Part shown: positions 1-64,000 of the stretch, one piece after another
Layout: each line of letters starts with the position of its first letter
Position numbering within the stretch: the first letter of the stretch is position 1
Assembly (NCBI RefSeq): GCF_005484805.1
Contig: NZ_CP039432.1
Coordinates: forward strand, 4,650,001-4,714,000
Origin: Rhodococcus sp. SGAir0479
Lineage (GTDB): Bacteria; Actinomycetota; Actinomycetes; Mycobacteriales; Mycobacteriaceae
DNA: 64,000 nucleotides
Direction: 5' to 3'
Notes under the pieces: generated by a model
The model's input: only the letters and a program-made list of their open reading frames with translations
What the model was told of the DNA's origin: nothing
Databases searched by the model: none
Program-made: the position numbers and the translations under genes

Positions 1-436
1 GGAGCTCGCGATCGAGCGTGGAGAGACGTGGCCGCCGACGCCGGAACCCGCGCCGGAGCCGCAGCCCAGCTTCGCGCCGAGCCGGACCGCGCCGCCGGCC
101 AACGGCCACCCGGCGCCGGAGCCGACGCCGACGTGGGGACAGCCGGTGCCGCCCGCACCCCAGTCGCCCGCCCCGCCGGCGCGCGGCACGCAGCCCGACT
201 ACGGCGCTCCCGCCGGCTGGTCGGCGCCCGGCTGGCCGCCGCGCGAGTCTCCCGAGCGGCGTCCGGACGACCGGGGCCAAGGCGCCTGGCAGCAGTACCC
301 GCAGTGGGAACCGCCGCAGCCCCCGCAGGCCCCCGAGGGTGGTTCCGGTCGGCGAACTCCCGAAAACGGGACCGGCCGGTCCGACGGGGATACGCCCACG
401 CAGGTCTGGGAGGGGCCTAGCGGCCCGCAGCACTAG
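1..436 (+). CDS. ftsH: FtsH, C-terminal tail (partial, start outside window)
   Basis: This is the last ~144 codons of a reading frame open at the left edge and ending with TAG at 434-436. The visible part starts ELAIERGE and then becomes a low-complexity tail rich in Pro, Gln, Gly and Trp, ending VWEGPSGPQH. None of the AAA+ or zinc-protease motifs lie inside the window. The FtsH assignment rests on position: in mycobacteria and relatives the membrane AAA+ protease ftsH is directly upstream of folE, and actinobacterial FtsH proteins often carry such proline-rich cytoplasmic tails. A hairpin terminator follows. Any protein with a Pro-rich tail could look like this, so the family call is inference from context. 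Confidence 0.75.
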   Translation, partial: ELAIERGETWPPTPEPAPEPQPSFAPSRTAPPANGHPAPEPTPTWGQPVPPAPQSPAPPARGTQPDYGAPAGWSAPGWPPRESPERRPDDRGQGAWQQYPQWEPPQPPQAPEGGSGRRTPENGTGRSDGDTPTQVWEGPSGPQH

Positions 437-453
437 GCCCGCAACTACGCTTA

Positions 454-482
454 GCCCTGGCTCACCCGGTGTGAGCCAGGGC
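454..482 (+). terminator. Hairpin terminator between ftsH and folE
   Basis: A perfect 12-bp inverted repeat (GCCCTGGCTCAC / GTGAGCCAGGGC) with a 5-nt loop starts 18 nt after the ftsH stop. There is no U-tract, as is common in actinobacteria. It probably separates ftsH transcription from the fol operon. Confidence 0.6.
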
Positions 483-511
483 ATCAGCCCCTATCCGGGA
501 GGTACGGTCGG

Positions 512-1129
512 TTGTCGGTGAATCAGTTGGGGAGTGAGTCGGTCGCGCTCATGACGGGGAGACCGTTCGATCAGGCGCGCGCCGAGGCAGCCGTGCGTGA
601 GTTGCTGATCGCAGTCGGTGAGGATCCCGACCGCCCAGGCCTGCTCGACACCCCGGCTCGGGTGGCGCGCGCGTACCGCGAGGTGTTCGCCGGCCTGTAC
701 ACCGAGCCGGACGACGTCCTCAACACGACGTTCGACGAGGGCCATCAGGAGCTCGTCCTCGTTCGCGACATCCCGATGTACTCGACGTGCGAGCATCACC
801 TGGTCTCGTTCCACGGTGTCGCGCACGTCGGTTACATCCCCGGTCCCACCGGCCGGGTCACCGGCCTGTCGAAGCTGGCCCGGCTCGTCGACCTGTATGC
901 CAAGCGACCGCAGGTGCAGGAGCGGCTCACCAGTCAGGTCGCCGATGCGATGGTTCGCAAGCTCGATCCGAACGGTGTGATCGTGGTGATGGAGGCCGAG
1001 CACCTGTGCATGGCCATGCGGGGCATCCGCAAGCCGGGGGCCAGCACCACGACGTCGGCGGTGCGGGGACTGTTCCAGACGAACTCCGCGTCCCGCGCCG
1101 AGGCCCTGGATCTGATTCTCCGCAAGTGA
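512..1129 (+). CDS. folE: GTP cyclohydrolase I
   Basis: FolE converts GTP to 7,8-dihydroneopterin triphosphate, the first step of tetrahydrofolate synthesis, as a cytoplasmic decameric zinc enzyme. The 205-residue product has the family length and carries the zinc ligands in STCEHH (Cys93, His96) and HLCMAMRG (Cys166), plus the conserved [10 protein letters not shown] segment. The TTG at 512 was chosen because GGGAGG lies 9 nt upstream. A GTG at 518 is the alternative. It heads a tight operon: folP starts at a GTG overlapping the folE stop codon. Confidence 0.95.
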
Positions 1130-1995
1130 TCGCCTTACCGAACCCCGGGCGCCCCATCGTGATGGGCGTACTGAACGTGACCACCGATTCGTTCTCCGAC
1201 GGAGGACGGTTCCTCGATCGGGACGCCGCGGTGGAACACGGCCGGTACCTGAAGCGGATCGGGGTCGACGTCGTCGACGTCGGTGGTGAGTCCACCCGCC
1301 CCGGTGCCGTTCGCGTCGATCCCGACGTCGAGGCGGCGCGGGTCGCTCCGGTCATCGCCGCGCTCGCGGCGGAGGGGGTCACCGTCAGCGTCGACACCAT
1401 GCGCGCCTCCGTCGCGCAGGCCGCGATCGAGGCGGGGGCGTCCATCGTCAACGACGTCTCGGGTGGGCGCGCCGACTCCGACATGGCCCGGGTGGTCGCC
1501 GACGCGCGGGTGCCGTGGATTCTCATGCACTGGCGTCCGGCGGGCGCGTTCGTGCACGCGGGCGGATCCACGCACTACGACGACGTGGTCCGCGACGTGA
1601 GCGACGAACTCATGGTCCAGGTGGACGCGGCGATCGCGGCCGGTGTGGATCCCGGTGCGCTCGTCCTCGATCCGGGGCTCGGCTTCGTCAAGGCACCCGA
1701 CCACAACTGGCAGCTGCTGCAGCGGCTTCCCGAACTGGTGGAACTGGGCTTCCCCGTGCTCGTGGGCGCGTCGCGCAAGCGGTTCCTCGGATCGCTGCTC
1801 GCGGATGCGGACGGGACCGTCCGCCCGCCGGCCGGCCGCGAAATCGCGACCGCGGTGATCTCGGCGCTCGCCGCGACCCACGGCGCGTGGGGCGTCCGGG
1901 TCCACGACGCCCAGGCCTCGCTGGACGCGATCGCCGTCGCGGGTGCCTGGTCACGAGGCAGCGAGAATCCGGTCCGGGAGGTGGCAGGTGAGTGA
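1126..1995 (+). CDS. folP: Dihydropteroate synthase
   Basis: FolP condenses p-aminobenzoate with dihydropterin pyrophosphate and is the sulfonamide target. The 289-residue TIM-barrel protein shows the N-terminal signature [14 protein letters not shown], the pterin-binding loop [23 protein letters not shown], and the C-terminal GASRKRFLG and VRVHD motifs. The start is GTG at 1126 within GTGA, overlapping the folE stop, so translation is probably coupled. The neighbours folE, folB and folK complete the pterin branch. Confidence 0.96.
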
Positions 1996-2383
1996 GCCCA
2001 GCGCGGTTCCGGGTGACCGGATCGAGTTGCGGGGACTGCAGGTCCGCGGCAATCACGGCGTGTTCGACCACGAGAAGCGCGACGGGCAGGACTTCTTCGT
2101 CGACGTGACACTGTGGATGGATCTGGCGGTGGCCGCCGCGTCGGACGACCTCCGCGACACGTTCGATTACGGCGAGCTCGCGCAGCGCGCCGCCGCGATC
2201 GTCGGGGGACCGGCGCGCGACCTCATCGAAACCGTCGCCGCCGAGATCGCCGACGACGTCATGCGCGACGCTCGCGTGCACCGTGTCGAGGTGGTGCTGC
2301 ACAAGCCGTCCGCGCCGATTCCTCTGACCTTCGCCGACGTCGCGGTGGTAGCGGTTCGTTCGCGGGCCGGAGTCGCCGGGTGA
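1988..2383 (+). CDS. folB: Dihydroneopterin aldolase
   Basis: FolB cleaves 7,8-dihydroneopterin to 6-hydroxymethyl-dihydropterin and glycolaldehyde. The 131-residue product contains the family core [29 protein letters not shown], the TFDYGELA segment, the [11 protein letters not shown] helix and the C-terminal [10 protein letters not shown] stretch. GTG at 1988 overlaps the folP end by 8 nt. A longer form from 1943 would lie inside folP and is unlikely. Confidence 0.95.
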
Positions 2384-2886
2384 CGCGCGCGGTCCTGTCC
2401 GTCGGCTCGAACATCGGAGACAGCCTCGCGCACCTGCAGGGTGTCGTCGACGGCCTGCGCGACTGGATCGTCGCGGTGTCTGCGGTGTACGCGACCGCCC
2501 CGTGGGGCGGCGTCGAACAGCAGGACTTCCTCAACGCGACGCTCGTCGTCGAGGACCCCGAGGCGGATTGCCGGGAGTGGTTGCGCCGCGGCCAACAGCT
2601 CGAGTCCGCCGCCGAACGGGTGCGCGAGCAGCGGTGGGGTCCGCGCACTCTGGACGTCGACGTCGTCACGTGCGACGACATCCGCAGTGACGACCCCGAG
2701 CTGACGCTGCCGCACCCACGCGCGCACGAGAGGGCCTTCGTGTTGGTGCCGTGGCTCGACGTCGCCCCCGATGCGACGCTCGATGTCGCGGGCCGCACCG
2801 AACGCGTCGACGCGCTGCTCGCCCGACTGGACGCGGCCGAACGGGCCGGGGTGCGCCGGACGGACCTGCGACTGGAACTACGGTAA
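2380..2886 (+). CDS. folK: 6-hydroxymethyl-7,8-dihydropterin pyrophosphokinase
   Basis: FolK transfers pyrophosphate from ATP to hydroxymethyl-dihydropterin, producing the FolP substrate. The 168-residue protein has the N-terminal LSVGSNIGD motif, the [12 protein letters not shown] segment with metal-binding Asp residues, and the [15 protein letters not shown] signature. It starts at GTG 2380, overlapping folB by 4 nt, so four fol genes are translationally coupled. The order folE-P-B-K matches mycobacteria. Confidence 0.95.
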
Positions 2887-2891
2887 CTGTG

Positions 2892-3359
2892 ATGAAGCCG
2901 ACCCGGATCTGGGATGTGTTGTCGCTGGCACTGCTGGCGGCGGTCGTGACCTGGTTGCTGGTTCGTGTCTCGTACGGTTCCCTGCCGCCCATCCCGGTGT
3001 ACGCCGGGGCGTCGCTGTACCCGGTGGCGCTCATCGAGATCGTGCTGGCGTTCGTGGTTCGCGCGCGGATCCGCGAGCACGCCATCGGTCCGGGTCCGCG
3101 GCAGCTGCACCCGATCACCGCAGCCCGGGCGGCGGCCCTCGCGAAGGCGTCGGCGCTGGTCGGCGCGGCGAGCGCCGGCGTGTGGGCGGGGTTTCTCGTC
3201 TACCTGTGGCCGCAGCGGTCGCAGCTGCGGGCGGCGGTGTCCGACAGTCCCGGCGCGATCGTGGGTCTGGTCGCCGCGGTGCTGTTGGTGGCGGCGGCCC
3301 TGTGGCTCGAACACTGCTGTCGAACTCCCGACGAACCGCCGGACCAACCCGCCCACTGA
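2892..3359 (+). CDS. DUF3180 membrane protein
   Basis: This 155-residue integral membrane protein has about four hydrophobic helices: one near residues 8-26, one near 37-55, and a pair between about 77 and 140. The sequence MKPTRIWDVLSLALLAAVVTWLLVR fits the DUF3180 family, which follows folK in mycobacteria (Rv3605c position). No catalytic motif is visible and its function is not known. ATG 2892 is preceded by an in-frame GTG at 2889, so the start is uncertain by one codon. It is probably co-transcribed with the fol genes. Confidence 0.85.
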   Translation: MKPTRIWDVLSLALLAAVVTWLLVRVSYGSLPPIPVYAGASLYPVALIEIVLAFVVRARIREHAIGPGPRQLHPITAARAAALAKASALVGAASAGVWAGFLVYLWPQRSQLRAAVSDSPGAIVGLVAAVLLVAAALWLEHCCRTPDEPPDQPAH

Positions 3360-3405
3360 CCAGGACGATCCGGCACGCCGGATTGTGCCCTCCGTTGTGT
3401 CTGAA

Positions 3406-3440
3406 TTGGGTTCTCGGCTCGGGCCGCTACCCTGATCTGC
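3406..3440 (+). promoter_or_regulatory. Leaderless promoter of the DUF6779 gene
   Basis: The -35-like TTGGGT (3406-3411) is separated by 16 nt from the -10 TACCCT (3428-3433), and exactly 7 nt separate the -10 from the A of ATG 3441. No Shine-Dalgarno sequence is present. This geometry predicts transcription starting at the start codon itself. Confidence 0.6.
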
Positions 3441-4448
3441 ATGACGGTTCCGGGTCGCGCCAAGACAGTACGCCGCAACCGGCGCAGTGCGAGCCAGATG
3501 ATCGTTGCCGGGCTCGTGGTGCTGTCGGTCGCCGCGTCGTTGTTCATGATCTTCAGCGAGAGCGTGCAGCTGCTGCGGGTGGGGCTGGTGATCGCACTGT
3601 GGGCGGCGACGCTCGGCGCCATCGCGATGACGAAGTACCGCCGCGAGTCCGCCCTCGACAAGGCGAAGGTCCGCGACCTGCAGAAGGTCTACGAGCTCCA
3701 GCTCGAGCGCGAGATCACCGCTCGCCGCGAGTACGAACTCGGTGTCGAGGCGCGGGTGCGCGGTGAACTCGGCGCCGAGGCCGAGACCATCCAGGCGCTG
3801 CGCGACGAACTCGCGGCGCTGCGCCGCAGCCTCGAGGTGCTCTTCGACGGCCGCCTGCCCGAGGATCGGGTGGCGCTGCGCGCCGAGTCGACCCGAGTGC
3901 AGGAACTCGCCGGCGGCTACCAGCCCGCGGCGTCCGGCCTCTTCGTCCCGGGCGCGCAGGCGCAGCCGCAGCAGCAGCCGGCGCCACGCAGCCCCGGCTT
4001 CGCGGCACCCTACGACGACCCGGTCACCGCCGAGACGACCGTGATTCCGCCGATCGACGTCGAGACGCTCGACGAGACCGCGTCCGAAACCGCCGCGTCC
4101 GACGCCCCCGCACAGGACGTGCCGGCCACGAAGGCCGGCGCCGCCGAGCCCGAGACGTCGGAGCCCGAGGCTCCCGAGCCCCCCGAGCCCGAGACGTCGG
4201 AGCCCGAAACTCCCGAGACCCCGAGCTCGGATACCGAAACCGCCGACGACGAGACCTCGGATGCTCCGGCCGCCGAGGCCGACGGCGACACCGACGACAC
4301 GGCCCGGACGCCTCGGCGCTCGCGCCGTTTGGCCGAGGACGCCGACGGCGCGCACTCGAGCGGCCTGTCCGTCGCCGAGATCTTGGCGAACCTCGAGTCC
4401 GCGAACACCGGAGACGCTGCACCGAGACGACGGCGTCGCGCCGAGTAG
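3441..4448 (+). CDS. DUF6779-type membrane-anchored coiled-coil protein
   Basis: This 335-residue protein has a basic N-terminus (RAKTVRRNRRS), two adjacent transmembrane helices (about residues 20-38 and 44-60), and a charged helical region (about 65-135) typical of a coiled coil. A long Pro/Glu/Ala/Thr-rich acidic tail follows and ends in an Arg-rich RRRRRAE. The N-terminal half matches the DUF6779 family found in mycolata at this locus (Rv3604c position). Its function is unknown; a cell-envelope or division scaffold is only a guess. The acidic tail contains an imperfect 39-bp tandem repeat. Confidence 0.8.
   Translation: MTVPGRAKTVRRNRRSASQMIVAGLVVLSVAASLFMIFSESVQLLRVGLVIALWAATLGAIAMTKYRRESALDKAKVRDLQKVYELQLEREITARREYELGVEARVRGELGAEAETIQALRDELAALRRSLEVLFDGRLPEDRVALRAESTRVQELAGGYQPAASGLFVPGAQAQPQQQPAPRSPGFAAPYDDPVTAETTVIPPIDVETLDETASETAASDAPAQDVPATKAGAAEPETSEPEAPEPPEPETSEPETPETPSSDTETADDETSDAPAAEADGDTDDTARTPRRSRRLAEDADGAHSSGLSVAEILANLESANTGDAAPRRRRRAE
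4146..4207 (+). repeat. Coding tandem repeat, period 39 bp
   Basis: A 23-bp block encoding roughly EPETSEPE occurs at 4146-4168 and again at 4185-4207, inside the acidic Pro/Glu tail of the DUF6779 gene. The repeat keeps the reading frame (39 bp = 13 codons), so the tail length could vary between strains. Confidence 0.7.
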
Positions 4449-4592
4449 ACCGTTCGCGCTAGCCCCGGCTCGGTCGGGGTGAGCTGTAGATCACGTCGAG
4501 CGCCCGTGGCGGCAGCTCTCCGCGCGGCGCTATCCTCTCCGCAGGACGTCTGGTACCCGCCGAGCGGGACTGGAACGAACGAGAGGACGACA

Positions 4593-5531
4593 GTGACCTC
4601 CTTTGGGATCACTAACGGTCCCGCGCCTGCACGATTGACGGTCGGTGTCGTCTCGGCGGGACGCGTGGGGACAGCGATCGGTGCCGCGCTCGAGCGGGTC
4701 GGTCATCTCGTCGTCGCCTGTTCCGCGGTCTCCGATGCCTCGATCCATCGTGCCGAGACGCGCCTTCCCGACACCGAGATCCTCCCGGTCCCCGACGTGG
4801 CCGCTCGCGCCGAGCTTCTCGTGCTGGCGGTACCCGACGACCAGCTCGCGGGCCTGATCAACGGGCTCGCCGCCACCGGCGCCGTCCGTCCGGGCACGAT
4901 CGTCGTCCACACGTCCGGCGCCAACGGCATCGGGATCCTGGCGCCGCTCACCGAGCAGGGCATCGTTCCGCTCGCCATCCACCCGGCGATGACCTTCACC
5001 GGGCACGCCGAGGACACCGCCCGCCTGTCGGACGCGTGTTTCGGCATCACCGCGGCCGACGACATCGGGTACGCGATCGGTCAGTCTCTCGTCCTCGAGA
5101 TCGGCGGGGAACCCGTCCGGGTCCGGGAGGACGTCCGGGCGCTCTACCACGCTGCGCTCGCGCACGGCAGCAATCATCTCGTCACGCTCGTCGTCGACGC
5201 GGTCGACGCGCTGCGGGTGGCACTCGAGGGTCAGGAACTGCTGGGGCAGGAACTCGTCGGCGACGAGCCCAACGGACTTCCGGAGCGGGTGCTGCGGCCC
5301 CTGCTGTCGGCGGCCCTCGACAATGCCCTGCGTCGCGGCCAGTCGGCGCTCACCGGGCCGGTCGCCCGGGGCGACGCCGCCGCGGTCGCGAAGCATCTCG
5401 AGGTGCTGACGGACGTCGACCCGCAACTGGCGGCGGGATATCGAGCACTGTCGCTGCGGACCGCGCAGCGGACGGGGTCGAAACCGGAACTGATGGAAGT
5501 ACTCCAGGATCGTGCGATCGGGAATGAGTAG
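4593..5531 (+). CDS. Rossmann-like / DUF2520 oxidoreductase-type protein
   Basis: This 312-residue protein has an N-terminal Rossmann nucleotide-binding segment (LTVGVVSAGRVGTAIGAALERVGH) and the DUF2520 C-terminal domain (IHPAMTFTG, ALYHAALAHGSNHLVTLV). It occupies the Rv3603c position immediately before panC, only 3 nt away. The fold resembles F420/NADP-dependent reductases and 6-phosphogluconate dehydrogenase-like proteins. Location suggests a role near pantothenate synthesis, possibly ketopantoate reduction, but this is inference. GTG 4593 was chosen because GAGAGG lies 6 nt upstream. No substrate can be assigned. Confidence 0.82.
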   Translation: MTSFGITNGPAPARLTVGVVSAGRVGTAIGAALERVGHLVVACSAVSDASIHRAETRLPDTEILPVPDVAARAELLVLAVPDDQLAGLINGLAATGAVRPGTIVVHTSGANGIGILAPLTEQGIVPLAIHPAMTFTGHAEDTARLSDACFGITAADDIGYAIGQSLVLEIGGEPVRVREDVRALYHAALAHGSNHLVTLVVDAVDALRVALEGQELLGQELVGDEPNGLPERVLRPLLSAALDNALRRGQSALTGPVARGDAAAVAKHLEVLTDVDPQLAAGYRALSLRTAQRTGSKPELMEVLQDRAIGNE

Positions 5532-5534
5532 GGA

Positions 5535-6479
5535 ATGGGCACTGTGACCGAAGCTTCTGCGCTGCAGGGCGGATACAAGCGCGGCGAACTGACCGTGCAC
5601 CACGACCCCGCGATCCTCACGCGGGTGTCGAAGGCGCTGCGCGGAGTGGGCCGCCAGGTCGCGCTGGTCCCGACGATGGGCGCCCTGCACGCCGGCCACC
5701 TGGAGCTGGTCCGGCAGGCGAAGCTGACCGGCGCGGTCGTGATCGTGTCGATCTTCGTCAACCCGCTGCAGTTCGGCGCGGGCGAGGATCTCGACGCCTA
5801 CCCGCGCACGCTCGACGCGGACCTGGAACTGCTCCGCGAGGCCGGTGTCGAGCTGGTGTTCGCGCCGACCGCGTCCGCGATGTACCCGGACGGCCCGCGC
5901 ACCACGGTGCAGCCCGGTCCGCTCGGCGCGGAACTCGAGGGCGGCAGCCGGCCCACGCACTTCGCGGGCATGCTCACGGTCGTCGCGAAGCTGCTGCAGA
6001 TCGCCGCGCCCAACGCCGCGTTCTTCGGCGAGAAGGACTACCAGCAGCTGGCGTTGATCCGGCAGATGGTGCGCGACCTCAACTTCGACGTGCGGATCGT
6101 CGGCGTGCCCACGGTGCGCGAGCAGGACGGCCTGGCGTTGTCGTCGCGCAACCGCTATCTCGACAGCGAGCAGCGGCAGCTGGCGACGGCGCTCTCGGCG
6201 GCACTGGTCGCCGGGGCGCATGCCGCCGCCGGTGGCGCCGAGGCGATCCTGGCGACCGCTCGCGACGTGCTCGCCGCCGTCCCCGGCGTCGAGGTCGACT
6301 ACCTCGAGGTCCGCGGCGTCGATCTGGGGCCGGCACCCGAGCGTGGTGACGGCCGGCTGCTGGTCGCGGCCCGGATCGGCACGACCCGATTGATCGACAA
6401 CGTCGGTGTCGCGGTCGGCACCGGATTCCTCGAACGTGACACCCAGCCGGGCGACCCGGCCGTGGCCGACATCTACTGA
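5535..6479 (+). CDS. panC: Pantothenate synthetase
   Basis: PanC condenses pantoate and beta-alanine with ATP in the cytoplasm. The 314-residue protein carries the HIGH-like ATP motif [14 protein letters not shown], the NPLQFG pantoate-binding loop, [15 protein letters not shown] with the conserved Lys-Asp, and SSRNRYL (KMSKS-like). The order DUF2520-panC-panD-coaX places three coenzyme A genes together. ATG 5535 follows the previous stop by 3 nt; GTG 5544 is a possible internal start. Confidence 0.96.
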
Positions 6480-6511
6480 CCTCAGCTCCACTGCACACCG
6501 AAGGGCCGAAC

Positions 6512-6934
6512 ATGCTGCGCACCATGATGAAGTCGAAGATCCACCGCGCCACCGTCACGCACGCGGACCTGCACTACGTGGGTTCGGTGACCGTCGACCA
6601 GGATCTGATGGAGGCGGCCGACCTGCTCGAGGGCGAGCAGGTCACGATCGTCGACATCGACAACGGCGCACGTCTCGAAACGTACGTGATCACCGGCGAG
6701 CGCGGCTCGGGTGTCATCGGGATCAACGGTGCGGCAGCGCATCTGGTGAACCCGGGCGATCTCGTCATCCTCATCGCCTACGGCGTGATGAACGAGCAGG
6801 AGATCCGCGAGTACGCGCCGCGGGTGGTGTTCGTCGACGGCGACAACAAGCCGGTGGAGCTCGGTTCGGATCCGGCGCACGCGCCCGAGGGTTCCGGTCT
6901 GATCACGCCGCGGATGCTCTCCAGCCTGGTGTAG
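6512..6934 (+). CDS. panD: Aspartate 1-decarboxylase (pyruvoyl enzyme)
   Basis: PanD makes beta-alanine from aspartate for PanC. The 140-residue proenzyme self-cleaves at Gly24-Ser25, visible in [10 protein letters not shown], to create the pyruvoyl cofactor. The conserved Lys9, Tyr58-region [10 protein letters not shown] and INGAAAHL segments are present. The ATG at 6512 gives the family N-terminus [16 protein letters not shown]. It sits 32 nt after panC and 4 nt before coaX, consistent with one operon. Confidence 0.96.
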
Positions 6935-6938
6935 ACCG

Positions 6939-7751
6939 GTGCTCCTCACCGTCGACGTCCGGAACACCAACATCGTTCTGGGACTGTTCACCGGCACCGG
7001 TTCGCACTCGAAGCTGGTGCAGGACTGGCGCATGCGCACCGACCCGCGGATGACCGCCGACGAGTTGGCGCTCAAGTTCCGGGGCCTGCTCGGTACGCAC
7101 GTCGAGCAGATCACCGGGGTCTCGGCGTTGTCGACGGTGCCGTCGGTGTTGCGGGAGATCCGCATCATGTTGGGCCGTTACTGGGATCACGTACCCCATG
7201 TCGTGGTGGAGCCCGGTGTGCGCACCGGGGTGCCGCTGCTGGTGGACAATCCCAAGGAGGTCGGTGCCGACCGGATCGTCAACAGTCTTGCGGCGCACCA
7301 CTTCTACGACAGTGCATGTATCGTCGTCGATTTCGGTACGTCCACGTGTGTCGACGTGGTGTCGGCGAAGGGGGAGTTCCTCGGCGGAGCCATCGCGCCG
7401 GGGCTCGAGATCTCGACCGACGCCCTCGCGTCGCAGTCCGCAGCGCTGCGCAAGGTCGAGCTCATCCGTCCGCGCTCGGTGGTCGGCAAGAACACCGTCG
7501 AGTGCATGCAGTCCGGTGCGGTATTCGGGTTCGCGGGGCTGGTCGACGGACTGGTCAGTCGGGTGCGCCGGGAACTGTCGGCGTTCGGTGGGTCCGGAGT
7601 CGCGGTGATCGCGACCGGCGACAGCGCGCCGCTGATCATGCCCGAGTGTGCGACGGTCGAGCACCACGAGCCGGATCTCACGCTCGAAGGTCTGCGTCTG
7701 GTGTACGAGCGAAACCTGGCGCGTCGCAGCGCACGTCGCACCGAGATCTGA
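6939..7751 (+). CDS. coaX: Type III pantothenate kinase
   Basis: CoaX phosphorylates pantothenate in the first step of CoA synthesis and belongs to the ASKHA fold. The 270-residue protein shows the N-terminal phosphate motif LTVDVRNTN (usually DVGNT, here Arg replaces Gly), [13 protein letters not shown], and the catalytic region [15 protein letters not shown] 6939 is 4 nt after panD. As in mycobacteria it follows panC and panD. The Gly-to-Arg change in the first motif also occurs in other actinobacterial CoaX proteins as far as I recall. Confidence 0.93.
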
Positions 7752-7804
7752 CTCGCCGCCGGGCGCCGTCCGCGCGGCGCGGGGTTTCCTCGGCGCGGAT
7801 GTTG

Positions 7805-7820
7805 TGTCACACTGTTCGAC
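7805..7820 (+). promoter_or_regulatory. Possible leaderless promoter before the cysteine leader ORF
   Basis: An extended -10-like TGT-CACACT ends at 7813, exactly 7 nt before GTG 7821. The hexamer has C instead of the first T of TANNNT, and no convincing -35 was seen. The spacing equals that of the better leaderless promoters in this window. Confidence 0.35.
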
Positions 7821-7862
7821 GTGTTCCGTTGCATGAGTGCCCAGGAGTGTTGTCGAGGCTGA
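7821..7862 (+). CDS. Cysteine-rich leader peptide (putative attenuator ORF)
   Basis: A 13-codon ORF, GTG to TGA, encodes VFRCMSAQECCRG with three Cys codons including a TGT-TGT pair (7848-7853) just before the stop. It lies between coaX and the cysteine dioxygenase-like gene. A perfect inverted repeat begins inside the second Cys codon, so a ribosome paused at Cys-Cys would cover the 5' arm. This matches the layout of polycysteine leaderless short ORFs described in mycobacteria as cysteine-responsive attenuators. The peptide itself probably has no function; its translation would be the sensor. Confidence 0.55.
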   Translation: MFRCMSAQECCRG

Positions 7863-7874
7863 CCGCTGCCTCGA
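7853..7874 (+). promoter_or_regulatory. Attenuator-like stem-loop overlapping the leader ORF
   Basis: TCGAGGC (7853-7859) and GCCTCGA (7868-7874) pair perfectly around an 8-nt loop that contains the leader stop codon TGA. A U-rich stretch (AATTTCACTTTTCT) follows, then GGAG and the ATG at 7903. The stem could act as a weak terminator or as a structure controlling access to the downstream ribosome site. Which of the two applies cannot be decided from sequence. Confidence 0.5.
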
Positions 7875-7902
7875 TCAATTTCACTTTTCTGGAGCTCTAC
7901 TC

Positions 7903-8460
7903 ATGCTTTCTGCATATTCTCTCGACGTCCGTGCGTCCGTTTCCGCCGACAGCTCGCTTCCCACGCGCCTGCGGCCCGCCGACCTGCTGCGTATCACCGA
8001 TCAGCGCGCCTCCGACGTCCTCGACGGCCGGTACGACCACCTGCTGCCGTCGGCCTTCCCGACCCGCGACCGCTGGTCCACGCGTCTGTACGCGGACGAC
8101 GACGTCGACGTCTGGTTGATCAGCTGGGTCCCGGACCGGTCCACCGAATTACACGACCACGCAGGATCTTTGGGTGCGCTGACCGTCCTCAGTGGCAACC
8201 TCGCCGAATACCGCTGGAGTGGTGGGGAACTGCGCCGCCGCACGCTCGAGGCGGGCGATCAGGCCGCCTTCCCGCTCGGGTGGGTGCACGACGTCATGCG
8301 CGCTCCCGGACCCGCCACCGGCGCCACCGAACCCACGTTGAGTGTGCACGCGTACTCGCCGCCGCTCGCCGCCATGTCGTTCTACGAGGTCACCGATCAC
8401 GGGGCGCTGCGCCGCACCCGTACCGAGCTGACCGATCTGCCCGAAGGGGGCCTCCAGTGA
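7903..8460 (+). CDS. Cysteine dioxygenase-like cupin
   Basis: This 185-residue cupin belongs to the type I cysteine dioxygenase family, Fe(II) enzymes that oxidise thiols to sulfinates. Iron ligands are His84 and His86 in TELHDHAG and His129 in GWVHDV. The SVHAYSPPL segment provides the His149/Tyr151 pair typical of thiol dioxygenases. ATG 7903 has GGAG 8 nt upstream. It overlaps the rhodanese-like gene by 4 nt (GTGA), so both act in one sulfur pathway. The true substrate could be cysteine, 3-mercaptopropionate or a persulfide, and the motif cannot tell these apart. The Cys leader upstream suggests expression rises when cysteine is scarce. Confidence 0.85.
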   Translation: MLSAYSLDVRASVSADSSLPTRLRPADLLRITDQRASDVLDGRYDHLLPSAFPTRDRWSTRLYADDDVDVWLISWVPDRSTELHDHAGSLGALTVLSGNLAEYRWSGGELRRRTLEAGDQAAFPLGWVHDVMRAPGPATGATEPTLSVHAYSPPLAAMSFYEVTDHGALRRTRTELTDLPEGGLQ

Positions 8461-8879
8461 CCATCGACCAGATGCTCGCCGACGCTCGTTCCCAGCTCGA
8501 CCGCATGTACGTCTTCGAACTGGTCGAGGCGCACCGCCGCGGCGCGATCTTCGTGGACATCCGCCCGCAGGCGCAGCGCGCGCTCGAGGGCACGTTGCCC
8601 GGCGCGCTGGCGATCGAGCGGAACGTGCTCGAGTGGCGGCTCGACCCCACCAGCAGCGCGCACCTGGCCCTGGCCGTCGACCACGACGTCGAGTGGGTGA
8701 TCGTGTGCTCCGAGGGGTACACGTCGAGCCTGGCGGCGGCGTCGCTGCGGCAACTCGGCCTGCACAGGGCCACCGACCTCGTGGGTGGGTACAAGGCGAT
8801 CAAGGCTGCCGGTCTCCTCGGCGCGCTGATGGGGGAGCGGCACTGCACCCGCGAGCTCGCGACGGTGTCCGCGCACTGA
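8457..8879 (+). CDS. Rhodanese-like sulfurtransferase
   Basis: This 140-residue single-domain rhodanese-like protein has the conserved FVDIRPQAQRALEGTLPGALAIERN region and the catalytic cysteine in WVIVCSEGYTSSLAA. The active-site loop CSEGYTS is of the size seen in GlpE/thiosulfate sulfurtransferases. It is translationally coupled to the cysteine dioxygenase-like gene; such pairs or fusions occur in other bacteria and are linked to persulfide or thiosulfate handling. GTG 8457 follows a purine-rich GAAGGGGG. Confidence 0.88.
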   Translation: MTIDQMLADARSQLDRMYVFELVEAHRRGAIFVDIRPQAQRALEGTLPGALAIERNVLEWRLDPTSSAHLALAVDHDVEWVIVCSEGYTSSLAAASLRQLGLHRATDLVGGYKAIKAAGLLGALMGERHCTRELATVSAH

Positions 8880-8911
8880 CCGTCCGCTGGGCGGGAGCCC
8901 TGCCGCGGGTA

Positions 8912-9292
8912 CTAGCCGGGGGTGGGGGCGCGGGGGTCGTCGACCGAATGCAGGTCGAGGGTGCCCTCGGGTTCGGACCAGTTGCCGGCGCTGCGGAGCG
9001 CGGCGACGGCGTCGTCGAACGCGTCCACGAGCCACTGGGCGCGGGATTCGTGGATGGGGGTGATTTCGTCGGGCAGATCGAAGAAGCGGACCATCCACCA
9101 TGCGACGACGTCGGGGTCGTCGCTGAGACCGGCCTCGGTGTTGGTGGCCAGCAGGTATCGGCCGAAGGCGAACTCGACGCGGATGGCGTAGTCGTCGCCG
9201 TGGTTCACGACGTTGGTGGGGCGGTGCGTGGCGGCGGCCAGCGTGGCCAGAGCATCGGCGTATCGCTCGGTGTGCTCTCGTTTGCGGGGCAT
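8912..9292 (-). CDS. Hypothetical protein, 126 aa
   Basis: No family recognised. The product is acidic and soluble, rich in Trp and Asp (VVAWWMVRFFDLPDE, RAQWLVDAFDDAV), without signal peptide or membrane segment. The central sequence YAIRVEFAFGRYLLATNTEAGLSDDP has the regular pattern of a folded globular domain and the codon pattern is coding-like. It starts at ATG 9292 without a clear ribosome site and is convergent with the rhodanese-like gene. Function unknown. Confidence 0.65.
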   Translation of the reverse strand: MPRKREHTERYADALATLAAATHRPTNVVNHGDDYAIRVEFAFGRYLLATNTEAGLSDDPDVVAWWMVRFFDLPDEITPIHESRAQWLVDAFDDAVAALRSAGNWSEPEGTLDLHSVDDPRAPTPG

Positions 9293-9423
9293 TGTGCTCG
9301 TCTCGTGTCAGCGACCGCGAAGGCGACACAGGCGCGCCGACACCGCGGCAGCGCGTGTGTTCGGCTGTGACCCGACCCTACAGCGTCGCGGGAGTGCGGC
9401 GAAGCTGCAGGCCGACGCTGGGG
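9293..9423. other. Short non-coding gap
   Basis: This interval lies between the hypothetical gene start and the MerR-type gene stop. It holds no convincing ORF and no strong hairpin. It should contain the promoter for the hypothetical gene, but no TANNNT at leaderless spacing was seen. Confidence 0.4.
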
Positions 9424-9756
9424 TCAGGAGACGGGATCGAGACGAAGACGGCCGGTGAGTGCGGCGTTCTGCTCGCGCAGTTCCCGGTTCTCTTGTTCGA
9501 GGAGCAGGATCTGCTTGATTCCCGTGAGGTTCACGCCCGCTTCGACCAGCTCGGTGACCCGCGCCAGGATCTCGAGGTCGGCGTGGCTGTAGCGGCGGGT
9601 GCCGCCGGAGGTGCGCCCGGGGGTGATCAGGCCGCGCTGCTCGTAGAGCCGCAACGTCTGCGGCCCGATCCCCGTCAGCTCCGCCGTCACCGAGATACCG
9701 AACACGCCGCGGGAACGATCCGCCGTGTCCGTGCGCCGTGGCTCGGCTAAGTCCAT
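9424..9756 (-). CDS. MerR-family regulator, HspR-like
   Basis: This 110-residue protein has an N-terminal MerR-type winged helix (GVFGISVTAELTGIGPQTLRLYEQRGLITPGRTSGGTRRYSHADLEIL), then GVNLTGIKQIL and a short C-terminal coiled coil (LEQENRELREQNAALTGRL). The GVNLxGIKxIL pattern is characteristic of HspR, the repressor of dnaK operons through HAIR sites. Here it is not next to any chaperone gene, so it is either a second HspR paralogue or a related MerR protein. A leaderless promoter precedes its ATG. Confidence 0.8.
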   Translation of the reverse strand: MDLAEPRRTDTADRSRGVFGISVTAELTGIGPQTLRLYEQRGLITPGRTSGGTRRYSHADLEILARVTELVEAGVNLTGIKQILLLEQENRELREQNAALTGRLRLDPVS

Positions 9757-9763
9757 GCACGGG

Positions 9764-9769
9764 AAAGTA
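9764..9769 (-). promoter_or_regulatory. -10 element, leaderless MerR-type gene
   Basis: On the minus strand TACTTT lies exactly 7 nt before ATG 9756 and no Shine-Dalgarno sequence is present. Confidence 0.5.
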
Positions 9770-9930
9770 CCACCACCGTCTCCGGATATCCGGGCTGGAG
9801 TTCACTTCGCGCGAGGGTTCGGTCGCGGTGCGGCCGGGTATCCGGACCGGAGCCGTGCCGGGCTCGCCACCCGCGGTGGCGCCGGCACCCGGCGGTTGCC
9901 GCTATTCACGAACTGCAGGAGGGGCCTGTG

Positions 9931-10506
9931 ATGACCGAGCCCGATCGAGCCGGCGGAGATCTCGACGTCGTCGACATCCTCACCACTGACCATCAGGAGA
10001 TGCTGGAACTGCTCGGCCGCATCGAGCACACGGCCGACGGCGACCGGCGCCGAGAGCTGGCAGACACCGTCACCGCCGAGGTGATGCGCCACGCGGTCGC
10101 GGAGGAGATGTACGTCTACCCGGTTCTCGAACATCGTGTTCCCGAGGGCGCCGCGGAAGTGGAGCGGGACAAAGCGGAACACGAAGAGATCGTCGAGGTG
10201 ATGAAGGAGATGGAGGGGATCGCCGCTTCCGAGCCGACGTTCATGGAACTGGTCCGACGGCTCGACACGCTCCTGCGCCGGCACGCAGGCAGCGAGGAGT
10301 TGGAACAGTTTCCGAGCCTCCGGTCACACCTTCCCCCGAGCGAGTTGGTCGAGATCGGCCGGCAGGTGGAGACGGCGAAGAAGATTGCGCCGACCCGCCC
10401 GCACCCGTCGGCCCCGCACTCCGAGCTCTTCCACAAGAGCATCGGCGCCGGCATCGGCATGGTGGACCGCCTTCGCGACAAGCTCACCGGACGGTCCACC
10501 GGCTGA
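9931..10506 (+). CDS. Hemerythrin HHE-domain protein
   Basis: This 191-residue protein has paired hemerythrin-like cation-binding motifs: DHQEM near residue 22, MRHAVAEEMYVYP, KAEHEEI and RRHAGSEELEQFP. These supply the His/Glu/Asp ligands of a non-haem di-iron site. Family members act in oxygen, NO or redox sensing and storage; the specific role here is unknown. The C-terminal ~50 residues are a Pro-rich, then amphipathic extension. ATG 9931 is supported by GGAGGGG 6 nt upstream. Confidence 0.88.
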   Translation: MTEPDRAGGDLDVVDILTTDHQEMLELLGRIEHTADGDRRRELADTVTAEVMRHAVAEEMYVYPVLEHRVPEGAAEVERDKAEHEEIVEVMKEMEGIAASEPTFMELVRRLDTLLRRHAGSEELEQFPSLRSHLPPSELVEIGRQVETAKKIAPTRPHPSAPHSELFHKSIGAGIGMVDRLRDKLTGRSTG

Positions 10507-10565
10507 CCGCGCCCCGTCCCGGGTGGCCGCCCCGCCACCGGCGACTCGCTCCGCAGACGGCGCCA

Positions 10566-10573
10566 TATAGTCT
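10566..10573 (+). promoter_or_regulatory. -10 region of lysS (leaderless or very short leader)
   Basis: TATAGTCT contains two overlapping TANNNT hexamers ending 10 and 8 nt before GTG 10582. No ribosome-binding site lies between, so lysS is predicted to be leaderless or nearly so. Confidence 0.5.
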
Positions 10574-10581
10574 TGTACCCC

Positions 10582-12093
10582 GTGAGTGAAGCACCCGCCC
10601 AGGACGTAGACGACACCCCCGAGCAGCTCCGGATTCGCCGCGAGAAGCGGGAGCGTCTGCTCGCTCAGGGGCAGGAGCCCTACCCGGTCGCGGTGCCGCG
10701 CACGCACAGTCTCGCGGAGATCCGCGCGCAGTACCCCGACCTGGAACCCGATGCGAGTACCGGACAGGTCGTGGGTGTGGCCGGCCGGGTGATCTTCGTC
10801 CGCAACACCGGGAAGCTGTGCTTTGCGACGCTGCAGGAGGGTGACGGCACGCAGCTGCAGGCGATGCTGAGCCTGGCGAACGTCGGCGAGGACGCCCTGG
10901 CGGCGTGGAAGTCGGATGTCGACCTCGGTGACTTCGTGTTCGTGCACGGTGAAGTGATCAGCTCCCGTCGCGGTGAACTCAGCGTCATGGCCGACTCGTG
11001 GCAGATGGCAGCCAAGTCGCTGCGCCCGCTGCCGGTCGCGCACAAGGAAATGAGCGAGGAGTCCCGCGTGCGGCAGCGCTACGCGGACCTCATCGTCCGG
11101 CCGGAGGCGCGGGACATGGCGCGCAAGCGCGTCGCCGTCGTGCGGGAGCTGCGCAACGCGCTCGAGCGCCGCGGATTCCTCGAGGTGGAGACGCCCATGC
11201 TGCAGACGCTGCACGGCGGCGCGGCGGCACGCCCGTTCGTCACGCACTCGAACGCTCTCGACATCGACCTGTACCTGCGTATCGCCCCGGAGTTGTTCCT
11301 CAAGCGCTGCGTCGTCGGTGGCATCGAGAAGGTGTTCGAGATCAACCGCAATTTCCGCAACGAGGGTGTCGACTCGACGCACTCCCCGGAATTCGCAATG
11401 CTCGAGACCTACGAGGCGTACGGGACCTACGACGATTCCGCGACGATGATCCGCGAGCTCGTCCAGGAAGTGGCGCAGGGTGCGTTCGGCTCGCAGGTGG
11501 TGACCCTCGCGGACGGCACCGAGTACGACTTCGGCGGCGAGTGGAAGACGATGGAGATGTACCCGTCGTTGTCCGAGGCCATCGGTGTCGAGGTCACGCC
11601 GCAGACGTCGGTCGAGGAGCTGCTCGCACTGGCCGTCAAGGTAGGCCTGGAGGTCCCCAAGGACAAGGGCTACGGCCACGGCAAGCTGGTCGAGGAGCTG
11701 TGGGAGCACCAGTGCGGTGACCAGCTGTACGCGCCCACGTTCGTGCGCAACTTCCCGGTCGAGACGTCGCCGTTGACCCGCCAGCACCGCAGCATCGACG
11801 GCGTCACGGAGAAGTGGGATCTGTACGTTCGCGGATTCGAACTCGCGACGGGCTATTCCGAGTTGGTCGATCCGATCATTCAGCGCGAGCGTTTCGTGGA
11901 TCAGGCTCGTCTCGCGTCGGCAGGCGACGACGAGGCAATGGTTCTCGACGAGGAGTTCCTGGCGGCGATGGAGCAGGGCATGCCCCCGACCACGGGAACC
12001 GGTATGGGAATCGACCGGCTGCTCATGGCACTCACCGGATTGGGAATCAGGGAAACCATCTTGTTCCCAATTGTCCGACCGTCTGCGCGCTGA
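10582..12093 (+). CDS. lysS: Lysyl-tRNA synthetase, class II
   Basis: LysS charges tRNA-Lys in the cytoplasm. The 503-residue protein has the N-terminal OB-fold anticodon domain ([30 protein letters not shown]), class II motif 1, motif 2 ([25 protein letters not shown]) and motif 3 ([14 protein letters not shown]). Length is normal for the bacterial enzyme. GTG 10582 was preferred to the TTG at 10573, which would overlap the -10 element. It precedes lsr2 as in mycobacteria. Confidence 0.95.
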
Positions 12094-12224
12094 CCGGGAC
12101 TTTTATTTCCCCGGTAATGCCGAGTCATCATTTCCGATGATTCGGGGGTACGATTGCTTTCGACTTACCGGCTGAGGTGCATCGCGCCGCGGCAACGACG
12201 CGTCATTCGGAAGGAATCGACCCC

Positions 12225-12578
12225 ATGGCAAAGAAGGTCACTGTAACGCTCATCGACGACGTGGATCAGGATGCCACCGCCGATGAAACAGTCGAGTTCG
12301 GCGTCGACGGGGTTCTGTACGAGATCGATCTGTCTTCCGAGAATGCGGCGAAGTTGCGCGAGCAGCTCGATGTGTGGGTTTCGCACGCCCGTAAGGTGAC
12401 GAACCGTCGGCGGAGCGGAAAGACCAGCACGCCCGCGTCGGGGTCCTCGGCGCGTGCGTCCGTCGACCGTGAGCAGAGTGCAGCGATTCGAGAATGGGCG
12501 CGCCGCAATGGTTTCACGGTGTCCTCGCGTGGTCGGATCTCGGCGGAAATCACCGAGGCGTACAACAAGGCGCACTGA
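12225..12578 (+). CDS. lsr2: Lsr2 nucleoid-associated xenogeneic silencer
   Basis: Lsr2 bridges AT-rich DNA and silences horizontally acquired genes; it is the H-NS-like protein of mycolata. The 117-residue product has the N-terminal dimerisation domain ([37 protein letters not shown]), a flexible linker rich in Ser/Thr, and the C-terminal DNA-binding domain with the AT-hook-like tripeptide in [18 protein letters not shown] lies at proper distance from ATG 12225. The order lysS-lsr2-clpC1 is conserved, but here the sigma/acyltransferase genes are inserted before clpC1. Confidence 0.95.
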
Positions 12579-13127
12579 TCACGGCGTGAACACGCCTCGT
12601 CTGCGTTCGGCGCGGTGAAAAGTGCGGCGATGCCGTCCGAGTGTGCAACCCGGCGGTGACGGTTCATTGTGGTCGGCGGGTCCGCGATATTGTCGTCGCG
12701 CCCGATTGTCGCTGCGCCCGATTGTCGCCGCAGTTGACAGTTACCACGCCCGCGTGACGACAGTGGATCGGTGACCCGGCACACCTCGTCCGTACCGGGC
12801 CGCGGCGGAAATGCTCCGCGCGAAATGGGCATTCCGGGTGGCCTCGAACTCGTTGCCCCTGCATTTAGGGCATACGTCCGCCGCGTGCCCGAAAACAGGA
12901 CTTTCGGTCTTTGTGCGCTCGACGCGCATTCGGTGTGCTTCTTTCGCCGGTCGCGGAATGACTCCGATGAACACAGTGCGGAACCGTCGCGGCGCGAACT
13001 ACGGTGGGCTGGCGGCGGATGTGCTCGCCACGCCGAACCGCCTGTGTCGGCGGGTGCCGTGCGCGGCCGTCGAGCCGGGGGGGCTGGGCGCAACTTCCGA
13101 TCCGGCCGGAGGAAGGAGAGACCACGC
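12579..13127. other. 549-bp region without a confident gene
   Basis: After lsr2 there is a small hairpin (12583-12596), then stretches of lower GC with a 16-bp tandem repeat (12689-12736). A minus-strand frame at 12741-12974 contains a CPKC motif and the words GNEFEATRNAHF, which look like part of a zinc ribbon. It has only one CxxC, no ribosome site and no clear end, so it is not called a gene. A strong GGAGGAAGGAG at 13110-13120 belongs to the next gene. Confidence 0.5.
12689..12736 (+). repeat. Three 16-bp tandem repeats downstream of lsr2
   Basis: The unit ATTGTCGYYGCGCCCG occurs at 12689-12704 and 12705-12720, and a third copy at 12721-12736 diverges after ATTGTCGCCGC. The purpose is unknown; it could be a variable-number repeat or a binding array. 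Confidence 0.7.
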
Positions 13128-14978
13128 GTGCGAGCGATTCCGGAGGCGACCGCCGCGAGCGACGTCGGGCCACGCGCCCGCCGAGCGCCGAGCCGGTGGT
13201 GGCCCATGACGTCTCGCCGGGTGTTGTCGGTCGCGGTCGCGCTCGTGGCATTTCAACTCGTGGTGCGCGGCCTGGTCGCGTTCTCGGGGGACTTCTACTG
13301 GGACGACCTGATCCTGATCAGCCGTTCGGGCGGGTACGGGGCGCCGTCCGGCGACTTCCTGTTCTACGACCACGACGGCCACCTCATGCCGGGGGCCTTC
13401 CTGGTGGCATGGATCTCGACGACGCTGGCGCCCCTCGACTGGGCGGTGCCGGCGGTGACGCTGATCGCGCTGCAGGCACTCGCGTCCCTCGCGGTGCTGC
13501 GGGTGCTGCGCCTGCTGCTCGGGTCGCGCCCGGTGCTGTTGCTGCCGTTCGCCTTCTACCTCTTCTCCCCGCTCACGCTGCCCTCCTTCGCGTGGTGGGC
13601 TGCGGGCCTCAACTCGCTGCCGATGCAGATCGCTCTGGCCTGGGTGGCAGGTGACGCGCTCCGGCTGCTGCGTACCGGTCGTGTCCGGTACGCCGTCTCG
13701 GGCACGGCGGTGACGGTGCTGGCGCTCGCGTTCTTCGAGAAGTCGGTGCTGGTGCCGATCGCGGCGTTCGTGATCGTGGCGTTGACGAATCACGTCGACG
13801 GCATCGACCGCCCGGTGCGCGCCGCGCTCGTGCGCGGCCGGATGCTGTGGATACCACTGGTCGTGGTCGTCGCCGGGTGGGCGGCCCTGTACCTGCACTT
13901 CACCCACTCCCGGCTGGTGGTGCCCTCGGCGACCCAGACGGCGGGACTGGCACATCACGGCACGTCACTGGGACTCGTACCGACCCTGCTCGGCGGGCCG
14001 TGGGGATGGGACCGGTGGCCACCCAGCCCGCCGTGGGCCACACCGCCGGTGGTGCTGGTGGTCGTCGGCTGGCTGGCCGTCGCCGCGGCCCTCGTGTGGT
14101 CGCTGCGGTACCGCCAGCGCACCGCCGGCGTGTGGGTGTCGTTGCTCGTGTACGTCGCGGTCTCCGAGGCGGCGATGATTCTCACCCGGTCCGGCCCCGA
14201 CACCGCGTACGAACTCGCCCAGACGCTGCGCTACGTCGCCGACAGCGCCGTGGTGATCGCGATCGGCTGGGCGCTGCTCGCGCGCGCACCGCGGCGGCCG
14301 GGCCCTCGGCCGCTGCCCCGGCCCCGCCCGGTCCTCGTCGCCGCGCTGGTGGTCCTGTTCGTCGCGAGCAGTCTGTGGTCGACGGTGACCTTCGTGCAGC
14401 GGTGGCAGGACAACCCGACCGTCGCGTATCTCGCCAACGGGCGAGCGTCCCTCGACGCCAACCGCAGTGCCCCGCTGCTGGACCAGCCGGTGTCGATCTA
14501 CGTCCTGCTGCCCGTCGCCTACCCGCACAACACCACCAGTCGTATCTTCGGCCCCCTGCGGGATCGCCCGGAGTTCGCGCGCTCGACCGACTATCTGCAG
14601 CTGTTCGACGACTCCGGCAAACTCGTCCCGGCCGCCGTCACCTCCACCCGCAGCATCGGCCAGGGACCCGAGCCCGGGTGCGGCTACCGGATCACGGACG
14701 AACCGACGGAACTGCCGCTGGACGGGCCGTTGATCGACTGGGAGTGGACGGCGCAGCTCAACTACTTCGCGAGCGCGGACGGCGCCCTCGACGTGAGCCT
14801 GAACCGCAGCGGCGACACCGTCAGGGTGCCGGTGGAAGCGGGGCTGAACCGGGCGTTCGTGCGCCTGTACGGAGCCGGGGACGCGGTCCGGGTGCGCTCG
14901 GCGACGGACGGTCTGACGGTCTGCATCGGCGCCGGACCGGTCGGATCCGTCGCCCCGGCGCAGGGGTCGGGATCGTGA
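13128..14978 (+). CDS. Large polytopic membrane protein, GT-C-like
   Basis: This 616-residue protein has about ten hydrophobic helices in residues 30-430 and a soluble C-terminal domain (about residues 440-610). After the first helix comes DFYWDDLILISR, where paired Asp residues in the first extracellular loop recall the GT-C glycosyltransferase fold. No named family was recognised; a lipid-linked sugar transferase acting on the envelope is plausible but unproven. GTG 13128 was chosen because GGAAGGAG lies 8 nt upstream; ATG 13206 is the alternative. It overlaps the acyltransferase gene by 4 nt, so the two probably act on the same glycan or lipid. Confidence 0.7.
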   Translation: MRAIPEATAASDVGPRARRAPSRWWPMTSRRVLSVAVALVAFQLVVRGLVAFSGDFYWDDLILISRSGGYGAPSGDFLFYDHDGHLMPGAFLVAWISTTLAPLDWAVPAVTLIALQALASLAVLRVLRLLLGSRPVLLLPFAFYLFSPLTLPSFAWWAAGLNSLPMQIALAWVAGDALRLLRTGRVRYAVSGTAVTVLALAFFEKSVLVPIAAFVIVALTNHVDGIDRPVRAALVRGRMLWIPLVVVVAGWAALYLHFTHSRLVVPSATQTAGLAHHGTSLGLVPTLLGGPWGWDRWPPSPPWATPPVVLVVVGWLAVAAALVWSLRYRQRTAGVWVSLLVYVAVSEAAMILTRSGPDTAYELAQTLRYVADSAVVIAIGWALLARAPRRPGPRPLPRPRPVLVAALVVLFVASSLWSTVTFVQRWQDNPTVAYLANGRASLDANRSAPLLDQPVSIYVLLPVAYPHNTTSRIFGPLRDRPEFARSTDYLQLFDDSGKLVPAAVTSTRSIGQGPEPGCGYRITDEPTELPLDGPLIDWEWTAQLNYFASADGALDVSLNRSGDTVRVPVEAGLNRAFVRLYGAGDAVRVRSATDGLTVCIGAGPVGSVAPAQGSGS

Positions 14979-16174
14979 GCACCGACGTGGCGTCGTCGGG
15001 GTACGTCCGTTCGCTGACCGGTCTGCGCGCCGTGGCCGCCCTGCTCGTCGTCGGCGCCCACGCCGCCTTCTGGACCGGCCGGTACACGGCCGACCTCGCC
15101 GGTGAGGCCTTCTCCCGACTCGAGATCGGCGTCCCGATCTTCTTCGCGCTGTCCGGTTTCCTGCTGTTCCGGCCGTGGCTGCAGGCCGCGGCCGGGACAC
15201 GTGAGCTGCCCTCGTCCCGCACCTATCTGTGGCACCGGGCGCGGCGGATCCTGCCGGCGTACTGGATCGCCGTCGTGGCGACGTACGTGATCTATCTGTT
15301 CCGGGACGACGCGGGGGAGACCGGCCTGGGGTGGTCCGGCTTCGTGCGGAACATGACGCTCACCCAGATCTACGGGACCGGGCACCTGCACACCGGGTTG
15401 ACGCAGACGTGGAGTCTCGCGGTCGAGGCGACGTTCTACCTGCTGTTGCCGGTCCTCGGCTGGTTCCTGGTCGTCGTCGTGTGTCGTCGCCACTGGCATC
15501 CGATCCGGTTGGCGGCCGCTCTGGTGGCGCTGGCCGCGATCACGCCGCTGTGGACGGCCGTCACGCATCACACCGACATCACGTTCACCGCCCGGCTGTG
15601 GCTGCCCGGTTTCATCGCCTGGTTCGCAGGCGGCATGCTGCTCGCGCTCGCGTCGGTGACGGTGCGGCGGTGCAACCCCTACGGCATGGGGCTCGCGGCG
15701 CTCTACTTCCTGCTCCTCGCCTGCACTCCGCTGGCCGGGGAGGCGACGATCGTGCCGGCGGACGCGACCGAGGCGGTCACCAAGTCCGTGCTGTACCTGC
15801 TGTTCGCGATGTCGTTGATGGCGCCGCTGGTGATCGGCGACCGTCCCGGCCCGCTCGGCAGACTGTGTTCCTCCCCGCCGCTGGTGTGGCTGGGGGAGAT
15901 CTCGTACGAGTTGTTCCTGGTGCATCTCGTGGTGATGGAGTTCGTCGTCGACATGCTCGGCTACCGCACGTTCCAGGGGTCGACCGTCGGCGTCTTCGTG
16001 GTCACCGTCGCGTTCTCGGTGCCGATCGCGTGGGCGCTGCACCGGACCCTGCTGCGCGTCGTGCCCAGCGGGCCGCGCCGGGAGCGTCGACCGATGGCCG
16101 CGGTCCGACGCGACGAGGTCGTCGCCGACGGCGTTCCCGACCTCGGTGCGCCGGCGCCCAGCCGCGTCGACTGA
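14975..16174 (+). CDS. Acyltransferase 3 family membrane protein
   Basis: This 399-residue protein has about ten transmembrane helices. The N-terminal signature SLTGLRAVAALLVVGAHAAF carries the catalytic-type Arg and His of acyltransferase 3 (OafA-like) proteins, and GVPIFFALSGFLLFRPW and TWSLAVEATFYLLLP follow as expected. Such enzymes O-acylate cell-surface sugars, lipids or antibiotics. The start is GTG 14975 in GTGA, overlapping the upstream membrane gene. The acceptor substrate is unknown. Confidence 0.88.
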   Translation: MSTDVASSGYVRSLTGLRAVAALLVVGAHAAFWTGRYTADLAGEAFSRLEIGVPIFFALSGFLLFRPWLQAAAGTRELPSSRTYLWHRARRILPAYWIAVVATYVIYLFRDDAGETGLGWSGFVRNMTLTQIYGTGHLHTGLTQTWSLAVEATFYLLLPVLGWFLVVVVCRRHWHPIRLAAALVALAAITPLWTAVTHHTDITFTARLWLPGFIAWFAGGMLLALASVTVRRCNPYGMGLAALYFLLLACTPLAGEATIVPADATEAVTKSVLYLLFAMSLMAPLVIGDRPGPLGRLCSSPPLVWLGEISYELFLVHLVVMEFVVDMLGYRTFQGSTVGVFVVTVAFSVPIAWALHRTLLRVVPSGPRRERRPMAAVRRDEVVADGVPDLGAPAPSRVD

Positions 16175-16179
16175 CCGGA

Positions 16180-16206
16180 TGTCACATTCGCTCCGCCGGC
16201 GGTGTC
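16180..16206 (+). promoter_or_regulatory. ECF41-type promoter upstream of the AhpD-like gene
   Basis: TGTCACA (16180-16186) is followed after exactly 16 nt by TGTC (16203-16206). The known ECF41 autoregulated promoter is TGTCACA-N16-CGTC, so only one -10 base differs. The gene encoding the ECF41 sigma factor is in the operon it would drive. Confidence 0.8.
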
Positions 16207-16239
16207 TCCATGCCGAGAGACGCAACCGGAGGAGGAATC

Positions 16240-16818
16240 ATGACGAGCAACACCCGCATTCCCAAGGCCGAACCGACCGGCGTCTACGGGTCCGTGGTCA
16301 AGTGGATGTCGCGCAGGATGGTCGGCGACGTCGCCGAGCCGATCGCGGTGTCGTGGCACAACCGGAAGGTGCTGAACTTCAGTTTCACGGTGGGGCGCAA
16401 GGCGCAGAAGTGGAACTGCTGCGACGAGAACCTCAAGTCCTTCGCGCACATGGCGGTCGCGAGCCTGGTCGGTTGCAGCTTCTGCCTCGACTTCGGCTAC
16501 TTCCACGCCCACAACGAGGGCCTCGACCTCGACAAGGCGCGGGAGGTGCCGCGCTGGCGGGAGTCCGACGTCTTCACACCGCTCGAACGCGACGTCATGG
16601 AGTACGCGGAAGCGATGACCGTGACGCCGCCCGCCGTGACCGACGAACTGTCGGCGCGCTTGCTGGATGCGCTCGGCCCGGCGGCGTTGGTGGAGTTGAC
16701 CGCGTTCGTGGCGGTCGCGAATCTGATGACCCGCACCAACACCGCGTTCGGCATCGAGTCGCAGGGCTTCGCGGCCGCGTGTGGCCTGCAGCCGCTGGCC
16801 GTACGCTCTGCGACATGA
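16240..16818 (+). CDS. AhpD-like carboxymuconolactone decarboxylase family protein (ECF41 partner)
   Basis: This 192-residue protein has the CMD/AhpD core with the CxxC redox motif in LVGCSFCLDFGYFHAHNEGLD, where the two Cys and a nearby His form the peroxidase-type centre. ECF41 sigma genes are typically next to a carboxymuconolactone decarboxylase, oxidoreductase or epimerase gene that they control, and this is that partner. GGAGGAGG lies just before ATG 16240. Substrate unknown; a role in peroxide or electrophile stress is a reasonable guess. Confidence 0.9.
   Translation: MTSNTRIPKAEPTGVYGSVVKWMSRRMVGDVAEPIAVSWHNRKVLNFSFTVGRKAQKWNCCDENLKSFAHMAVASLVGCSFCLDFGYFHAHNEGLDLDKAREVPRWRESDVFTPLERDVMEYAEAMTVTPPAVTDELSARLLDALGPAALVELTAFVAVANLMTRTNTAFGIESQGFAAACGLQPLAVRSAT
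16802..16807 (+). promoter_or_regulatory. -10 element, leaderless sigma factor transcript
   Basis: TACGCT lies 7 nt before ATG 16815, inside the last codons of the AhpD-like gene. It would allow sigma factor expression independent of the ECF41 promoter. Confidence 0.45.
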
Positions 16819-17678
16819 CCGACGACCCGTTCGTCGCTCACCGCAGCCTGCTCTTCACCGTCGCCTACGAAATGCTCGGATCGGCGGCGGACGCGGAGGA
16901 CGTGGTGCAGGAGACGTGGCTGCGGTGGGCGGACGTCGACCGGACCGGGATCCGCGACCCGCGCGCCTACCTGGTCCGGATCGTCACCCGGCAGGCGCTC
17001 AACCGGCTCCGGTCGCTGTCGCGGCGCCGGGAGGAATACGTGGGGGAGTGGCTTCCCGAACCGCTGCTCACCGCCCCCGACGTCGCCGACGACGTCGAGC
17101 TCGCCGAGAACGTCTCGATCGCGATGCTGACCGTGCTCGAGACGCTCGGCCCGGTGGAGCGGGCCGTGTTCGTGCTGCACGAGGTGTTCCGGACGCCGTA
17201 CGCCGAGATCGCGGAGACCGTGGGCCGGACGGCTTCGGCGGTCCGGCAGATCGCCCACCGGGCTCGGGAGCACGTCGACGCGCGCCGCCCGCGGATGCAG
17301 GTCGACCGGCACCAGCAGGAGGCGGCGGTCGCGAAGTTCCGGGCCGCCGTGTCGACCGGCGACGTGCAGGCGCTCGTCGAGGTGCTCGCCCCGGATGTGG
17401 TGGTGATCGCCGACGGCGGTGGCATCGCGACCGCGGTCCGCAAGCCTCTCGTCGGGGCCGAACGCGTCGCGAAGTTCCTGGCTCGGGCCGCGACGATGCC
17501 GGACTTCGCGGCGACGACGGCCTGGTACAACGGCATGCTGGGGCTGCGGTTCGACGTCGGCGGGGAGGTCACCGCCCTGAGCCTGGCCGTCGACGGCGCC
17601 CGGATCACCCGCGTCTACGCCGTCCGGAACCCGCACAAGCTCGGTTCCCTGGCGTCGACCGCGCAGCTGCGGCGGTGA
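16815..17678 (+). CDS. ECF41-family sigma factor with SnoaL-like C-terminal extension
   Basis: This 287-residue extracytoplasmic-function sigma factor has region 2 (HRSLLFTVAYEMLGSAADAEDVVQETWLRW), region 4 (FRTPYAEIAETVGRTASAVRQIAHRARE) and a ~110-residue SnoaL-like domain replacing a classical anti-sigma factor. All three ECF41 hallmarks are present: WLPEP in the linker, DGGG in the extension and NPHKL (usually NPDKL) near the C-terminus. The extension both inhibits and assists the sigma factor. It overlaps the AhpD-like gene by 4 nt. Triggers of ECF41 factors are mostly unknown. Confidence 0.93.
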   Translation: MTDDPFVAHRSLLFTVAYEMLGSAADAEDVVQETWLRWADVDRTGIRDPRAYLVRIVTRQALNRLRSLSRRREEYVGEWLPEPLLTAPDVADDVELAENVSIAMLTVLETLGPVERAVFVLHEVFRTPYAEIAETVGRTASAVRQIAHRAREHVDARRPRMQVDRHQQEAAVAKFRAAVSTGDVQALVEVLAPDVVVIADGGGIATAVRKPLVGAERVAKFLARAATMPDFAATTAWYNGMLGLRFDVGGEVTALSLAVDGARITRVYAVRNPHKLGSLASTAQLRR

Positions 17679-17943
17679 TGTTCGCTTCAGGCGTACAGCG
17701 GGCGGGAAACGTTTCGGCGACCTGCGGCGTTGTTGTCTTTGTGCAGGTCGGCTCCGCGCGTTCGACGGGTGGAGGAGCGGCGTGCCGGAGGGTCGCCCAC
17801 TAGAGTGTGAAGTGGGGTCGTGGAACCTTCGGTTCCGGAGGCCGTCAGCCTGTTGTACCGGAGCGAGACGCGGCGGAAGGGCGCGGGGCAGCGTGACACG
17901 CGAGGCCTCGGTCCCGGACCGCCGGAAAATGTGAGGGAGAGCG
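17679..17943 (+). promoter_or_regulatory. Upstream region of clpC1
   Basis: The 265-bp gap holds a -10-like TAGAGT at 17801-17806, about 140 nt before the ATG, and short inverted repeats around GGAACCTTCGGTTCC (17820s). A GGCGACCTGCGGCG stretch near 17720 is only loosely like a ClgR site. The GTGAGGGAGAG before ATG 17944 is the ribosome site. Confidence 0.4.
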
Positions 17944-20496
<2,553 letters not shown>

Positions 20497-20508
20497 GTTC
20501 CACACGAG

Positions 20509-20544
20509 ACGACGCCCCGCGAGCACACGCTCGCGGGGCGTCGT
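20509..20544 (+). terminator. Terminator between convergent clpC1 and kinase gene
   Basis: A perfect 16-bp stem (ACGACGCCCCGCGAGC and complement) with the loop ACAC lies 12 nt after the clpC1 stop. It can serve both converging genes. Confidence 0.8.
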
Positions 20545-20563
20545 CGTGTGCGGGCACCCGGTG

Positions 20564-21208
20564 TCAGCCACCCGGCGACGGGAGCGCGCGGACCGCACAG
20601 GCCCGCCCGTCCGGCTCGGCGTCCGCGGTCACCGTGACGTGCGCGGCGCGGCGGGTCCGGTCGGTGCCGAACAGCGCGGCCTCCTGCCGCGCCCAGCGGT
20701 GCCAGTGCGGCCGGAACATCTCTCCGTCCCGTCGCATCGCCCGATGCATCCGTTCGTCGGGGTCGGCGTCGACGAACACCCGGACCGCGTAGTACTCGCG
20801 GGCCGTCCCGCACGTCGCGCCCGCCCCCTCGACGATCAGGTAGCGGTGCCGACGGACGGCGCGCCACTCCGCGTGGGTGCCGCGGTGCCAGTCGTAGCGG
20901 CGGTAGCGCGGGATCCGCCCGTGCCGGGCAGGATGGAGGACGCCCTGCACCAGTCGCGGAATCGCGGCCGCCAGTCCGTCCCAACCGGGATACAGGTCGT
21001 CCATGCGCACGACGGGCGCGTCGTCCAGTGCCGCGGACAGCTGATCGGCCAGTGTCGACTTCCCGCTGCCCGACGGGCCGTCGATGCCGACGAGGACCGG
21101 CCCGCGTCGTGGGCGCCGACCCCGCCGCCGATACGCGGCCCGGGCCAGTGCGGCGGCCCGGCCCGCGCCCTCGGCGAGCGCCGGAAGCAGCTGATCGTCG
21201 TCGGTCAT
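20564..21208 (-). CDS. P-loop kinase, uridine kinase-like
   Basis: This 214-residue protein has a Walker A motif in VLVGIDGPSGSGKSTLADQL and the fold pattern of the uridine/pantothenate kinase group (VVRMDDLYPGW, YDWHRGTHAEWR, LIVEGAGA). The DDLYPGW segment corresponds to the substrate-side Asp in nucleoside kinases. The substrate is not determinable. ATG 21208 was chosen over GTG 21217 because a -10 TAACGT sits 7 nt upstream, predicting a leaderless message starting at this ATG. Confidence 0.75.
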   Translation of the reverse strand: MTDDDQLLPALAEGAGRAAALARAAYRRRGRRPRRGPVLVGIDGPSGSGKSTLADQLSAALDDAPVVRMDDLYPGWDGLAAAIPRLVQGVLHPARHGRIPRYRRYDWHRGTHAEWRAVRRHRYLIVEGAGATCGTAREYYAVRVFVDADPDERMHRAMRRDGEMFRPHWHRWARQEAALFGTDRTRRAAHVTVTADAEPDGRACAVRALPSPGG

Positions 21209-21215
21209 GGTCAGC

Positions 21216-21221
21216 ACGTTA
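21216..21221 (-). promoter_or_regulatory. -10 element, leaderless kinase transcript
   Basis: On the minus strand TAACGT is 7 nt upstream of ATG 21208 and overlaps the stop codon of the upstream YrhK-like gene. Confidence 0.45.
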
Positions 21222-21845
21222 TGCCAGCCGAGGCGTCGGGGGCTTCATTGTCAGCGCCGCGATCAGGAAACACAGCGCCCCCACCAGTGTGCCGAGATCT
21301 GCGGCCGCGGCGTTCTCCGGGCGATGTGTGTCGGGCACGACCAGCGCGCCGCCCGCCGAGACGCCGAACGCCACCGACCCGATCGTGTTGAGCCACGTGC
21401 TGGTCCAGTTGCGGGCGTGGGGGTCCCACAGTCCGTCGACGTCGGTGGTGGCGACGACGGCGAGGGCGCTCGCCACGAGGAAGCACGCCGATCCGAACAC
21501 GTCGGGTTGCCAGACGAATTCGCGGTGCTCCCCGAGGGACAGGTCGCGAACGAGCGCCGCCCCGGTGCTGACGTTGAACAGCAGCGTGCCGACGAACTGT
21601 GCGAGAGCCGACCACCAGTCGTAGCGGTCCACGACGGTCGTCGCGGTGCCGGGAACCGTGCGTCCGGTCAGGCGCAGTTGGACGAAGGCGGCGCCGGTGA
21701 AGAACAGTGACCCCACGAAGTAGGTGAGGTTGCCGGTCTCACTACCCACGGCCGACGCGTACCCGGGGCACGCGCCCAGCGCGAACAGGGCCGACCCGAT
21801 CACGAAACCGAGCGACTCCCGCCGTGGCCCGAGCTTCTGCCCCAT
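21219..21845 (-). CDS. YrhK-like domain membrane protein
   Basis: This 208-residue membrane protein has about five helices. The segments SLGFVIGSALFALGACPGYA and GNLTYFVGSLFFTGAAFVQLRL form one YrhK-like pair, and WLNTIGSVAFGVSAGGALVV with LGTLVGALCFLIAAL forms a second. YrhK proteins have no known function. It starts at ATG 21845 without a ribosome site but with a TATCGT -10 8 nt upstream. It is divergent from the OsmC gene. Confidence 0.72.
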   Translation of the reverse strand: MGQKLGPRRESLGFVIGSALFALGACPGYASAVGSETGNLTYFVGSLFFTGAAFVQLRLTGRTVPGTATTVVDRYDWWSALAQFVGTLLFNVSTGAALVRDLSLGEHREFVWQPDVFGSACFLVASALAVVATTDVDGLWDPHARNWTSTWLNTIGSVAFGVSAGGALVVPDTHRPENAAAADLGTLVGALCFLIAALTMKPPTPRLA

Positions 21846-21853
21846 GCGACCCC

Positions 21854-21859
21854 ACGATA
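21854..21859 (-). promoter_or_regulatory. -10 element, leaderless YrhK-like transcript
   Basis: On the minus strand TATCGT is 8 nt before ATG 21845, within the 65-bp divergent region shared with the OsmC gene. Confidence 0.4.
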
Positions 21860-21910
21860 GGGGGTAGTTTTCGAGAAGGACGTAGACCGATCGACATGGA
21901 GGATCTGCAC

Positions 21911-22345
21911 ATGCCTACCCGCACTGCGCGCACCGCCTGGAACGGAACACTCGAAAAGGGTTCGGGGCAGGTGGAACTCACGAGCTCGGGCGTCGGTACG
22001 TTCGAGGTGTCGTTTCCCAGGCGGGCCGCCGAGGATGCCGGCGGGACCACCAGCCCCGAGGAACTGATCGCCGCAGCGCACTCGTCCTGCTATGCGATGC
22101 AGTTGTCCGCACTGATCGCCGAGGCGGGCGGAACCCCGCAGAGTCTCGAGATCCGGGCCGACGTCTCGCTGGGTCCGGACGATCCGGGGTTCAAACTCAC
22201 CGGGATCGTGCTCACGGTCCGGGGCGAGGTCGACGGCCTGGACGCCGCGGGGTTCGCCCGTGCCGCCCAGGCCGCCAAGGAGTCCTGCCCGGTGAGCAAG
22301 GCTCTGACCGGCGTCGCGATCACGCTCGACGCCGCGCTCGAGTAG
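21911..22345 (+). CDS. OsmC-family peroxiredoxin
   Basis: This 144-residue OsmC/Ohr-fold protein has the two redox cysteines in AAAHSSCYAMQLS and AAKESCPVSKAL, and the N-terminal TARTAWNGTLEKGSG strand region. OsmC proteins reduce organic hydroperoxides using lipoyl or thiol donors in the cytoplasm. ATG 21911 is supported by GGAGG 8 nt upstream; ATG 21896 overlaps that ribosome site and is rejected. No OhrR-type regulator is adjacent. Confidence 0.93.
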   Translation: MPTRTARTAWNGTLEKGSGQVELTSSGVGTFEVSFPRRAAEDAGGTTSPEELIAAAHSSCYAMQLSALIAEAGGTPQSLEIRADVSLGPDDPGFKLTGIVLTVRGEVDGLDAAGFARAAQAAKESCPVSKALTGVAITLDAALE

Positions 22346-22393
22346 CCCCTGTGCTGAGCGCTCGAACGTGGTTGAGGCGAAGCGTCTTCCGCG

Positions 22394-22726
22394 TCAGCTG
22401 CGTTCGAGCCTCGCCCGGACCTGTTCCATCTTCGCGCGCAGTTCGTCCTGACTGACCAGGCCGCGATCGAGGAACGTGTGCGCGGTGGTCACGGCCGACC
22501 GCGAGTACACCGGGAAGTCCCGGTAGATCGTCTCGCCCAGTTCGTCCTCGGTGTGGCGCCGTTCGAGGTTGTCCCAGGCGCCGCGCAACGACAGGCATTC
22601 GCACGTGGCCTGCATCGCCGATTCCCACGGGTCCGGTTTCCGGTCGACCTCCTCGAGGTCTCCGGCCCTGGTCGCGTCCGGGGGCAGCGTCCGGAGGATG
22701 ACCTCGTAGCCCTGCGTGGCCGTCAT
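22394..22726 (-). CDS. Nitrile hydratase/thiocyanate hydrolase activator-like protein
   Basis: This 110-residue protein resembles the N-terminal beta domain of the enzyme family: ATCECLSLRGAWDNLERRHTEDELGETIYRDFPVYSRSAV parallels the upstream beta gene (TCECLAWRGSW, DLGETQYFGLPYYARW). Cobalt nitrile hydratases and thiocyanate hydrolase need a small beta-like activator (P14K/P15K type) to insert cobalt, and the last gene of such operons is usually this one. ATG 22726 overlaps the alpha/gamma stop as ATGA. It could alternatively be a second structural subunit. Confidence 0.7.
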   Translation of the reverse strand: MTATQGYEVILRTLPPDATRAGDLEEVDRKPDPWESAMQATCECLSLRGAWDNLERRHTEDELGETIYRDFPVYSRSAVTTAHTFLDRGLVSQDELRAKMEQVRARLERS

Positions 22727-23421
22727 TTCGCGCTCCCCGCCGTCGGCGCCTCCGACGCGTCCCAATCGGCGGACGGCAGCGCCACGCCGATCATGGTGTC
22801 CCGGGTGACGATCTTCGCCAGTTGTTCCTCGGACCATCCCTCCGTCCCCTCGGGACGCATGGGCATGACCATGAACCGCGATTTCTGATTGGAATCGTGA
22901 ACGCGCACTTCGACGTCGGACGGGAAGTGCAGGCCGAACTCGGCGAGTACCTCGCGGGGCCGGCGCACCATCCGCCGCCGGTAGTTGGGCGTGCGGTACC
23001 AGTCCGGGGACATGCCGAGCACGGGACGCGGATAGCACGAGCACAGCGTGCACACGATCACGTTGTGCACCTGCGGGGTGTTCTCCAGGACGTAGAAGTA
23101 GGTGTAGTCGCTGGGGGTGCCGGTGCCCGTCGGATCCCGCCAGTCGATGCCGACCTCCTGGCACGTCTCGGTGCCGTTCTCGAGGAGTCGTTTCTTGAAC
23201 TCGGGGTCGGTCCAGGCCTTGGCCACCAGTTTGGATCCGCCGGACGGGCCGATCGACTCGGCCCATTCGGAGAAGCGGCGGTGGTCCTCGGCGGAGAACA
23301 GGCCCTTCTCGATGGCGAGTTCGCGCAGCGCGAGTTCGAGCACCTCGAACTCGCTGATCTCGTCGGAGGCCTCGATGGGGGCGTGCTGTTTGCTGTCCGA
23401 GTGGACGTGGGGTTCGCTCAC
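22723..23421 (-). CDS. Cobalt-site subunit of thiocyanate hydrolase / nitrile hydratase
   Basis: This 232-residue subunit contains the metal-claw motif VCTLCSCYPRP with Cys124, Cys127 and Cys129, the ligands that bind non-corrin Co(III) after oxidation of two of them. Thr between the first two Cys indicates a cobalt rather than an iron enzyme. CSCYPRP, followed by LGMSPDWYRTPNYRRR, resembles the gamma subunit of Thiobacillus thioparus thiocyanate hydrolase more than nitrile hydratases, which usually have CSCTPWP. The split beta genes upstream agree. Thiocyanate hydrolase makes carbonyl sulfide and ammonia from SCN-. GTG 23421 has AGGAAAGG upstream. Confidence 0.85.
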   Translation of the reverse strand: MSEPHVHSDSKQHAPIEASDEISEFEVLELALRELAIEKGLFSAEDHRRFSEWAESIGPSGGSKLVAKAWTDPEFKKRLLENGTETCQEVGIDWRDPTGTGTPSDYTYFYVLENTPQVHNVIVCTLCSCYPRPVLGMSPDWYRTPNYRRRMVRRPREVLAEFGLHFPSDVEVRVHDSNQKSRFMVMPMRPEGTEGWSEEQLAKIVTRDTMIGVALPSADWDASEAPTAGSAK

Positions 23422-23437
23422 TTGCCTGTCACCTTTC

Positions 23438-23728
23438 CTACTCTGCCGCGCGGAGCCAGCCTTCGGCGCATTCGGTTTCGAGGGTGTCGACGTCGTAGCC
23501 GGTGTAGCGAGGCCACAGGTCGGTCTGTTTGAACGAGACGACGTAGAAGGGTTCCTTGCGGCCGGTCTCGAGCTTGTCGTAGGCCTCGTCCTCGGGTATC
23601 ACCCAGTCGGGGCGCAACGCCACCACGGTCCCGGACTGATTACGCACGTAAGCCTGTGTGCGCGTGTGGAAGATGCTGCTCTCGTCCCGGACGACCACCC
23701 GGTCACCGACCTTGAACTTCCCGGTCAT
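23438..23728 (-). CDS. Beta C-domain-like subunit (thiocyanate hydrolase alpha type)
   Basis: This 96-residue SH3-like barrel equals the C-terminal half of nitrile hydratase beta: FKVGDRVVVRDE, HTRTQAYVRNQSGTVVAL and PFYVVSFKQTDLWPRY. The Arg in the YVR motif is the conserved residue that contacts the oxidised cysteine claw in the partner subunit. In thiocyanate hydrolase this domain is a separate alpha subunit, as here. ATG 23728 overlaps the preceding gene as ATGA. It is shorter than the 126-residue Thiobacillus alpha subunit. Confidence 0.82.
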   Translation of the reverse strand: MTGKFKVGDRVVVRDESSIFHTRTQAYVRNQSGTVVALRPDWVIPEDEAYDKLETGRKEPFYVVSFKQTDLWPRYTGYDVDTLETECAEGWLRAAE

Positions 23729-24159
23729 TTCCGTTCCTCCTGGAGACGTGAGCGCACCTCGTCGATCTTCGCGGTGAGCTCGCTGAGCGGGATGAGGCCC
23801 TTGTCGACCATCACCCGAGCGGCCACGGTGACCCATCGTGCGTAGTAGGGGAGGCCGAAGTACTGGGTCTCACCGAGGTCGACCTCGGCCCGTCGGCGCA
23901 TCTCCGCGTTCCACGAGCCGCGCCACGCGAGGCACTCGCACGTGACGTACGTGTTCATCTCCCAGGCCTCCTCCTCCTTCTCGAGGTACTCGACCGGGAG
24001 GGCGGGCTGCCCACCGACGTCGTGGAGGACGTGCCTGAGGACGTCGTACTGGGCGTTGCTGATGGTGTACGGCGAGTCCTGGACGTCGTGCACTGCTGGC
24101 GTGATCTTCGCGAGGCCGTCGGTGAGAGCTTGGAACCGAGCCTGATTCGTGGTGGTCAT
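23725..24159 (-). CDS. Beta N-domain-like subunit (thiocyanate hydrolase beta type)
   Basis: This 144-residue, mostly helical subunit equals the N-terminal half of nitrile hydratase beta. Recognisable parts are YTISNAQYDVLRHVL, the TCECLAWRGSW segment, DLGETQYFGLPYYARWVTVAARVMVDKGLI and a C-terminal helix ELTAKIDEVRSRL. Gene order beta, alpha, gamma, activator matches the scnBAC layout. GGGAG precedes ATG 24159. Only 67 nt separate it from the cbtA stop, suggesting one operon with the cobalt transporter. Confidence 0.8.
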   Translation of the reverse strand: MTTTNQARFQALTDGLAKITPAVHDVQDSPYTISNAQYDVLRHVLHDVGGQPALPVEYLEKEEEAWEMNTYVTCECLAWRGSWNAEMRRRAEVDLGETQYFGLPYYARWVTVAARVMVDKGLIPLSELTAKIDEVRSRLQEERK

Positions 24160-24226
24160 GGAGGTCTCCCTTCCATGGAGGTTCACTGGTTGCCGGTGTT
24201 CTTCCGAAAGGTCGTCCGATTCCCTC

Positions 24227-25045
24227 CTACGGTCGCGTGGTACGCGGCGCGGGCGCTTCGTGGCGACCCGCGCCCGTCTGGGTGAGCGGCACCCGCTGTG
24301 CCCGTTCGGTGAGGAACGCGAACGCCATCCCGAGCACGAGCCACAGCGTCGCCTGCGTGGCCAGCGACGACACCCGGAACTCCCACAGCAGCGTCGCGGG
24401 GAAGGTATCGCCCACCTCGTCCACGGGTGGCAACAGCAGATACCCGACCGCCACGATCGCGACGAAGGTGACGACGCCGGCGGCCAATCGAACCGTCCGG
24501 TATCGCTGTCCGGCAAGAGATCTGAACACCCACGCCGCTGCCGTCACGGCGGCGAGTCCGAGAATCAGCGCGGCGAGCCAGAGCAGCGTCCGCTGGTCGA
24601 TCGTGTCCGGGTCGCCCACCGCGGGGGGATTGGCCGGGTACTTGAAGAACGGCACGGCCTCGACCGCCAGCCATCCGGCAGCCGCGAGCGCGAGCCCGAG
24701 CGCCGTGCCCGGTACGGCCGTGACACGGCGGAGGAAGTGCGCGGCCACGCCGAAGATGGCTCCGACGGCCGTACCTGCGAGTGCGGTCGCGAGGAACAGG
24801 CCCGCGCGTTGACCGTCGCGGCTCACGAGCGGTTCGTCGCCGTCCGCGTGGGAGTGTGCGGGCGTCGCGCCGTCGTGGCCGTGTTCGGCCGCCTCTGTGG
24901 CCGGCGCCGATTCCTCGATCGAGATGGCCGCCGCGACGTGTGGTTCTCCGAGGGTGAAGGCGACCGCGCCGGCCAGCAGGCCGGCGATCAGCCCGGCGAG
25001 GAGACCGCGCACCACCAGATTCGCGAGGGTTCCGGTCAGTGGCAC
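24227..25045 (-). CDS. cbtA: CbtA, cobalt transporter subunit (copy 1)
   Basis: This 272-residue membrane protein has about six helices (LVVRGLLAGLIAGLLAGAVAFTLGEPHV onward). A His/Asp/Glu-rich loop (EHGHDGATPAHSHADGDE, about residues 54-71) may bind the metal, and the family motif KYPANPPAVGDPDTIDQRT is present. CbtA with CbtB forms a predicted cobalt importer, named for control by cobalamin riboswitches. GTG 25045 lies 10 nt inside cbtB. Placing it just upstream of a cobalt enzyme operon supports cobalt supply for that enzyme. Confidence 0.9.
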   Translation of the reverse strand: MPLTGTLANLVVRGLLAGLIAGLLAGAVAFTLGEPHVAAAISIEESAPATEAAEHGHDGATPAHSHADGDEPLVSRDGQRAGLFLATALAGTAVGAIFGVAAHFLRRVTAVPGTALGLALAAAGWLAVEAVPFFKYPANPPAVGDPDTIDQRTLLWLAALILGLAAVTAAAWVFRSLAGQRYRTVRLAAGVVTFVAIVAVGYLLLPPVDEVGDTFPATLLWEFRVSSLATQATLWLVLGMAFAFLTERAQRVPLTQTGAGRHEAPAPRTTRP

Positions 25046-25230
25046 GGGAGCCCCAGCAGGTGTCGGCCGTCATGCATCAGTTCGTGCATGTACATGCCGG
25101 TGCGGGAGACGGCGCCCTGGTCGAAGCCGACCAGGTAGAGGGTGAGCAGAGCAAGGAGTACCGCGCCGACCGCGATCAGCACGGCGCCGGCGGAATCGAT
25201 TGCCCGGCTGGGACTGTGGGCGAGTGTCAT
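25036..25230 (-). CDS. cbtB: CbtB, cobalt transporter small subunit (copy 1)
   Basis: This 64-residue protein has a single transmembrane helix (AVLIAVGAVLLALLTLYLVG) and the CbtB C-terminal metal motif GMYMHELMHDGRHLLGLPCH, rich in His, Met and Cys. AGGAGG lies 5 nt before ATG 25230. It is almost identical in its C-terminal half to the second copy at 28913-29107. Confidence 0.9.
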   Translation of the reverse strand: MTLAHSPSRAIDSAGAVLIAVGAVLLALLTLYLVGFDQGAVSRTGMYMHELMHDGRHLLGLPCH

Positions 25231-25264
25231 GGTTCCTCCTGGGAGGCGCACGAACGTCCGGACC

Positions 25265-25390
25265 GGAGGCGGAGTACGCGCCACGGTCTCGGACTCGGGC
25301 GGCGAAGGGGTCGGACGGCTTCTGTCCTGTCACCCGGCGAGCGACCCGCTCACCGTCGACCGGAAGGCAGCACCGACGCTACTCGGGCGG
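25265..25390 (-). promoter_or_regulatory. Weak cobalamin-riboswitch-like segment before cbtB copy 1
   Basis: Read on the minus strand, GGTGCTGCCTTCCGG and, about 85 nt later, GAGTCCGAGACC resemble the GGTGC-TCCGG and B12-box parts of cobalamin riboswitches. The GCCACTG core, clear in copy 2, is not recognisable. It may be a diverged element or chance similarity. Confidence 0.25.
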
Positions 25391-25576
25391 TGCCGTGGCA
25401 TCGGCGCGATTGTGGCCTTCACACAACGGCGAGGATCCAGACGTCGGGTTCGCTCCCTTCCGGCGGGCGCGGCCGGGATCCGGCCTTCCGCGGCCGCACA
25501 AGCTCGGTCGTTCGCGCAGGTCGCAGACCGTTCTTCGGACAGGGACTCGCATAAGTAACGGGACCGTGATACATCT

Positions 25577-25592
25577 GGTGACCTAGATCACA
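25577..25592 (+). promoter_or_regulatory. CRP/GlxR-like operator
   Basis: GGTGACCTAGATCACA fits the actinobacterial CRP/GlxR consensus TGTGANNTANNTCACA at all fixed positions except the first. It ends 45 nt before the ATG of the adenylate-forming enzyme, so it could activate or repress that gene in response to cAMP. Confidence 0.6.
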
Positions 25593-25637
25593 CTTTTGCG
25601 ACGGTCGGGGCGTCGGATCTCAGAAGGGACCAGGCAT

Positions 25638-27311
25638 ATGGGGAGCCTCAAGATTCACCCGCAGATCCGCATCGACCAGTTCAACAAGACCGGGGCCTGG
25701 ACTCCGGACACCGTCCAGCGATTACTCGCGGACCAGGTCCGCGAGCGAGGTCCGCAGCTCGCGATCGTCGACCCGGTGGACAAGTCCGAATACGTCGACG
25801 CGCTTCCACGGCGGGTCACCTGGGCGGAACTCGACGGGGAGGTCGACCGGCTCGCGGCGATGTTTCTGCAATCCGGAGTGCGCGCCGGGGCGGTGATCGG
25901 TATCCAGCTTCCGAACACCGTGGAGCAGGTGGTCGTCATCCTCGCCTCGTGGCGAGTGGGTGCGATCGTGTCACTGCTGCCGATCGACTCCACCGCGGCG
26001 GACATCGTCGAGGTGTGCAACGAGTCGTGCGCGAGTGCGTTCGTGACCGCAGCCCGCATCGGCGGCAGCCGGGGCGCCGAGCGGGTGATCTCGGTGCGGT
26101 CCCGGATACCCACGCTGCGCACGGTTTTCGGGTACGGCGTCGGTGTGCCCGACGGTGTGGTTCGCATCGGTCACGGTGTGCCCACGCCCGCGGACTCCGC
26201 CGTGGTCGCAGCCCATGTCTCCGAGCATCCGGCCGAACCCGACGACTGCATCGCGATCAGCTGGACCGGTGGGGAGGACCGACCCCTGAAGGGGACCCCG
26301 CGCGCCCACTGCGAGTCCCTGGCCATCGCGCGCGACGTGGTCGATGCGATGGGCCTGCGCGTCGACGACGTGATGCTCAACCCGTTCCCGATGATGACTG
26401 CCGTGGGGGTTGCCGGCGCGCTCCTGCCGTGGCTCGTGGCGGGGTGCGTGCTGGTCCAGCACCAGCCGTCCGACGTCGACGTGTTCCTGCGCCAGATCGC
26501 CGACGAGAAGGTGACCTGCACCGCGGGGCGGCCGTCGGTGCTGTCGGCGGTCGAGCGCCGGGAAGGGCCTGCTGTGGATCTGTCGACCCTCACCCGAATG
26601 GGCATCGAGGGCGGCTTCTCGACCGCACCGTCGGTAGGGCACTGGCGGGAGCGGTACGGCGTCCAGATCGTCAATTTCTTCGGCACGATAGAGGGTGTGA
26701 GCCTGCGATCGGATCCCGAGGTCAGCTCCGTGGAATGGCCGCATTCGCCGCTGTACCCGCGGTCCGGCGACGGACAGGGGACGGTGCTCAAGCTGGTGGA
26801 TCCGCGGACGGGAGCCGAGATCGTCGAGCCGGGGGTCGTGGGCGAGCTGCGGGTCAAGGGGCCCACCGTCTTCTCCGGCTACCTCCACCCCGCGCGCGAC
26901 CGTGATCCGTTCGACGCGGACGGGTTCCTGCTGACGGGGGACCTGTTCGTGATCGACGGCCCCGACAACGGCTATCTGCGTTTCGTCGATCGGGCGGCCG
27001 ACGTCATCCGCCGGGGTGGGTCGCTGGTCGGTTCGGTGGCGCTCGAGGCGCTGGTCGCGGCGCACCCGTCGGTGGCGGAGGTGGCGGTGATCGGTTGCCC
27101 CGACGAGCGCGGCGACGATCGGATCGTGGCGGTCGTGACCTGCAGGCCCGGCACGGCGCTCAGCCTCGAGGAGATCGTGGCGCTTCTCGAAGCCCGCGGT
27201 GTCGACCCGGAGCAGACCCCGCAGCGTCTCGTCATCGCCAAGCGCTTGCCGCGTGATCGGTCCGGCAGGGTTCTCAAGCGGGAGCTGCGGCACCAACTCG
27301 CGCGGGGGTGA
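25638..27311 (+). CDS. Adenylate-forming (acyl-CoA synthetase-like) enzyme
   Basis: This 557-residue member of the AMP-dependent synthetase superfamily probably activates a carboxylic acid. Core motifs are present but altered. The phosphate loop reads SWTGGEDRPLKGTP instead of TSGTTGxPKG, A5 reads NFFGTIEG, and A7 is LLTGDLFVID. A8 is YLRFVDRAADVIRRGG with Asp replacing the usual Gly. The catalytic A10 lysine is kept in RSGRVLKRELR. The N-terminus (IHPQIRIDQFNKTGAWT) recalls cyclohexanecarboxylate-type ligases. Substrate unknown. ATG 25638 was chosen for the AGAAGGGA ribosome site upstream. Confidence 0.82.
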   Translation: MGSLKIHPQIRIDQFNKTGAWTPDTVQRLLADQVRERGPQLAIVDPVDKSEYVDALPRRVTWAELDGEVDRLAAMFLQSGVRAGAVIGIQLPNTVEQVVVILASWRVGAIVSLLPIDSTAADIVEVCNESCASAFVTAARIGGSRGAERVISVRSRIPTLRTVFGYGVGVPDGVVRIGHGVPTPADSAVVAAHVSEHPAEPDDCIAISWTGGEDRPLKGTPRAHCESLAIARDVVDAMGLRVDDVMLNPFPMMTAVGVAGALLPWLVAGCVLVQHQPSDVDVFLRQIADEKVTCTAGRPSVLSAVERREGPAVDLSTLTRMGIEGGFSTAPSVGHWRERYGVQIVNFFGTIEGVSLRSDPEVSSVEWPHSPLYPRSGDGQGTVLKLVDPRTGAEIVEPGVVGELRVKGPTVFSGYLHPARDRDPFDADGFLLTGDLFVIDGPDNGYLRFVDRAADVIRRGGSLVGSVALEALVAAHPSVAEVAVIGCPDERGDDRIVAVVTCRPGTALSLEEIVALLEARGVDPEQTPQRLVIAKRLPRDRSGRVLKRELRHQLARG

Positions 27312-27367
27312 AGTCGCTGCACGGCGGGCGCGGAACACCCCGCGCCTGCCGTGTGTTCGAATGCCTC

Positions 27368-28129
27368 GTGACCATCGAGAGCAACGCCCGTGCCGCCGAC
27401 CAGTCCGGGACTCCCGCGCCCCACGTCGAGATCGAGGTGTGGTCGGATGTCGCCTGCCCGTGGTGTTACATCGGCAAACGCCGGTTCGCGTCCGCGTTGG
27501 CCGCCTTCCCACAGCGGGACCGGGTGGCGGTGGTGTGGCGGGCGTACCAACTCGCGCCGGACACCCCGGTCGGAGCGCGGCGCGGCGAGCTCGAGGTGCT
27601 CGTCGAGCACAAGGGCATGCCGGCCGACCAGGTGCGGCAGATGTTCCGGCACGTCGCGGCCACGGCGGCTGCGGACGGGTTGGTCATGGATTTCGACACG
27701 GTGATCGCGGCCAACACGTTCGACGCGCATCGACTGCTGCACCTGGCAGGGGACCGGCAGGACGCCCTGCTTGAGGCGCTGTTCAGGGCGCACTTCGCGG
27801 ACGGCGCGGTGATCGACGATCGGGTGGTGCTGGCGCAGCTCGCGGCCGGTGTCGGGATGGACGGCGACGAGGTCGCCGCGGCACTCGACGGCGATGCCGG
27901 TGCCGATGCGGTGCACGCCGACCTCGCCGCCGCTCGCAGCCTCGGGGTGACGGGTGTGCCGTTCTTCGTTGCGGATCGGCGCCTGGCGGTGTCCGGCGCG
28001 CAGCCGCAGGAGATCTTCACGGAGCTGCTGCGGCAGGCGGTCGAGCACGCCGACGGCGCGCGGGCGCAGGACGGTGCAGCCCTCGACGCGGACGCCGAGG
28101 GCTGCACCGACGATTCGTGTGCTGTCTGA
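27368..28129 (+). CDS. DsbA-family oxidoreductase, FrnE-like
   Basis: This ~253-residue thioredoxin-fold protein has the active site CPWC in EIEVWSDVACPWCYIGKRRF, the YQLAPDTP and NTFDAHRLLHLA segments, and the cis-Pro loop GVTGVPFFV of FrnE/DsbA proteins. No signal peptide is visible, so it is cytoplasmic, like most FrnE proteins. A C-terminal CTDDSC pair may add redox chemistry. GTG 27368 was chosen; GTG 27308, overlapping the previous stop, would add 20 residues. It converges on cbtA copy 2 with a 1-nt gap. Confidence 0.88.
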   Translation: MTIESNARAADQSGTPAPHVEIEVWSDVACPWCYIGKRRFASALAAFPQRDRVAVVWRAYQLAPDTPVGARRGELEVLVEHKGMPADQVRQMFRHVAATAAADGLVMDFDTVIAANTFDAHRLLHLAGDRQDALLEALFRAHFADGAVIDDRVVLAQLAAGVGMDGDEVAAALDGDAGADAVHADLAAARSLGVTGVPFFVADRRLAVSGAQPQEIFTELLRQAVEHADGARAQDGAALDADAEGCTDDSCAV

Positions 28130-28130
28130 G

Positions 28131-28922
28131 TCAGGCGCGGCGGCCGGCGCGTTCGGTGAGGAACGCGAAGGCCAGTCCGAGCGCGAGCCACACACTCGCC
28201 TGCGTTGCCAGCGACGAGATCCGGAACTGCCACAGCAGGGTGGCCGGGAAGTCCGCGCCCACCTCGTCGATCCCGGGCAGGGCGAGGTAGCCCACCGCGA
28301 CCACGACGAGGAACGCCGCAGTCTGTCCGACCGTGCGAACGGACACGAGGTCCTGGTGGCGCAGGAGTCGTCCCACACCGACGGCCGCGGCTACCGCGAT
28401 CAGACCGAGCAGGACGGCGCCGAGCCACAGCAGTGTCCGCTCGTCGATCGTGTCCGGATCACCGACGGCCGGCGGGTTCGCCGGATACATGAAGAACGGG
28501 ACGGCTTCGATTGCCAGCCAACCACATCCGGCCACGACAGCGGCCAGGGTCGGGCCCGGTAACGCGGTGAACCGGCGCGCGTAGTGCACGACGACCGCGA
28601 AGATCGCCCCGAGCGCGATCCCGGCCAGTGTGGTGGCGAGGAACAGGCCGACGCGCTGTCCGGTGCGGCTGACGAGCGCATCGTCGCCGTGGGTGTGCGC
28701 GTCCTCCGGCGCTGGACCCGTGTGTTCGGCTGGCGCAGAGGCACTCTCGTGAGGGCCCGGATGCGGGGCGGTGGCCGATTCCTCGATCTCGATGGCCGCC
28801 TGCACGTGCGGCTCACCGAGGGTGAAGGCGACCACGCCGCCCGCCAGACCGGCGATCAGTCCGGCCAACAGACCGCGGACGAGAAGTGTTCGGAGGCTTT
28901 CGGAGAGGGTCGTCAGTGGCAC
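28131..28922 (-). CDS. cbtA: CbtA, cobalt transporter subunit (copy 2)
   Basis: This 263-residue paralogue of the protein at 24227-25045 has the same helices, the motif MYPANPPAVGDPDTIDERT and a His-rich loop (HPGPHES, DAHTHGDD). Overall sequence is clearly homologous but diverged in the loops. GTG 28922 lies 10 nt inside cbtB, the same overlap as copy 1, which supports duplication of the whole pair. It is probably controlled by the cobalamin riboswitch upstream of its cbtB. Confidence 0.9.
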   Translation of the reverse strand: MPLTTLSESLRTLLVRGLLAGLIAGLAGGVVAFTLGEPHVQAAIEIEESATAPHPGPHESASAPAEHTGPAPEDAHTHGDDALVSRTGQRVGLFLATTLAGIALGAIFAVVVHYARRFTALPGPTLAAVVAGCGWLAIEAVPFFMYPANPPAVGDPDTIDERTLLWLGAVLLGLIAVAAAVGVGRLLRHQDLVSVRTVGQTAAFLVVVAVGYLALPGIDEVGADFPATLLWQFRISSLATQASVWLALGLAFAFLTERAGRRA

Positions 28923-29107
28923 GGCAGACCCAGCAGGTGCCGACCGTCATGCATCAGTTCGTGCATGTACATGCCACTGCGGGAGACGGCGCCCTGGTCG
29001 AAGCCGACCAGATACAGCGCCAGCATTGCGAGCAGCACCACTGCTGCGGCGACGAGCGCGACCGCGGCCGAGTCGGCCGACCTGTCGGGTGAGAAGACGA
29101 TAGCCAT
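28913..29107 (-). CDS. cbtB: CbtB, cobalt transporter small subunit (copy 2)
   Basis: This 64-residue protein has one transmembrane helix and the C-terminal GMYMHELMHDGRHLLGLPCH. Its last ~30 residues differ from copy 1 at one position (Ser for Thr). AGGAGG precedes ATG 29107 as in copy 1. The 5' untranslated region contains the cobalamin riboswitch. Confidence 0.9.
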   Translation of the reverse strand: MAIVFSPDRSADSAAVALVAAAVVLLAMLALYLVGFDQGAVSRSGMYMHELMHDGRHLLGLPCH

Positions 29108-29144
29108 CGATGCCTCCTGGGATTTCGCGTCCCTGTCGGATCCG

Positions 29145-29285
29145 TGCGATGGCCGAAGTGTCTGGCTCTCGAGGACTGGCCTCGAACACAGTGGCGCGAC
29201 CGCTCCGGAATGGCACCGGATTACGTCGATCCATCGCTTTGTCGAGCGAACTTTGACACCCCGCAGGTCACGGTGTCAATCCCTG
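29145..29285 (-). promoter_or_regulatory. Cobalamin riboswitch
   Basis: Read on the minus strand the region contains GGTGCCATTCCGGAGCGGTC, the core GCCACTGTG (complement of 29189-29195), then a hairpin GAGG-CCAGT-CCTC and the B12-box-like GAGAGCCAGACACTTCGG (complement of 29153-29170). These occur in the order and spacing of actinobacterial cobalamin riboswitches. The cbtB start is about 40 nt further on. High adenosylcobalamin would be expected to reduce cobalt uptake by this copy. Outer boundaries are approximate. Confidence 0.75.
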
Positions 29286-29322
29286 GGATCGGCACCGTGA
29301 CCGCCGGTGTCCTGCGCCGCCG

Positions 29323-29341
29323 GGCCCGGAAAGCCCGGGCC
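29323..29341 (-). terminator. Hairpin after mhuD
   Basis: A 7-bp GC stem (GGCCCGG/CCGGGCC) with a 5-nt loop lies just after the mhuD stop on its coding strand. No U-tract follows. Confidence 0.4.
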
Positions 29342-29348
29342 GGACGAC

Positions 29349-29663
29349 TCAGGATTCGGGGCGGGCCGCTACGTCCAGAACCACCTCGAACTCGAGCAGC
29401 GACGCTCCCGAGGCGACCGGCTTGGCGCGCTCGCCGGCGTGCGCTTCGCGGGCGGGACCGCTGGCCCATGCCTGGAACGCCTCGTCGGACTCCCACTGCG
29501 TCACCACGAAGTAGCGGTCCTCGCCCTTGACCGGACGCAGGAGCTGGAATCCGAGGAAGCCGGGGGAGTTCTCGACCGCGTGTGCGCGATTGGCGAACCG
29601 CTTCTCGAGTTCGGGGCCGGCGCCCTCGGGCACCTCGATTGCATTGATCTTCACGACAGCCAT
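29349..29663 (-). CDS. mhuD: MhuD-type heme-degrading monooxygenase
   Basis: This 104-residue ABM-fold protein matches M. tuberculosis MhuD (Rv3592), which breaks down heme to mycobilin and iron. Nearly the whole sequence is recognisable (VVKINAIEVP, ENSPGFLGFQLLRPVKGE, ASLLEFEVVLDV), and the functional residues are at the same numbers: Asn7, Trp66 and His75. ATG 29663 is predicted leaderless. It marks the return to the conserved backbone to the right of the cobalt island. Confidence 0.93.
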   Translation of the reverse strand: MAVVKINAIEVPEGAGPELEKRFANRAHAVENSPGFLGFQLLRPVKGEDRYFVVTQWESDEAFQAWASGPAREAHAGERAKPVASGASLLEFEVVLDVAARPES

Positions 29664-29670
29664 GCACGCG

Positions 29671-29676
29671 AGGGTA
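29671..29676 (-). promoter_or_regulatory. -10 element, leaderless mhuD
   Basis: On the minus strand TACCCT is 7 nt upstream of ATG 29663. Confidence 0.5.
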
Positions 29677-29718
29677 CTCCGGGGACATCGGTTCTCCCCG
29701 TGTCCGCGGGCGGTGGGC

Positions 29719-29724
29719 TACCGT
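29719..29724 (+). promoter_or_regulatory. -10 element, leaderless alpha/beta hydrolase
   Basis: TACCGT lies 7 nt before GTG 29732. It sits in the short divergent region shared with mhuD. Confidence 0.5.
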
Positions 29725-29731
29725 CGGTTCC

Positions 29732-30469
29732 GTGTTGCACGACGAGGGTGGGACGGGTCGGCCGATACTGCTGCTGCACGGGCTGATGGGCAGTGCCCGC
29801 ACGTGGTCCCGGCACGTGTCGTGGCTGCGCGAGCACGGCCACGTCTACACGTTCGACGCCGCCGGCCACGGCCGCCCGATCGACGGCGATCCCACGACCG
29901 AACTGTTCGTCGCCGATCTCGCCGCCGCACTCGACGGGCTCGACGATCCGCTCACCGTCATCGGTCACTCGATGGGCGCCCTGCACGCGTGGTGCTTCGC
30001 CGCCGCTCATCCGCACCGGGTCCGCGCCCTCGTCCTCGAGGACATGGCCCCGGACTTCCGTGGTCGGACCGCCGGGGACTGGGCCACAATGGTTTCCGCG
30101 TGGCCGCAGCCGTTCCCCTCGGAGGAGTCCGTGATCGCGTACTTCGGCGAGGTCGCCGGCCGGTACTTCCTCGACTCGTTCGAGAAGCGCCCCGACGGCT
30201 GGTATCTGCACGGAAGCGTCGAGACGTTCCGGGACATCTCGGAGGAATGGGGCCGCCGCGACTTCTGGGCGCAGTGGGACGCGGTGCGGGTGCCCGCGCT
30301 GCTCATCGAGGGCGAGTACACCATCACGCCCGAGGGACAGATGCGCCGCATGCTCGAGGGGCACGACGCCCGCTACGTGTGGGTCGCGCAGGCCGGGCAC
30401 CTCGTCCACGACGACCAACCCGGAACGTACCGCGCCGCCGTCGAGCAGTTCCTGACGTCCCTGGACTGA
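29732..30469 (+). CDS. Alpha/beta hydrolase
   Basis: This 245-residue hydrolase has the oxyanion segment LLLHGLMGS, the nucleophile elbow GHSMGA (Ser80), a cap region rich in aromatic residues (residues ~115-175) and the catalytic His in QAGHLVHDD. It occupies the Rv3591c position between mhuD and mutY. Substrate unknown. GTG 29732 is supported by the leaderless promoter. Confidence 0.9.
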   Translation: MLHDEGGTGRPILLLHGLMGSARTWSRHVSWLREHGHVYTFDAAGHGRPIDGDPTTELFVADLAAALDGLDDPLTVIGHSMGALHAWCFAAAHPHRVRALVLEDMAPDFRGRTAGDWATMVSAWPQPFPSEESVIAYFGEVAGRYFLDSFEKRPDGWYLHGSVETFRDISEEWGRRDFWAQWDAVRVPALLIEGEYTITPEGQMRRMLEGHDARYVWVAQAGHLVHDDQPGTYRAAVEQFLTSLD

Positions 30470-30473
30470 CCCG

Positions 30474-31373
30474 TCAGCGGCCGCCCTCACCGGCCAGCGC
30501 GAACAGCCCGTCCTCGGTCTGCTCGATCAGGCCGTCCACCAGCAGCGAGTCCAGCGCCCGGTCCCGCTGTCCGGGGTCGCTGAGCCACACCAGGTCGAGG
30601 GCGGCCCGCTCCACCGGATGGACGCTGCCGCGCAGCACGTCCATCAGCTTGCCGCGCACCTGGCGATCGGTGCCCGCGAACTTCTGCACCTTGCGGGGCT
30701 CACCGGTGTAGGCGGGCCGCCCGGCCTCCACCCACGCGCAGCGCGGCAGGGGGCAGCGGTCGCAGGCGGGGGTGCGGGCGGTGCACACCGTCGCACCCAG
30801 CTCCATGAGGGCGGCCGAGAACCGCGCGGCGCGCTCGCGGGTACGGGGCAGGAGCGCCTCGACGTCGGCCAGATCGCGCCTGGCCGACGGGTTGCCCTGG
30901 TCCGCTCGGCCGTGCACGGCGCGCGCGACCACACGGCGAACGTTGGTGTCCACGACGGGAACCCGGTGTCCGTACGCGAAGCACGCGACGGCGCGGGCGG
31001 TGTAGTCGCCGATGCCGGGCAGGCTCAGCAGGACGTCGACGTCGGCGGGCACCACGTCACCGTGCTCGCTCGCCAGCACGCCCGCGCACTCGTGCAGGCG
31101 CAGCGCGCGGCGCGGATAGCCGAGCTTGCCCCATGCGCGCAGGACGTCCGCCTGGCTCGACGCCGCCATCAGCGACGGCACGGGCCAGCGGCGCACCCAC
31201 TCCTCCCAGATCGGCGCGACCCGTACGACGGGAGTCTGCTGCAGCATGATCTCGCTCATCAGGATGTGCCACGCGGTCACCCCGTCGCGTCGCCACGGCA
31301 GATCGCGGGCCTGTTCGTCGTACCACCGCAGCAACGCCGAACCGTCCACTGACGCCGAAGACCCCGAAGACAC
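30474..31373 (-). CDS. mutY: A/G-specific adenine glycosylase
   Basis: MutY removes adenine mispaired with 8-oxoguanine. The ~299-residue protein has the catalytic Glu in EIMLQQTPV, the helix-hairpin-helix LPGIGDYTARAV, the catalytic Asp in VVDTNVRRVV, and the 4Fe-4S cysteines in VCTARTPACDRCPLPRC. The C-terminal region is shorter than in E. coli MutY. The start is uncertain: GTG 31373 is used here, with GTG 31385 and GTG 31349 as alternatives. It is convergent with the hydrolase. Confidence 0.93.
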   Translation of the reverse strand: MSSGSSASVDGSALLRWYDEQARDLPWRRDGVTAWHILMSEIMLQQTPVVRVAPIWEEWVRRWPVPSLMAASSQADVLRAWGKLGYPRRALRLHECAGVLASEHGDVVPADVDVLLSLPGIGDYTARAVACFAYGHRVPVVDTNVRRVVARAVHGRADQGNPSARRDLADVEALLPRTRERAARFSAALMELGATVCTARTPACDRCPLPRCAWVEAGRPAYTGEPRKVQKFAGTDRQVRGKLMDVLRGSVHPVERAALDLVWLSDPGQRDRALDSLLVDGLIEQTEDGLFALAGEGGR

Positions 31374-31458
31374 CGAACTTCTCACCCTTCTCCGTTCACC
31401 ACTCGGGCTTTCGTCGTCCAATCGAGACGGCGGACGGAGGAGGGTGCACAATTGCCCC

Positions 31459-32085
31459 ATGCCGAACTCCAACCCGATCTCCGCTTGGAAAGCCCTCAAG
31501 CAGGGTAACGAGCGATTCGTCAGCGGTACCCCGCTGCATCCGAGCCAGGGTGTTGCCGACCGTGCCAAGTTGGTCGACGCCCAGCACCCGACTGCCGTGA
31601 TCTTCGGCTGTGGCGACTCCCGTGTCGCCGCCGAGATCATCTTCGACCAGGGCCTCGGCGACATGTTCGTCGTCCGCACCGCCGGCCACGTGATCGACAG
31701 CGCCGTCCTCGGCTCCATCGAGTACGCCGTCGCGGTCCTCAACGTGCCGCTCGTGGTCGTGTTCGGTCACGACAGCTGCGGCGCCGTCAAGGCCACGCTC
31801 GACGCCCTCGACAACGGTGCCATCCCGGCCGGGTTCATCCGTGACGTCGTCGAGCGCGTCTCGCCCTCGATCCTGATGGGGCGCCGCGAAGGTCTGTCGA
31901 CGGTCGACGAGCTCGAGGGCCGCCACGTCGTCGAGACCGGTTCGCTGCTGATGCAGCGCTCGCGGATCATCTCGGAGGCCGTCGAGGCCGGCAAGTGCGC
32001 CATCGTCGGTGTCACGTACAAGCTCTCGGACGGCGACATCAAGCTGCAGAGCGTCCAGGGTGACGTCGGAGAGCCGGCCGTCTGA
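31459..32085 (+). CDS. canB: Beta-carbonic anhydrase
   Basis: This 208-residue beta-class carbonic anhydrase interconverts CO2 and bicarbonate. Zinc ligands are Cys51 and Asp53 (FGCGDSRV), His104 and Cys107 (GHDSCGAV). It takes the Rv3588c position. Relatives in thiocyanate-degrading Thiobacillus hydrolyse carbonyl sulfide, but no COS-specific residues can be judged here. A CACAAT hexamer 6 nt before ATG 31459 could make it leaderless, although it lacks the first T. Confidence 0.94.
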   Translation: MPNSNPISAWKALKQGNERFVSGTPLHPSQGVADRAKLVDAQHPTAVIFGCGDSRVAAEIIFDQGLGDMFVVRTAGHVIDSAVLGSIEYAVAVLNVPLVVVFGHDSCGAVKATLDALDNGAIPAGFIRDVVERVSPSILMGRREGLSTVDELEGRHVVETGSLLMQRSRIISEAVEAGKCAIVGVTYKLSDGDIKLQSVQGDVGEPAV

Positions 32086-32178
32086 GAACCGCGGGGCCCG
32101 GGGCGCAGCGTGGTGGACACGACTGCGCCGCCGGGCGACACGCCGGTACCGCTGAAGCAAGGGCAGGACGCATGGAAT

Positions 32179-32184
32179 TACGGT
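32179..32184 (+). promoter_or_regulatory. -10 element, leaderless membrane-anchored protein
   Basis: TACGGT lies 6 nt before GTG 32191 and no ribosome-binding site is visible. Confidence 0.5.
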
Positions 32185-32190
32185 TGACTC

Positions 32191-32862
32191 GTGCTTGAAC
32201 CGAACGGACCGTTGCCCCCCGAGATCTACCGGCGTCGGCGGGTGGCCGCGGTAGTCGCGATCGTCGTCGTGCTCGGATTGATCGTGTGGATCGTCTCGTC
32301 GCTCACCGGCGGCGATTCGTCGGACTCGTCGGCCGCCGCCGAGACGTCCGCCCTCACCGAGACCTCGGAGGCGGCGCCGTCCTCGTCCGAGGAGAAGCCG
32401 TCGGAGTCCGCCGCGGCGTCGTCGACCAGCACGTCCGCCTCCGCGACGTCCACGAGTGGCGCCGCGTCGGCACAGTGCTCGGACCAGTCGCTCGCGATCA
32501 AGGCGACGCCGGATCAGCCGCAGTACAAGATCGGTGACGAGCCGAGCTTCACCGTGGCGATCACCAACATCGGCACCGCCAAGTGCGAACGCAACCTGGG
32601 CTCGGGTCTGCAGCAGGCGCTCGTGTACACCCTCGACGGCAACAAGCGGCTGTGGTCGAACGTCGACTGCTACCCGGATGCCGAGCCGGCCGTGCAGGTG
32701 CTCGAGCCCGGCGGGCAGGCCCGGTTCACCGTGAAGTGGTCCGGCAAGACGTCGGATCCGGGCTGCACCACCACCCGCAACCAGGTGGCCCCGGGCGCCT
32801 ACACGCTGGTCGCGCAGCTCGGTGAGCTGCGCAGCGCGCCCGAGCCGTTCAACTTCTCCTGA
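32191..32862 (+). CDS. Membrane-anchored exported protein (Rv3587c position)
   Basis: This 223-residue protein has a short cytoplasmic start with RRRR, one signal-anchor helix (VAAVVAIVVVLGLIVWIVSSL), a Ser/Ala/Glu-rich linker (residues ~42-95) and a folded extracytoplasmic domain. That domain has four Cys likely forming disulfides (AQCSDQS, AKCERN, VDCYPD, PGCTTT). The domain looks like a beta sandwich (FTVAITNIGTAKC, ARFTVKWSG). Function unknown. It is convergent with disA. Confidence 0.8.
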   Translation: MLEPNGPLPPEIYRRRRVAAVVAIVVVLGLIVWIVSSLTGGDSSDSSAAAETSALTETSEAAPSSSEEKPSESAAASSTSTSASATSTSGAASAQCSDQSLAIKATPDQPQYKIGDEPSFTVAITNIGTAKCERNLGSGLQQALVYTLDGNKRLWSNVDCYPDAEPAVQVLEPGGQARFTVKWSGKTSDPGCTTTRNQVAPGAYTLVAQLGELRSAPEPFNFS

Positions 32863-32866
32863 GCCG

Positions 32867-33952
32867 CTAGTCGTACGGCCCGCTGATCGAGGCCTCCGCG
32901 AGGCGCGAGAGCCCTTCGCGGATGTGCCTGGCCCACAGGCCGCCGATGCCGTCGACCGACTGCAGGTCCGCGGCCGTCGCGGCCAGAAGTCCCTGCAGCG
33001 TGCCGAACGAGCCGACGAGCCGATGGATCTGCGTGAACTGCAGCCGCGGGACGCGGGTGAGGATGCGGTAGCCGCGCGGGTTGACCGGGGCGTCGAGCGC
33101 CTCGATGGTGCCGGGGTACCCGAACGCACGGGCCAGCGTCGTCAGGTCCAGCAGGTCGACGTCGGTGAGCTTGTCGAGGGCCGCGAGAGTGCTGTCGACC
33201 GCCGTCGTCGACGCGGGTTCCGATCCCGCCAGGTAGTCCCGGACGACGAGCCGACGGACCGCGTCGTTGTCGCCGACCAGTTCCTCGAGTTGCAGCGCCA
33301 GCTGCCGGCCGTCGGTGCCGAGCTCGAGCACGTCCTGCTCGATCTCGACGGACACGCGGCGGACCATCTCCAGCCGCTGCACGACGGTGAGCGCGTCCCG
33401 CAGCGTCACGAAGTCTTCGATCTCGACGACCGACAGCTGCCGCGTCACCTCGTCGAGCCGGGACTTGTAGCGCTCGAGCGTCGCGACGGCCTGGTTGGCG
33501 CGCGCCAGGATGGTGTCCGAGCCGTCGATCACGTGCCGGATCCCGCCGACGTACACGCTGACGATGCTCATCGACTGGCTCACCGACACCACGGGGTAGC
33601 CGGTCTGGAATGCCGTGCGTTCGGCGGCGCGGTGCCGGGTCCCGGATTCCACCGTGGGAATCTTGTGGTCGGGGACGAGCTGCACGTTGGCGCGCACGAT
33701 GCGGGTGCCGTCGGAGGAGAGCACCACGGCGCCGTCCATCTTCGACAGCTCCCGCAGCCGGGTGGGCGCGAACTCGACGTCGAGCTCGAAGCCGCCGTCG
33801 CACAGGGCCTCGACTTCCTCGTCGTAACCCAGCACGATCAGCGCGCCGGTGCGTCCGCGGAGGATGCGTTCGAGTGCGTCGCGCAGCGCGGTGCCCGGGG
33901 CGAGGCGGGCGATGGTGTCGCGGAGCACGGCCGACGTCGTGGCGTCGTTCAT
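32867..33952 (-). CDS. disA: DNA integrity scanning protein, diadenylate cyclase
   Basis: DisA makes c-di-AMP from ATP and monitors DNA damage. The 361-residue protein has the N-terminal DAC domain with the DGA motif (Asp73-Ala75 in KMDGAVVL) and RHR motif ([12 protein letters not shown]). A central helical spine and a C-terminal helix-hairpin-helix DNA-binding domain ([19 protein letters not shown]) follow. ATG 33952 has GGGGGA upstream; a longer frame to 34036 has no support. Genes disA and radA are often adjacent; here a thioesterase gene lies between them. Confidence 0.95.
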
Positions 33953-34076
33953 CGCGACAGTCCCCCCTCGTGCGGTGTGCGTCTGCGGTCGGTGCGGCCG
34001 TCCGATCGCGCCGGAAAGCAGTGAGTCCGACGTCACATCCGGACGAGCCGCGTCCGGGAGACGATCGAGCCGTCTC

Positions 34077-34082
34077 TACATT
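34077..34082 (+). promoter_or_regulatory. -10 element, leaderless thioesterase
   Basis: TACATT lies 8 nt before GTG 34091, with no Shine-Dalgarno sequence between. Confidence 0.4.
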
Positions 34083-34090
34083 ACCTAGTT

Positions 34091-34651
34091 GTGAGCAGTA
34101 CTTGGACTTTGCCCGATGACCTCGTCATGCCGGAGGTGCCGGACTACTTTCCGGCTCCCGGCGAATCGCTTCCCCAGCACTGGTCCAAGTGCTTCGGGTG
34201 CGGGGACGACCAGCCCGCCGGCATGGCGATGAGCTTCACCGCGGACGAGAACTACGCGGTGAAGGGGCGCCTCGTGGTGGCCAATCGTTACCAGGGCGGG
34301 CCGGGTGTGATCCACGGCGGCATCCTGTCCACCGCGTTCGACGAGGTGCAGGGCATGGCGTGCATGGTGCTCGGTGGGCCGGTCGTCACCGCGCATCTCG
34401 AGATCGACTTCGCGCGGCCCATCCCGCTGAGTTCGGTGCTCGAGTTCCGGGCCCGTCTCGAGGGCACGGTCCGCCGCAAGGCGTACACGACGTCGGAGGC
34501 GTTCATCGTGGAGGGGCCGGGCGCCGATCCCGACACTCCGGTCGCGACGTCGCGGGGACTGTTCCTGACCGTCAGAGCCGAACACTTCGCGCCCACGGCG
34601 GCGTTCGTCGACGGCGTCCCGACGTCGCCGTTCGGCACGTCCGCCGTCTGA
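34091..34651 (+). CDS. PaaI-family hotdog thioesterase
   Basis: This 186-residue hotdog-fold protein has the conserved core GPGVIHGGILSTAFDEVQGMA, where the His-Gly-Gly and Asp/Glu residues form the thioesterase active site, followed by VTAHLEIDFARPIPLSS. A CFGCG motif near residue 35 is typical of this subgroup. It likely hydrolyses an acyl-CoA; the substrate is unknown. It converges on radA with a 3-nt gap. Confidence 0.88.
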   Translation: MSSTWTLPDDLVMPEVPDYFPAPGESLPQHWSKCFGCGDDQPAGMAMSFTADENYAVKGRLVVANRYQGGPGVIHGGILSTAFDEVQGMACMVLGGPVVTAHLEIDFARPIPLSSVLEFRARLEGTVRRKAYTTSEAFIVEGPGADPDTPVATSRGLFLTVRAEHFAPTAAFVDGVPTSPFGTSAV

Positions 34652-34654
34652 CCC

Positions 34655-36043
34655 TCAGCGAAGGCTCAACGCGCGCAGCGCATCTCCGACGTCCGCGACC
34701 GGGACCGCGCGGATGCCCCGGGGCAGGTCCCCGGAGTCGACCGGCACCACCGCGCGGGTGAAACCCAGCCGTGCGGCCTCGGCGACCCGGCGCGCCACTC
34801 CGCTCACCCGGCGCACCTCCCCGGCCAGGCCCACCTCGCCCAGCACGACGGTGCCCGCGGGGATGGGCCGGTCCTTGCCGGCGGACGCCACCGCGATCGC
34901 CAGCGCCAGGTCGCACGAGGGGTCGGTCATCCGCATGCCGCCCACCGTCGCCGCGTAGACCTCCTTGTCGGAGAGCTTGATGCTGTGGCGGCGTTCGAGC
35001 ACGGCCAGCACCATCGAGACGCGGGCCGAGTCCAGCCCGCTCACCGCGCGCCGCGGCGACGGGTTCTGGGTGGGGGCGACGAGCGCCTGCACTTCACCGA
35101 GCAGCGGCCGTTTGCCGTCCATCGTGACCGTGACGGCGGTGCCGGGCACCTCGTCGTCCCGGTGGTGCAGGAACAACCCGGACGGGTCGCTCACGCCCAC
35201 GATGCCGTCCTCGCGCAGCTCGAAGCAGCCCACCTCGTCGGCGGCGCCGAAGCGGTTCTTGATGCCGCGGATCATCCGCAGCGACGAGTGCTTGTCGCCC
35301 TCGAAGTGCAGCACCACGTCGACGAGATGCTCGAGGGAGCGGGGTCCGGCGACCGCGCCGTCCTTCGTGACGTGGCCGATCAGCAGCACCGGCACCCCGC
35401 TGGCCTTCGCGAGCGAGGTGAGCGCGCTGGTGACGGCCCGGACCTGGGTGACACCGCCGGTGACGCCGTCGACATCGGCGGCGAGCATGGTCTGCACCGA
35501 ATCGACGATCAGCAGTGTGGGCCGGACCTGCTCGACGTGCCCCAGCACGGTCGCCAGGTCGGACTCGGCCGCCAGGTACACGCGATCGTGCACGGCGCCC
35601 ATCCGGTCCGCGCGCAGCCGCACCTGACCGGCCGACTCCTCGCCGGTGACGTAGAGCGCGCGGTCGTCCGGTCCGCGGGACGCCCACCGGTGCACCACCT
35701 CGAGCAGGAGCGTCGACTTGCCCACACCGGGTTCCCCGGCGAGCAGCACGACCGAGCCGGGGACCACACCGCCGCCGAGCACGCGGTCGAGTTCGTCGAC
35801 GCCGGTGGGCTTGGCGCGGGTCGTCTTCCCGTCGATCTGACTGATCGGGGTGGCCGGGGTGCTGGGCAGCACGGCGGCCGCGCCGCTGCGCGCCAGGGAG
35901 GCGCCGGGACGGGCCGCGACCGCGGCGAGCACGGGCGCCTCGTCCATCGAACCCCAGGTGCCGCACTCGGGGCAGCGGCCCACCCACTTGGCCACCGTGT
36001 GCTGACACGACGAACACCGGAAGCTCGATTTGGGTTTTGCCAC
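34655..36043 (-). CDS. radA: DNA repair protein RadA
   Basis: RadA is a RecA-like ATPase that promotes branch migration in recombination. The 462-residue protein has an N-terminal C4 zinc finger ([10 protein letters not shown] and GRCPECGTW), Walker [10 protein letters not shown], the RadA-specific KNRFG motif, and a C-terminal Lon-like S16 domain ([21 protein letters not shown]). GTG 36043 is favoured over a longer start at 36073 because TAGGCT lies 7 nt upstream, predicting a leaderless transcript. Confidence 0.95.
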
Positions 36044-36050
36044 GCGTGGC

Positions 36051-36056
36051 AGCCTA
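36051..36056 (-). promoter_or_regulatory. -10 element, leaderless radA
   Basis: On the minus strand TAGGCT lies 7 nt before GTG 36043. Confidence 0.5.
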
Positions 36057-36238
36057 GCGGCGGCCGCCGACACCGAACGGCCACGGCCGGGAACCGTTCC
36101 CCTGTCCGGTTCGTCCTATTTTTGTAGGACTGTCGATGCGACCCGAAAGAGGAACATGAGACGCGCCAAGCGCAAACCTCGAAGACCCGACCCGTCCCGT
36201 GCGATCGTCGGTGACAGCCCGCGTACGGAGGTGGCCGC

Positions 36239-37609
36239 ATGGTGACCCTGCTCGGAATCCTCGCCGGCGTCGCGGTCGTGCTGCTGATCACCGCACTGAC
36301 CGGGTACTTCGTCGCCCAGGAATTCGCGTACATGGCGGTGGACCGGTCCCGCCTGAAGGCCCGCGCGGAGGCCGGTGACACCGCCGCGGCCCGCGCCCTG
36401 GGGGTGACGCGGCGGACCTCGTTCATGCTCTCGGGCGCCCAGCTGGGCATCACCGTCACCGGCCTGCTGGTCGGCTACGTCGCCGAGCCGCTCGTCGGGC
36501 GCGGGCTGGGCGAGCTCCTCGGTGGCGTCGGTGTCCCCACCGCCGTGGGTGTGGCCGTCGGCGCCGTGCTCGCCGTGCTGTTCTCCACATTCGTCCAGAT
36601 GCTGTTCGGGGAGTTGTTCCCCAAGAACCTCGCGATCGCCCGCCCGGAGCCGGTGGCCCGGCGACTGGCCCTCTCCACCACGGTGTACCTCCGGGTGTTC
36701 GGCTGGCTGATCCGGCTGTTCGACCAGTCGTCCAACCTGCTGTTGCGGGTGCTGCGGATCGAACCGGTCCACGACGTCGAGCACTCGGCCACCGCGCGCG
36801 ATCTCGAACACATCGTCGCGGAGTCCCGCGACACCGGTGAACTGCCGCGCGAGCTGTCGACGCTGCTGGACCGGGTGCTCGATTTCCCCACTCGCACAGC
36901 CGAACACGCGATGATTCCGCGGGCCCGGGTCGACGTCGTCCGCGCCGACGAACCGATCGCCGACGTGATCGCGCGGATGGGGGCCGGACACACGAGGTAT
37001 CCCGTGGTGGGCGCCTCCAACGACGACCTGGTGGGTGTGGTGCACCTGCACGATCTCCTCGGCGCCGACACCACCGGCAGCGCCCGCGATCACGCGCGCC
37101 GCGCGGTCATCGTGCCCAGCACGCTGCCCCTGCCGGACGTCCTGAGCCAGCTGACGGCGGCGGGCGACGAGATGGCGCTCGTCATCGACGAGTACGGCGG
37201 ATTCGACGGGGTCGTCACGATCGAGGACATGGCGGAGGAACTCGTCGGGGAGATCGCCGACGAACACGACCCGGACCGTGACGCCACCGAGGTCGAGCTC
37301 GTCGACGGCGGGTGGCTGGTGCCGGGTTCGGTCCACGTGGACGAGGTGTCCCGTGTCCTCGACGAGAACCTTCCCGAAGGCGACGACTACGAGACGTTCG
37401 CCGGTCTGGTCATCGCCGAGTTCGGTGGGCTGCCGCGCGTCGGCGACACGGTCCGGGTGCCGCTGCCCGCGGACCCGGCGGACCTCGTCGCCGACCGACC
37501 GTCACCACCCCGGTCGCTGGAGGTGGAGGTGCGGGCCGTCGACAGGCACGTGCCGTCGTTGCTGTTCGTGACCGTGTACGCCGACCGGAAGGACCACGTC
37601 GATGAGTAA
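36239..37609 (+). CDS. CNNM/CorC-type transporter with CBS domains (1)
   Basis: This 456-residue protein has a DUF21/CNNM transmembrane domain (residues 1-190; QEFAYMAVDRSRLKARAE, GAQLGITVTGLLVGYVAEP, FGELFPKNLAIARPE). A CBS pair follows (MIPRARVDVV, TRYPVVGASNDDLVGVVH, DEYGGFDGVVTIEDMAEELVGEI), then a C-terminal CorC/HlyC domain. Such proteins transport or regulate Mg2+ and Co2+. ATG 36239 overlaps a small unclear frame. It is coupled to the following paralogue by an 8-nt overlap, suggesting a heterodimer. Confidence 0.9.
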   Translation: MVTLLGILAGVAVVLLITALTGYFVAQEFAYMAVDRSRLKARAEAGDTAAARALGVTRRTSFMLSGAQLGITVTGLLVGYVAEPLVGRGLGELLGGVGVPTAVGVAVGAVLAVLFSTFVQMLFGELFPKNLAIARPEPVARRLALSTTVYLRVFGWLIRLFDQSSNLLLRVLRIEPVHDVEHSATARDLEHIVAESRDTGELPRELSTLLDRVLDFPTRTAEHAMIPRARVDVVRADEPIADVIARMGAGHTRYPVVGASNDDLVGVVHLHDLLGADTTGSARDHARRAVIVPSTLPLPDVLSQLTAAGDEMALVIDEYGGFDGVVTIEDMAEELVGEIADEHDPDRDATEVELVDGGWLVPGSVHVDEVSRVLDENLPEGDDYETFAGLVIAEFGGLPRVGDTVRVPLPADPADLVADRPSPPRSLEVEVRAVDRHVPSLLFVTVYADRKDHVDE

Positions 37610-38615
37610 CCCCTGGATCGTCCTCGCCGTCACGGTCGCGTTGATCGCGGCCAGCGCCTTCTTCGTGGCCGTCGAGTTCGCGCTCATCGCGGCGCGCCGG
37701 CACCGCCTCGAGGACGCGGCCCCGCGGAGCCGATCGGCGCGGGCGGCGTTGCGCAGCGCGTCGGAGCTGTCGGTGCTGCTGGCCGGGTCCCAACTGGGCA
37801 TCACGGTCTGCACGCTCGCGCTCGGCGCGGTGACCAAGCCCGCCGTCCACCACTGGCTCACCCCCGCGTTCGCCGACTGGGGTGCGCCGATGTGGCTGGC
37901 CGACGTCGCCGGCTTCGTGCTGGCGCTCGTGATCGTGACGTTCCTGCATCTCGTCGTCGGCGAGATGGCGCCCAAGTCGTGGGCCATCGCACACCCGGAG
38001 AAGTCGGCGACGTTGCTGGCCGTCCCGATGCGCGGCTTCATGTGGCTGACGCGGCCCGTGCTCACGCGCTTGAACCGGCTCGCCAACCGGTGCCTGGCCC
38101 GGGTCGGCGTCGAGCCGGTCGACCAGGTGGCGTCCGGGCAGGACCCGGTGGCCCTGCGGCACCTCGTCGAGCACTCGGCCACCGTCGGCACCCTCGACGA
38201 GCGTTACCGCGGACACCTGACGAGCGCGCTCGAACTCGAGGCATTGACGGTCGGCGACATCGTCCGGCCGAACAGCGATCCGAGCAGTGTCGACGCCGAC
38301 GCGTCGGTCGCGCAGATCCGGGCCACCGCGGACACCAGCGGGCACCTGCGCCTGCTGGTCCGGGACGGCGGCGGGATCGGCGGCGTCCTGCACGTCCGGG
38401 ACAGCCTGCGCGCGGCGCCCGACACTCGGGCCCGCGACCTGCAGCGCCCGGTGCTCACGCTCGCGACCGGCACGCCCGTCTACGAGGCCCTCGCCACCAT
38501 GCGGGAGACCCGCAGCCACATCGCGGTGGTGCGTGACGGCGACGATCGGATCGTCGGGTTGATCACACTGGCGGACGTCCTCGCCCGGCTCCTGCCGACG
38601 GCGGGAGCGGCGTAG
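37602..38615 (+). CDS. CNNM-type transporter with CBS domains (2)
   Basis: This 337-residue paralogue of the upstream protein has the CNNM domain (AVEFALIAARRHRLEDAA, GSQLGITVCTLALG, VVGEMAPKSWAIAHPEK) and a CBS pair (VGDIVRPNSD, HIAVVRDGDDRIVGLITLADVLARLL). The C-terminal CorC/HlyC domain is missing, so it is shorter. Paired long and short CNNM genes are common in mycolata. ATG 37602 lies inside the end of the first gene. A strong terminator follows. Confidence 0.9.
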   Translation: MSNPWIVLAVTVALIAASAFFVAVEFALIAARRHRLEDAAPRSRSARAALRSASELSVLLAGSQLGITVCTLALGAVTKPAVHHWLTPAFADWGAPMWLADVAGFVLALVIVTFLHLVVGEMAPKSWAIAHPEKSATLLAVPMRGFMWLTRPVLTRLNRLANRCLARVGVEPVDQVASGQDPVALRHLVEHSATVGTLDERYRGHLTSALELEALTVGDIVRPNSDPSSVDADASVAQIRATADTSGHLRLLVRDGGGIGGVLHVRDSLRAAPDTRARDLQRPVLTLATGTPVYEALATMRETRSHIAVVRDGDDRIVGLITLADVLARLLPTAGAA

Positions 38616-38620
38616 AACGG

Positions 38621-38657
38621 GACGAGCCCCGGGCGACCATGTCGCCCGGGGCTCGTC
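38621..38657 (+). terminator. Bidirectional terminator between CNNM gene and lpqE
   Basis: A perfect 17-bp stem (GACGAGCCCCGGGCGAC and complement) with the loop CAT lies between the two convergent genes. Confidence 0.85.
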
Positions 38658-38683
38658 CGGTGAGTGCTGTGGATCCCGAAGGG

Positions 38684-39280
38684 TCAGTGGCCCTCGGAGA
38701 CGTCGGGGGACTTCTCCGACTGGTGGCGCTCGGTCTGCGGGCCGGCGTCGACCGGGACCTGCACGGTGATGTCACCGGCGTTCTGGAACGTGAAGACGAC
38801 CGGGAACGTCAGGCCCGGGCGCACACCCTCACGGAGATTCTCGAGCGTGACGTCGAGCAGGCTCACCGACTCCGGGGCCTCCTCGGGCACCGTGACGTCC
38901 GGGTTGCCGGCGCCGAGAGCGGCCTGCGGCTTGATCTCGCGGGTGCCGTCCTTGTCGACGATGGTGACCGAGCCCGCGTAGTCGGACTTGATGCTCTTCA
39001 GCGCGTCCGTGCCGTGCTCGCTGAGGTTGACCGCGGTGAACGCGAGCTGAGCGGCGCCGCCCGGCTCGATGCTGTACTCCTCGGAGTTCGGGTAGACGAC
39101 GTGCACGTTGCGCAGGGCGATGTTGCCGCTGGTGGCCTGGTTGCCGTTCACCGCCGCGACCTGAGTGGCCGTCTGCGAGATCTGACCTGCGCCGCACGCG
39201 GACAGCACGAGCGTCGCGCCGGCAGCGAGGGCGACAGCGGTGGCGACTCGGCGAGTCGGCGACGCATTGAGAGCAGTCAC
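38684..39280 (-). CDS. lpqE: LpqE-like lipoprotein
   Basis: This 198-residue lipoprotein has a signal peptide (RRVATAVALAAGATLVLSAC) ending in the lipobox LSAC and a mature beta-rich domain. It takes the Rv3584 (lpqE) position next to carD. GTG 39280 has GGAGG 7 nt upstream. Function unknown; the family resembles copper-chaperone-type beta sandwiches (NIALRNVHVVYP, GGAAQLAFTAVN), but metal ligands are not obvious. Confidence 0.85.
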   Translation of the reverse strand: MTALNASPTRRVATAVALAAGATLVLSACGAGQISQTATQVAAVNGNQATSGNIALRNVHVVYPNSEEYSIEPGGAAQLAFTAVNLSEHGTDALKSIKSDYAGSVTIVDKDGTREIKPQAALGAGNPDVTVPEEAPESVSLLDVTLENLREGVRPGLTFPVVFTFQNAGDITVQVPVDAGPQTERHQSEKSPDVSEGH

Positions 39281-39544
39281 GGGTTGTCCTCCATGGGTCA
39301 GGTTCACAATCCACTAGGCAGAGTAGTAGTCACCCTCGAGTCCGTGTGCGCTGGGTACTCCCAACGGTGTCCCGGGGAGGGGACAACGCTTGTCCGCGTG
39401 CGTCTTCGGGGGTGCGCGAGGGCCCGACGGCGGGGGCGCGGCGGGGGTCGGAAATGCACGGTTGGTCGCGCCTGTCAAGCCCCAGGATCAGGTGAGGATG
39501 CCCCTGACCTGCACCGTTGCTGGGCCCTTCCCTAGGTCACGTGT

Positions 39545-40066
<522 letters not shown>

Positions 40067-40068
40067 CG

Positions 40069-40752
40069 GTGACCACCACACGAGGACCGGTCGTTGCGCT
40101 GGTCCCTGCGGCCGGACGCGGCGTGCGGCTCGGTGAGTCCGTTCCCAAGGCCTTCGTCGAGATCGACGGGCGCACGATACTGCGCCACGCGGTCGACGGG
40201 TTGCTGGCCTCCGGGGTCGTGGACACGGTCGTGGTGATCGTGCCCGAGGAACTCGTCGACGCCGCGCGGGCGGACCTGCCCGAGGGTGTCGTCGTGGTCG
40301 TCGGAGGCGACGAGCGCAGTGATTCGGTGCGCGCGGGACTGGCCGCCGGGACCGGGGCCGAGTTGGTCCTGGTGCACGATGCCGCCCGGGCGCTGACGCC
40401 GCCGTCGCTCATCGCGCGGGTCGTGGCCGAACTGCAGGCCGGACGCACCGCGGTGATTCCGGTGCTGCCGGTGAGCGACACCATCAAGACCGTCGACGTG
40501 CTCGGCGCCGTCACCGGCACGCCACCGCGATCGGAGCTGCGGGCCGTGCAGACGCCGCAGGGCTTCGACGCGGCGCTGTTGCGCCGCGCCTACCAGGACG
40601 TCGACGGTGACGCGACCGACGACGCCGGACTGGTGGAACGGCTGGGCGAACGCGTGCGCACCATCGTCGGCGAACCCGAGGCATTCAAGATCACCACCCC
40701 GTGGGATCTCACGCTCGCCCGGATTCTGCTCGGGCAGGCGAGATCCGAGTAA
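40069..40752 (+). CDS. ispD: 2-C-methyl-D-erythritol 4-phosphate cytidylyltransferase
   Basis: IspD transfers CMP to methylerythritol phosphate in the MEP isoprenoid pathway. The 227-residue protein has the nucleotide loop VPAAGRGVRLGESVPKAF, the VHDAARALTPP motif and VQTPQGFDAALL. GTG 40069 is 2 nt after carD, so the two are co-transcribed. Confidence 0.96.
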   Translation: MTTTRGPVVALVPAAGRGVRLGESVPKAFVEIDGRTILRHAVDGLLASGVVDTVVVIVPEELVDAARADLPEGVVVVVGGDERSDSVRAGLAAGTGAELVLVHDAARALTPPSLIARVVAELQAGRTAVIPVLPVSDTIKTVDVLGAVTGTPPRSELRAVQTPQGFDAALLRRAYQDVDGDATDDAGLVERLGERVRTIVGEPEAFKITTPWDLTLARILLGQARSE

Positions 40753-40764
40753 GGAGCTACGAGC

Positions 40765-41241
40765 GTGCGAGTCGGAATCGGCACCGACGTCCATCCCGTC
40801 GAGTCCGGTCGTCCGTGCTGGATGGCCGGGCTGCTGTTCGAGGACGCCGACGGCTGCGCCGGGCACTCCGACGGCGACGTCGCGTCGCACGCGCTGTGTG
40901 ACGCGCTGCTGTCGGCTGCGGGCCTGGGCGATCTGGGCTCCGTGTTCGGGACCGGCCGCCCGGAGTGGGACGGCGTCAGTGGCGTGCGGATGCTGACGGA
41001 GGTGCGACGTCTGCTGGGCGACGCCGGATACGTCGTCGGCAACGCGGCGGTCCAAGTCATCGGCAACCGGCCGAAGATCGGCCCACGGCGAGAAGAGGCC
41101 CAACGGGTGCTCGGCGAGGTACTCGGGGCGCCGGTGTCGGTGTCCGCGACGACCACCGACGGGCTCGGACTCACCGGCCGCGGCGAGGGCATCGCCGCGG
41201 TGGCCACCGCGCTGGTCATCCCCGCAGATGGCGACCGGTAG
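40765..41241 (+). CDS. ispF: 2-C-methyl-D-erythritol 2,4-cyclodiphosphate synthase
   Basis: IspF cyclises CDP-methylerythritol phosphate with release of CMP. The 158-residue trimeric zinc enzyme has GIGTDVHPV (Asp and His ligands), the [17 protein letters not shown] motif and [17 protein letters not shown]. It follows ispD by 12 nt after AAGGAG. Its TAG stop forms part of the predicted cysS -10. Confidence 0.96.
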
Positions 41242-41244
41242 AAT
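41239..41244 (+). promoter_or_regulatory. -10 element, leaderless cysS
   Basis: TAGAAT overlaps the ispF stop codon and ends 8 nt before GTG 41253. No ribosome-binding site lies in the 11-nt gap, so cysS may have its own leaderless transcript. Confidence 0.4.
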
Positions 41245-41252
41245 CGTTCGTC

Positions 41253-42665
41253 GTGACCCTGCGCCTATACGACACCGTGACCCGGGCTCCGCGTGACTTC
41301 GTCCCGCTGACCCCCGGACATGCGTCGGTGTACCTGTGTGGCGCCACCGTGCAGGGCGAACCTCACATCGGCCACGTCCGCAGCGGCGTCGCGTTCGACG
41401 TCCTGCGCCGCTGGCTGATCGCGCACGACTACGACGTCGCGTTCGTGCGCAACGTCACCGACATCGACGACAAGATCCTGGGCAAGGCGGCCGAGGCCGG
41501 GCGTCCCTGGTGGGAGTGGGCCGCGACGTTCGAGCGTTCGTTCGACTGGGCCTACCGGCAGCTGGGGGTGCTGCCGCCGTCCGTGGAGCCCCGTGCGACC
41601 GGACACATCACGCAGATGGTCGACATGATGCAGCGGCTCATCGACAACGGCCACGCGTACGCCGCCGGCGGTGACGTCTACTTCGACGTCCGGAGCTTCC
41701 CCGAGTACGGCCGGCTGTCCGGGCACAAACTCGACGACGTGCACCAGGGCGAGAGCGCGGGAGCCGGCAAGCGGGATCCGCGCGACTTCACGTTGTGGAA
41801 GGCGGCGAAGCCCGGCGAGCCGTCGTGGCCGACGCCGTGGGGCCCGGGCCGGCCGGGGTGGCACCTCGAGTGCTCCGCGATGGCCGTGTTCTACCTGGGC
41901 CAGGCCTTCGACATCCATTGCGGCGGACTGGATCTGGTCTTCCCACATCACGAGAACGAGATCGCGCAGGCGAAGTGTGCCGGTGACGACTTCGCGCAGT
42001 ACTGGCTGCACAACGGTTGGGTCACCAAGTCGGGCGAGAAGATGTCGAAGTCGCTCGGCAACGTGCTGTCGGTACCCAACGTGCTGAAACTTGTTCGGCC
42101 ACAGGAACTTCGGTACTACCTGGGCAGCGCCCACTACCGGTCGATGCTCGAGTACTCCGAGGACGCACTGCAGGAGGCGGCGGTGGCGTTCCGCCGCTGC
42201 GAGTCCTTCGTGCAGCGCGCCGCCGAGCGCACCGGGCAGGACGTGCCGGTCGGCAAGTGGACTGCGGAGTTCGCGGCCGCGCTCGACGACGACCTGAACG
42301 TACCGGCCGCGCTCGCGGAGATCCACGGACGCGTGCGGGAGGGCAACATCGCGCTCGAGTCCGGTGACTTCGACGGTGCGCGGGCGCTGGCGGCGCAGGT
42401 GCGCGCCATGCTCGACATTCTCGGTGTGGATCCGCTTGCGCCGCAATGGTCTTCGGCGTCGGACACCTCCGCGGCGATGGGCGCTCTCGACGTGCTCGTC
42501 CAGGCCGAACTCGACCGGCGTCAGCAGGCGCGGGCCGACAAGAACTGGGCGGTGGCCGACGAGGTCCGGGACCGACTGGCCGCGGCGGGCGTCGCCGTGA
42601 CCGACACTCCGAGCGGGCCCGAGTGGTCGCTCGAGCAGGCTTCTTCCAACGAATCGGGTAAGTGA
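41253..42665 (+). CDS. cysS: Cysteinyl-tRNA synthetase
   Basis: CysS charges tRNA-Cys. The 470-residue class I synthetase has the zinc-site start [19 protein letters not shown] with the HIGH signature, the [13 protein letters not shown] zinc ligands and KMSKSLGN. The actinobacterial variant [13 protein letters not shown] replaces the usual CGPTVYDxxHIGN. It is the housekeeping CysRS rather than MshC, judged by synteny with Rv3580c. Confidence 0.95.
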
Positions 42666-43630
42666 TGGCGGGTAATTCGAGTAGGCGTGGCGCGATCCGC
42701 AAGGGCGGAACGAAGAAGGGCCAGGTCGTCGGATCGGGTGGCAAGCGGAGCAAGGGCCTCGAGGGCCGCGGCGCGACGCCGCCGGCCGAAGCACGGACCA
42801 AGCACCCCGCCGCCAAGCGGGCCCGCGCCGCCGCCCGAGCGACGGAACAGCGCCAGCAGCAGCGCTCGGCCGCGATCCGCCGGTCCGACGATTCCCCGGA
42901 GATGGTGCTCGGCCGCAACCCCGTCGTCGAGTGCCTGCGCGCGGGGGTGCCGGCGACGGCGCTGTACGTCGCCGTCGGCGCCGAGACGGACGACCGGCTC
43001 AAGGAAGCGGTGCAGCGTGCCGCCGACGCGGGCATCTCGATCCTCGAGGTTCCGCGCACCGATCTGGACCGCATGAGCTCCAACGGGATGCACCAGGGCA
43101 TCGGGTTGCAGGTGCCGCCGTACCGGTACGCGCACCCCGACGATCTGCTCACCGCGGCCCGCAGCCGTCAGGAACCGGCGCTGCTGGTGGCGCTCGACAA
43201 CATCACCGATCCGCGCAACCTCGGCGCCGTGGTGCGTTCAGTCGCGGCGTTCGGCGGGCACGGGGTGGTGATTCCGCAGCGTCGCAGTGCGAGCGTCTCG
43301 GCGGTCGCGTGGCGTACCAGTGCCGGTGCGGCCGCCCGGCTGCCCGTTGCGCGGGCCACCAATCTCACGCGCACGCTCAAGGACTGGCAGGCCAAGGGCG
43401 TCCAGGTCGTGGGTCTCGACGCGGGCGGCGACACGAGCCTCGACGACTACCAGGGCACCGACCCGGTCGTGATCGTCGTCGGTTCCGAGGGCAAGGGACT
43501 GTCGCGGTTGGTTCGCGAGACGTGCGACTCGATCCTGAGCATCCCCATGGCGGGCGAGGTGGAGTCGCTCAACGCGTCCGTCGCCGCGGGCGTGGTGCTC
43601 GCCGAGATCGCTCGCCAGCGCCGCGGCTGA
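42665..43630 (+). CDS. rlmB: 23S rRNA (guanosine-2'-O)-methyltransferase RlmB/TrmH family
   Basis: This 321-residue SPOUT methyltransferase has a basic, disordered 75-residue N-terminus ([15 protein letters not shown]), an L30e-like substrate domain ([15 protein letters not shown]) and the SpoU catalytic domain. Its three motifs are [28 protein letters not shown] and [23 protein letters not shown] 42665 overlaps the cysS stop by one base. It matches Rv3579c. Confidence 0.94.
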
Positions 43631-43633
43631 GTC

Positions 43634-44497
43634 TCACGGGATACGCCGAAATCTGATCCGGTCTCCCGGTCGCAGCTGGGCTGCGGCCGGGAGGTCGTCT
43701 TTCACGACCACCGCGATCACGGGATAGCCGCCCGTCACCGGGTGATCGGCGAGGAACAGCACCGGCATGCCGCTCGGCGGAACCTGCAGGGCGCCGACGG
43801 TCATACCCTCACTCGGCAGCTCGCCGCGGCGGGCGCGGTGCAGCGGGCCCGCTCCGATCAGACGGGCGCCCACCCGGTCGGTGTCGGTGGTGACGGTCCA
43901 CGTCTGCCGCACCAGCGCGGCGCGGGATGCGGGCGTGAACCAGTCGTCGCGCGGGCCCATCCGGAGCCGCAGTTCGGCCGGGTCGGTGGGCGCGGCGGGG
44001 GGCGGGATGAGGTCCTCGGCCGGCAACTCGCCGTGGAGGTCGCCGATCGCGATGCGAGCGCCGTCGCGGATCGGTGCGGGGCCGATCCCCGACAGCGTGT
44101 CGGTGGAGCGGCTGCCGAGGACGGCCGGGACGTCGACACCCCCGCGCACCGCCAGGTACGTGCGCAGGGCCGCGGTCGCGATCCCGATCTGCACCTCCGC
44201 ACCGCTGCGTAGGTGCAGGGTCGAGTAGAGCGGGCGCGGCCGGCCGTCCACGGTGAGCGGGACGGCGGCACCGGTGACCGCGATCGTCACGGGCCCGTTT
44301 GCGCGGGCCCGGAATCCGCCGAGCGTGACCTCCAAGGTGGCGGCGGCCGGATCGTTGCCGACGAGCCGGTTGGCGCCGTCGTGGGCGGCGACGTCGGCGG
44401 CCCCGGAGACCCCCACGCCGAGTGCCGCGTGGCCGGGCCGTCCGCGGTCCTGCACTGTGGTGCGGGGACCGGCGCGCAGGATGTCGAGCGATGGCAT
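43634..44497 (-). CDS. pxpC: 5-oxoprolinase subunit PxpC / biotin-dependent carboxyltransferase family
   Basis: This 287-residue protein belongs to the AHS2 (KipA/PxpC) family: RAGPRTTVQDRGRPGHAALGVGVSGAADV, NRLVGNDPAAATLEVTLGG, YLAVRGGVDVPAVLGSRSTDTLSG and SEGMTVGALQVPPSGMPVLFLADHPVTGGYPVI. PxpC works with PxpA and PxpB to hydrolyse 5-oxoproline with ATP. Here it is about 2.9 kb away from pxpBA, with a ZIP transporter, YeiH and LysR genes between. It is divergent from the ZIP gene. Confidence 0.9.
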   Translation of the reverse strand: MPSLDILRAGPRTTVQDRGRPGHAALGVGVSGAADVAAHDGANRLVGNDPAAATLEVTLGGFRARANGPVTIAVTGAAVPLTVDGRPRPLYSTLHLRSGAEVQIGIATAALRTYLAVRGGVDVPAVLGSRSTDTLSGIGPAPIRDGARIAIGDLHGELPAEDLIPPPAAPTDPAELRLRMGPRDDWFTPASRAALVRQTWTVTTDTDRVGARLIGAGPLHRARRGELPSEGMTVGALQVPPSGMPVLFLADHPVTGGYPVIAVVVKDDLPAAAQLRPGDRIRFRRIP

Positions 44498-44544
44498 GGA
44501 TCGATTGTCGCCGACGGTGCCCGGTGCGGACGACGATCCCTGAT

Positions 44545-44550
44545 TACGAT
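44545..44550 (+). promoter_or_regulatory. -10 element, leaderless ZIP transporter
   Basis: TACGAT lies 6 nt before ATG 44557. It sits in the 59-bp divergent gap with pxpC. Confidence 0.5.
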
Positions 44551-44556
44551 CGGCCG

Positions 44557-45246
44557 ATGCTCACAGCTGTACTCTACGGACTCGGCACCGCGCTGCCGCT
44601 GTTGATCGGCGCGTGGATCGGTCTGCGCTACGACCTTCCCCGGCCACTGTTGGCCGCTCTCATGGCTTTCGGTGCCGGCACCATGGTGGCCGCGGTGTCG
44701 TCCGAACTTTTCGCTCCCGCGTTCGCGATGGAGGGCGTGTGGGTCGCGGGCGCAGCGCTGCTCGCCGGCGCGCTGGTGTACGTGCTGGCCGACCACCTCA
44801 TCGAGAACAAGCTCGGGCCCGCCGCGCTGGGATGGGCGTTGATGCTCGGTGCCCTGCTCGACGGCATCCCGGAGAACACCGCCCTGGGTGTCTCCCTCAT
44901 GGAGGGCGGGGGAGTGGTGCTGCTGGTCGCCGTCGCGGTGGGCAACGTTCCCGAATCCGTCGCGGGTGCGGCGTCGATGCGGAACCAGCGCGGCTTCGAC
45001 GCGCGGCGCGCGCTGCGGGTGTGGGCGATCACCGCGGCGGTGCTGGTGCTCGTCGTCGTCGCCGCGAATGCGATCTCCGACAACATCTCCGACGGCAGCA
45101 TCGCCGTCGTCCAGGCGTTCGCGGGTGGCGCGACCATCGCGGTGCTCGCCGACTCGCTGATGCCCGAGGCGTACCGCGAGGGCGGCTGGTGGGTGGGGTT
45201 GTCCACCGCGCTCGGATTCCTCGTAGCCTTCGCGCTCGGTGCCTGA
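44557..45246 (+). CDS. ZIP-family metal transporter
   Basis: This 229-residue polytopic protein has about eight helices. The metal-binding signatures of the ZIP family appear as LDGIPENTALGVSL (helix 4) and VGNVPESVAGA (helix 5). ZIP proteins import Zn2+ or other divalent ions. The usual His of helix 4 is Asn here (PENTAL), so metal preference is unclear. No Zur-like site was found at its promoter. Confidence 0.87.
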   Translation: MLTAVLYGLGTALPLLIGAWIGLRYDLPRPLLAALMAFGAGTMVAAVSSELFAPAFAMEGVWVAGAALLAGALVYVLADHLIENKLGPAALGWALMLGALLDGIPENTALGVSLMEGGGVVLLVAVAVGNVPESVAGAASMRNQRGFDARRALRVWAITAAVLVLVVVAANAISDNISDGSIAVVQAFAGGATIAVLADSLMPEAYREGGWWVGLSTALGFLVAFALGA

Positions 45247-45260
45247 CCGGGACGGGCGTC

Positions 45261-46298
45261 TCAGTTCACGAGCAGCACACCGGTCAGCGCGATCGCCGCG
45301 ACCCAGACGGTCGACAGTGCGGCCAGGGCCAGGGGGCGGGGACCGACCTTGCGGATCGTCGCGACGTGGACGCCCGTCCCGAGCGCGAACATCGCCGCGG
45401 TCAGCAGCGCCGTCTGCGCCGTCTTGGCGGCGGTGAGGACGGCGTCGGGCACCAGTCCCGTCGATCGCGCTGCGGCACAGGCCAGGAACGCGACGACGAA
45501 CAGCGGCACCAGCGGCGGCCGGGTGCCCTCCGCCGCCCCGTCGGTCCGACGCCGCTGCTGCAGACCGATCACGGCCATCACCGGTGCCAGCATCACCACG
45601 CGCGCGAGCTTGACGACGGCAGCGACCGCGAGCGCGCCGCCGCCGATGGCGCCGCCCGCCGCGATGACCTGGGCCACTTCGTGGATCGAGCCGCCGGCCC
45701 ACATCCCGGCCTCGTGTTCGTCCAGACCCAGCGCCCGCGCGAGCAGCGGGACGACCGGGATCATCAGGGTTCCGAAGATCACCACGAGCGCGACCGCGGT
45801 GAGGACCTCTTCCTCCTCGGCGTCGACCACCCCGTCCACCGCGGCCGTCGCGGCGGCGCCGCAGATCGAGAAGCCACAGGCGATCAGCAGGCGCTGGGTC
45901 CAGCTCAGTCCGAGCCATCGGCCCACCGTCATGGTCCCGGTGATGCCCAGGACGACGATCGCGACGACGACGCCGATCATGCCCCAGCCGAGTCCCACGA
46001 TGTCGCTGAGCATCAGCTGGAGTCCCAGTAGCGCGATGCCCACCCGCAGGAGCTTCTTCGACGAGAACGTCAAGCCCGGCCGGAGCGTCGTGGGCAGGTG
46101 CACGGTGTTGGCGGCGACCGCGCCCAGCACGATCGCGATCAGCAGGGGGCTGACGGTCGGAAGCAGACGACCCACACCCATGGCGAGGGCGGTCGCGACC
46201 GCGGCGACGGCCACGCCCGGCACCAGGGGTGCGGTGGCCTCCCGCACGCGTGCCGGAAGCGCGGGGACGGTGGTGTGCTGGTCGACAGGACTGCCCAT
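45261..46298 (-). CDS. YeiH-type putative sulfate exporter family protein
   Basis: This 345-residue, 10-helix membrane protein belongs to the UPF0324/YeiH (PSE) family: LLIAIVLGAVAANTVHLPTTLRPGLTFSSKKLLRVGIALLGLQL, IACGFSICGAAATAA and GMWAGGSIHEVAQVIAAG. In enterobacteria YeiH is controlled by the LysR protein YeiE, which responds to sulfite. The same divergent pairing exists here. The transported compound is not known from sequence. Confidence 0.88.
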   Translation of the reverse strand: MGSPVDQHTTVPALPARVREATAPLVPGVAVAAVATALAMGVGRLLPTVSPLLIAIVLGAVAANTVHLPTTLRPGLTFSSKKLLRVGIALLGLQLMLSDIVGLGWGMIGVVVAIVVLGITGTMTVGRWLGLSWTQRLLIACGFSICGAAATAAVDGVVDAEEEEVLTAVALVVIFGTLMIPVVPLLARALGLDEHEAGMWAGGSIHEVAQVIAAGGAIGGGALAVAAVVKLARVVMLAPVMAVIGLQQRRRTDGAAEGTRPPLVPLFVVAFLACAAARSTGLVPDAVLTAAKTAQTALLTAAMFALGTGVHVATIRKVGPRPLALAALSTVWVAAIALTGVLLVN

Positions 46299-46353
46299 GG
46301 TGTCCAGCGTCGGGCACCGAACGGCTGTTCGGTAGCCGGATATTCCGCATGAG

Positions 46354-46374
46354 GACATATCGATCGGATATGTC
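46354..46374. promoter_or_regulatory. LysR-type operator candidate
   Basis: GACATAT and ATATGTC form a perfect 7-bp inverted repeat around a 7-nt centre that is itself nearly palindromic (CGATCGG). It fits the T-N11-A type of LysR boxes and lies between the divergent YeiH and LysR genes, across the expected -35 region of the LysR promoter. Confidence 0.65.
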
Positions 46375-46388
46375 AATAGTTGGGCGCA

Positions 46389-46394
46389 TAGAAT
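46389..46394 (+). promoter_or_regulatory. -10 element, leaderless LysR gene
   Basis: TAGAAT lies 6 nt before ATG 46401. The operator-like palindrome ends 14 nt upstream of it. Confidence 0.5.
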
Positions 46395-46400
46395 CTCGGG

Positions 46401-47327
46401 ATGCCTCGCCGCTGGCCCGAACTCGACGTCCTCGAACTCCTCGTGGGGGTCGACGATCACGGAAGTCTCAGCGCGGCAAGCAGGAACGCGGGAATGGCGC
46501 AGCCGAACGCGAGCCGTGCGATCAAGCAACTCGAGCGTCATTTCGGGATGCCGCTGGTGGAGCGCCGCACCACCGGATCGACCCTCACTCCCCAGGGCAC
46601 GGTGATCGTGCACTGGGCCCGGCGGGTGCTCGCGGAGGCGCATCGGCTGCTCGACGTCGCCGACGGGCTGCGCGCCGAACGGGCCGCGGAGCTCACGATC
46701 AGCGCGAGCATGACGGTCGCCGAGCATCTGCTGCCGGGCTGGCTCGGCCGCTTCCGGGCCCTCGACACCGGCGTCACCATCCACCTCCAGGTACTCAACT
46801 CGAGTCAGGTGTTCGAGCGGCTCGAGTCCGGTGCGTGCGACATCGGGTTCGTCGAGTCCCCGACGGTGCCGCGCACACTGCACAGCGTGACCGTCGCCCG
46901 TGACCGGCTGGTCGTGGTCGTGCCCGCCACGCATCCGTGGGCCCGTCGCCGGAAGCCGATCGCGGTGCAGGAACTGGCGCAGACGCCCCTCGTCGTCCGG
47001 GAGCCCGGCTCGGGGACCCGCACCACCCTCGACGTCGCGCTGCGAGATTTCGAGCGCACGCCACCGCTGCTCGAACTCGGCAGCGCCGCGGCGATCCGGA
47101 CCAGCGTCGTCGCGGGGGTCGGTCCCGCGGTGATGAGCACGCTCGCGGTCGAGGAACAGGTCGCGTCGGGCGAACTGAAGGTGGTGGACGTCGAGGGGTT
47201 GGTCCTCGACCGCAGTCTCCGCGCGGTGTGGCGCGGGCCGCGGCAGCTGACGGGCCCCGCCGGTGATCTGGTGCGCATGATGCGCCGCACGGGCGGCGAC
47301 CGGGCCCCCCGGGCGCAGGCCCGCTGA
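46401..47327 (+). CDS. LysR-family regulator (YeiE-like context)
   Basis: This 308-residue regulator has an N-terminal winged helix (LELLVGVDDHGSLSAASRNAGMAQPNASRAIKQLERHFGMPLVERRT) and a periplasmic-binding-like effector domain (LTISASMTVAEHLLPGWL, PLVVREPGSGTRTTLDVALRDF). The effector domain type is that of CysL/YeiE/CbbR regulators. It probably controls the divergent YeiH-type gene and itself through the palindrome between them. Effector unknown; sulfite or another anion is suggested by the family. Confidence 0.9.
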   Translation: MPRRWPELDVLELLVGVDDHGSLSAASRNAGMAQPNASRAIKQLERHFGMPLVERRTTGSTLTPQGTVIVHWARRVLAEAHRLLDVADGLRAERAAELTISASMTVAEHLLPGWLGRFRALDTGVTIHLQVLNSSQVFERLESGACDIGFVESPTVPRTLHSVTVARDRLVVVVPATHPWARRRKPIAVQELAQTPLVVREPGSGTRTTLDVALRDFERTPPLLELGSAAAIRTSVVAGVGPAVMSTLAVEEQVASGELKVVDVEGLVLDRSLRAVWRGPRQLTGPAGDLVRMMRRTGGDRAPRAQAR

Positions 47328-47360
47328 ACCCGTGCCGGGAGGGCCCGGTGCGAAGCCGGC

Positions 47361-47966
47361 TCAGGCGGCGACGAAGGTGACCGCCGCGCCGGGCCGCAGC
47401 AGAGCCGGCGGGTCGCGGTCGACGTCCCACATGCGCTCGGTGGTGGTTCCGATCAGCTGCCATCCGCCGGGGGAGCTGCGGGGGTAGACCCCCGAGAACT
47501 CGCCCGCCAGCCCCACCGCGCCGGCCGGGACGACGGTGCGCGGGGAGGACCGCCGGGGCACGTGCAGGCGGGTGTCCCCGGCCACGAGGTAACCGAAGCC
47601 GGGACTGAACCCGGCGAACGCGACCGTCCACACCTGCCCGGTGTGCGCGGCGATCACGCCGTCGACGCCGAGCCCGGTCAGCGCGGCCACCTCGGCGAGG
47701 TCCGGGCCGTCGTAGTGCACGGTGATCTCGACCGGATCCGCCGTCACCGTCTCGTCCGCGGCCGAGGGTGTGGTCGTCCGTATCCAGCCCGCGACCACGT
47801 CGGGGCGGACCCCGTCGAACCGGACCAGGATCGTGCGGGCGGCGGGCACCAGATCGGTCACGGCGGGGTGCGGGTGCGCGGCCATCGCGCGGTAGTGCGC
47901 GAGTGTCGAATCGAGCCCGTCGTACTCCGCCAGCAGGGCGCGGTCGCCCACGTCGAGGATGCGCAT
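47361..47966 (-). CDS. pxpB: 5-oxoprolinase subunit PxpB
   Basis: This 201-residue AHS1/KipI family protein has the start [36 protein letters not shown], and the diagnostic FAGFSPGFGYLVAGDTRLHVPRRSSPRTVVPAGAVGLAGEFSGVYPRSSPGGWQLIG. It pairs with PxpC to form the ATP-dependent part of oxoprolinase. ATG 47966 overlaps the pxpA stop by one base. Confidence 0.93.
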   Translation of the reverse strand: MRILDVGDRALLAEYDGLDSTLAHYRAMAAHPHPAVTDLVPAARTILVRFDGVRPDVVAGWIRTTTPSAADETVTADPVEITVHYDGPDLAEVAALTGLGVDGVIAAHTGQVWTVAFAGFSPGFGYLVAGDTRLHVPRRSSPRTVVPAGAVGLAGEFSGVYPRSSPGGWQLIGTTTERMWDVDRDPPALLRPGAAVTFVAA

Positions 47967-48724
47967 CAGACGAACGGTTTCACGTGGATCTTCTCGTCGT
48001 CGAGCAGCTTGCGGATCGCCGCGGCCATCTCGACGGCGGCGGGTGTGTCGCCGTGGACGCAGATCGTCTGCGCCGGCACGACGATGCGGGTGCCGTCGAT
48101 CGCGTCGATCGTCCCGGTCGTCACCAGCTGCAGCACCCGCCGCGCGACGAGATCCGGATCGTGCACGACGGCGCCGGCCTCGGTCCGCGGGACCAGCGTG
48201 CCCTCCGGCGTGTAGGCGCGGTCGGCGAACGCCTCCGTGACGACGCGCAGACCGGCGCGCTCCGCCTCCTCGAGGAACGCGGAACCGGGGAGTCCGAGCA
48301 CCGGCAGCGACGGGTTCACGGCCCGTACGGCATCGACGACGGCGCGCGCCTGGTCGCGGTGCCGAACGATCGCGTTGTACAGCGCGCCGTGCGGTTTCAC
48401 GTACGTGACCGCCGAGCCGGCGGTGCGGGCGAGCGCGTCGAGGGCGCCGATCTGGTAGATGACGTCGGCGGTCAGATCGGCCGCGGCGACGTCGATGAAC
48501 CGGCGCCCGAACCCGGCGAGGTCGCGGTAGCCGACCTGCGCCCCGATCCGCACCTCGCGCTCGGCCGCGTCCCGGCACGTGCGCAGCAGCGTCGCGGGAT
48601 CGCCGGCATGGAACCCGGCCGCGACGTTGGCGCTCGTGACGAGGTCGAGCATCGCCGCGTCGTCACCGAGGGTCCACGCGCCGAAACTCTCGCCGAGGTC
48701 GCTGTTGAGATCGATCACCGCCAC
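47966..48724 (-). CDS. pxpA: 5-oxoprolinase subunit PxpA (LamB/YcsF family)
   Basis: This 252-residue protein has the PxpA signature [39 protein letters not shown], then HGALYNAI and [11 protein letters not shown]. It hydrolyses 5-oxoproline using the PxpBC subunits. GTG 48724 is supported by a TAGGAT -10 at 7 nt, so it is probably transcribed separately from the arylsulfatase upstream. Confidence 0.94.
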
Positions 48725-48731
48725 GGTGTCG

Positions 48732-48737
48732 ATCCTA
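48732..48737 (-). promoter_or_regulatory. -10 element, leaderless pxpA
   Basis: On the minus strand TAGGAT lies 7 nt before GTG 48724, in the 24-bp gap after the arylsulfatase gene. Confidence 0.5.
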
Positions 48738-48748
48738 GGCCGTCCCCG

Positions 48749-51070
48749 TCAGTCGGCGACCTGCTCGTACTCGCGTTCGGCGGCGGTGACCACGGCGGCC
48801 GGGCTGCGAACCGCGCCGGGGTGGTACGTGACGGCGCGCAGATCACCGCGGTACCGGAACACACCCCGCCTCCGCCGCAGATCCCACGACACCGGACCGC
48901 GGGCGTCCAGACCCACGGAGATACCAGTCCACGGCGCCATCCCGATCAGCTGGACCTGCCCGGTCAGCGCGCCGGTGGCCCGGCCGTCGACGGTGACGGC
49001 GAAGTCCCAGCGCAGTGCGGGGACGACGGTGGCCCGCAGACCCACCTTCCGGGTACCGGCCGGGACGGGACCGCCGTCCACCTCGGTGTAGGCACCGAAA
49101 GCGTTGTAACCGAACACGAGCCGGTCGTGCTCGACGTACAGCAGGTACCCGCCCTGCAGATCCCCGTGCGCCACCAGCACGCCCTCGTCGCCCGCGCGGA
49201 ATCCGGCCAGATCGACGTCGACCTCGAAGTCGCGAAAGCCGATCAGCCGCGACGACCGGTAGCGCTCGAGCGTCGGGGTGCCCGCGAGGATGCGCACCGG
49301 CCGGGTGTAGCGGTCCTCGTCGGGCCGGCGGACCGCGCCCACCGCGTTGCCCAGCAGCGGGAACACGGTGTTGGCCCAGGCGGCGTCGTCCCACGCCTGC
49401 GCCAGCTCGGCGACCTTCTCCGGGAACCGGCCGGCCAGGTCGTGCAGTTCGGTGGGGTCGGACCGGACGTCGAACAGCTGCCAGCGGGGGTCGTCGAGGT
49501 CCGCGCCGCGGTCGAGGAGCGTCGGGTTCAACGCCAGCAGCTTCCAGCCGTCGCGGTAGTAGCCGCGGTTGCCGGTCATCTCGGTGTACTGCTCGGTGTG
49601 CGCGGAACGAGCGGCCGGGTCGCGCAGCACGCCGGCCACCGACGTGCCGTCGAACGACTTGGCCGGCAGCCCCTTCCGCGACGCCGGAGGTTCGACGCCC
49701 GTCAGCTCGAGGAGCGTGGGGGCGAGGTCGGTGACGTACGCGAACTCGGTGCGCACACCGGCGTCGGCGTCGTCGCGCCGCAGTCCGGCCGGCCACGACA
49801 CCAGCAGCGGCACCCGCACCCCGCCGGCGTACGACTGGCCCTTGAAGAAGCGGAAGGGCGTGTTGGACGCCTGCGCCCACCCCCGCGGGTAGTGGACGCC
49901 CAGGCGGGCGGTGCCGATCAGCGCGGGGTCGTGCGGGACGTCGCCCACCCACTCCGGATCGTGTACGTGGGCGAACTCGGCGAAGTAACTCCGGGTCCCC
50001 TCCGGCCCGCCCTCCGCGGTGCCGCCGTTGTCGGAGGTGAACACGACGATCGTGTTGTCCCGCTCGCCGAGCTCGTCGAGCGTGTCGAGGATGCGACCCA
50101 CCGACTGGTCCACGGAGTCCACCATGGCGGCGTACACCTCCATGTAGCGCGCGTACCGCTGCTGCTGCTCGGCGGTGAGCGCGTCCCACGGCGGGACGTC
50201 GAAACCGTCCAGGGTGTTGCGCGCGTCCTCGGTGCCCGGCGGGAACAGGCCCATCGCGAGCTGGGATGCGAAGCGGGACCGGCGGATCCGATCCCATCCC
50301 TGTGCGTACCGGCCCCGGTACCCGGCGATGTCGGTGTCCTTGGCCTGCAGTGGACCGTGCATCGCGACGTGGGCGAAGTAGAGGAAGAACGGCTTGTCCG
50401 CGTCGTGTGCGCGCAGGTCCTTGATGTACGACACGGCCCGGTCGGTGAGGTCGTCGGTCAGGTAGTAGTCCTCGGGGTAGTCGTCGACGTCCACCACCGA
50501 GTTGTCGGAGATCAGCTGGTTCGGATGGAAGAACGAGTTCAACCCCTCGAGCGAGCCGTAGTACCGGTCGAAGCCGCGCTGCGTCGGCCACGAGTCCCGG
50601 TCCCGGCCGGGGCTCATGTTCGCGTCCCGGACCAGGTGCCACTTGCCGACGGCATACGTGGCGTAACCACCGGCGCGCAGGATCTCGGGAAGGGTGAGGA
50701 CGTCGTCGGCGAGTTCGAGGCGCACGCCCGGGAAGCCCGGGTCGGCGTTGGCGACGAAGCCGTATCCGGCGCGGTGCGGGTTGAGACCGGTCAGCAGGGC
50801 GGCGCGGGAGGGCGAGCACAGCGGGGTGGTGTGGTAGTTCGTGAACCGCACGCCCTCCGCCGCGATGCGGTCCAGGTTGGGGGTGTCGATCTCGGACCCG
50901 TACGGACCGATGTCGGAGTAGCCCATGTCGTCGACCAGGACGACGACGACGTTGGGCGCACCCGGCCGTGCAGTCGTCGTGGCGGGCCAGCTGGGCGTCG
51001 AATCAGCCGCGGTGCGACCGATTCTGCCCTCGAAACCCTCGTAACCTCGCGCGTACGGCGGAACGGTCAT
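48749..51070 (-). CDS. Arylsulfatase, formylglycine-dependent
   Basis: This 773-residue type I sulfatase hydrolyses sulfate esters. The modification site is Cys85 in TTPLCSPSRAALLTG, which must be converted to formylglycine. Metal ligands appear in VVVLVDDMGYSD and FTSDNGGTAEG; AVGKWHL and FAHVAMHGP follow the family pattern. There is no signal peptide, so it is cytoplasmic and its substrates must be imported. A C-terminal ~200-residue beta domain resembles AtsA-type enzymes. AGAAGG lies 9 nt before ATG 51070. It is divergent from the ABC/AtsK-like operon. Confidence 0.93.
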   Translation of the reverse strand: MTVPPYARGYEGFEGRIGRTAADSTPSWPATTTARPGAPNVVVVLVDDMGYSDIGPYGSEIDTPNLDRIAAEGVRFTNYHTTPLCSPSRAALLTGLNPHRAGYGFVANADPGFPGVRLELADDVLTLPEILRAGGYATYAVGKWHLVRDANMSPGRDRDSWPTQRGFDRYYGSLEGLNSFFHPNQLISDNSVVDVDDYPEDYYLTDDLTDRAVSYIKDLRAHDADKPFFLYFAHVAMHGPLQAKDTDIAGYRGRYAQGWDRIRRSRFASQLAMGLFPPGTEDARNTLDGFDVPPWDALTAEQQQRYARYMEVYAAMVDSVDQSVGRILDTLDELGERDNTIVVFTSDNGGTAEGGPEGTRSYFAEFAHVHDPEWVGDVPHDPALIGTARLGVHYPRGWAQASNTPFRFFKGQSYAGGVRVPLLVSWPAGLRRDDADAGVRTEFAYVTDLAPTLLELTGVEPPASRKGLPAKSFDGTSVAGVLRDPAARSAHTEQYTEMTGNRGYYRDGWKLLALNPTLLDRGADLDDPRWQLFDVRSDPTELHDLAGRFPEKVAELAQAWDDAAWANTVFPLLGNAVGAVRRPDEDRYTRPVRILAGTPTLERYRSSRLIGFRDFEVDVDLAGFRAGDEGVLVAHGDLQGGYLLYVEHDRLVFGYNAFGAYTEVDGGPVPAGTRKVGLRATVVPALRWDFAVTVDGRATGALTGQVQLIGMAPWTGISVGLDARGPVSWDLRRRRGVFRYRGDLRAVTYHPGAVRSPAAVVTAAEREYEQVAD

Positions 51071-51225
51071 GTCGGACAACCTTCTTTCTGCGGATCGCCC
51101 CAGGGAACCATGTGCTCGGCGCGGGGGGCCACGGTTGCGATCCCGGCGAGCAAAAGTCGCGCCAGGTCACGCGGACGCGCCCGCCGAGAATGGTGCGTGA
51201 AGCGGCGATCCGGAGTCCGAACGGG

Positions 51226-51254
51226 TTGTGGCGGAGGCGCTCTCGGGCTACCGT
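51226..51254 (+). promoter_or_regulatory. Leaderless promoter of the cysteine leader/ABC operon
   Basis: A -35 TTGTGG (51226-51231), a 17-nt spacer and a -10 TACCGT (51249-51254) are followed after 7 nt by ATG 51262. Both hexamers and both distances are near ideal for a leaderless actinobacterial promoter. Confidence 0.7.
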
Positions 51255-51261
51255 CCTCGCC

Positions 51262-51393
51262 ATGCCCAGGAGCCGGACGACCACCCAGCACGTCACCTAC
51301 GTGACGTTCGCGCTGGGTGCGCGGCTCCCGCTGGCGCGGGAGCTGTGTTGTCGCAGCTGTCCCGGTCGCGCCCCCGTGCGCACCCACGGCTGA
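51262..51393 (+). CDS. Cysteine-containing leader ORF (putative attenuator)
   Basis: A 43-residue ORF begins at the predicted transcription start and ends 165 nt before the substrate-binding protein gene. It starts MPRSRTTTQ and carries LCCRSC, with Cys codons at 51346, 51349 and 51358. A 7-bp hairpin (51325-51342) precedes these codons and further inverted repeats follow the stop. Composition (many Arg, Thr, Pro) does not suggest a folded protein. Its place before a sulfur-scavenging operon matches cysteine-responsive leaderless short ORFs of mycobacteria. Confidence 0.6.
   Translation: MPRSRTTTQHVTYVTFALGARLPLARELCCRSCPGRAPVRTHG
51325..51342 (+). promoter_or_regulatory. Hairpin just before the leader Cys codons
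   Basis: CTCCCGC and GCGGGAG pair perfectly across the 4-nt loop TGGC, ending 3 nt before the TGT-TGT codons. A translating ribosome would melt it; it could compete with later structures. Confidence 0.4.
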
Positions 51394-51485
51394 GCTGCAT
51401 CGCGTCCGACGTCGACGAGCGATTGCCGTCTGCCGTCGTCTGTCGCCTTCCCCGTTTCTCGCCCGACGGGCGTGCGGGCGCCGCT

Positions 51486-51502
51486 CCGGTCCATGCGACC
51501 GG
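51486..51502 (+). promoter_or_regulatory. Hairpin in the leader region before the substrate-binding protein gene
   Basis: CCGGTC and GACCGG pair around the loop CATGC, about 57 nt before GTG 51559. The surrounding GC-rich direct repeats (GGGCGCCGC twice) can form alternative folds. The role is unproven. Confidence 0.3.
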
Positions 51503-51558
51503 GCGCGGGCGCCGCCGCCCCCGGGATCACCCTCACCGTCCGAAGGGCTGGATCACCC

Positions 51559-53160
51559 GTGCGTTCGACCACATCCGTACCCGCGCTCGACCGCCGCGCG
51601 TTCCTCCGCGGGAGCGGGCTCGCCGCCTTCGCAGTGCTCGGTGCAGTCGCCACCACCGGCTGCGCCTCGGCCGTCGCCGAGTTACGTTCCGGCGCCGCAG
51701 TTTCCGGAGACGTCACCGCGCGACGCGGTGGCACGGTCCGGGTCGGTCTGGCGAACGACCTGGTCGCAGGCGGCATCCTCACCAGTTCCAACGATGCGAT
51801 CATCACCACCGTGGGTCTGGTGTACGAGACGCTGATCCGCTACCCCGGCGACAGTCTCGAGCCTCAACCCTCGCTCGCCACGTCGTGGCAGTTGGCCGCC
51901 GACCGGCTCAGCCTCGACCTGCGGTTGCGCGACGACGTCCACTTCCACTCGGGACGCCGATTCACCTCTGCCGATGCGGAGTTCGCGCTGCGCACGTATG
52001 CCGACCCCAAATGGACGGCGCAGCTGCGGAGCACCGCGGCCACCATCACGGGGTACGACACGAGCGATCCTGCCCGGCTGGTGCTGACGTTCGCCCGGCC
52101 CATCGGCAACATCTTCGACCTGCTCGACATCGTCCCGATGATCGACCGCGACACGGTCGCCGAGCTGGCAGCGGGAGAGACGTACATCGGAACCGGTCCC
52201 TTCGTGTTGGCCTCGCGGACCCCCAACTCGCAGATCGTCTTCGAGAGGAATTCGAACTACTGGCGTCCCGACCGGCCGTACCTGGACCGCGTCGAGGCCG
52301 CTGTCATCACGGACTCGTCGGCGCTGCTCGCCAACGTCCGGTCCGGGCGCATCGACTACACCGGGGCGCTCACCTATCGCGACGCGAACAATCTCACCCG
52401 GCTCGGTGGCTTCTCGGTGGTCGAGGAGGAGGGTGCCGAGGGCCAGTTCTACCTGGGCACCAACGTGGCCTCGCCGGCTCTGCAGGACGTTCGGGTCCGC
52501 CGGGCCATCGCGTACGCGGTCGACCGGGAGCGGATCGTCGACGAGGTCTTCCGCGGCGCCGCCTATCCCGCGAACCTGCCGTGGCCGCGGCACTCGCCGG
52601 CGTACGACGAGGACCGCAACACCACCTACACGCTCGATCCCGACCGGGCGCGTGCGCTGCTCGCGGAGGTCGGGGAGCTCCCGCCGATCCCGCTGACCTA
52701 CGCGGCAGGCAGTCCCTCGAACGAGACCATCGCCCAGATCGTGCAGGCGGACCTCGCCGCCGTGGGGCTGACCGTGGAACTCGATCCGGTCGAGAACGCG
52801 GTCGCGGTCAAGCAGCTCATCGCGGGCCAGTTCCCCGGTCTGTGGCTGCTCACGCACAGCTTCGCGCAGTACACACCGGCCACGCTGACGGTCAGCGCCT
52901 ATCCCTTCAACGCCCGCAGGAACGCGTCGAACTTCACCGACGCCGACTACCTCGCGGCCGCGGAGGCCGCGTGGCCCGTGTCGGGGGAGGAACCCGAGGC
53001 GCTGGCGCGCTACCGCGCCGTCAACGACCAACTGCTCGAGCACCTGTTCCTGATCGAGTTGGCGGTCGTCGTCCCGCGCCTGGTGACGACGTCGAGGCTG
53101 CGCGGGTTCGGTTGGACCCGGCGCACGGAACCGCAACTGGCCGACGCCTTCCTGGCGTGA
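51559..53160 (+). CDS. ABC transporter substrate-binding lipoprotein, peptide/nickel type
   Basis: This 533-residue family 5 solute-binding protein has a twin-arginine-like motif (DRRAFLRGSG), a hydrophobic core and the lipobox TTGC, so it is exported and lipid-anchored. Family features are GGTVRVGL, LYETLIRYPGDSLEPQPSLATSW, and VRRAIAYAVDRERIVDEVF. In this setting it probably captures an alkyl or aryl sulfate ester or sulfonate rather than a peptide, which is inference from the AtsK-like gene. GTG 51559 has GAAGGG 11 nt upstream. Confidence 0.9.
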   Translation: MRSTTSVPALDRRAFLRGSGLAAFAVLGAVATTGCASAVAELRSGAAVSGDVTARRGGTVRVGLANDLVAGGILTSSNDAIITTVGLVYETLIRYPGDSLEPQPSLATSWQLAADRLSLDLRLRDDVHFHSGRRFTSADAEFALRTYADPKWTAQLRSTAATITGYDTSDPARLVLTFARPIGNIFDLLDIVPMIDRDTVAELAAGETYIGTGPFVLASRTPNSQIVFERNSNYWRPDRPYLDRVEAAVITDSSALLANVRSGRIDYTGALTYRDANNLTRLGGFSVVEEEGAEGQFYLGTNVASPALQDVRVRRAIAYAVDRERIVDEVFRGAAYPANLPWPRHSPAYDEDRNTTYTLDPDRARALLAEVGELPPIPLTYAAGSPSNETIAQIVQADLAAVGLTVELDPVENAVAVKQLIAGQFPGLWLLTHSFAQYTPATLTVSAYPFNARRNASNFTDADYLAAAEAAWPVSGEEPEALARYRAVNDQLLEHLFLIELAVVVPRLVTTSRLRGFGWTRRTEPQLADAFLA

Positions 53161-53199
53161 ATCCACTCCGAGTATCGACGAGAGTTCAAGGACCCCGAC

Positions 53200-54159
53200 A
53201 TGTCCCGTTACATCCTCAGTCGCCTGCCATCGGTGCTGCTGGTGCTCTTCCTGGCGTCGGTCACCATCTTCCTGCTGCTCCGGCTCGTCCCGGGCGACCC
53301 GGCTGCCACGCTGGCCGGTCCGGACGCGACCCCGGACGTGATCGCCGCGATCCGCCACGACCTGGGCCTCGACCGGTCCGTCTGGGCCCAGTACGCGTCC
53401 TGGATCGGGGGCGTGGTGACCTTCGATCTCGGCCGGTCGTACATGCTCGGCGGATCGATCTCGGGGCTCATCGGCGACGCCCTGCTCAACACCGTGGTAC
53501 TCGCGGCGTCCGCGCTGGGCTTCGCCGTCGTGACCGCGCTGGTCGTCAGTGTCGCGTCGGTGTTGTGGCCGCGGCGGTGGTTGACCGCGATCGTGAACGG
53601 CGCCAACACGATCGCCGTCGCACTGCCGACGTTCGTGACCGGCGTCCTGCTGGTCCTGGTGTTCGCGGTGCTGGTCCCCGTTCTGCCCGCTGGTGGGGTG
53701 CCGCCGGACGGCTTCTGGGCGCGGCCGGGCATCACCGCGCAGTACCTCCTGCTCCCGGCGGTGTGCCTGGGGCTGCCGGCCGCGGCAGCGCTGACACGCT
53801 TCCTGTCCGAGTCCCTGCGCACCGAGCTGCGACGACCGCACGCCGTCACCCAGGAAGCCCTGGGCATCTCCCGGTGGACGATCGTCACCCGCGGTGCCCT
53901 GCGCGCGGCCCTGCCTCCCGTGGTGACGGTGCTGGGCATCCAGGCCGGTGCACTTCTCGGGGGCGCGGTGCTGGTGGAGGCGATCTTCGCGTGGCCGGGA
54001 GTCGGTCTGCTCATCGAGCAGGGCATCAGCCGGCGCGACTACCCGGTGGTGCAGGCGCTGCTCCTGCTGTCGGTGACGGTGTTCGTGATCGTCCAGCTGG
54101 TCACCGATCTCGTGCACGCCACCCTCGATCCCCGCATCCGAATCGGAGCCCACGCATGA
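53200..54159 (+). CDS. ABC transporter permease, DppB-like
   Basis: This 319-residue permease has six helices, the N-terminal helix typical of DppB (ILSRLPSVLLVLFLASVTIFLLLRLVPGDP) and the EAA-type loop QEALGISRWTIVTRGALRAALPPVVT. It forms a heterodimer with the next permease. ATG 53200 follows AAGGA. The stop overlaps the next ATG as ATGA. Confidence 0.93.
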   Translation: MSRYILSRLPSVLLVLFLASVTIFLLLRLVPGDPAATLAGPDATPDVIAAIRHDLGLDRSVWAQYASWIGGVVTFDLGRSYMLGGSISGLIGDALLNTVVLAASALGFAVVTALVVSVASVLWPRRWLTAIVNGANTIAVALPTFVTGVLLVLVFAVLVPVLPAGGVPPDGFWARPGITAQYLLLPAVCLGLPAAAALTRFLSESLRTELRRPHAVTQEALGISRWTIVTRGALRAALPPVVTVLGIQAGALLGGAVLVEAIFAWPGVGLLIEQGISRRDYPVVQALLLLSVTVFVIVQLVTDLVHATLDPRIRIGAHA

Positions 54160-55025
54160 GCACGGTCACGACCGACCCCATTCTCACCGCCCGTCCGGTG
54201 GCCGCCGGCACCCGCAACCGGCCCGTCCGCGACGCGCTCACCCGCGGACAGGGGCTCGTCGGGGTGCTGCTGGTCGCCACGATCGCGGTCCTCGGGCTGG
54301 CGGCCCCGCTGCTGGCACCGTTCGACCCGCTCGAGCAGATCCGCGGGGCCAACCTGCTCGGCCCCAGCAGTACGCACTGGTTCGGCACCGACGAAGTCAA
54401 CCGGGACGTGTTCACCCGCGCGCTGTACGGCATCCGGGTCAACCTGGTGATCGTTTTCGCGTCGGTGTTCGTCGGCGCGGTCGTCGGCACCCTCGTCGGG
54501 CTGGTGACGTCGGTGCACCCGGTCGCCGACGCGATCGCCCAGCGGCTGTTCGACGTGATCCTGGCCTTCCCCGCCCTGATCCTGGCGATCGCGTTGGCCG
54601 CCGTGGTCGGACCCGGCGCGCTCACCGTCGGCGTGGTGGTCGTGGCCGCCGAGATCCCGATCTTCGGGCGGCTGGTCCGGGCATCCGTGCTCGAGATCCG
54701 GGAACTGCCCTACGTCGAGGCGGCACGGGTGATCGGCGCGGGCCGCTGGTGGATCCTGCGCACCCACATCCTCCCGAACGCGCTCGACACGCTCGCGGTC
54801 CAGGTCGCGCTGTCGCTCTCCATCGCCGTGTTCATCGAGGGCGCAATGAGTTTCATCGGCATCGGCGTTCGTGCTCCACAGCCGTCGCTGGGCGCGATCA
54901 TCTCGGGCTCGGTCCAGAACCTCGACGCCAACCCGATGTACGCCTTCGGACCACTGCTGCTGGTGTCCGGACTCGTGCTCGGCTTCCTGCTCATCGCACA
55001 GGCCCTCGGCCGTGCCCGCCGCTGA
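54156..55025 (+). CDS. ABC transporter permease, DppC-like
   Basis: This 289-residue permease has an N-terminal OppC-type segment (LLAPFDPLEQIRGANLLGPSSTHWFGTDEVNRDVFTRALYGIR) and the EAA loop PYVEAARVIGAGRWWILRTHILPNAL. Six helices are predicted. It is translationally coupled to the upstream permease. Confidence 0.93.
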   Translation: MSTVTTDPILTARPVAAGTRNRPVRDALTRGQGLVGVLLVATIAVLGLAAPLLAPFDPLEQIRGANLLGPSSTHWFGTDEVNRDVFTRALYGIRVNLVIVFASVFVGAVVGTLVGLVTSVHPVADAIAQRLFDVILAFPALILAIALAAVVGPGALTVGVVVVAAEIPIFGRLVRASVLEIRELPYVEAARVIGAGRWWILRTHILPNALDTLAVQVALSLSIAVFIEGAMSFIGIGVRAPQPSLGAIISGSVQNLDANPMYAFGPLLLVSGLVLGFLLIAQALGRARR

Positions 55026-55038
55026 TCGGAGAAGGACG

Positions 55039-56718
55039 ATGACCGCATCGACACCACCGGAGACACCGGTACTCGCCGTCCACGACCTGGTCGTCGGATT
55101 CGGCGGCGCGGACCCCGTCGTCGACCAGGTCGACCTCACCGTCCACTCCGGCGAGATCGTCGCGCTGGTGGGCGAATCCGGGTCGGGCAAATCCCTCACC
55201 GCGCGCACGGTCCTGGGCCTGCTGCCGGACGGCGCGCACGCTCGGGGCTCGGTGGTCCTCACCGGAACCCAGGTGATCGGGGCCGATCCCGCGACACTGC
55301 GGGCGCTGCGCGGGACTGCCGCCGCCATGGTGTTCCAGGAACCGCAGACCGCGCTCAACCCGGTCCAGACGATCGGCACCCAGCTCGCACTCGCGTTGCG
55401 GGCGCACGGCAGGCTGTCGCGGGCCGAGGTCCGCGAACGCAGCATCGAACTGCTCCGCCGCGTCGAGATCCCCGAGCCCGAACGCCGGCTCGACTGGTAC
55501 CCGCACCAGTTGTCGGGCGGTCAGAAGCAGCGGGTCGTCATCGCGTTGGCGCTCTCCGGACGCCCGGCCCTCCTCATCGCCGACGAGCCGACCACCGCGC
55601 TGGACGTGACGGTGCAGGCCGAGATCCTCGACCTACTGCGCGGTCTGGGCCGCGAGACCGGCGCGGGCGTCCTGCTCATCACGCACAACATGGGTGTCGT
55701 CGCGGACATCGCCGATCGCGTCGCGGTGATGCGTGCGGGCCGGATCGTGGAGCAGGAAGGCGTCTTCGAGCTCTTCGCCGCGCCGGACCACCCCTACACC
55801 CGTCAGTTGCTGGCGGCGGTGCCACGGCTGCCCGCACCCGCCGAGTTCCCGGTGCCCGCCCCGGATCCGGTGCCGCCGCGGGACCCGGTCCTGGTGCTCG
55901 AGGGCGTGTCGGTGATCCATCCCGGTCGCCGAGGAGCACCGGAGTTCGCCGCACTGTCGGACGTCGACCTCTCGGTCGCGCCCGGGGAGGTACTCGGCCT
56001 GGTCGGCGAATCCGGCTCCGGCAAGACCACCCTGGGCCGCACCGCCCTCGGAGTCGTGCGCCCCACCACGGGCCGGGTGGTACTCGACGGCATCGATCTC
56101 ACCGCCGCGTCGCGCCGTGATCTTCGACTGCTCCGCAAGGGGGTCGCACTCGTCCATCAGGACCCGGGTGCGTCGCTGGACCCCCGCCGGTCCGTGGGAC
56201 AGTCCGTCGCCGAGCCGCTGGAGGTGCATCGGGCCGCGTCCGGAGCGCTGCTGCGGACGGCGGTCGGTGACCTGCTCGAATCCGTGCGGCTGTCGAGGAG
56301 CTTCGCCGACCGACGGCCGGCCGAGCTGTCCGGCGGCCAGCGTCAACGTGTGGCGCTGGCGCGCGCGCTGGCCCTGGCTCCGCGCCTGCTGGTGGCGGAC
56401 GAGCCGACCAGCGCTCTCGACGTCTCGGTGCAGGCGGAGATCCTGGACCTGTTCGCGGACCTGCGGGAGCAGTACCGCTTCGCGTGCCTGTTCATCAGTC
56501 ACGAGCTGGCGGTCGTCCACACCGTCGCCGACCGGGTGGCCGTGCTGCGCGGGGGCCGGGTGGTCGAGACCGGACCCGTCACGTCGGTCTTCGGTGCCCC
56601 CACCGACGGGTACACCCGCCGACTCGTCGGCGCCGTGCCGGTCCCGGACCCCGTCCGTCAGCGCGGCGAGGCCCCCGCTGCTCCGTCTGCCGGCGCCCCG
56701 CTCTCCGCGGCGGTCTGA
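55039..56718 (+). CDS. ABC transporter ATPase, fused DppD-DppF type
   Basis: This 559-residue protein has two nucleotide-binding domains. Domain 1 (residues ~10-270) has Walker [10 protein letters not shown]-loop FQEPQTAL, signature LSGGQKQR and Walker [13 protein letters not shown]. Domain 2 (~290-540) has [25 protein letters not shown] and [12 protein letters not shown]. Each has the oligopeptide-type C-terminal HPYTRQLL or TDGYTRRLV. One fused ATPase thus serves the two permeases. GAAGGA precedes ATG 55039. Confidence 0.94.
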
Positions 56719-56762
56719 CCGGATTTTCCGAAACCGAAACCCCTATCGAAAGGACGAAACAG

Positions 56763-57725
56763 ATGACCACAGCACTGCGCCCCACCACCGCCGCCGAGGT
56801 CTACGCCGCCGGCGGGATCACCGTCACCAAGGTCGGTGAGCACATCGGTGCCGTCATCGAGGGCGTGCGCCTGTCCGGTGACCTGTCGGCCCAGACGGCG
56901 GACGCCATCCGCTACGCGCTGGCCACCAACAAGGTGATCTTCTTCCGCGGGCAGCAGCACCTCGACGACGCCGAGCAGTACGCGTTCGCCGGCACGCTGG
57001 GAAGCCAGACCACGACGCACCCGACGCTGACGTCCGAGGACAACCGGACGCTCGTGATCGAGGGGGCCGCCAACAGTTGGCACACCGACGTCACGTTCAT
57101 CGACCGCATCCCCAAGGCGTCGATCCTGCGCCCGGTCCAGATCCCCGCCTACGGCGGTGCGACGACGTGGGCCTCGACCACTGCGGCGTACGAGCAGTTG
57201 CCCCCGGCTCTGAAGGCGCTGGTGGAGAACCTGAGGGCGGTGCACTCCAACGAGTACGACTACGCGGAGGTGGCGGCCGGCAACCGGGACCGCGCCGCGC
57301 TCGGGGGACGGTTCGCGGAGTTCACCCGAACGGTCTTCGAGACCGAGCACCCGGTGGTGCGGGTGCACCCGGAGACAGGGGAGCGGTCGCTGCTGCTGGG
57401 GCACTTCGTGAAGGAGTTCGTCGGGCTCAAGCCGTCCGAGACCACGGCGCTGTTCCAGCTGCTGCAGGCCCGGATCACCAAGCTCGAGAACACCGTTCGC
57501 TGGAACTGGGCGCCGGGCGACCTGGCCATCTGGGACAACCGGAACACCCAGCACTACGGCATCGCCGACTTCGGGAACCAGGTGCGCAACATCCACCGCG
57601 TCACGCTCGCCGGGGACGTGCCGGTCGACGTGCACGGCAATTCCAGCCGCATCCGGGTGGGCGACGCCTCGCACTTCTCGGTGGTCGACGAGCCGCGCCG
57701 GCTGCCCGGTTTCGAGTCCGCCTGA
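56763..57725 (+). CDS. AtsK-like alkylsulfatase dioxygenase (TauD/TfdA family)
   Basis: This 320-residue Fe(II)/2-oxoglutarate dioxygenase has the iron ligands His107 and Asp109 (SWHTDVTF) and His264 ([10 protein letters not shown]), with Arg275/Arg279 for 2-oxoglutarate. [34 protein letters not shown] is closer to alkylsulfatases AtsK and M. tuberculosis Rv3406 than to taurine dioxygenase. It would release sulfate from alkyl sulfate esters as a sulfur source. GAAAGGA precedes ATG 56763. It is the last gene of the ABC operon. Confidence 0.9.
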
Positions 57726-57736
57726 CGGGGAGGGAG

Positions 57737-57780
57737 ACGGAAGGGCCCGGCGACCGCACGCGGTCGCCGGGCCCTTCCGT
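57737..57780 (+). terminator. Bidirectional terminator between AtsK-like gene and znuB
   Basis: A perfect 20-bp stem (ACGGAAGGGCCCGGCGACCG and complement) with the 4-nt loop CACG lies 11 nt after the dioxygenase stop and just after the znuB stop. Confidence 0.85.
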
Positions 57781-57783
57781 GCG

Positions 57784-58683
57784 TCATGCGTGGAGGTGTT
57801 CTCCGGCGGGAACGACGGCCCGCCCCGCGGACCGTCTCCGCGACGCGCCGATCGCCCGGCACACCAGGTAGATCACGAACGAGATCGTCGTGACGAACGT
57901 CGAGACCGGGACGCCGGGCGCGAGCGAGAGCAGGATGCCGCCGACCGCGGCCAGTTCGGCGAACAGCACCGCGAGCACCGTCGCGCGCAGCGGGTCCGCG
58001 GTGACGTGCCCGGCCGCGGCGGCCGGGGTGATCAGCAGCGCCATCACCAGCAGGGCGCCGACGATCTGCACGCCCAGCGCGGCGGTGATCCCGACGAGGA
58101 CCGCGAACACGATCGACAGTCCGCGCACCGGGACCCCGCGGGCGGCGGCCACCTCGGGATCGGTACTCGCGAACAACAGCGGCCGGTAGATCACGGACAG
58201 CGTGCCCAGCACCACGACGGCACACCCCAGCAGCAGCAGCAGGCCCGAGTTGCCGGGCGCGACGATCTGCCCCACCAGCAGCGAGAAGCTCGTGCCGGTA
58301 CGGCCGTCGTACGCCCACAGGAACAACACCGACAGACCCAGACCGAACGCCATGATCACGCCGATCACCGAGTCGCGTTCGCGCGCTTTGGTGCCCAGCA
58401 GACCGAAGAGGACGGCGGCGACGACCGAACCGACGACGGCGCCGATCCCGACGCCGACCCCGATCAGCAACGCGGCCGATGCGCCGGTCAGCGACAGCTC
58501 CGACGTCCCGTGCACCGCGAACGACATCTGCCGACTCACGATCAGCGGGCCGATCACGCCGGCCAGCAGCCCGAGAATCGCGCCGGCGATCAGCGCCTGC
58601 TGGACGAAGTCGTACCGCAGCAGGTCCGCGGTGGTGGAGAAGTCGAGCAGGTGCGACATGGCGTCGGTGAACTTGTTGCTCAT
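57784..58683 (-). CDS. znuB: Zinc ABC transporter permease
   Basis: This 299-residue ABC-3 family permease has about eight helices: FVQQALIAGAILGLLAGVIGPLIVSRQMSFAVHGTSELSLTGASAALLIG, and VGALLVMALLITPAAAAGHV. It forms the membrane channel for ZnuC and ZnuA. ATG 58683 overlaps the znuC stop as ATGA. Manganese permeases of the same family look alike, but the His-rich ZnuA favours zinc. Confidence 0.92.
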   Translation of the reverse strand: MSNKFTDAMSHLLDFSTTADLLRYDFVQQALIAGAILGLLAGVIGPLIVSRQMSFAVHGTSELSLTGASAALLIGVGVGIGAVVGSVVAAVLFGLLGTKARERDSVIGVIMAFGLGLSVLFLWAYDGRTGTSFSLLVGQIVAPGNSGLLLLLGCAVVVLGTLSVIYRPLLFASTDPEVAAARGVPVRGLSIVFAVLVGITAALGVQIVGALLVMALLITPAAAAGHVTADPLRATVLAVLFAELAAVGGILLSLAPGVPVSTFVTTISFVIYLVCRAIGASRRRSAGRAVVPAGEHLHA

Positions 58684-59531
58684 GCGTGGTCCTCGGTGTG
58701 GTGGACGCCCTCGCCGGGGCGCGGGCCGCAGCCGCTGCCGAGCGCGTCGATGGCGTCGCCGGTCCCGACGACCACGAGACGGCCGCGGACGTGCAGCACC
58801 TCGACGTCGGTGCGGTACAGCTCGGACAGCACCTCGGAGGTCATGACCTCCGAGGGCGTGCCGATCCGGAACTTGCCGTCGACCAGGTAGAGGACGCGGT
58901 CGACGAGCGGCAGGATCGGGTTGATCTCGTGCGTGACGAACAGGACCGCGGTGTCGTGGTCGCGGCGCCGACGGTCGATCAGTTCGGACACGCGGTGCTG
59001 GTTGGCGAGGTCGAGGCTCAGCAGCGGCTCGTCGCACAGCAGCACCTTGGGGTCGCCGACGAGCGCCTGCGCGATCCGCAACCGCTGCTGCTCACCGCCC
59101 GACATCGATCCGATCGGCGCGTCGGCATACGCCTGCGCGCCCACCTGTGCGATGGCGGAATCGACGATCGCGCGCCGCCGGGCCCGCCCGAACAGCCCGG
59201 TGCCCCAGCGGTGTCCGTCCACGCCGAGCCCGACGAGGTCGCGTCCGCGCAGCGGCAGTCCCTCGTCGAGCGACTTCTGCTGCGGGACGTAGCCGACGTG
59301 TGCGTTGCCGGCCCGGGCCGGGGTGCCGGCGATCCGGACGGTGCCGCACGTCGGGGCCAGCTGACCGAGCAGCACCTTGAGCAGCGACGTCTTGCCGGAA
59401 CCGTTGGGCCCCAGCACGGCGACGAACTCACCCTGCTCGACGGCCAGGTTCAGGTCGGACCACAGCGTGCGGTCACCGAACGACAGGCACGCGTCGCGAA
59501 GTTCGACGGCGGGTGTCCCGGTGCCGCTCAC
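58680..59531 (-). CDS. znuC: Zinc ABC transporter ATPase
   Basis: This 283-residue ATPase has Walker A GPNGSGKT, VGYVPQQKS (Q-loop), signature MSGGEQQR, Walker B VLLCDEPLLSLD and the switch His in FVTHEINP. GTG 59531 overlaps the znuA stop as GTGA. The C-terminus is His-rich (GEGVHHTEDHA), which may bind zinc. Confidence 0.92.
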   Translation of the reverse strand: MSGTGTPAVELRDACLSFGDRTLWSDLNLAVEQGEFVAVLGPNGSGKTSLLKVLLGQLAPTCGTVRIAGTPARAGNAHVGYVPQQKSLDEGLPLRGRDLVGLGVDGHRWGTGLFGRARRRAIVDSAIAQVGAQAYADAPIGSMSGGEQQRLRIAQALVGDPKVLLCDEPLLSLDLANQHRVSELIDRRRRDHDTAVLFVTHEINPILPLVDRVLYLVDGKFRIGTPSEVMTSEVLSELYRTDVEVLHVRGRLVVVGTGDAIDALGSGCGPRPGEGVHHTEDHA

Positions 59532-60487
59532 GACGCACCGTTCAGGGCGTCGGCGAGCGTCTGCGCGGTCCGGGTCTGCCACTGCACGAAGTCCATGCCC
59601 TCGGGCAGGGTCTCGGTGACCTCGACGACGGGCGTGCCGGCCGCCTCGGCGTTCTGCCGGATGCTTTCGGTGACCTTGTCCTCGGTCTGCGCGTTGTAGA
59701 CCAGGACCCGGACCTTCTTGTCGGAGAACAACTGTCGGGTCTCGGCAATCGACGCCGGTGACGGATCGGTGCCGTTCTCGACGGCGCCGGTGAAGGCCGG
59801 GGGCGTGAGATCCTTCAATTTCGCGGCCTCGAGGAGGTAGTAGGCGATCGGCTCGGTCTGGGCGACGGGGGCGTCCCGGTGCGCCGCCGCGATCGCCGCC
59901 GTCGTCTCGGACACCCCGCGCAACCGGTCGCGGAACGTCTCGGCGTTGCGGGTGTAGACGTCGGCGCCGTCGGGGTCGAGCTTGCCGAGTTGTTCGGCGA
60001 TGGCGTTGGCGGTCGCGTCCACGGTCGGCATGTCGTACCAGACGTGCTCGTTGGCGGCGCCGTGCGAGTGGCCGGCGTGCTCCTCGTCGGACTCGGCCGC
60101 GTGGGTGCCGGTGCGCTCCTCGTACAGGTCGAACGCGTCGACGGTGGGCTTGGCGCCGGTGGAGTCCAGGACGTCCTCGACGAACTGGTCGTAGCCGCCG
60201 CCGTTGAGGACGACGAGATCGGCGTCGCTGATCCTCGCCGCGTCGGAGGGGCTGGCCTCGTACGAGTGCGGGTCGGCCGAGGGCTCGGTGACGATCGAGG
60301 TGACCTCGAGCCGGTCACCGGCGACGGCCTGCGCGACACTGCCCCACACGTTGGTGGAGGCGACGACACGGAGCGGGCCGTCGGCGTCGGGTGAACTGCC
60401 GCACGCGGTCAGGGTGACCGCGGCCAGGGCTGCACCGATGGTGGCCGCGGCCGAGCGGAACACGGTGGACTGGCGGGGTTTGCGCAC
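59528..60487 (-). CDS. znuA: Zinc-binding lipoprotein of ABC transporter
   Basis: This 319-residue cluster 9 solute-binding lipoprotein has a signal peptide ending in LTAC. Metal-binding regions are PHSYEASPSDAARI, a His-rich loop (EEHAGHSHGAANEHVWYD) and YNAQTEDKVTESIRQNAE. Usual zinc ligands include His of PHSYE and of EHVWYD. GTG 60487 was chosen because AGGGAG lies 6 nt upstream; GTG 60505 would add six residues and overlap that site. Confidence 0.92.
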   Translation of the reverse strand: MRKPRQSTVFRSAAATIGAALAAVTLTACGSSPDADGPLRVVASTNVWGSVAQAVAGDRLEVTSIVTEPSADPHSYEASPSDAARISDADLVVLNGGGYDQFVEDVLDSTGAKPTVDAFDLYEERTGTHAAESDEEHAGHSHGAANEHVWYDMPTVDATANAIAEQLGKLDPDGADVYTRNAETFRDRLRGVSETTAAIAAAHRDAPVAQTEPIAYYLLEAAKLKDLTPPAFTGAVENGTDPSPASIAETRQLFSDKKVRVLVYNAQTEDKVTESIRQNAEAAGTPVVEVTETLPEGMDFVQWQTRTAQTLADALNGAS

Positions 60488-60548
60488 GACATTCTCCCTG
60501 AACACGACTTGGCGCTGAGTGGGCCGAAGCCGGCCCTCGAACGTTAAT

Positions 60549-60567
60549 GGTAACCGTTTCCGTTTAC
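60549..60567. promoter_or_regulatory. Imperfect palindrome between znuA and LacI gene
   Basis: GGTAACCGTTTCC (60549-60561) is a 13-bp palindrome with two mismatched arm positions, extending as GTAACCG...CGTTTAC to 60567. It is in the divergent promoter region and could be the LacI-family operator or a Zur site. It does not match the TGAAAATNATTTTCA Zur consensus well. Confidence 0.4.
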
Positions 60568-60638
60568 AGACTAGCGGAAGTCGCCGGAACGCCTCCCGCG
60601 AGGTAGGCGTCTGGTTCGCCCTGCCGCCGTCGAACCGA

Positions 60639-60644
60639 TACCGT
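60639..60644 (+). promoter_or_regulatory. -10 element, leaderless LacI gene
   Basis: TACCGT lies 6 nt before ATG 60651, with no ribosome-binding site. Confidence 0.5.
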
Positions 60645-60650
60645 CCCGTT

Positions 60651-61742
60651 ATGCCAAGGTCTCGTCAGCCGCGTCGTCCGGCCACTCTGGCCTCGCTCGC
60701 CGCTGAGCTCAAGGTCTCGCGGACCACCGTCTCGAACGCGTACAACCGCCCCGACCAGCTGTCGGCCGAACTGCGCGAGCGTGTGCTGCTGGCCGCCAAG
60801 CGACGCGGGTACCCCGGACCGGACCCGGTGGCCCGGTCGCTGCGGACCCGCCGCGCCGGTGCGGTGGGGCTGCTGCTCACCGAGACGCTGAGCTACTCGT
60901 TCCGCGACCCGGCCGCGATGAGCTTCCTGGCCGGGCTCACCGAGTCGTGCGAGGCGGCGGGGCAGGGGTTGCTCCTCGTTCCCGCCGGACCCGGACGCGA
61001 CGACGTCGAGGCCGCCGCGGTGGTCCAGCAGGCCGGCGTCGACGGGTTCGTGGTGTATTCCGTGGCCGACGACGATCCCTACCTCGCGGCGGTCCGGGAG
61101 CGGCATCTGCCGACCGTCATCTGCGACCAGCCGCGGGGAATCCCGGGCGTCTCGCTCGTCGGCATCGACGACCGGAGTGCCATGCGGAAGGTGGCCGACT
61201 ATCTGATCTCCCTCGGCCACAAGAGGATCGGCGTGCTGTGCATGCGACTCGGCCGGGACCGGTCGGACGGTGTGGTCGAGGGCGAGCGGCTGCACGCCCC
61301 CAACTTCCACGTCCAGCGCGAGCGTCTGGCCGGCATCCGGGACGCGATGACCGACGCCGGCCTCGATCCCGAGTCGCTCGTCGTCGTCGAGCGCTACGAG
61401 CACACCGCGCGGGCCGGGCACTCCGCCGCCGCACAGGCGCTTGCGATCGACCCGCGGATCACCGCCCTCGTGTGCACCACCGACGTCCTGGCGCTCGGGG
61501 CCCTGGACTGGGCGCGGCGCGAGGGCATCGACGTCCCGGGGCGGTTGTCCGTCACGGGGTTCGACGGCGTCGAGGAGGCGCTGCGGGAGGGCCTCACGAC
61601 GGTGCGCCAGCCGCAGGAGGACAAGGGCCGCCGGGCCGGAGCCCTGCTGATGTCCGGGTCCGACAGCGGCATCACCACTGCCCTGATGCTCGAGACGGAG
61701 CTGGTGCACGGGCACACCGCAGCCTCCCCGCCCGAGCCCTAG
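60651..61742 (+). CDS. LacI-family transcription regulator
   Basis: This 363-residue regulator has an N-terminal LacI helix-turn-helix (ATLASLAAELKVSRTTVSNAYNRPDQLSAELRERVLLAAKRRGYPG) and a sugar-binding-type domain (VGLLLTETLSYSF, VGIDDRSAMRKVADYLISLGHKRIGVL, TGFDGVEEAL). The ligand is unknown. It is divergent from znuABC and convergent with the trehalose-type fusion gene, so it may regulate either or neither. Confidence 0.9.
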   Translation: MPRSRQPRRPATLASLAAELKVSRTTVSNAYNRPDQLSAELRERVLLAAKRRGYPGPDPVARSLRTRRAGAVGLLLTETLSYSFRDPAAMSFLAGLTESCEAAGQGLLLVPAGPGRDDVEAAAVVQQAGVDGFVVYSVADDDPYLAAVRERHLPTVICDQPRGIPGVSLVGIDDRSAMRKVADYLISLGHKRIGVLCMRLGRDRSDGVVEGERLHAPNFHVQRERLAGIRDAMTDAGLDPESLVVVERYEHTARAGHSAAAQALAIDPRITALVCTTDVLALGALDWARREGIDVPGRLSVTGFDGVEEALREGLTTVRQPQEDKGRRAGALLMSGSDSGITTALMLETELVHGHTAASPPEP

Positions 61743-61760
61743 CGTCGGGCCCCGCTCGCC

Positions 61761-64000
61761 CTACCTCCGCGCGTCGGCGCTCAGCAACTGCGCGCACCGC
61801 AGCAGACCGAGGTGGCTGTACGCCTGAGGATGGTTGCCCAGCGAGCGCTCGGCGACCGGGTCGTACTCCTCGGCCAGCAGGCCCGTGGGTCCGGCCGCGT
61901 TCACCAACTGCTTGAACAGCGCCTCCGCGTCGGACCGCTGACCGATCAGCAGGTATGCCTCCACCAGCCAGGCGGCGCACAGGTGGAAACCGCCCTCGAT
62001 GCCCGGCAGTCCGTCGTCGTGGTGGTACCGGTACACGGTCGACCCGCTGCGCAGTTCCCGCTCCGTCGCGACGACGGTCGCCGCGAACCGCTTGTCCATG
62101 GGGTCGATCAGCCCGGACAGGCCGATGTGCAGCGTCGCCGCGTCCAGATCGGTGCCGTCGTAGGCCGCGGTGTACGACTCGACGTCCGCGTTCCAGCCCT
62201 TCTCGATCACTTCCTCGGCGATCTCGTCTCGCAACGCCGCCCACGTCTCCCGTGCCGGACGACCGAACGTCTCGGCCAGTCCGAGCGCGCGGTCGACGGT
62301 GAGCCAGCCCATCACCTTCGAGTACACGTGGTGCCGGGGGTTGTCGCGGATCTCCCAGATGCCGTGGTCGGGTTCGCACCAGCGCCGCTCGACCGCCTCG
62401 ACCATCGCGGACACCAGTTCCCAGTCGCGGTCGGTCAGCGCGTCCGACCCCGTGATGCCCTTCTTCTGCCGGGCCAGGGCCAGGTTCGCGATCAGGTCCA
62501 CGATGGGCCCGAACACGTCGAGCTGCACCTGCTGGTTCGCGGCGTTGCCGACGCGCACCGGCCGCGAGCCCGCGTAGCCGGGCAACGAATCGATCACCGC
62601 CTCCGGGGGCAGACCCGCTCCGTACAGCGTGTAGAGCGGGTGCAGCCGCTCCGGGCCGTGCAGCGTCTCGAGCACCCCGTGCACCCACTCGAGGTAGTTC
62701 TCCGCCTCGGCGAGGGAGCCCAGGCTCACGAGGGCCGCGGCGGTCAGGGCCGCGTCGCGCAACCAGCAGTAGCGGTAGTCCCAGTTGCGGACGCCGCCGA
62801 TCTCCTCGGGCAGCGACGTCGTGGCGGCCGCGAGAATCGATCCGCTCGGCGCGTGCACCAGGCCGCGCAGCGTGAGCGCCGACCGCTTCATCAGATCCGG
62901 CTTGAGCGGTGGCAGGTCGAGCGTGTCCGCCCAGTCCCGCCAGTACGACTCGGCCAGCTCCCGGCGTTCCGTCTCCGACAACTGCGAAGGGCCCAGATCC
63001 TCTGTGCCGCAACGGAGTTCGAGGACCACCGGCCCCTGCGACGGGTCGACGACCGCGAACGCGGTCTGCTGGGTGCCGTCGGTGGTGATGTCCCAGTGCA
63101 CGCCGGGGGAGCGCAGCACCATCGGCTCGCTCGTGCCGGAGACCCGCAACCCGTCGGTGTCCGGCTCGAGCTGGACCGGTACCTGACCGAACTCGGGGCG
63201 CGGAGCGAAACTCACGACCGCCTTCGCGCGGCCGGTGATCACCCGGGTGAGGTCGGTACGACTCGGCTGGACGTCGTGCGGCAGATAGTCGGTGACCGTG
63301 AGGCTGGCCCAGCGGGTCTGCACCGTCATGGTGCCGTCGATGTACTGCTGGCTCAGCGGCAGCGCCTCGCGCTGCGGGCCGACACTGAAGTGGCCGGCCT
63401 CGGTGCCGCCCAGCAGGTGCGCGAACACGGCCGCGGAGTCGGGTTCGGGGTGGCAGAGCCACGTCATGTTCGCGTCGGGCGTGATGAGCGCGACGGAGCG
63501 GGGGCTCGCCAACATGGTCAGGCGTTCGATCGGCGGCGCGTCCGCGCCGGAGAGCCACGTGCGCCGTTCCTCGAGGAGGAACGCCAGCGCGGCGGCCACG
63601 TCCTCGGTGGAGTCGACGCGGAACGCGGCCAGCGTCTCGCCCTCGCCGACCTTGATGCCGAGGTCGGGGCCCTGCAGCCGGCCGAAGGCCTTCTCGTCGG
63701 TGACGTCGTCGCCGAAGAAGACCGCGGCGGTGGCGGCCTCCTGGTGGCGCAGGATGTCGAGTGCGTTGCCCTTGTCGGTGGCGATGACGGCCAGCTCGAT
63801 GACGGACTTGCCCTCGGTGACCTGTACGCCGGTCCACAGCGCCGCCTCGGCGTGGACGGCGGCGAGGGCCTTGGCGCCCGCCTCGGGGCTCGCGTTGCGC
63901 ACGTGGAGCGCGGCGCTCGCGGGCTTGGTCTCGACCGTCACACCGGGGTGCAGGGCAGCGATGCGGGAGAGCTCCGCGGTCACCTCGCCCAGCAGTTTGC
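61761..64000 (-). CDS. Trehalose-phosphatase/GH15 fusion protein (partial, N-terminus outside window)
   Basis: The frame is open at the right edge, so this is the C-terminal ~745 residues. The first ~130 contain the C-terminal part of a HAD trehalose-6-phosphate phosphatase (KPASAALHVRNA, TEGKSVIELAV, DKGNALDIL, FFGDDVTDEKAF). The rest is a GH15 glucoamylase/trehalase-type (alpha/alpha)6 domain (GVRNWDYRYCWLRDAALTAAAL, GNHPQAYSHLGLLRCAQLL). Such fusions could make trehalose and hydrolyse it or a related glucoside. Whether the GH15 part is a trehalase is unproven. Confidence 0.88.
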   Translation of the reverse strand, partial: KLLGEVTAELSRIAALHPGVTVETKPASAALHVRNASPEAGAKALAAVHAEAALWTGVQVTEGKSVIELAVIATDKGNALDILRHQEAATAAVFFGDDVTDEKAFGRLQGPDLGIKVGEGETLAAFRVDSTEDVAAALAFLLEERRTWLSGADAPPIERLTMLASPRSVALITPDANMTWLCHPEPDSAAVFAHLLGGTEAGHFSVGPQREALPLSQQYIDGTMTVQTRWASLTVTDYLPHDVQPSRTDLTRVITGRAKAVVSFAPRPEFGQVPVQLEPDTDGLRVSGTSEPMVLRSPGVHWDITTDGTQQTAFAVVDPSQGPVVLELRCGTEDLGPSQLSETERRELAESYWRDWADTLDLPPLKPDLMKRSALTLRGLVHAPSGSILAAATTSLPEEIGGVRNWDYRYCWLRDAALTAAALVSLGSLAEAENYLEWVHGVLETLHGPERLHPLYTLYGAGLPPEAVIDSLPGYAGSRPVRVGNAANQQVQLDVFGPIVDLIANLALARQKKGITGSDALTDRDWELVSAMVEAVERRWCEPDHGIWEIRDNPRHHVYSKVMGWLTVDRALGLAETFGRPARETWAALRDEIAEEVIEKGWNADVESYTAAYDGTDLDAATLHIGLSGLIDPMDKRFAATVVATERELRSGSTVYRYHHDDGLPGIEGGFHLCAAWLVEAYLLIGQRSDAEALFKQLVNAAGPTGLLAEEYDPVAERSLGNHPQAYSHLGLLRCAQLLSADARR

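Follow-up and report, generated by a model that had tools for sequence, protein, structure and literature searches.

A thiocyanate hydrolase-family gene cluster with its own cbtBA pair in Rhodococcus sp. SGAir0479 suggests a cobalt importer dedicated to a non-B12 enzyme

Beta-like activators are known for cobalt-type nitrile hydratases (NHases), P14K and P15K being named in this literature, and a cobalamin riboswitch in front of the genes is typical of CbtAB, a predicted cobalt transporter. Thiobacillus thioparus thiocyanate hydrolase (SCNase), encoded by scnABC together with P15K (PDB 2dd4, 2dd5, 2dxb, 2dxc and 2zzd), has separate genes for the two halves of NHase beta, a gamma subunit with a CTLCSC-YPRP cobalt claw and an arginine pair in beta. 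In strain DSM 505, scnABC is described as followed by a gene for a hypothetical protein and preceded by a gene for one subunit of a cobalt transporter (PMC5328954). A second source describes a NiCoT cobalt permease encoded near cobalt-type NHases (PMC7689651), and a third gives MSMEG_6266 and MSMEG_6267 of Mycobacterium smegmatis, annotated as thiocyanate hydrolase beta and gamma, as rising 3.68- and 3.42-fold in nitrogen limitation (PMC4617892).

We compared with these systems a cluster in the genome of Rhodococcus sp. SGAir0479, using as the window a stretch of 64,000 nucleotides (contig NZ_CP039432.1, positions 4,650,001 to 4,714,000). The cluster, at 22394-25230 on the minus strand, consists of six co-directional genes, each scoring above its Pfam gathering threshold; these genes and their flanking landmarks are as follows, in order of transcription for the cluster.

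25036-25230, minus strand: cbtB, operon copy, 64 aa, with a hydrophobic stretch and C-terminal HELMHDGRHLLGLPCH (PF09489, 57.9 bits, gathering 27).
24227-25045, minus strand: cbtA, operon copy, 272 aa, GTG start, overlapping cbtB by 10 nt (PF09490, 247.9 bits, gathering 30.7).
23725-24159, minus strand: beta subunit, ScnB-like, NHase beta N-domain, 144 aa (PF21006, 65.6 bits; 2dd4_B, E 7e-39).
23438-23728, minus strand: alpha subunit, ScnA-like, NHase beta C-domain, 96 aa (PF02211, 69.1 bits; 2dd4_A, E 5e-17).
22723-23421, minus strand: gamma subunit, cobalt claw CTLCSC-YPRP, 232 aa, GTG start, IVCTLCSCYPRPV (TIGR03887, 390.3 bits; 2dd4_C, E 4e-90).
22394-22726, minus strand: activator-like beta paralogue, presumed P15K counterpart, 110 aa (PF21006, 34.8 bits).
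17944-20496: ClpC, flanking gene.
29349-29663, minus strand: ABM-domain protein of the mhuD kind, below the NCBIfam heme-oxygenase cut-offs.

This layout agrees with a first-pass annotation of the DNA that described six genes running in one direction, with cbtBA in the same run as the enzyme genes and gaps of at most 67 nt; the largest gap is indeed 67 nt (24160-24226), and 16 nt separate the alpha gene from the claw gene. Two of the three ATGA overlaps it reported are present, between the two beta-domain genes and between the claw gene and the beta-like gene, but at the third junction cbtB instead shares 10 nt with cbtA, which opens with GTG. Its placement of the cluster between clpC1 and mhuD holds in that ClpC and the mhuD-kind protein flank the region, but further genes intervene on both sides: kinase-like, YrhK-like and OsmC-type genes toward ClpC, and acyl-CoA ligase, DsbA-like and second cbtBA genes on the other flank. 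The minus strand of the six-gene unit contains no terminator-like site, and a sigma-70 scan gave no promoter match.

The enzyme genes resemble those of T. thioparus in being three separate subunit genes with the NHase-beta halves split, as expected of a thiocyanate hydrolase, and the T. thioparus SCNase is the best solved relative for gamma (60% identity over aligned residues of 2dd4_C), beta (63 of 124 aligned residues identical to 2dd4_B, 51%) and alpha (41 of 87 to 2dd4_A, 47%) alike. The claw cysteines (C128/C131/C133) and serine of gamma, gamma R136 and beta R90/R91 are all kept (2dd4 numbering); these arginines have a role in SCNase. Gamma exceeds the cut-off of the NCBI thiocyanate hydrolase gamma model (TIGR03887, 390.3 bits against 291.45) and falls short of that for nitrile hydratase alpha (TIGR01323, 229.7 against 249.85 bits). 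In a tree of 73 rows (70 of 131 rows, the window included, plus 3 PDB stretches, with L059, L092, L095, L120 and others flagged by the program as long branches), all 52 rows with claw YPR, including 2dd4_C, lie on the same side of a 100/100 branch. The claw subunit thus did not fall among classical NHases when this placement was checked, and model score and clade together place the enzyme in an already known family, as the first reading had proposed. Judged by its sequence, it is probably a cobalt enzyme that hydrolyses thiocyanate, yielding ammonia and carbonyl sulfide. Within the clade, the window gamma and 2dd4_C, the sole characterised SCNase in the tree, sit in different branches, so no tested member brackets the window gamma.

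Cobalt-type NHases resemble the cluster in that genes for cobalt import and for the claw enzyme lie near each other, and differ from it in transporter family, in being two-subunit enzymes and in their YPWP claw. It is unlikely that the window enzyme is instead a three-subunit nitrile hydratase that hydrates a small organic nitrile and turns over thiocyanate little or not at all. Its Pfam families and claw are common to cobalt NHases, and 94 of 174 aligned gamma residues are identical to the alpha subunit of Pseudonocardia thermophila NHase (4ob1). However, gamma groups with SCNase in the tree, and beta encoded in two genes, YPRP in place of YPWP and the missed TIGR01323 cut-off all depart from the classical two-subunit cobalt NHase. 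The arginine of the claw does not by itself identify an SCNase: one split relative of the same class with YPRP (L092) passes the NHase cut-off and fails that for SCNase, which favors the nitrile hydratase reading. We considered L092 as a toyocamycin-type enzyme, but its neighbors do not suggest that pathway (seven frames: short-chain and zinc dehydrogenases, a royal-jelly-type protein, a NicO permease, an aldo/keto reductase, an aldehyde dehydrogenase and a TetR regulator). A literature search for a claw-arginine mutant returned nothing specific, and among the 12 papers listed by a broader literature search none contains the term thiocyanate hydrolase.

The last gene of the cluster is an old beta paralogue that, judging from its sequence relationships, presumably serves as activator. 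Together with the genes that follow gamma in other operons it forms one side of a 100/97 branch, apart from all sampled beta-N genes, a grouping consistent with the activator role first suggested for it. It is homologous to ScnB (2dd4_B, E 1e-12) and identical to the beta-N protein at 34 of 85 aligned residues, as might be expected were it a further beta-type subunit and a structural part of the enzyme; given the 100/97 split, the shared post-gamma position and the known beta-like activators of cobalt NHases, we consider such a structural role very unlikely.

We then examined the transporter genes. The genome carries two cbtBA pairs, the second about 3 kb from the operon copy, and no match to the NicO family. 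The second pair and the elements upstream of each pair are as follows.

28131-28922, minus strand: second cbtA (PF09490, 241.3 bits).
28913-29107, minus strand: second cbtB, 64 aa, from an ATG inside open frame 28916-29275 (match to the cbtB HMM).
29110-29251, minus strand: cobalamin-riboswitch-like leader of the second cbtBA (RF01482, 37.0 bits, E 4e-5, gathering 50; RF00174, 24.2 bits, gathering 31.5).
25409-25427, minus strand: candidate operator GTTGTG-N7-CACAAT, about 180 nt before cbtB.
25375-25382, minus strand: conserved GTAGCGTC block downstream of the palindrome, a candidate promoter part (9 of 10 aligned genus upstream regions).

The operon pair shows the paired Pfam CbtA and CbtB domains of CbtAB, and the two CbtA proteins are identical at 164 of 251 aligned residues. 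The operon copy differs from CbtAB in adjoining a non-B12 enzyme, in having no cobalamin leader and in not reaching the NCBIfam cut-offs (CbtB 26.3 of 64.4; CbtA 43 of 182.9), which belong to models graded 'hypothetical equivalog'. The leader of the second copy, detected by a genome-wide family search (RF00174) and a short-stretch scan (RF01482), is below the curated Rfam thresholds in both families; Rfam gave no match over the whole window at gathering scores, and none in 19500-28500 by E-value. A cobalamin-type leader precedes unlinked cbtBA in 11 of 12 relatives, of whose leader regions only 2 of 12 reach the gathering score (weakest match E 0.09), whereas before the operon cbtBA it is absent in the window and in each of the eight relatives given. 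The pattern GTTGTGN7CACAAY has a single exact match in the genome, the site upstream of the operon cbtB, and the palindrome recurs within 2 mismatches at 9 of 10 genus loci. It is missing in relative G010, where the operon cbtA is the only cbtA, so any demand for B12 there falls to that pair. Nitrogen control through GlnR is a further mode of regulation that we considered.

The cluster had been called unusual for a mycolic-acid actinomycete, a view that did not survive comparison: 11 of 14 genus genomes have a family match, and a scan found 545 confirmed relatives of any family member (80 kept), including many Rhodococcus, Nocardia and Mycobacterium loci. All 10 genus genomes that encode the split-type enzyme have an operon-linked cbtA, and none of the 4 others does. 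We defined 55 split-type ('Type A') loci by claw YPR and an unfused beta, excluding the outliers L059 and L092 and eight proteobacterial or Myxococcota loci; the gamma tree covered only part of the 55. Same-strand cbt genes adjoin the enzyme genes at 26 of these loci, and at another 26 no cbt gene lies within 4.8 kb on either strand. None of 40 fused-beta loci has a cbt gene nearby, and the fused-type loci examined (mycobacterial where named) also differ from the window in encoding both beta halves in one frame; M. smegmatis MSMEG_6266/6267 belong to the window enzyme's family by annotation. These cbt-free loci, and the sole cbtA of G010, count against a dedicated importer. At 10 split-type loci the enzyme genes have as immediate neighbor an additional cbtB that lacks a cbtA partner. 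Nine of these are Rhodococcus loci that also have a cbtBA pair further upstream; in the Mycobacterium locus L026 the additional cbtB follows the enzyme genes, with no cbtA within the flank examined. Records L008 and L034, from the R. jostii or R. opacus group, contain the operon together with such a cbtB. In Nonomuraea and Dactylosporangium the cbt genes come after the enzyme genes, and in further genomes of the family they adjoin other claw enzymes, in positions that vary among several lineages.

It is quite unlikely, in our estimate, that CbtBA is a neighbor by history, placed by a cbt duplication beside the scn genes and transcribed separately with no functional coupling. The second cbtBA 3 kb away means that local duplication could explain the proximity, and the Nocardia and fused-beta loci examined show no cbt gene near. 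Against this, linkage is complete among the split-type genus genomes, the gap to the enzyme genes is short with no minus-strand terminator, and the operon copy has its own palindrome and no riboswitch-like leader. Furthermore, the CbtA proteins beside claw enzymes elsewhere come from other branches of the CbtA tree, which excluded matches under 100 bits or 180 aa and repeats of others (L001-L004, L007, L016).

The contrasting leaders, the palindrome and the recurrence beside split-type loci suggest that the operon cbtBA is dedicated to supplying a cobalt enzyme unrelated to B12. We consider it fairly probable that one transcription unit encodes an SCNase-family, three-subunit Co(III) enzyme, its activator and the importer that supplies it. 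CbtB and CbtA would import Co2+, and the beta-like activator would help load cobalt into gamma at the CTLCSC claw, the claw cysteines becoming oxidised; the alpha-beta-gamma enzyme would hydrolyse thiocyanate, or some other small nitrile, releasing carbonyl sulfide and ammonia and so providing the cell with nitrogen. The operon cbtBA would escape vitamin B12 feedback under its own upstream control site, and the second cbtBA, retaining its B12-riboswitch-like leader, would serve B12. More tentatively, CbtB may be more than one half of a cobalt importer for B12: a membrane protein that handles cobalt, passes it to the beta-like activator and has been taken up several times by SCNase-type operons, in some cases with no CbtA; in this genus the full CbtBA may have left B12 control and joined the cobalt-enzyme unit with its own operator.

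The kind of enzyme is already known, and cobalt transporters beside thiocyanate hydrolase are in print. Relative to T. thioparus, the transporter here is CbtBA, the window gamma occupies another branch of the clade, and the scanned flanking genes include no NitT/TauT ABC transporter, cyanase or sulfur-oxidation gene. The newer part is the putative dedicated importer, a second cbtBA apparently controlled apart from the B12-feeding copy. NCBI curated models still call CbtA and CbtB 'proposed' cobalt transporter subunits; that they recur next to a cobalt enzyme unrelated to B12, and that just one of the two copies lies behind a B12-riboswitch-like leader, lends independent support to cobalt as the metal, and a genome with two cbtBA copies offers a system for testing it. 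With relatives of the enzyme common in the sampled actinomycetes, these findings also bear on which bacteria may convert thiocyanate to carbonyl sulfide.

Six genes run in one direction on the minus strand, from 25230 to 22394, in the order cbtB, cbtA, β N-domain, β C-domain, claw subunit and a small β-like gene. The features considered are as follows.

22394-25230, minus strand: putative six-gene operon, including the operon copy of cbtBA
25409-25427: palindrome GTTGTG-N7-CACAAT, upstream of the operon copy
28131-29107: second cbtBA pair
29110-29251, minus strand: riboswitch-like leader before the second cbtB

All six products match Pfam above the gathering score (CbtB, CbtA, NHase_beta_N, NHase_beta_C, NHase_alpha and a second NHase_beta_N), bearing out the same-direction run described in the first-pass annotation. 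That annotation counted three ATGA overlaps; two stand, within a series of junctions after cbtA that reads 67-nt gap, ATGA overlap, 16-nt gap, ATGA overlap, and the third is a longer, 10-nt overlap between cbtB and cbtA with a GTG start. Between 22250 and 25650 the minus strand showed no terminator-like site, and neither strand a sigma-70-like promoter; gene order and spacing are as would be expected for a single transcript. Downstream of the operon, a YrhK-like protein is encoded at 21219-21845 (minus strand), flanked by genes for a kinase-like protein and an OsmC-type peroxiredoxin.

The enzyme reads as a thiocyanate hydrolase (SCNase) rather than a nitrile hydratase. We found that the claw subunit passes the thiocyanate hydrolase gamma model (TIGR03887, 390.3 bits versus a cut-off of 291.45) and falls below the nitrile hydratase alpha model (TIGR01323, 229.7 bits versus 249.85). 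Its closest solved relative, like that of both β-domain proteins, is 2dd4, which we take to be the Thiobacillus thioparus enzyme (identical residues 128/212 for the claw subunit, 63/124 for the β N-domain and 41/87 for the β C-domain), compared to 94/174 for the claw subunit against the nitrile hydratase alpha of 4ob1. A tree of the claw subunit had been set beforehand as the test against nitrile hydratases. Among its 73 rows, 52 with a YPR claw, including 2dd4_C and the window's protein, group together across a 100/100 branch, with the YPW, FPW and other-claw rows on the opposite side. The window proteins keep 2dd4 residues C128, C131, C133 and R136 of gamma and R90 and R91 of β. In the solved entry 3vyg the claw arginine of 2dd4_C is a tryptophan, as in the aligned nitrile hydratases, which fits a special role for the arginine. 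The genome has no NHase_alpha match besides the claw subunit, and by sequence the operon enzyme is an added member of the already known SCNase family.

Substrate assignment is less firm. The YPR clade comprises two lines in the gamma tree: the window sits with split-β actinobacterial loci ("type A", not a well-resolved clade), and the characterised SCNase joins proteobacterial and fused-β actinobacterial loci in "type B" (100/100), so that type A is not bracketed by tested enzymes. Locus L092 has a YPRP claw and split β, yet passes TIGR01323 (264.0 versus 249.85) and falls below the SCNase gamma cut-off (227.9 versus 291.45); the claw arginine alone is therefore insufficient for an SCNase call. 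With these limits, thiocyanate is predicted, at moderate confidence, to be the main substrate of the operon enzyme. The L092 enzyme (5244-6549) is possibly intermediate between the nitrile hydratase and SCNase families; a NicO-type nickel/cobalt permease gene lies about 1.2 kb downstream of it (next gene, 7754-8932). Four other loci of the class (L095, L097, L098, L099) carry CTLCSCYPLRL or CTLCSCYPIRL, unlike both families, and L120 and L121 encode divergent, long-branched claw proteins (CTLCSCYPHDL) for which no β partner was recognised in the usual order.

The T. thioparus enzyme has an activator, P15K. In a tree of 53 β-N and β-like proteins from chosen loci, 28 genes preceding gamma split from 25 following it (100/97), which argues that the window's last gene is an old ScnB paralogue rather than a recent copy.

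Enzymes of this family are common among the sampled relatives. A scan of genome contigs confirmed 545 relatives of the query sequence, with every member of the wider family eligible; 80 of them were kept. NHase_alpha matches occur in 11 of 14 genomes of the window's genus (one, G012, with a type B locus, L131) and in 42 of 393 genomes of the class, above the cut-off in 38. Both β halves lie in one frame in 42 loci (two duplicates still included); species-titled fused-β loci are mostly mycobacterial, and the rest come from family genomes, including one of the window's genus. These two-subunit SCNase relatives (L058, L060, L062-L075, L077-L081, L100-L119, L131) are common in mycobacterial records and family genomes. 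Annotated M. smegmatis thiocyanate hydrolase β and gamma genes rise 3.68- and 3.42-fold under nitrogen limitation (PMC4617892), and in a PII mutant the increases are 2.37- and 2.35-fold (PMC11001197), which suggests a role in nitrogen supply. A published gene tree has Actinobacteria well represented among nitrile hydratases and SCNases (PMC10098168). Given this tree and the sampled relatives, the operon enzyme itself is no surprise.

The predicted product, carbonyl sulfide, may be hydrolysed in turn by a β-carbonic anhydrase encoded elsewhere in the genome (L134). This protein aligns with Rv1284 (E 3e-86) and, over 106 residues, with the COS hydrolase 3vqj (E 7e-37). Another β-carbonic anhydrase gene lies about 6 kb from the operon (31594-32037, plus strand) beside an HhH-GPD (MutY-like) gene, presumably the group's ordinary gene order, as in mycobacteria.

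In 124 loci (7 duplicates dropped) we counted cbt genes up to 4.8 kb away from gamma, or to the end of a shorter flank. Type A here means YPR-claw loci with unfused β, excluding the outliers L059 and L092 and eight proteobacterial or Myxococcota loci.

Table. cbt genes near claw-enzyme loci
Type A (55): cbtA and cbtB on the same strand, 22; cbtB alone on the same strand, 4; opposite strand only, 3; none, 26
Type B, separate β genes, proteobacterial/Myxococcota (8): weak match about 4 kb downstream, 5
Fused β (40): 0
YPR outliers (2): 0
Other claws (19): same strand, 5; opposite strand, 2

Pfam confirmed CbtA in L061 and CbtB in L052 for type B, the latter outside the counted distance. The cbt genes lie upstream of the enzyme genes in the window's genus and Rhodococcus, and downstream in Nonomuraea and Dactylosporangium and beside other claw enzymes in family genomes. 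Because CbtA proteins encoded downstream form a branch (99/96) well apart from the one (99/96) that holds the proteins of Rhodococcus and the window's genus, we infer more than one recruitment. In ten of the 55 type A loci (L005, L006, L008-L011, L013, L018, L026, L034) a cbtB that lacks a cbtA partner directly adjoins the enzyme genes; nine have a further cbtBA pair upstream (only about 120 nt away in L005), and L026 has no cbtA within its available flank. The C-terminal HExxHDxRH...PCH is intact in the extra CbtB proteins aligned (L005, L006, L008, L009, L013, L026). In earlier reports, a cobalt transporter subunit gene lies near scnABC in Thiobacillus, Thioalkalivibrio has a different cobalt uptake system (PMC5328954), and NiCoT permeases lie near cobalt nitrile hydratases (PMC7689651). 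We found no open-access title on CbtAB beside SCNase or nitrile hydratase in actinomycetes; an earlier mention is possible.

The window's genome holds two cbtBA pairs, whose CbtA proteins share 164 of 251 aligned residues, and a search covering Cbt and NicO transporters found no NicO-type permease in it. In all ten genus genomes with the split-type enzyme, cbtA adjoins the enzyme genes (as two pieces in G008); the other four (three without an enzyme-family match, one type B) have a single cbtA away from such genes. In G010 the operon cbtA is the sole one, which speaks against a strict division of labour between the copies. The window's operon CbtA falls within a set of nine genus operon copies (99/97), and its second CbtA among the genus' unlinked copies, a weak grouping (82/57) that leaves the G002 unlinked copy outside. 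Matches in two pieces, L130 4589-5059 (operon copy, G008) and G003:C1:5678214-5678961 (unlinked copy), perhaps reflect decay or sequencing error.

The two copies differ in their upstream regions. The window's second cbtB is preceded by a cobalamin-riboswitch-like match that, at 37.0 bits (E 4e-5), does not reach the gathering score of 50, and none precedes the operon copy. Among relatives, cobalamin-riboswitch models match upstream of unlinked cbtA in 11 of 12 (none in L140), with two of the 12 reaching the gathering score, two matches partial and the weakest at E 0.09, compared to none of eight regions upstream of the operon copy (eight of the nine relatives with that copy; G008 left out). 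The riboswitch-like leaders (the window's and L135-L146) mostly score below Rfam thresholds and may represent a divergent subtype within the genus. GTTGTGN7CACAAY has one exact match in the genome, the palindrome before the operon copy; with one mismatch on both strands it has 13, versus 49 for a reversed control pattern. Nine of ten genus loci carry the palindrome within two mismatches (G010 does not), and conservation here does not amount to nine independent events, since the loci are close kin. Flanking DNA aligns poorly among them. All 19 exact matches across 166 loci lie upstream of the operon copy in the window's genus; outside it, only three mycobacterial loci gave a match, with two mismatches, compared to 31 of 2220 letter-shuffled upstream regions. 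By analogy, the cobalt-sensing ArsR-type regulator of an R. rhodochrous nitrile hydratase (PMC7689651) is a possible model for a putative palindrome regulator. Two features merit follow-up: the CbtBA copy that is linked to the enzyme and lacks a B12 leader, and the additional CbtB genes.
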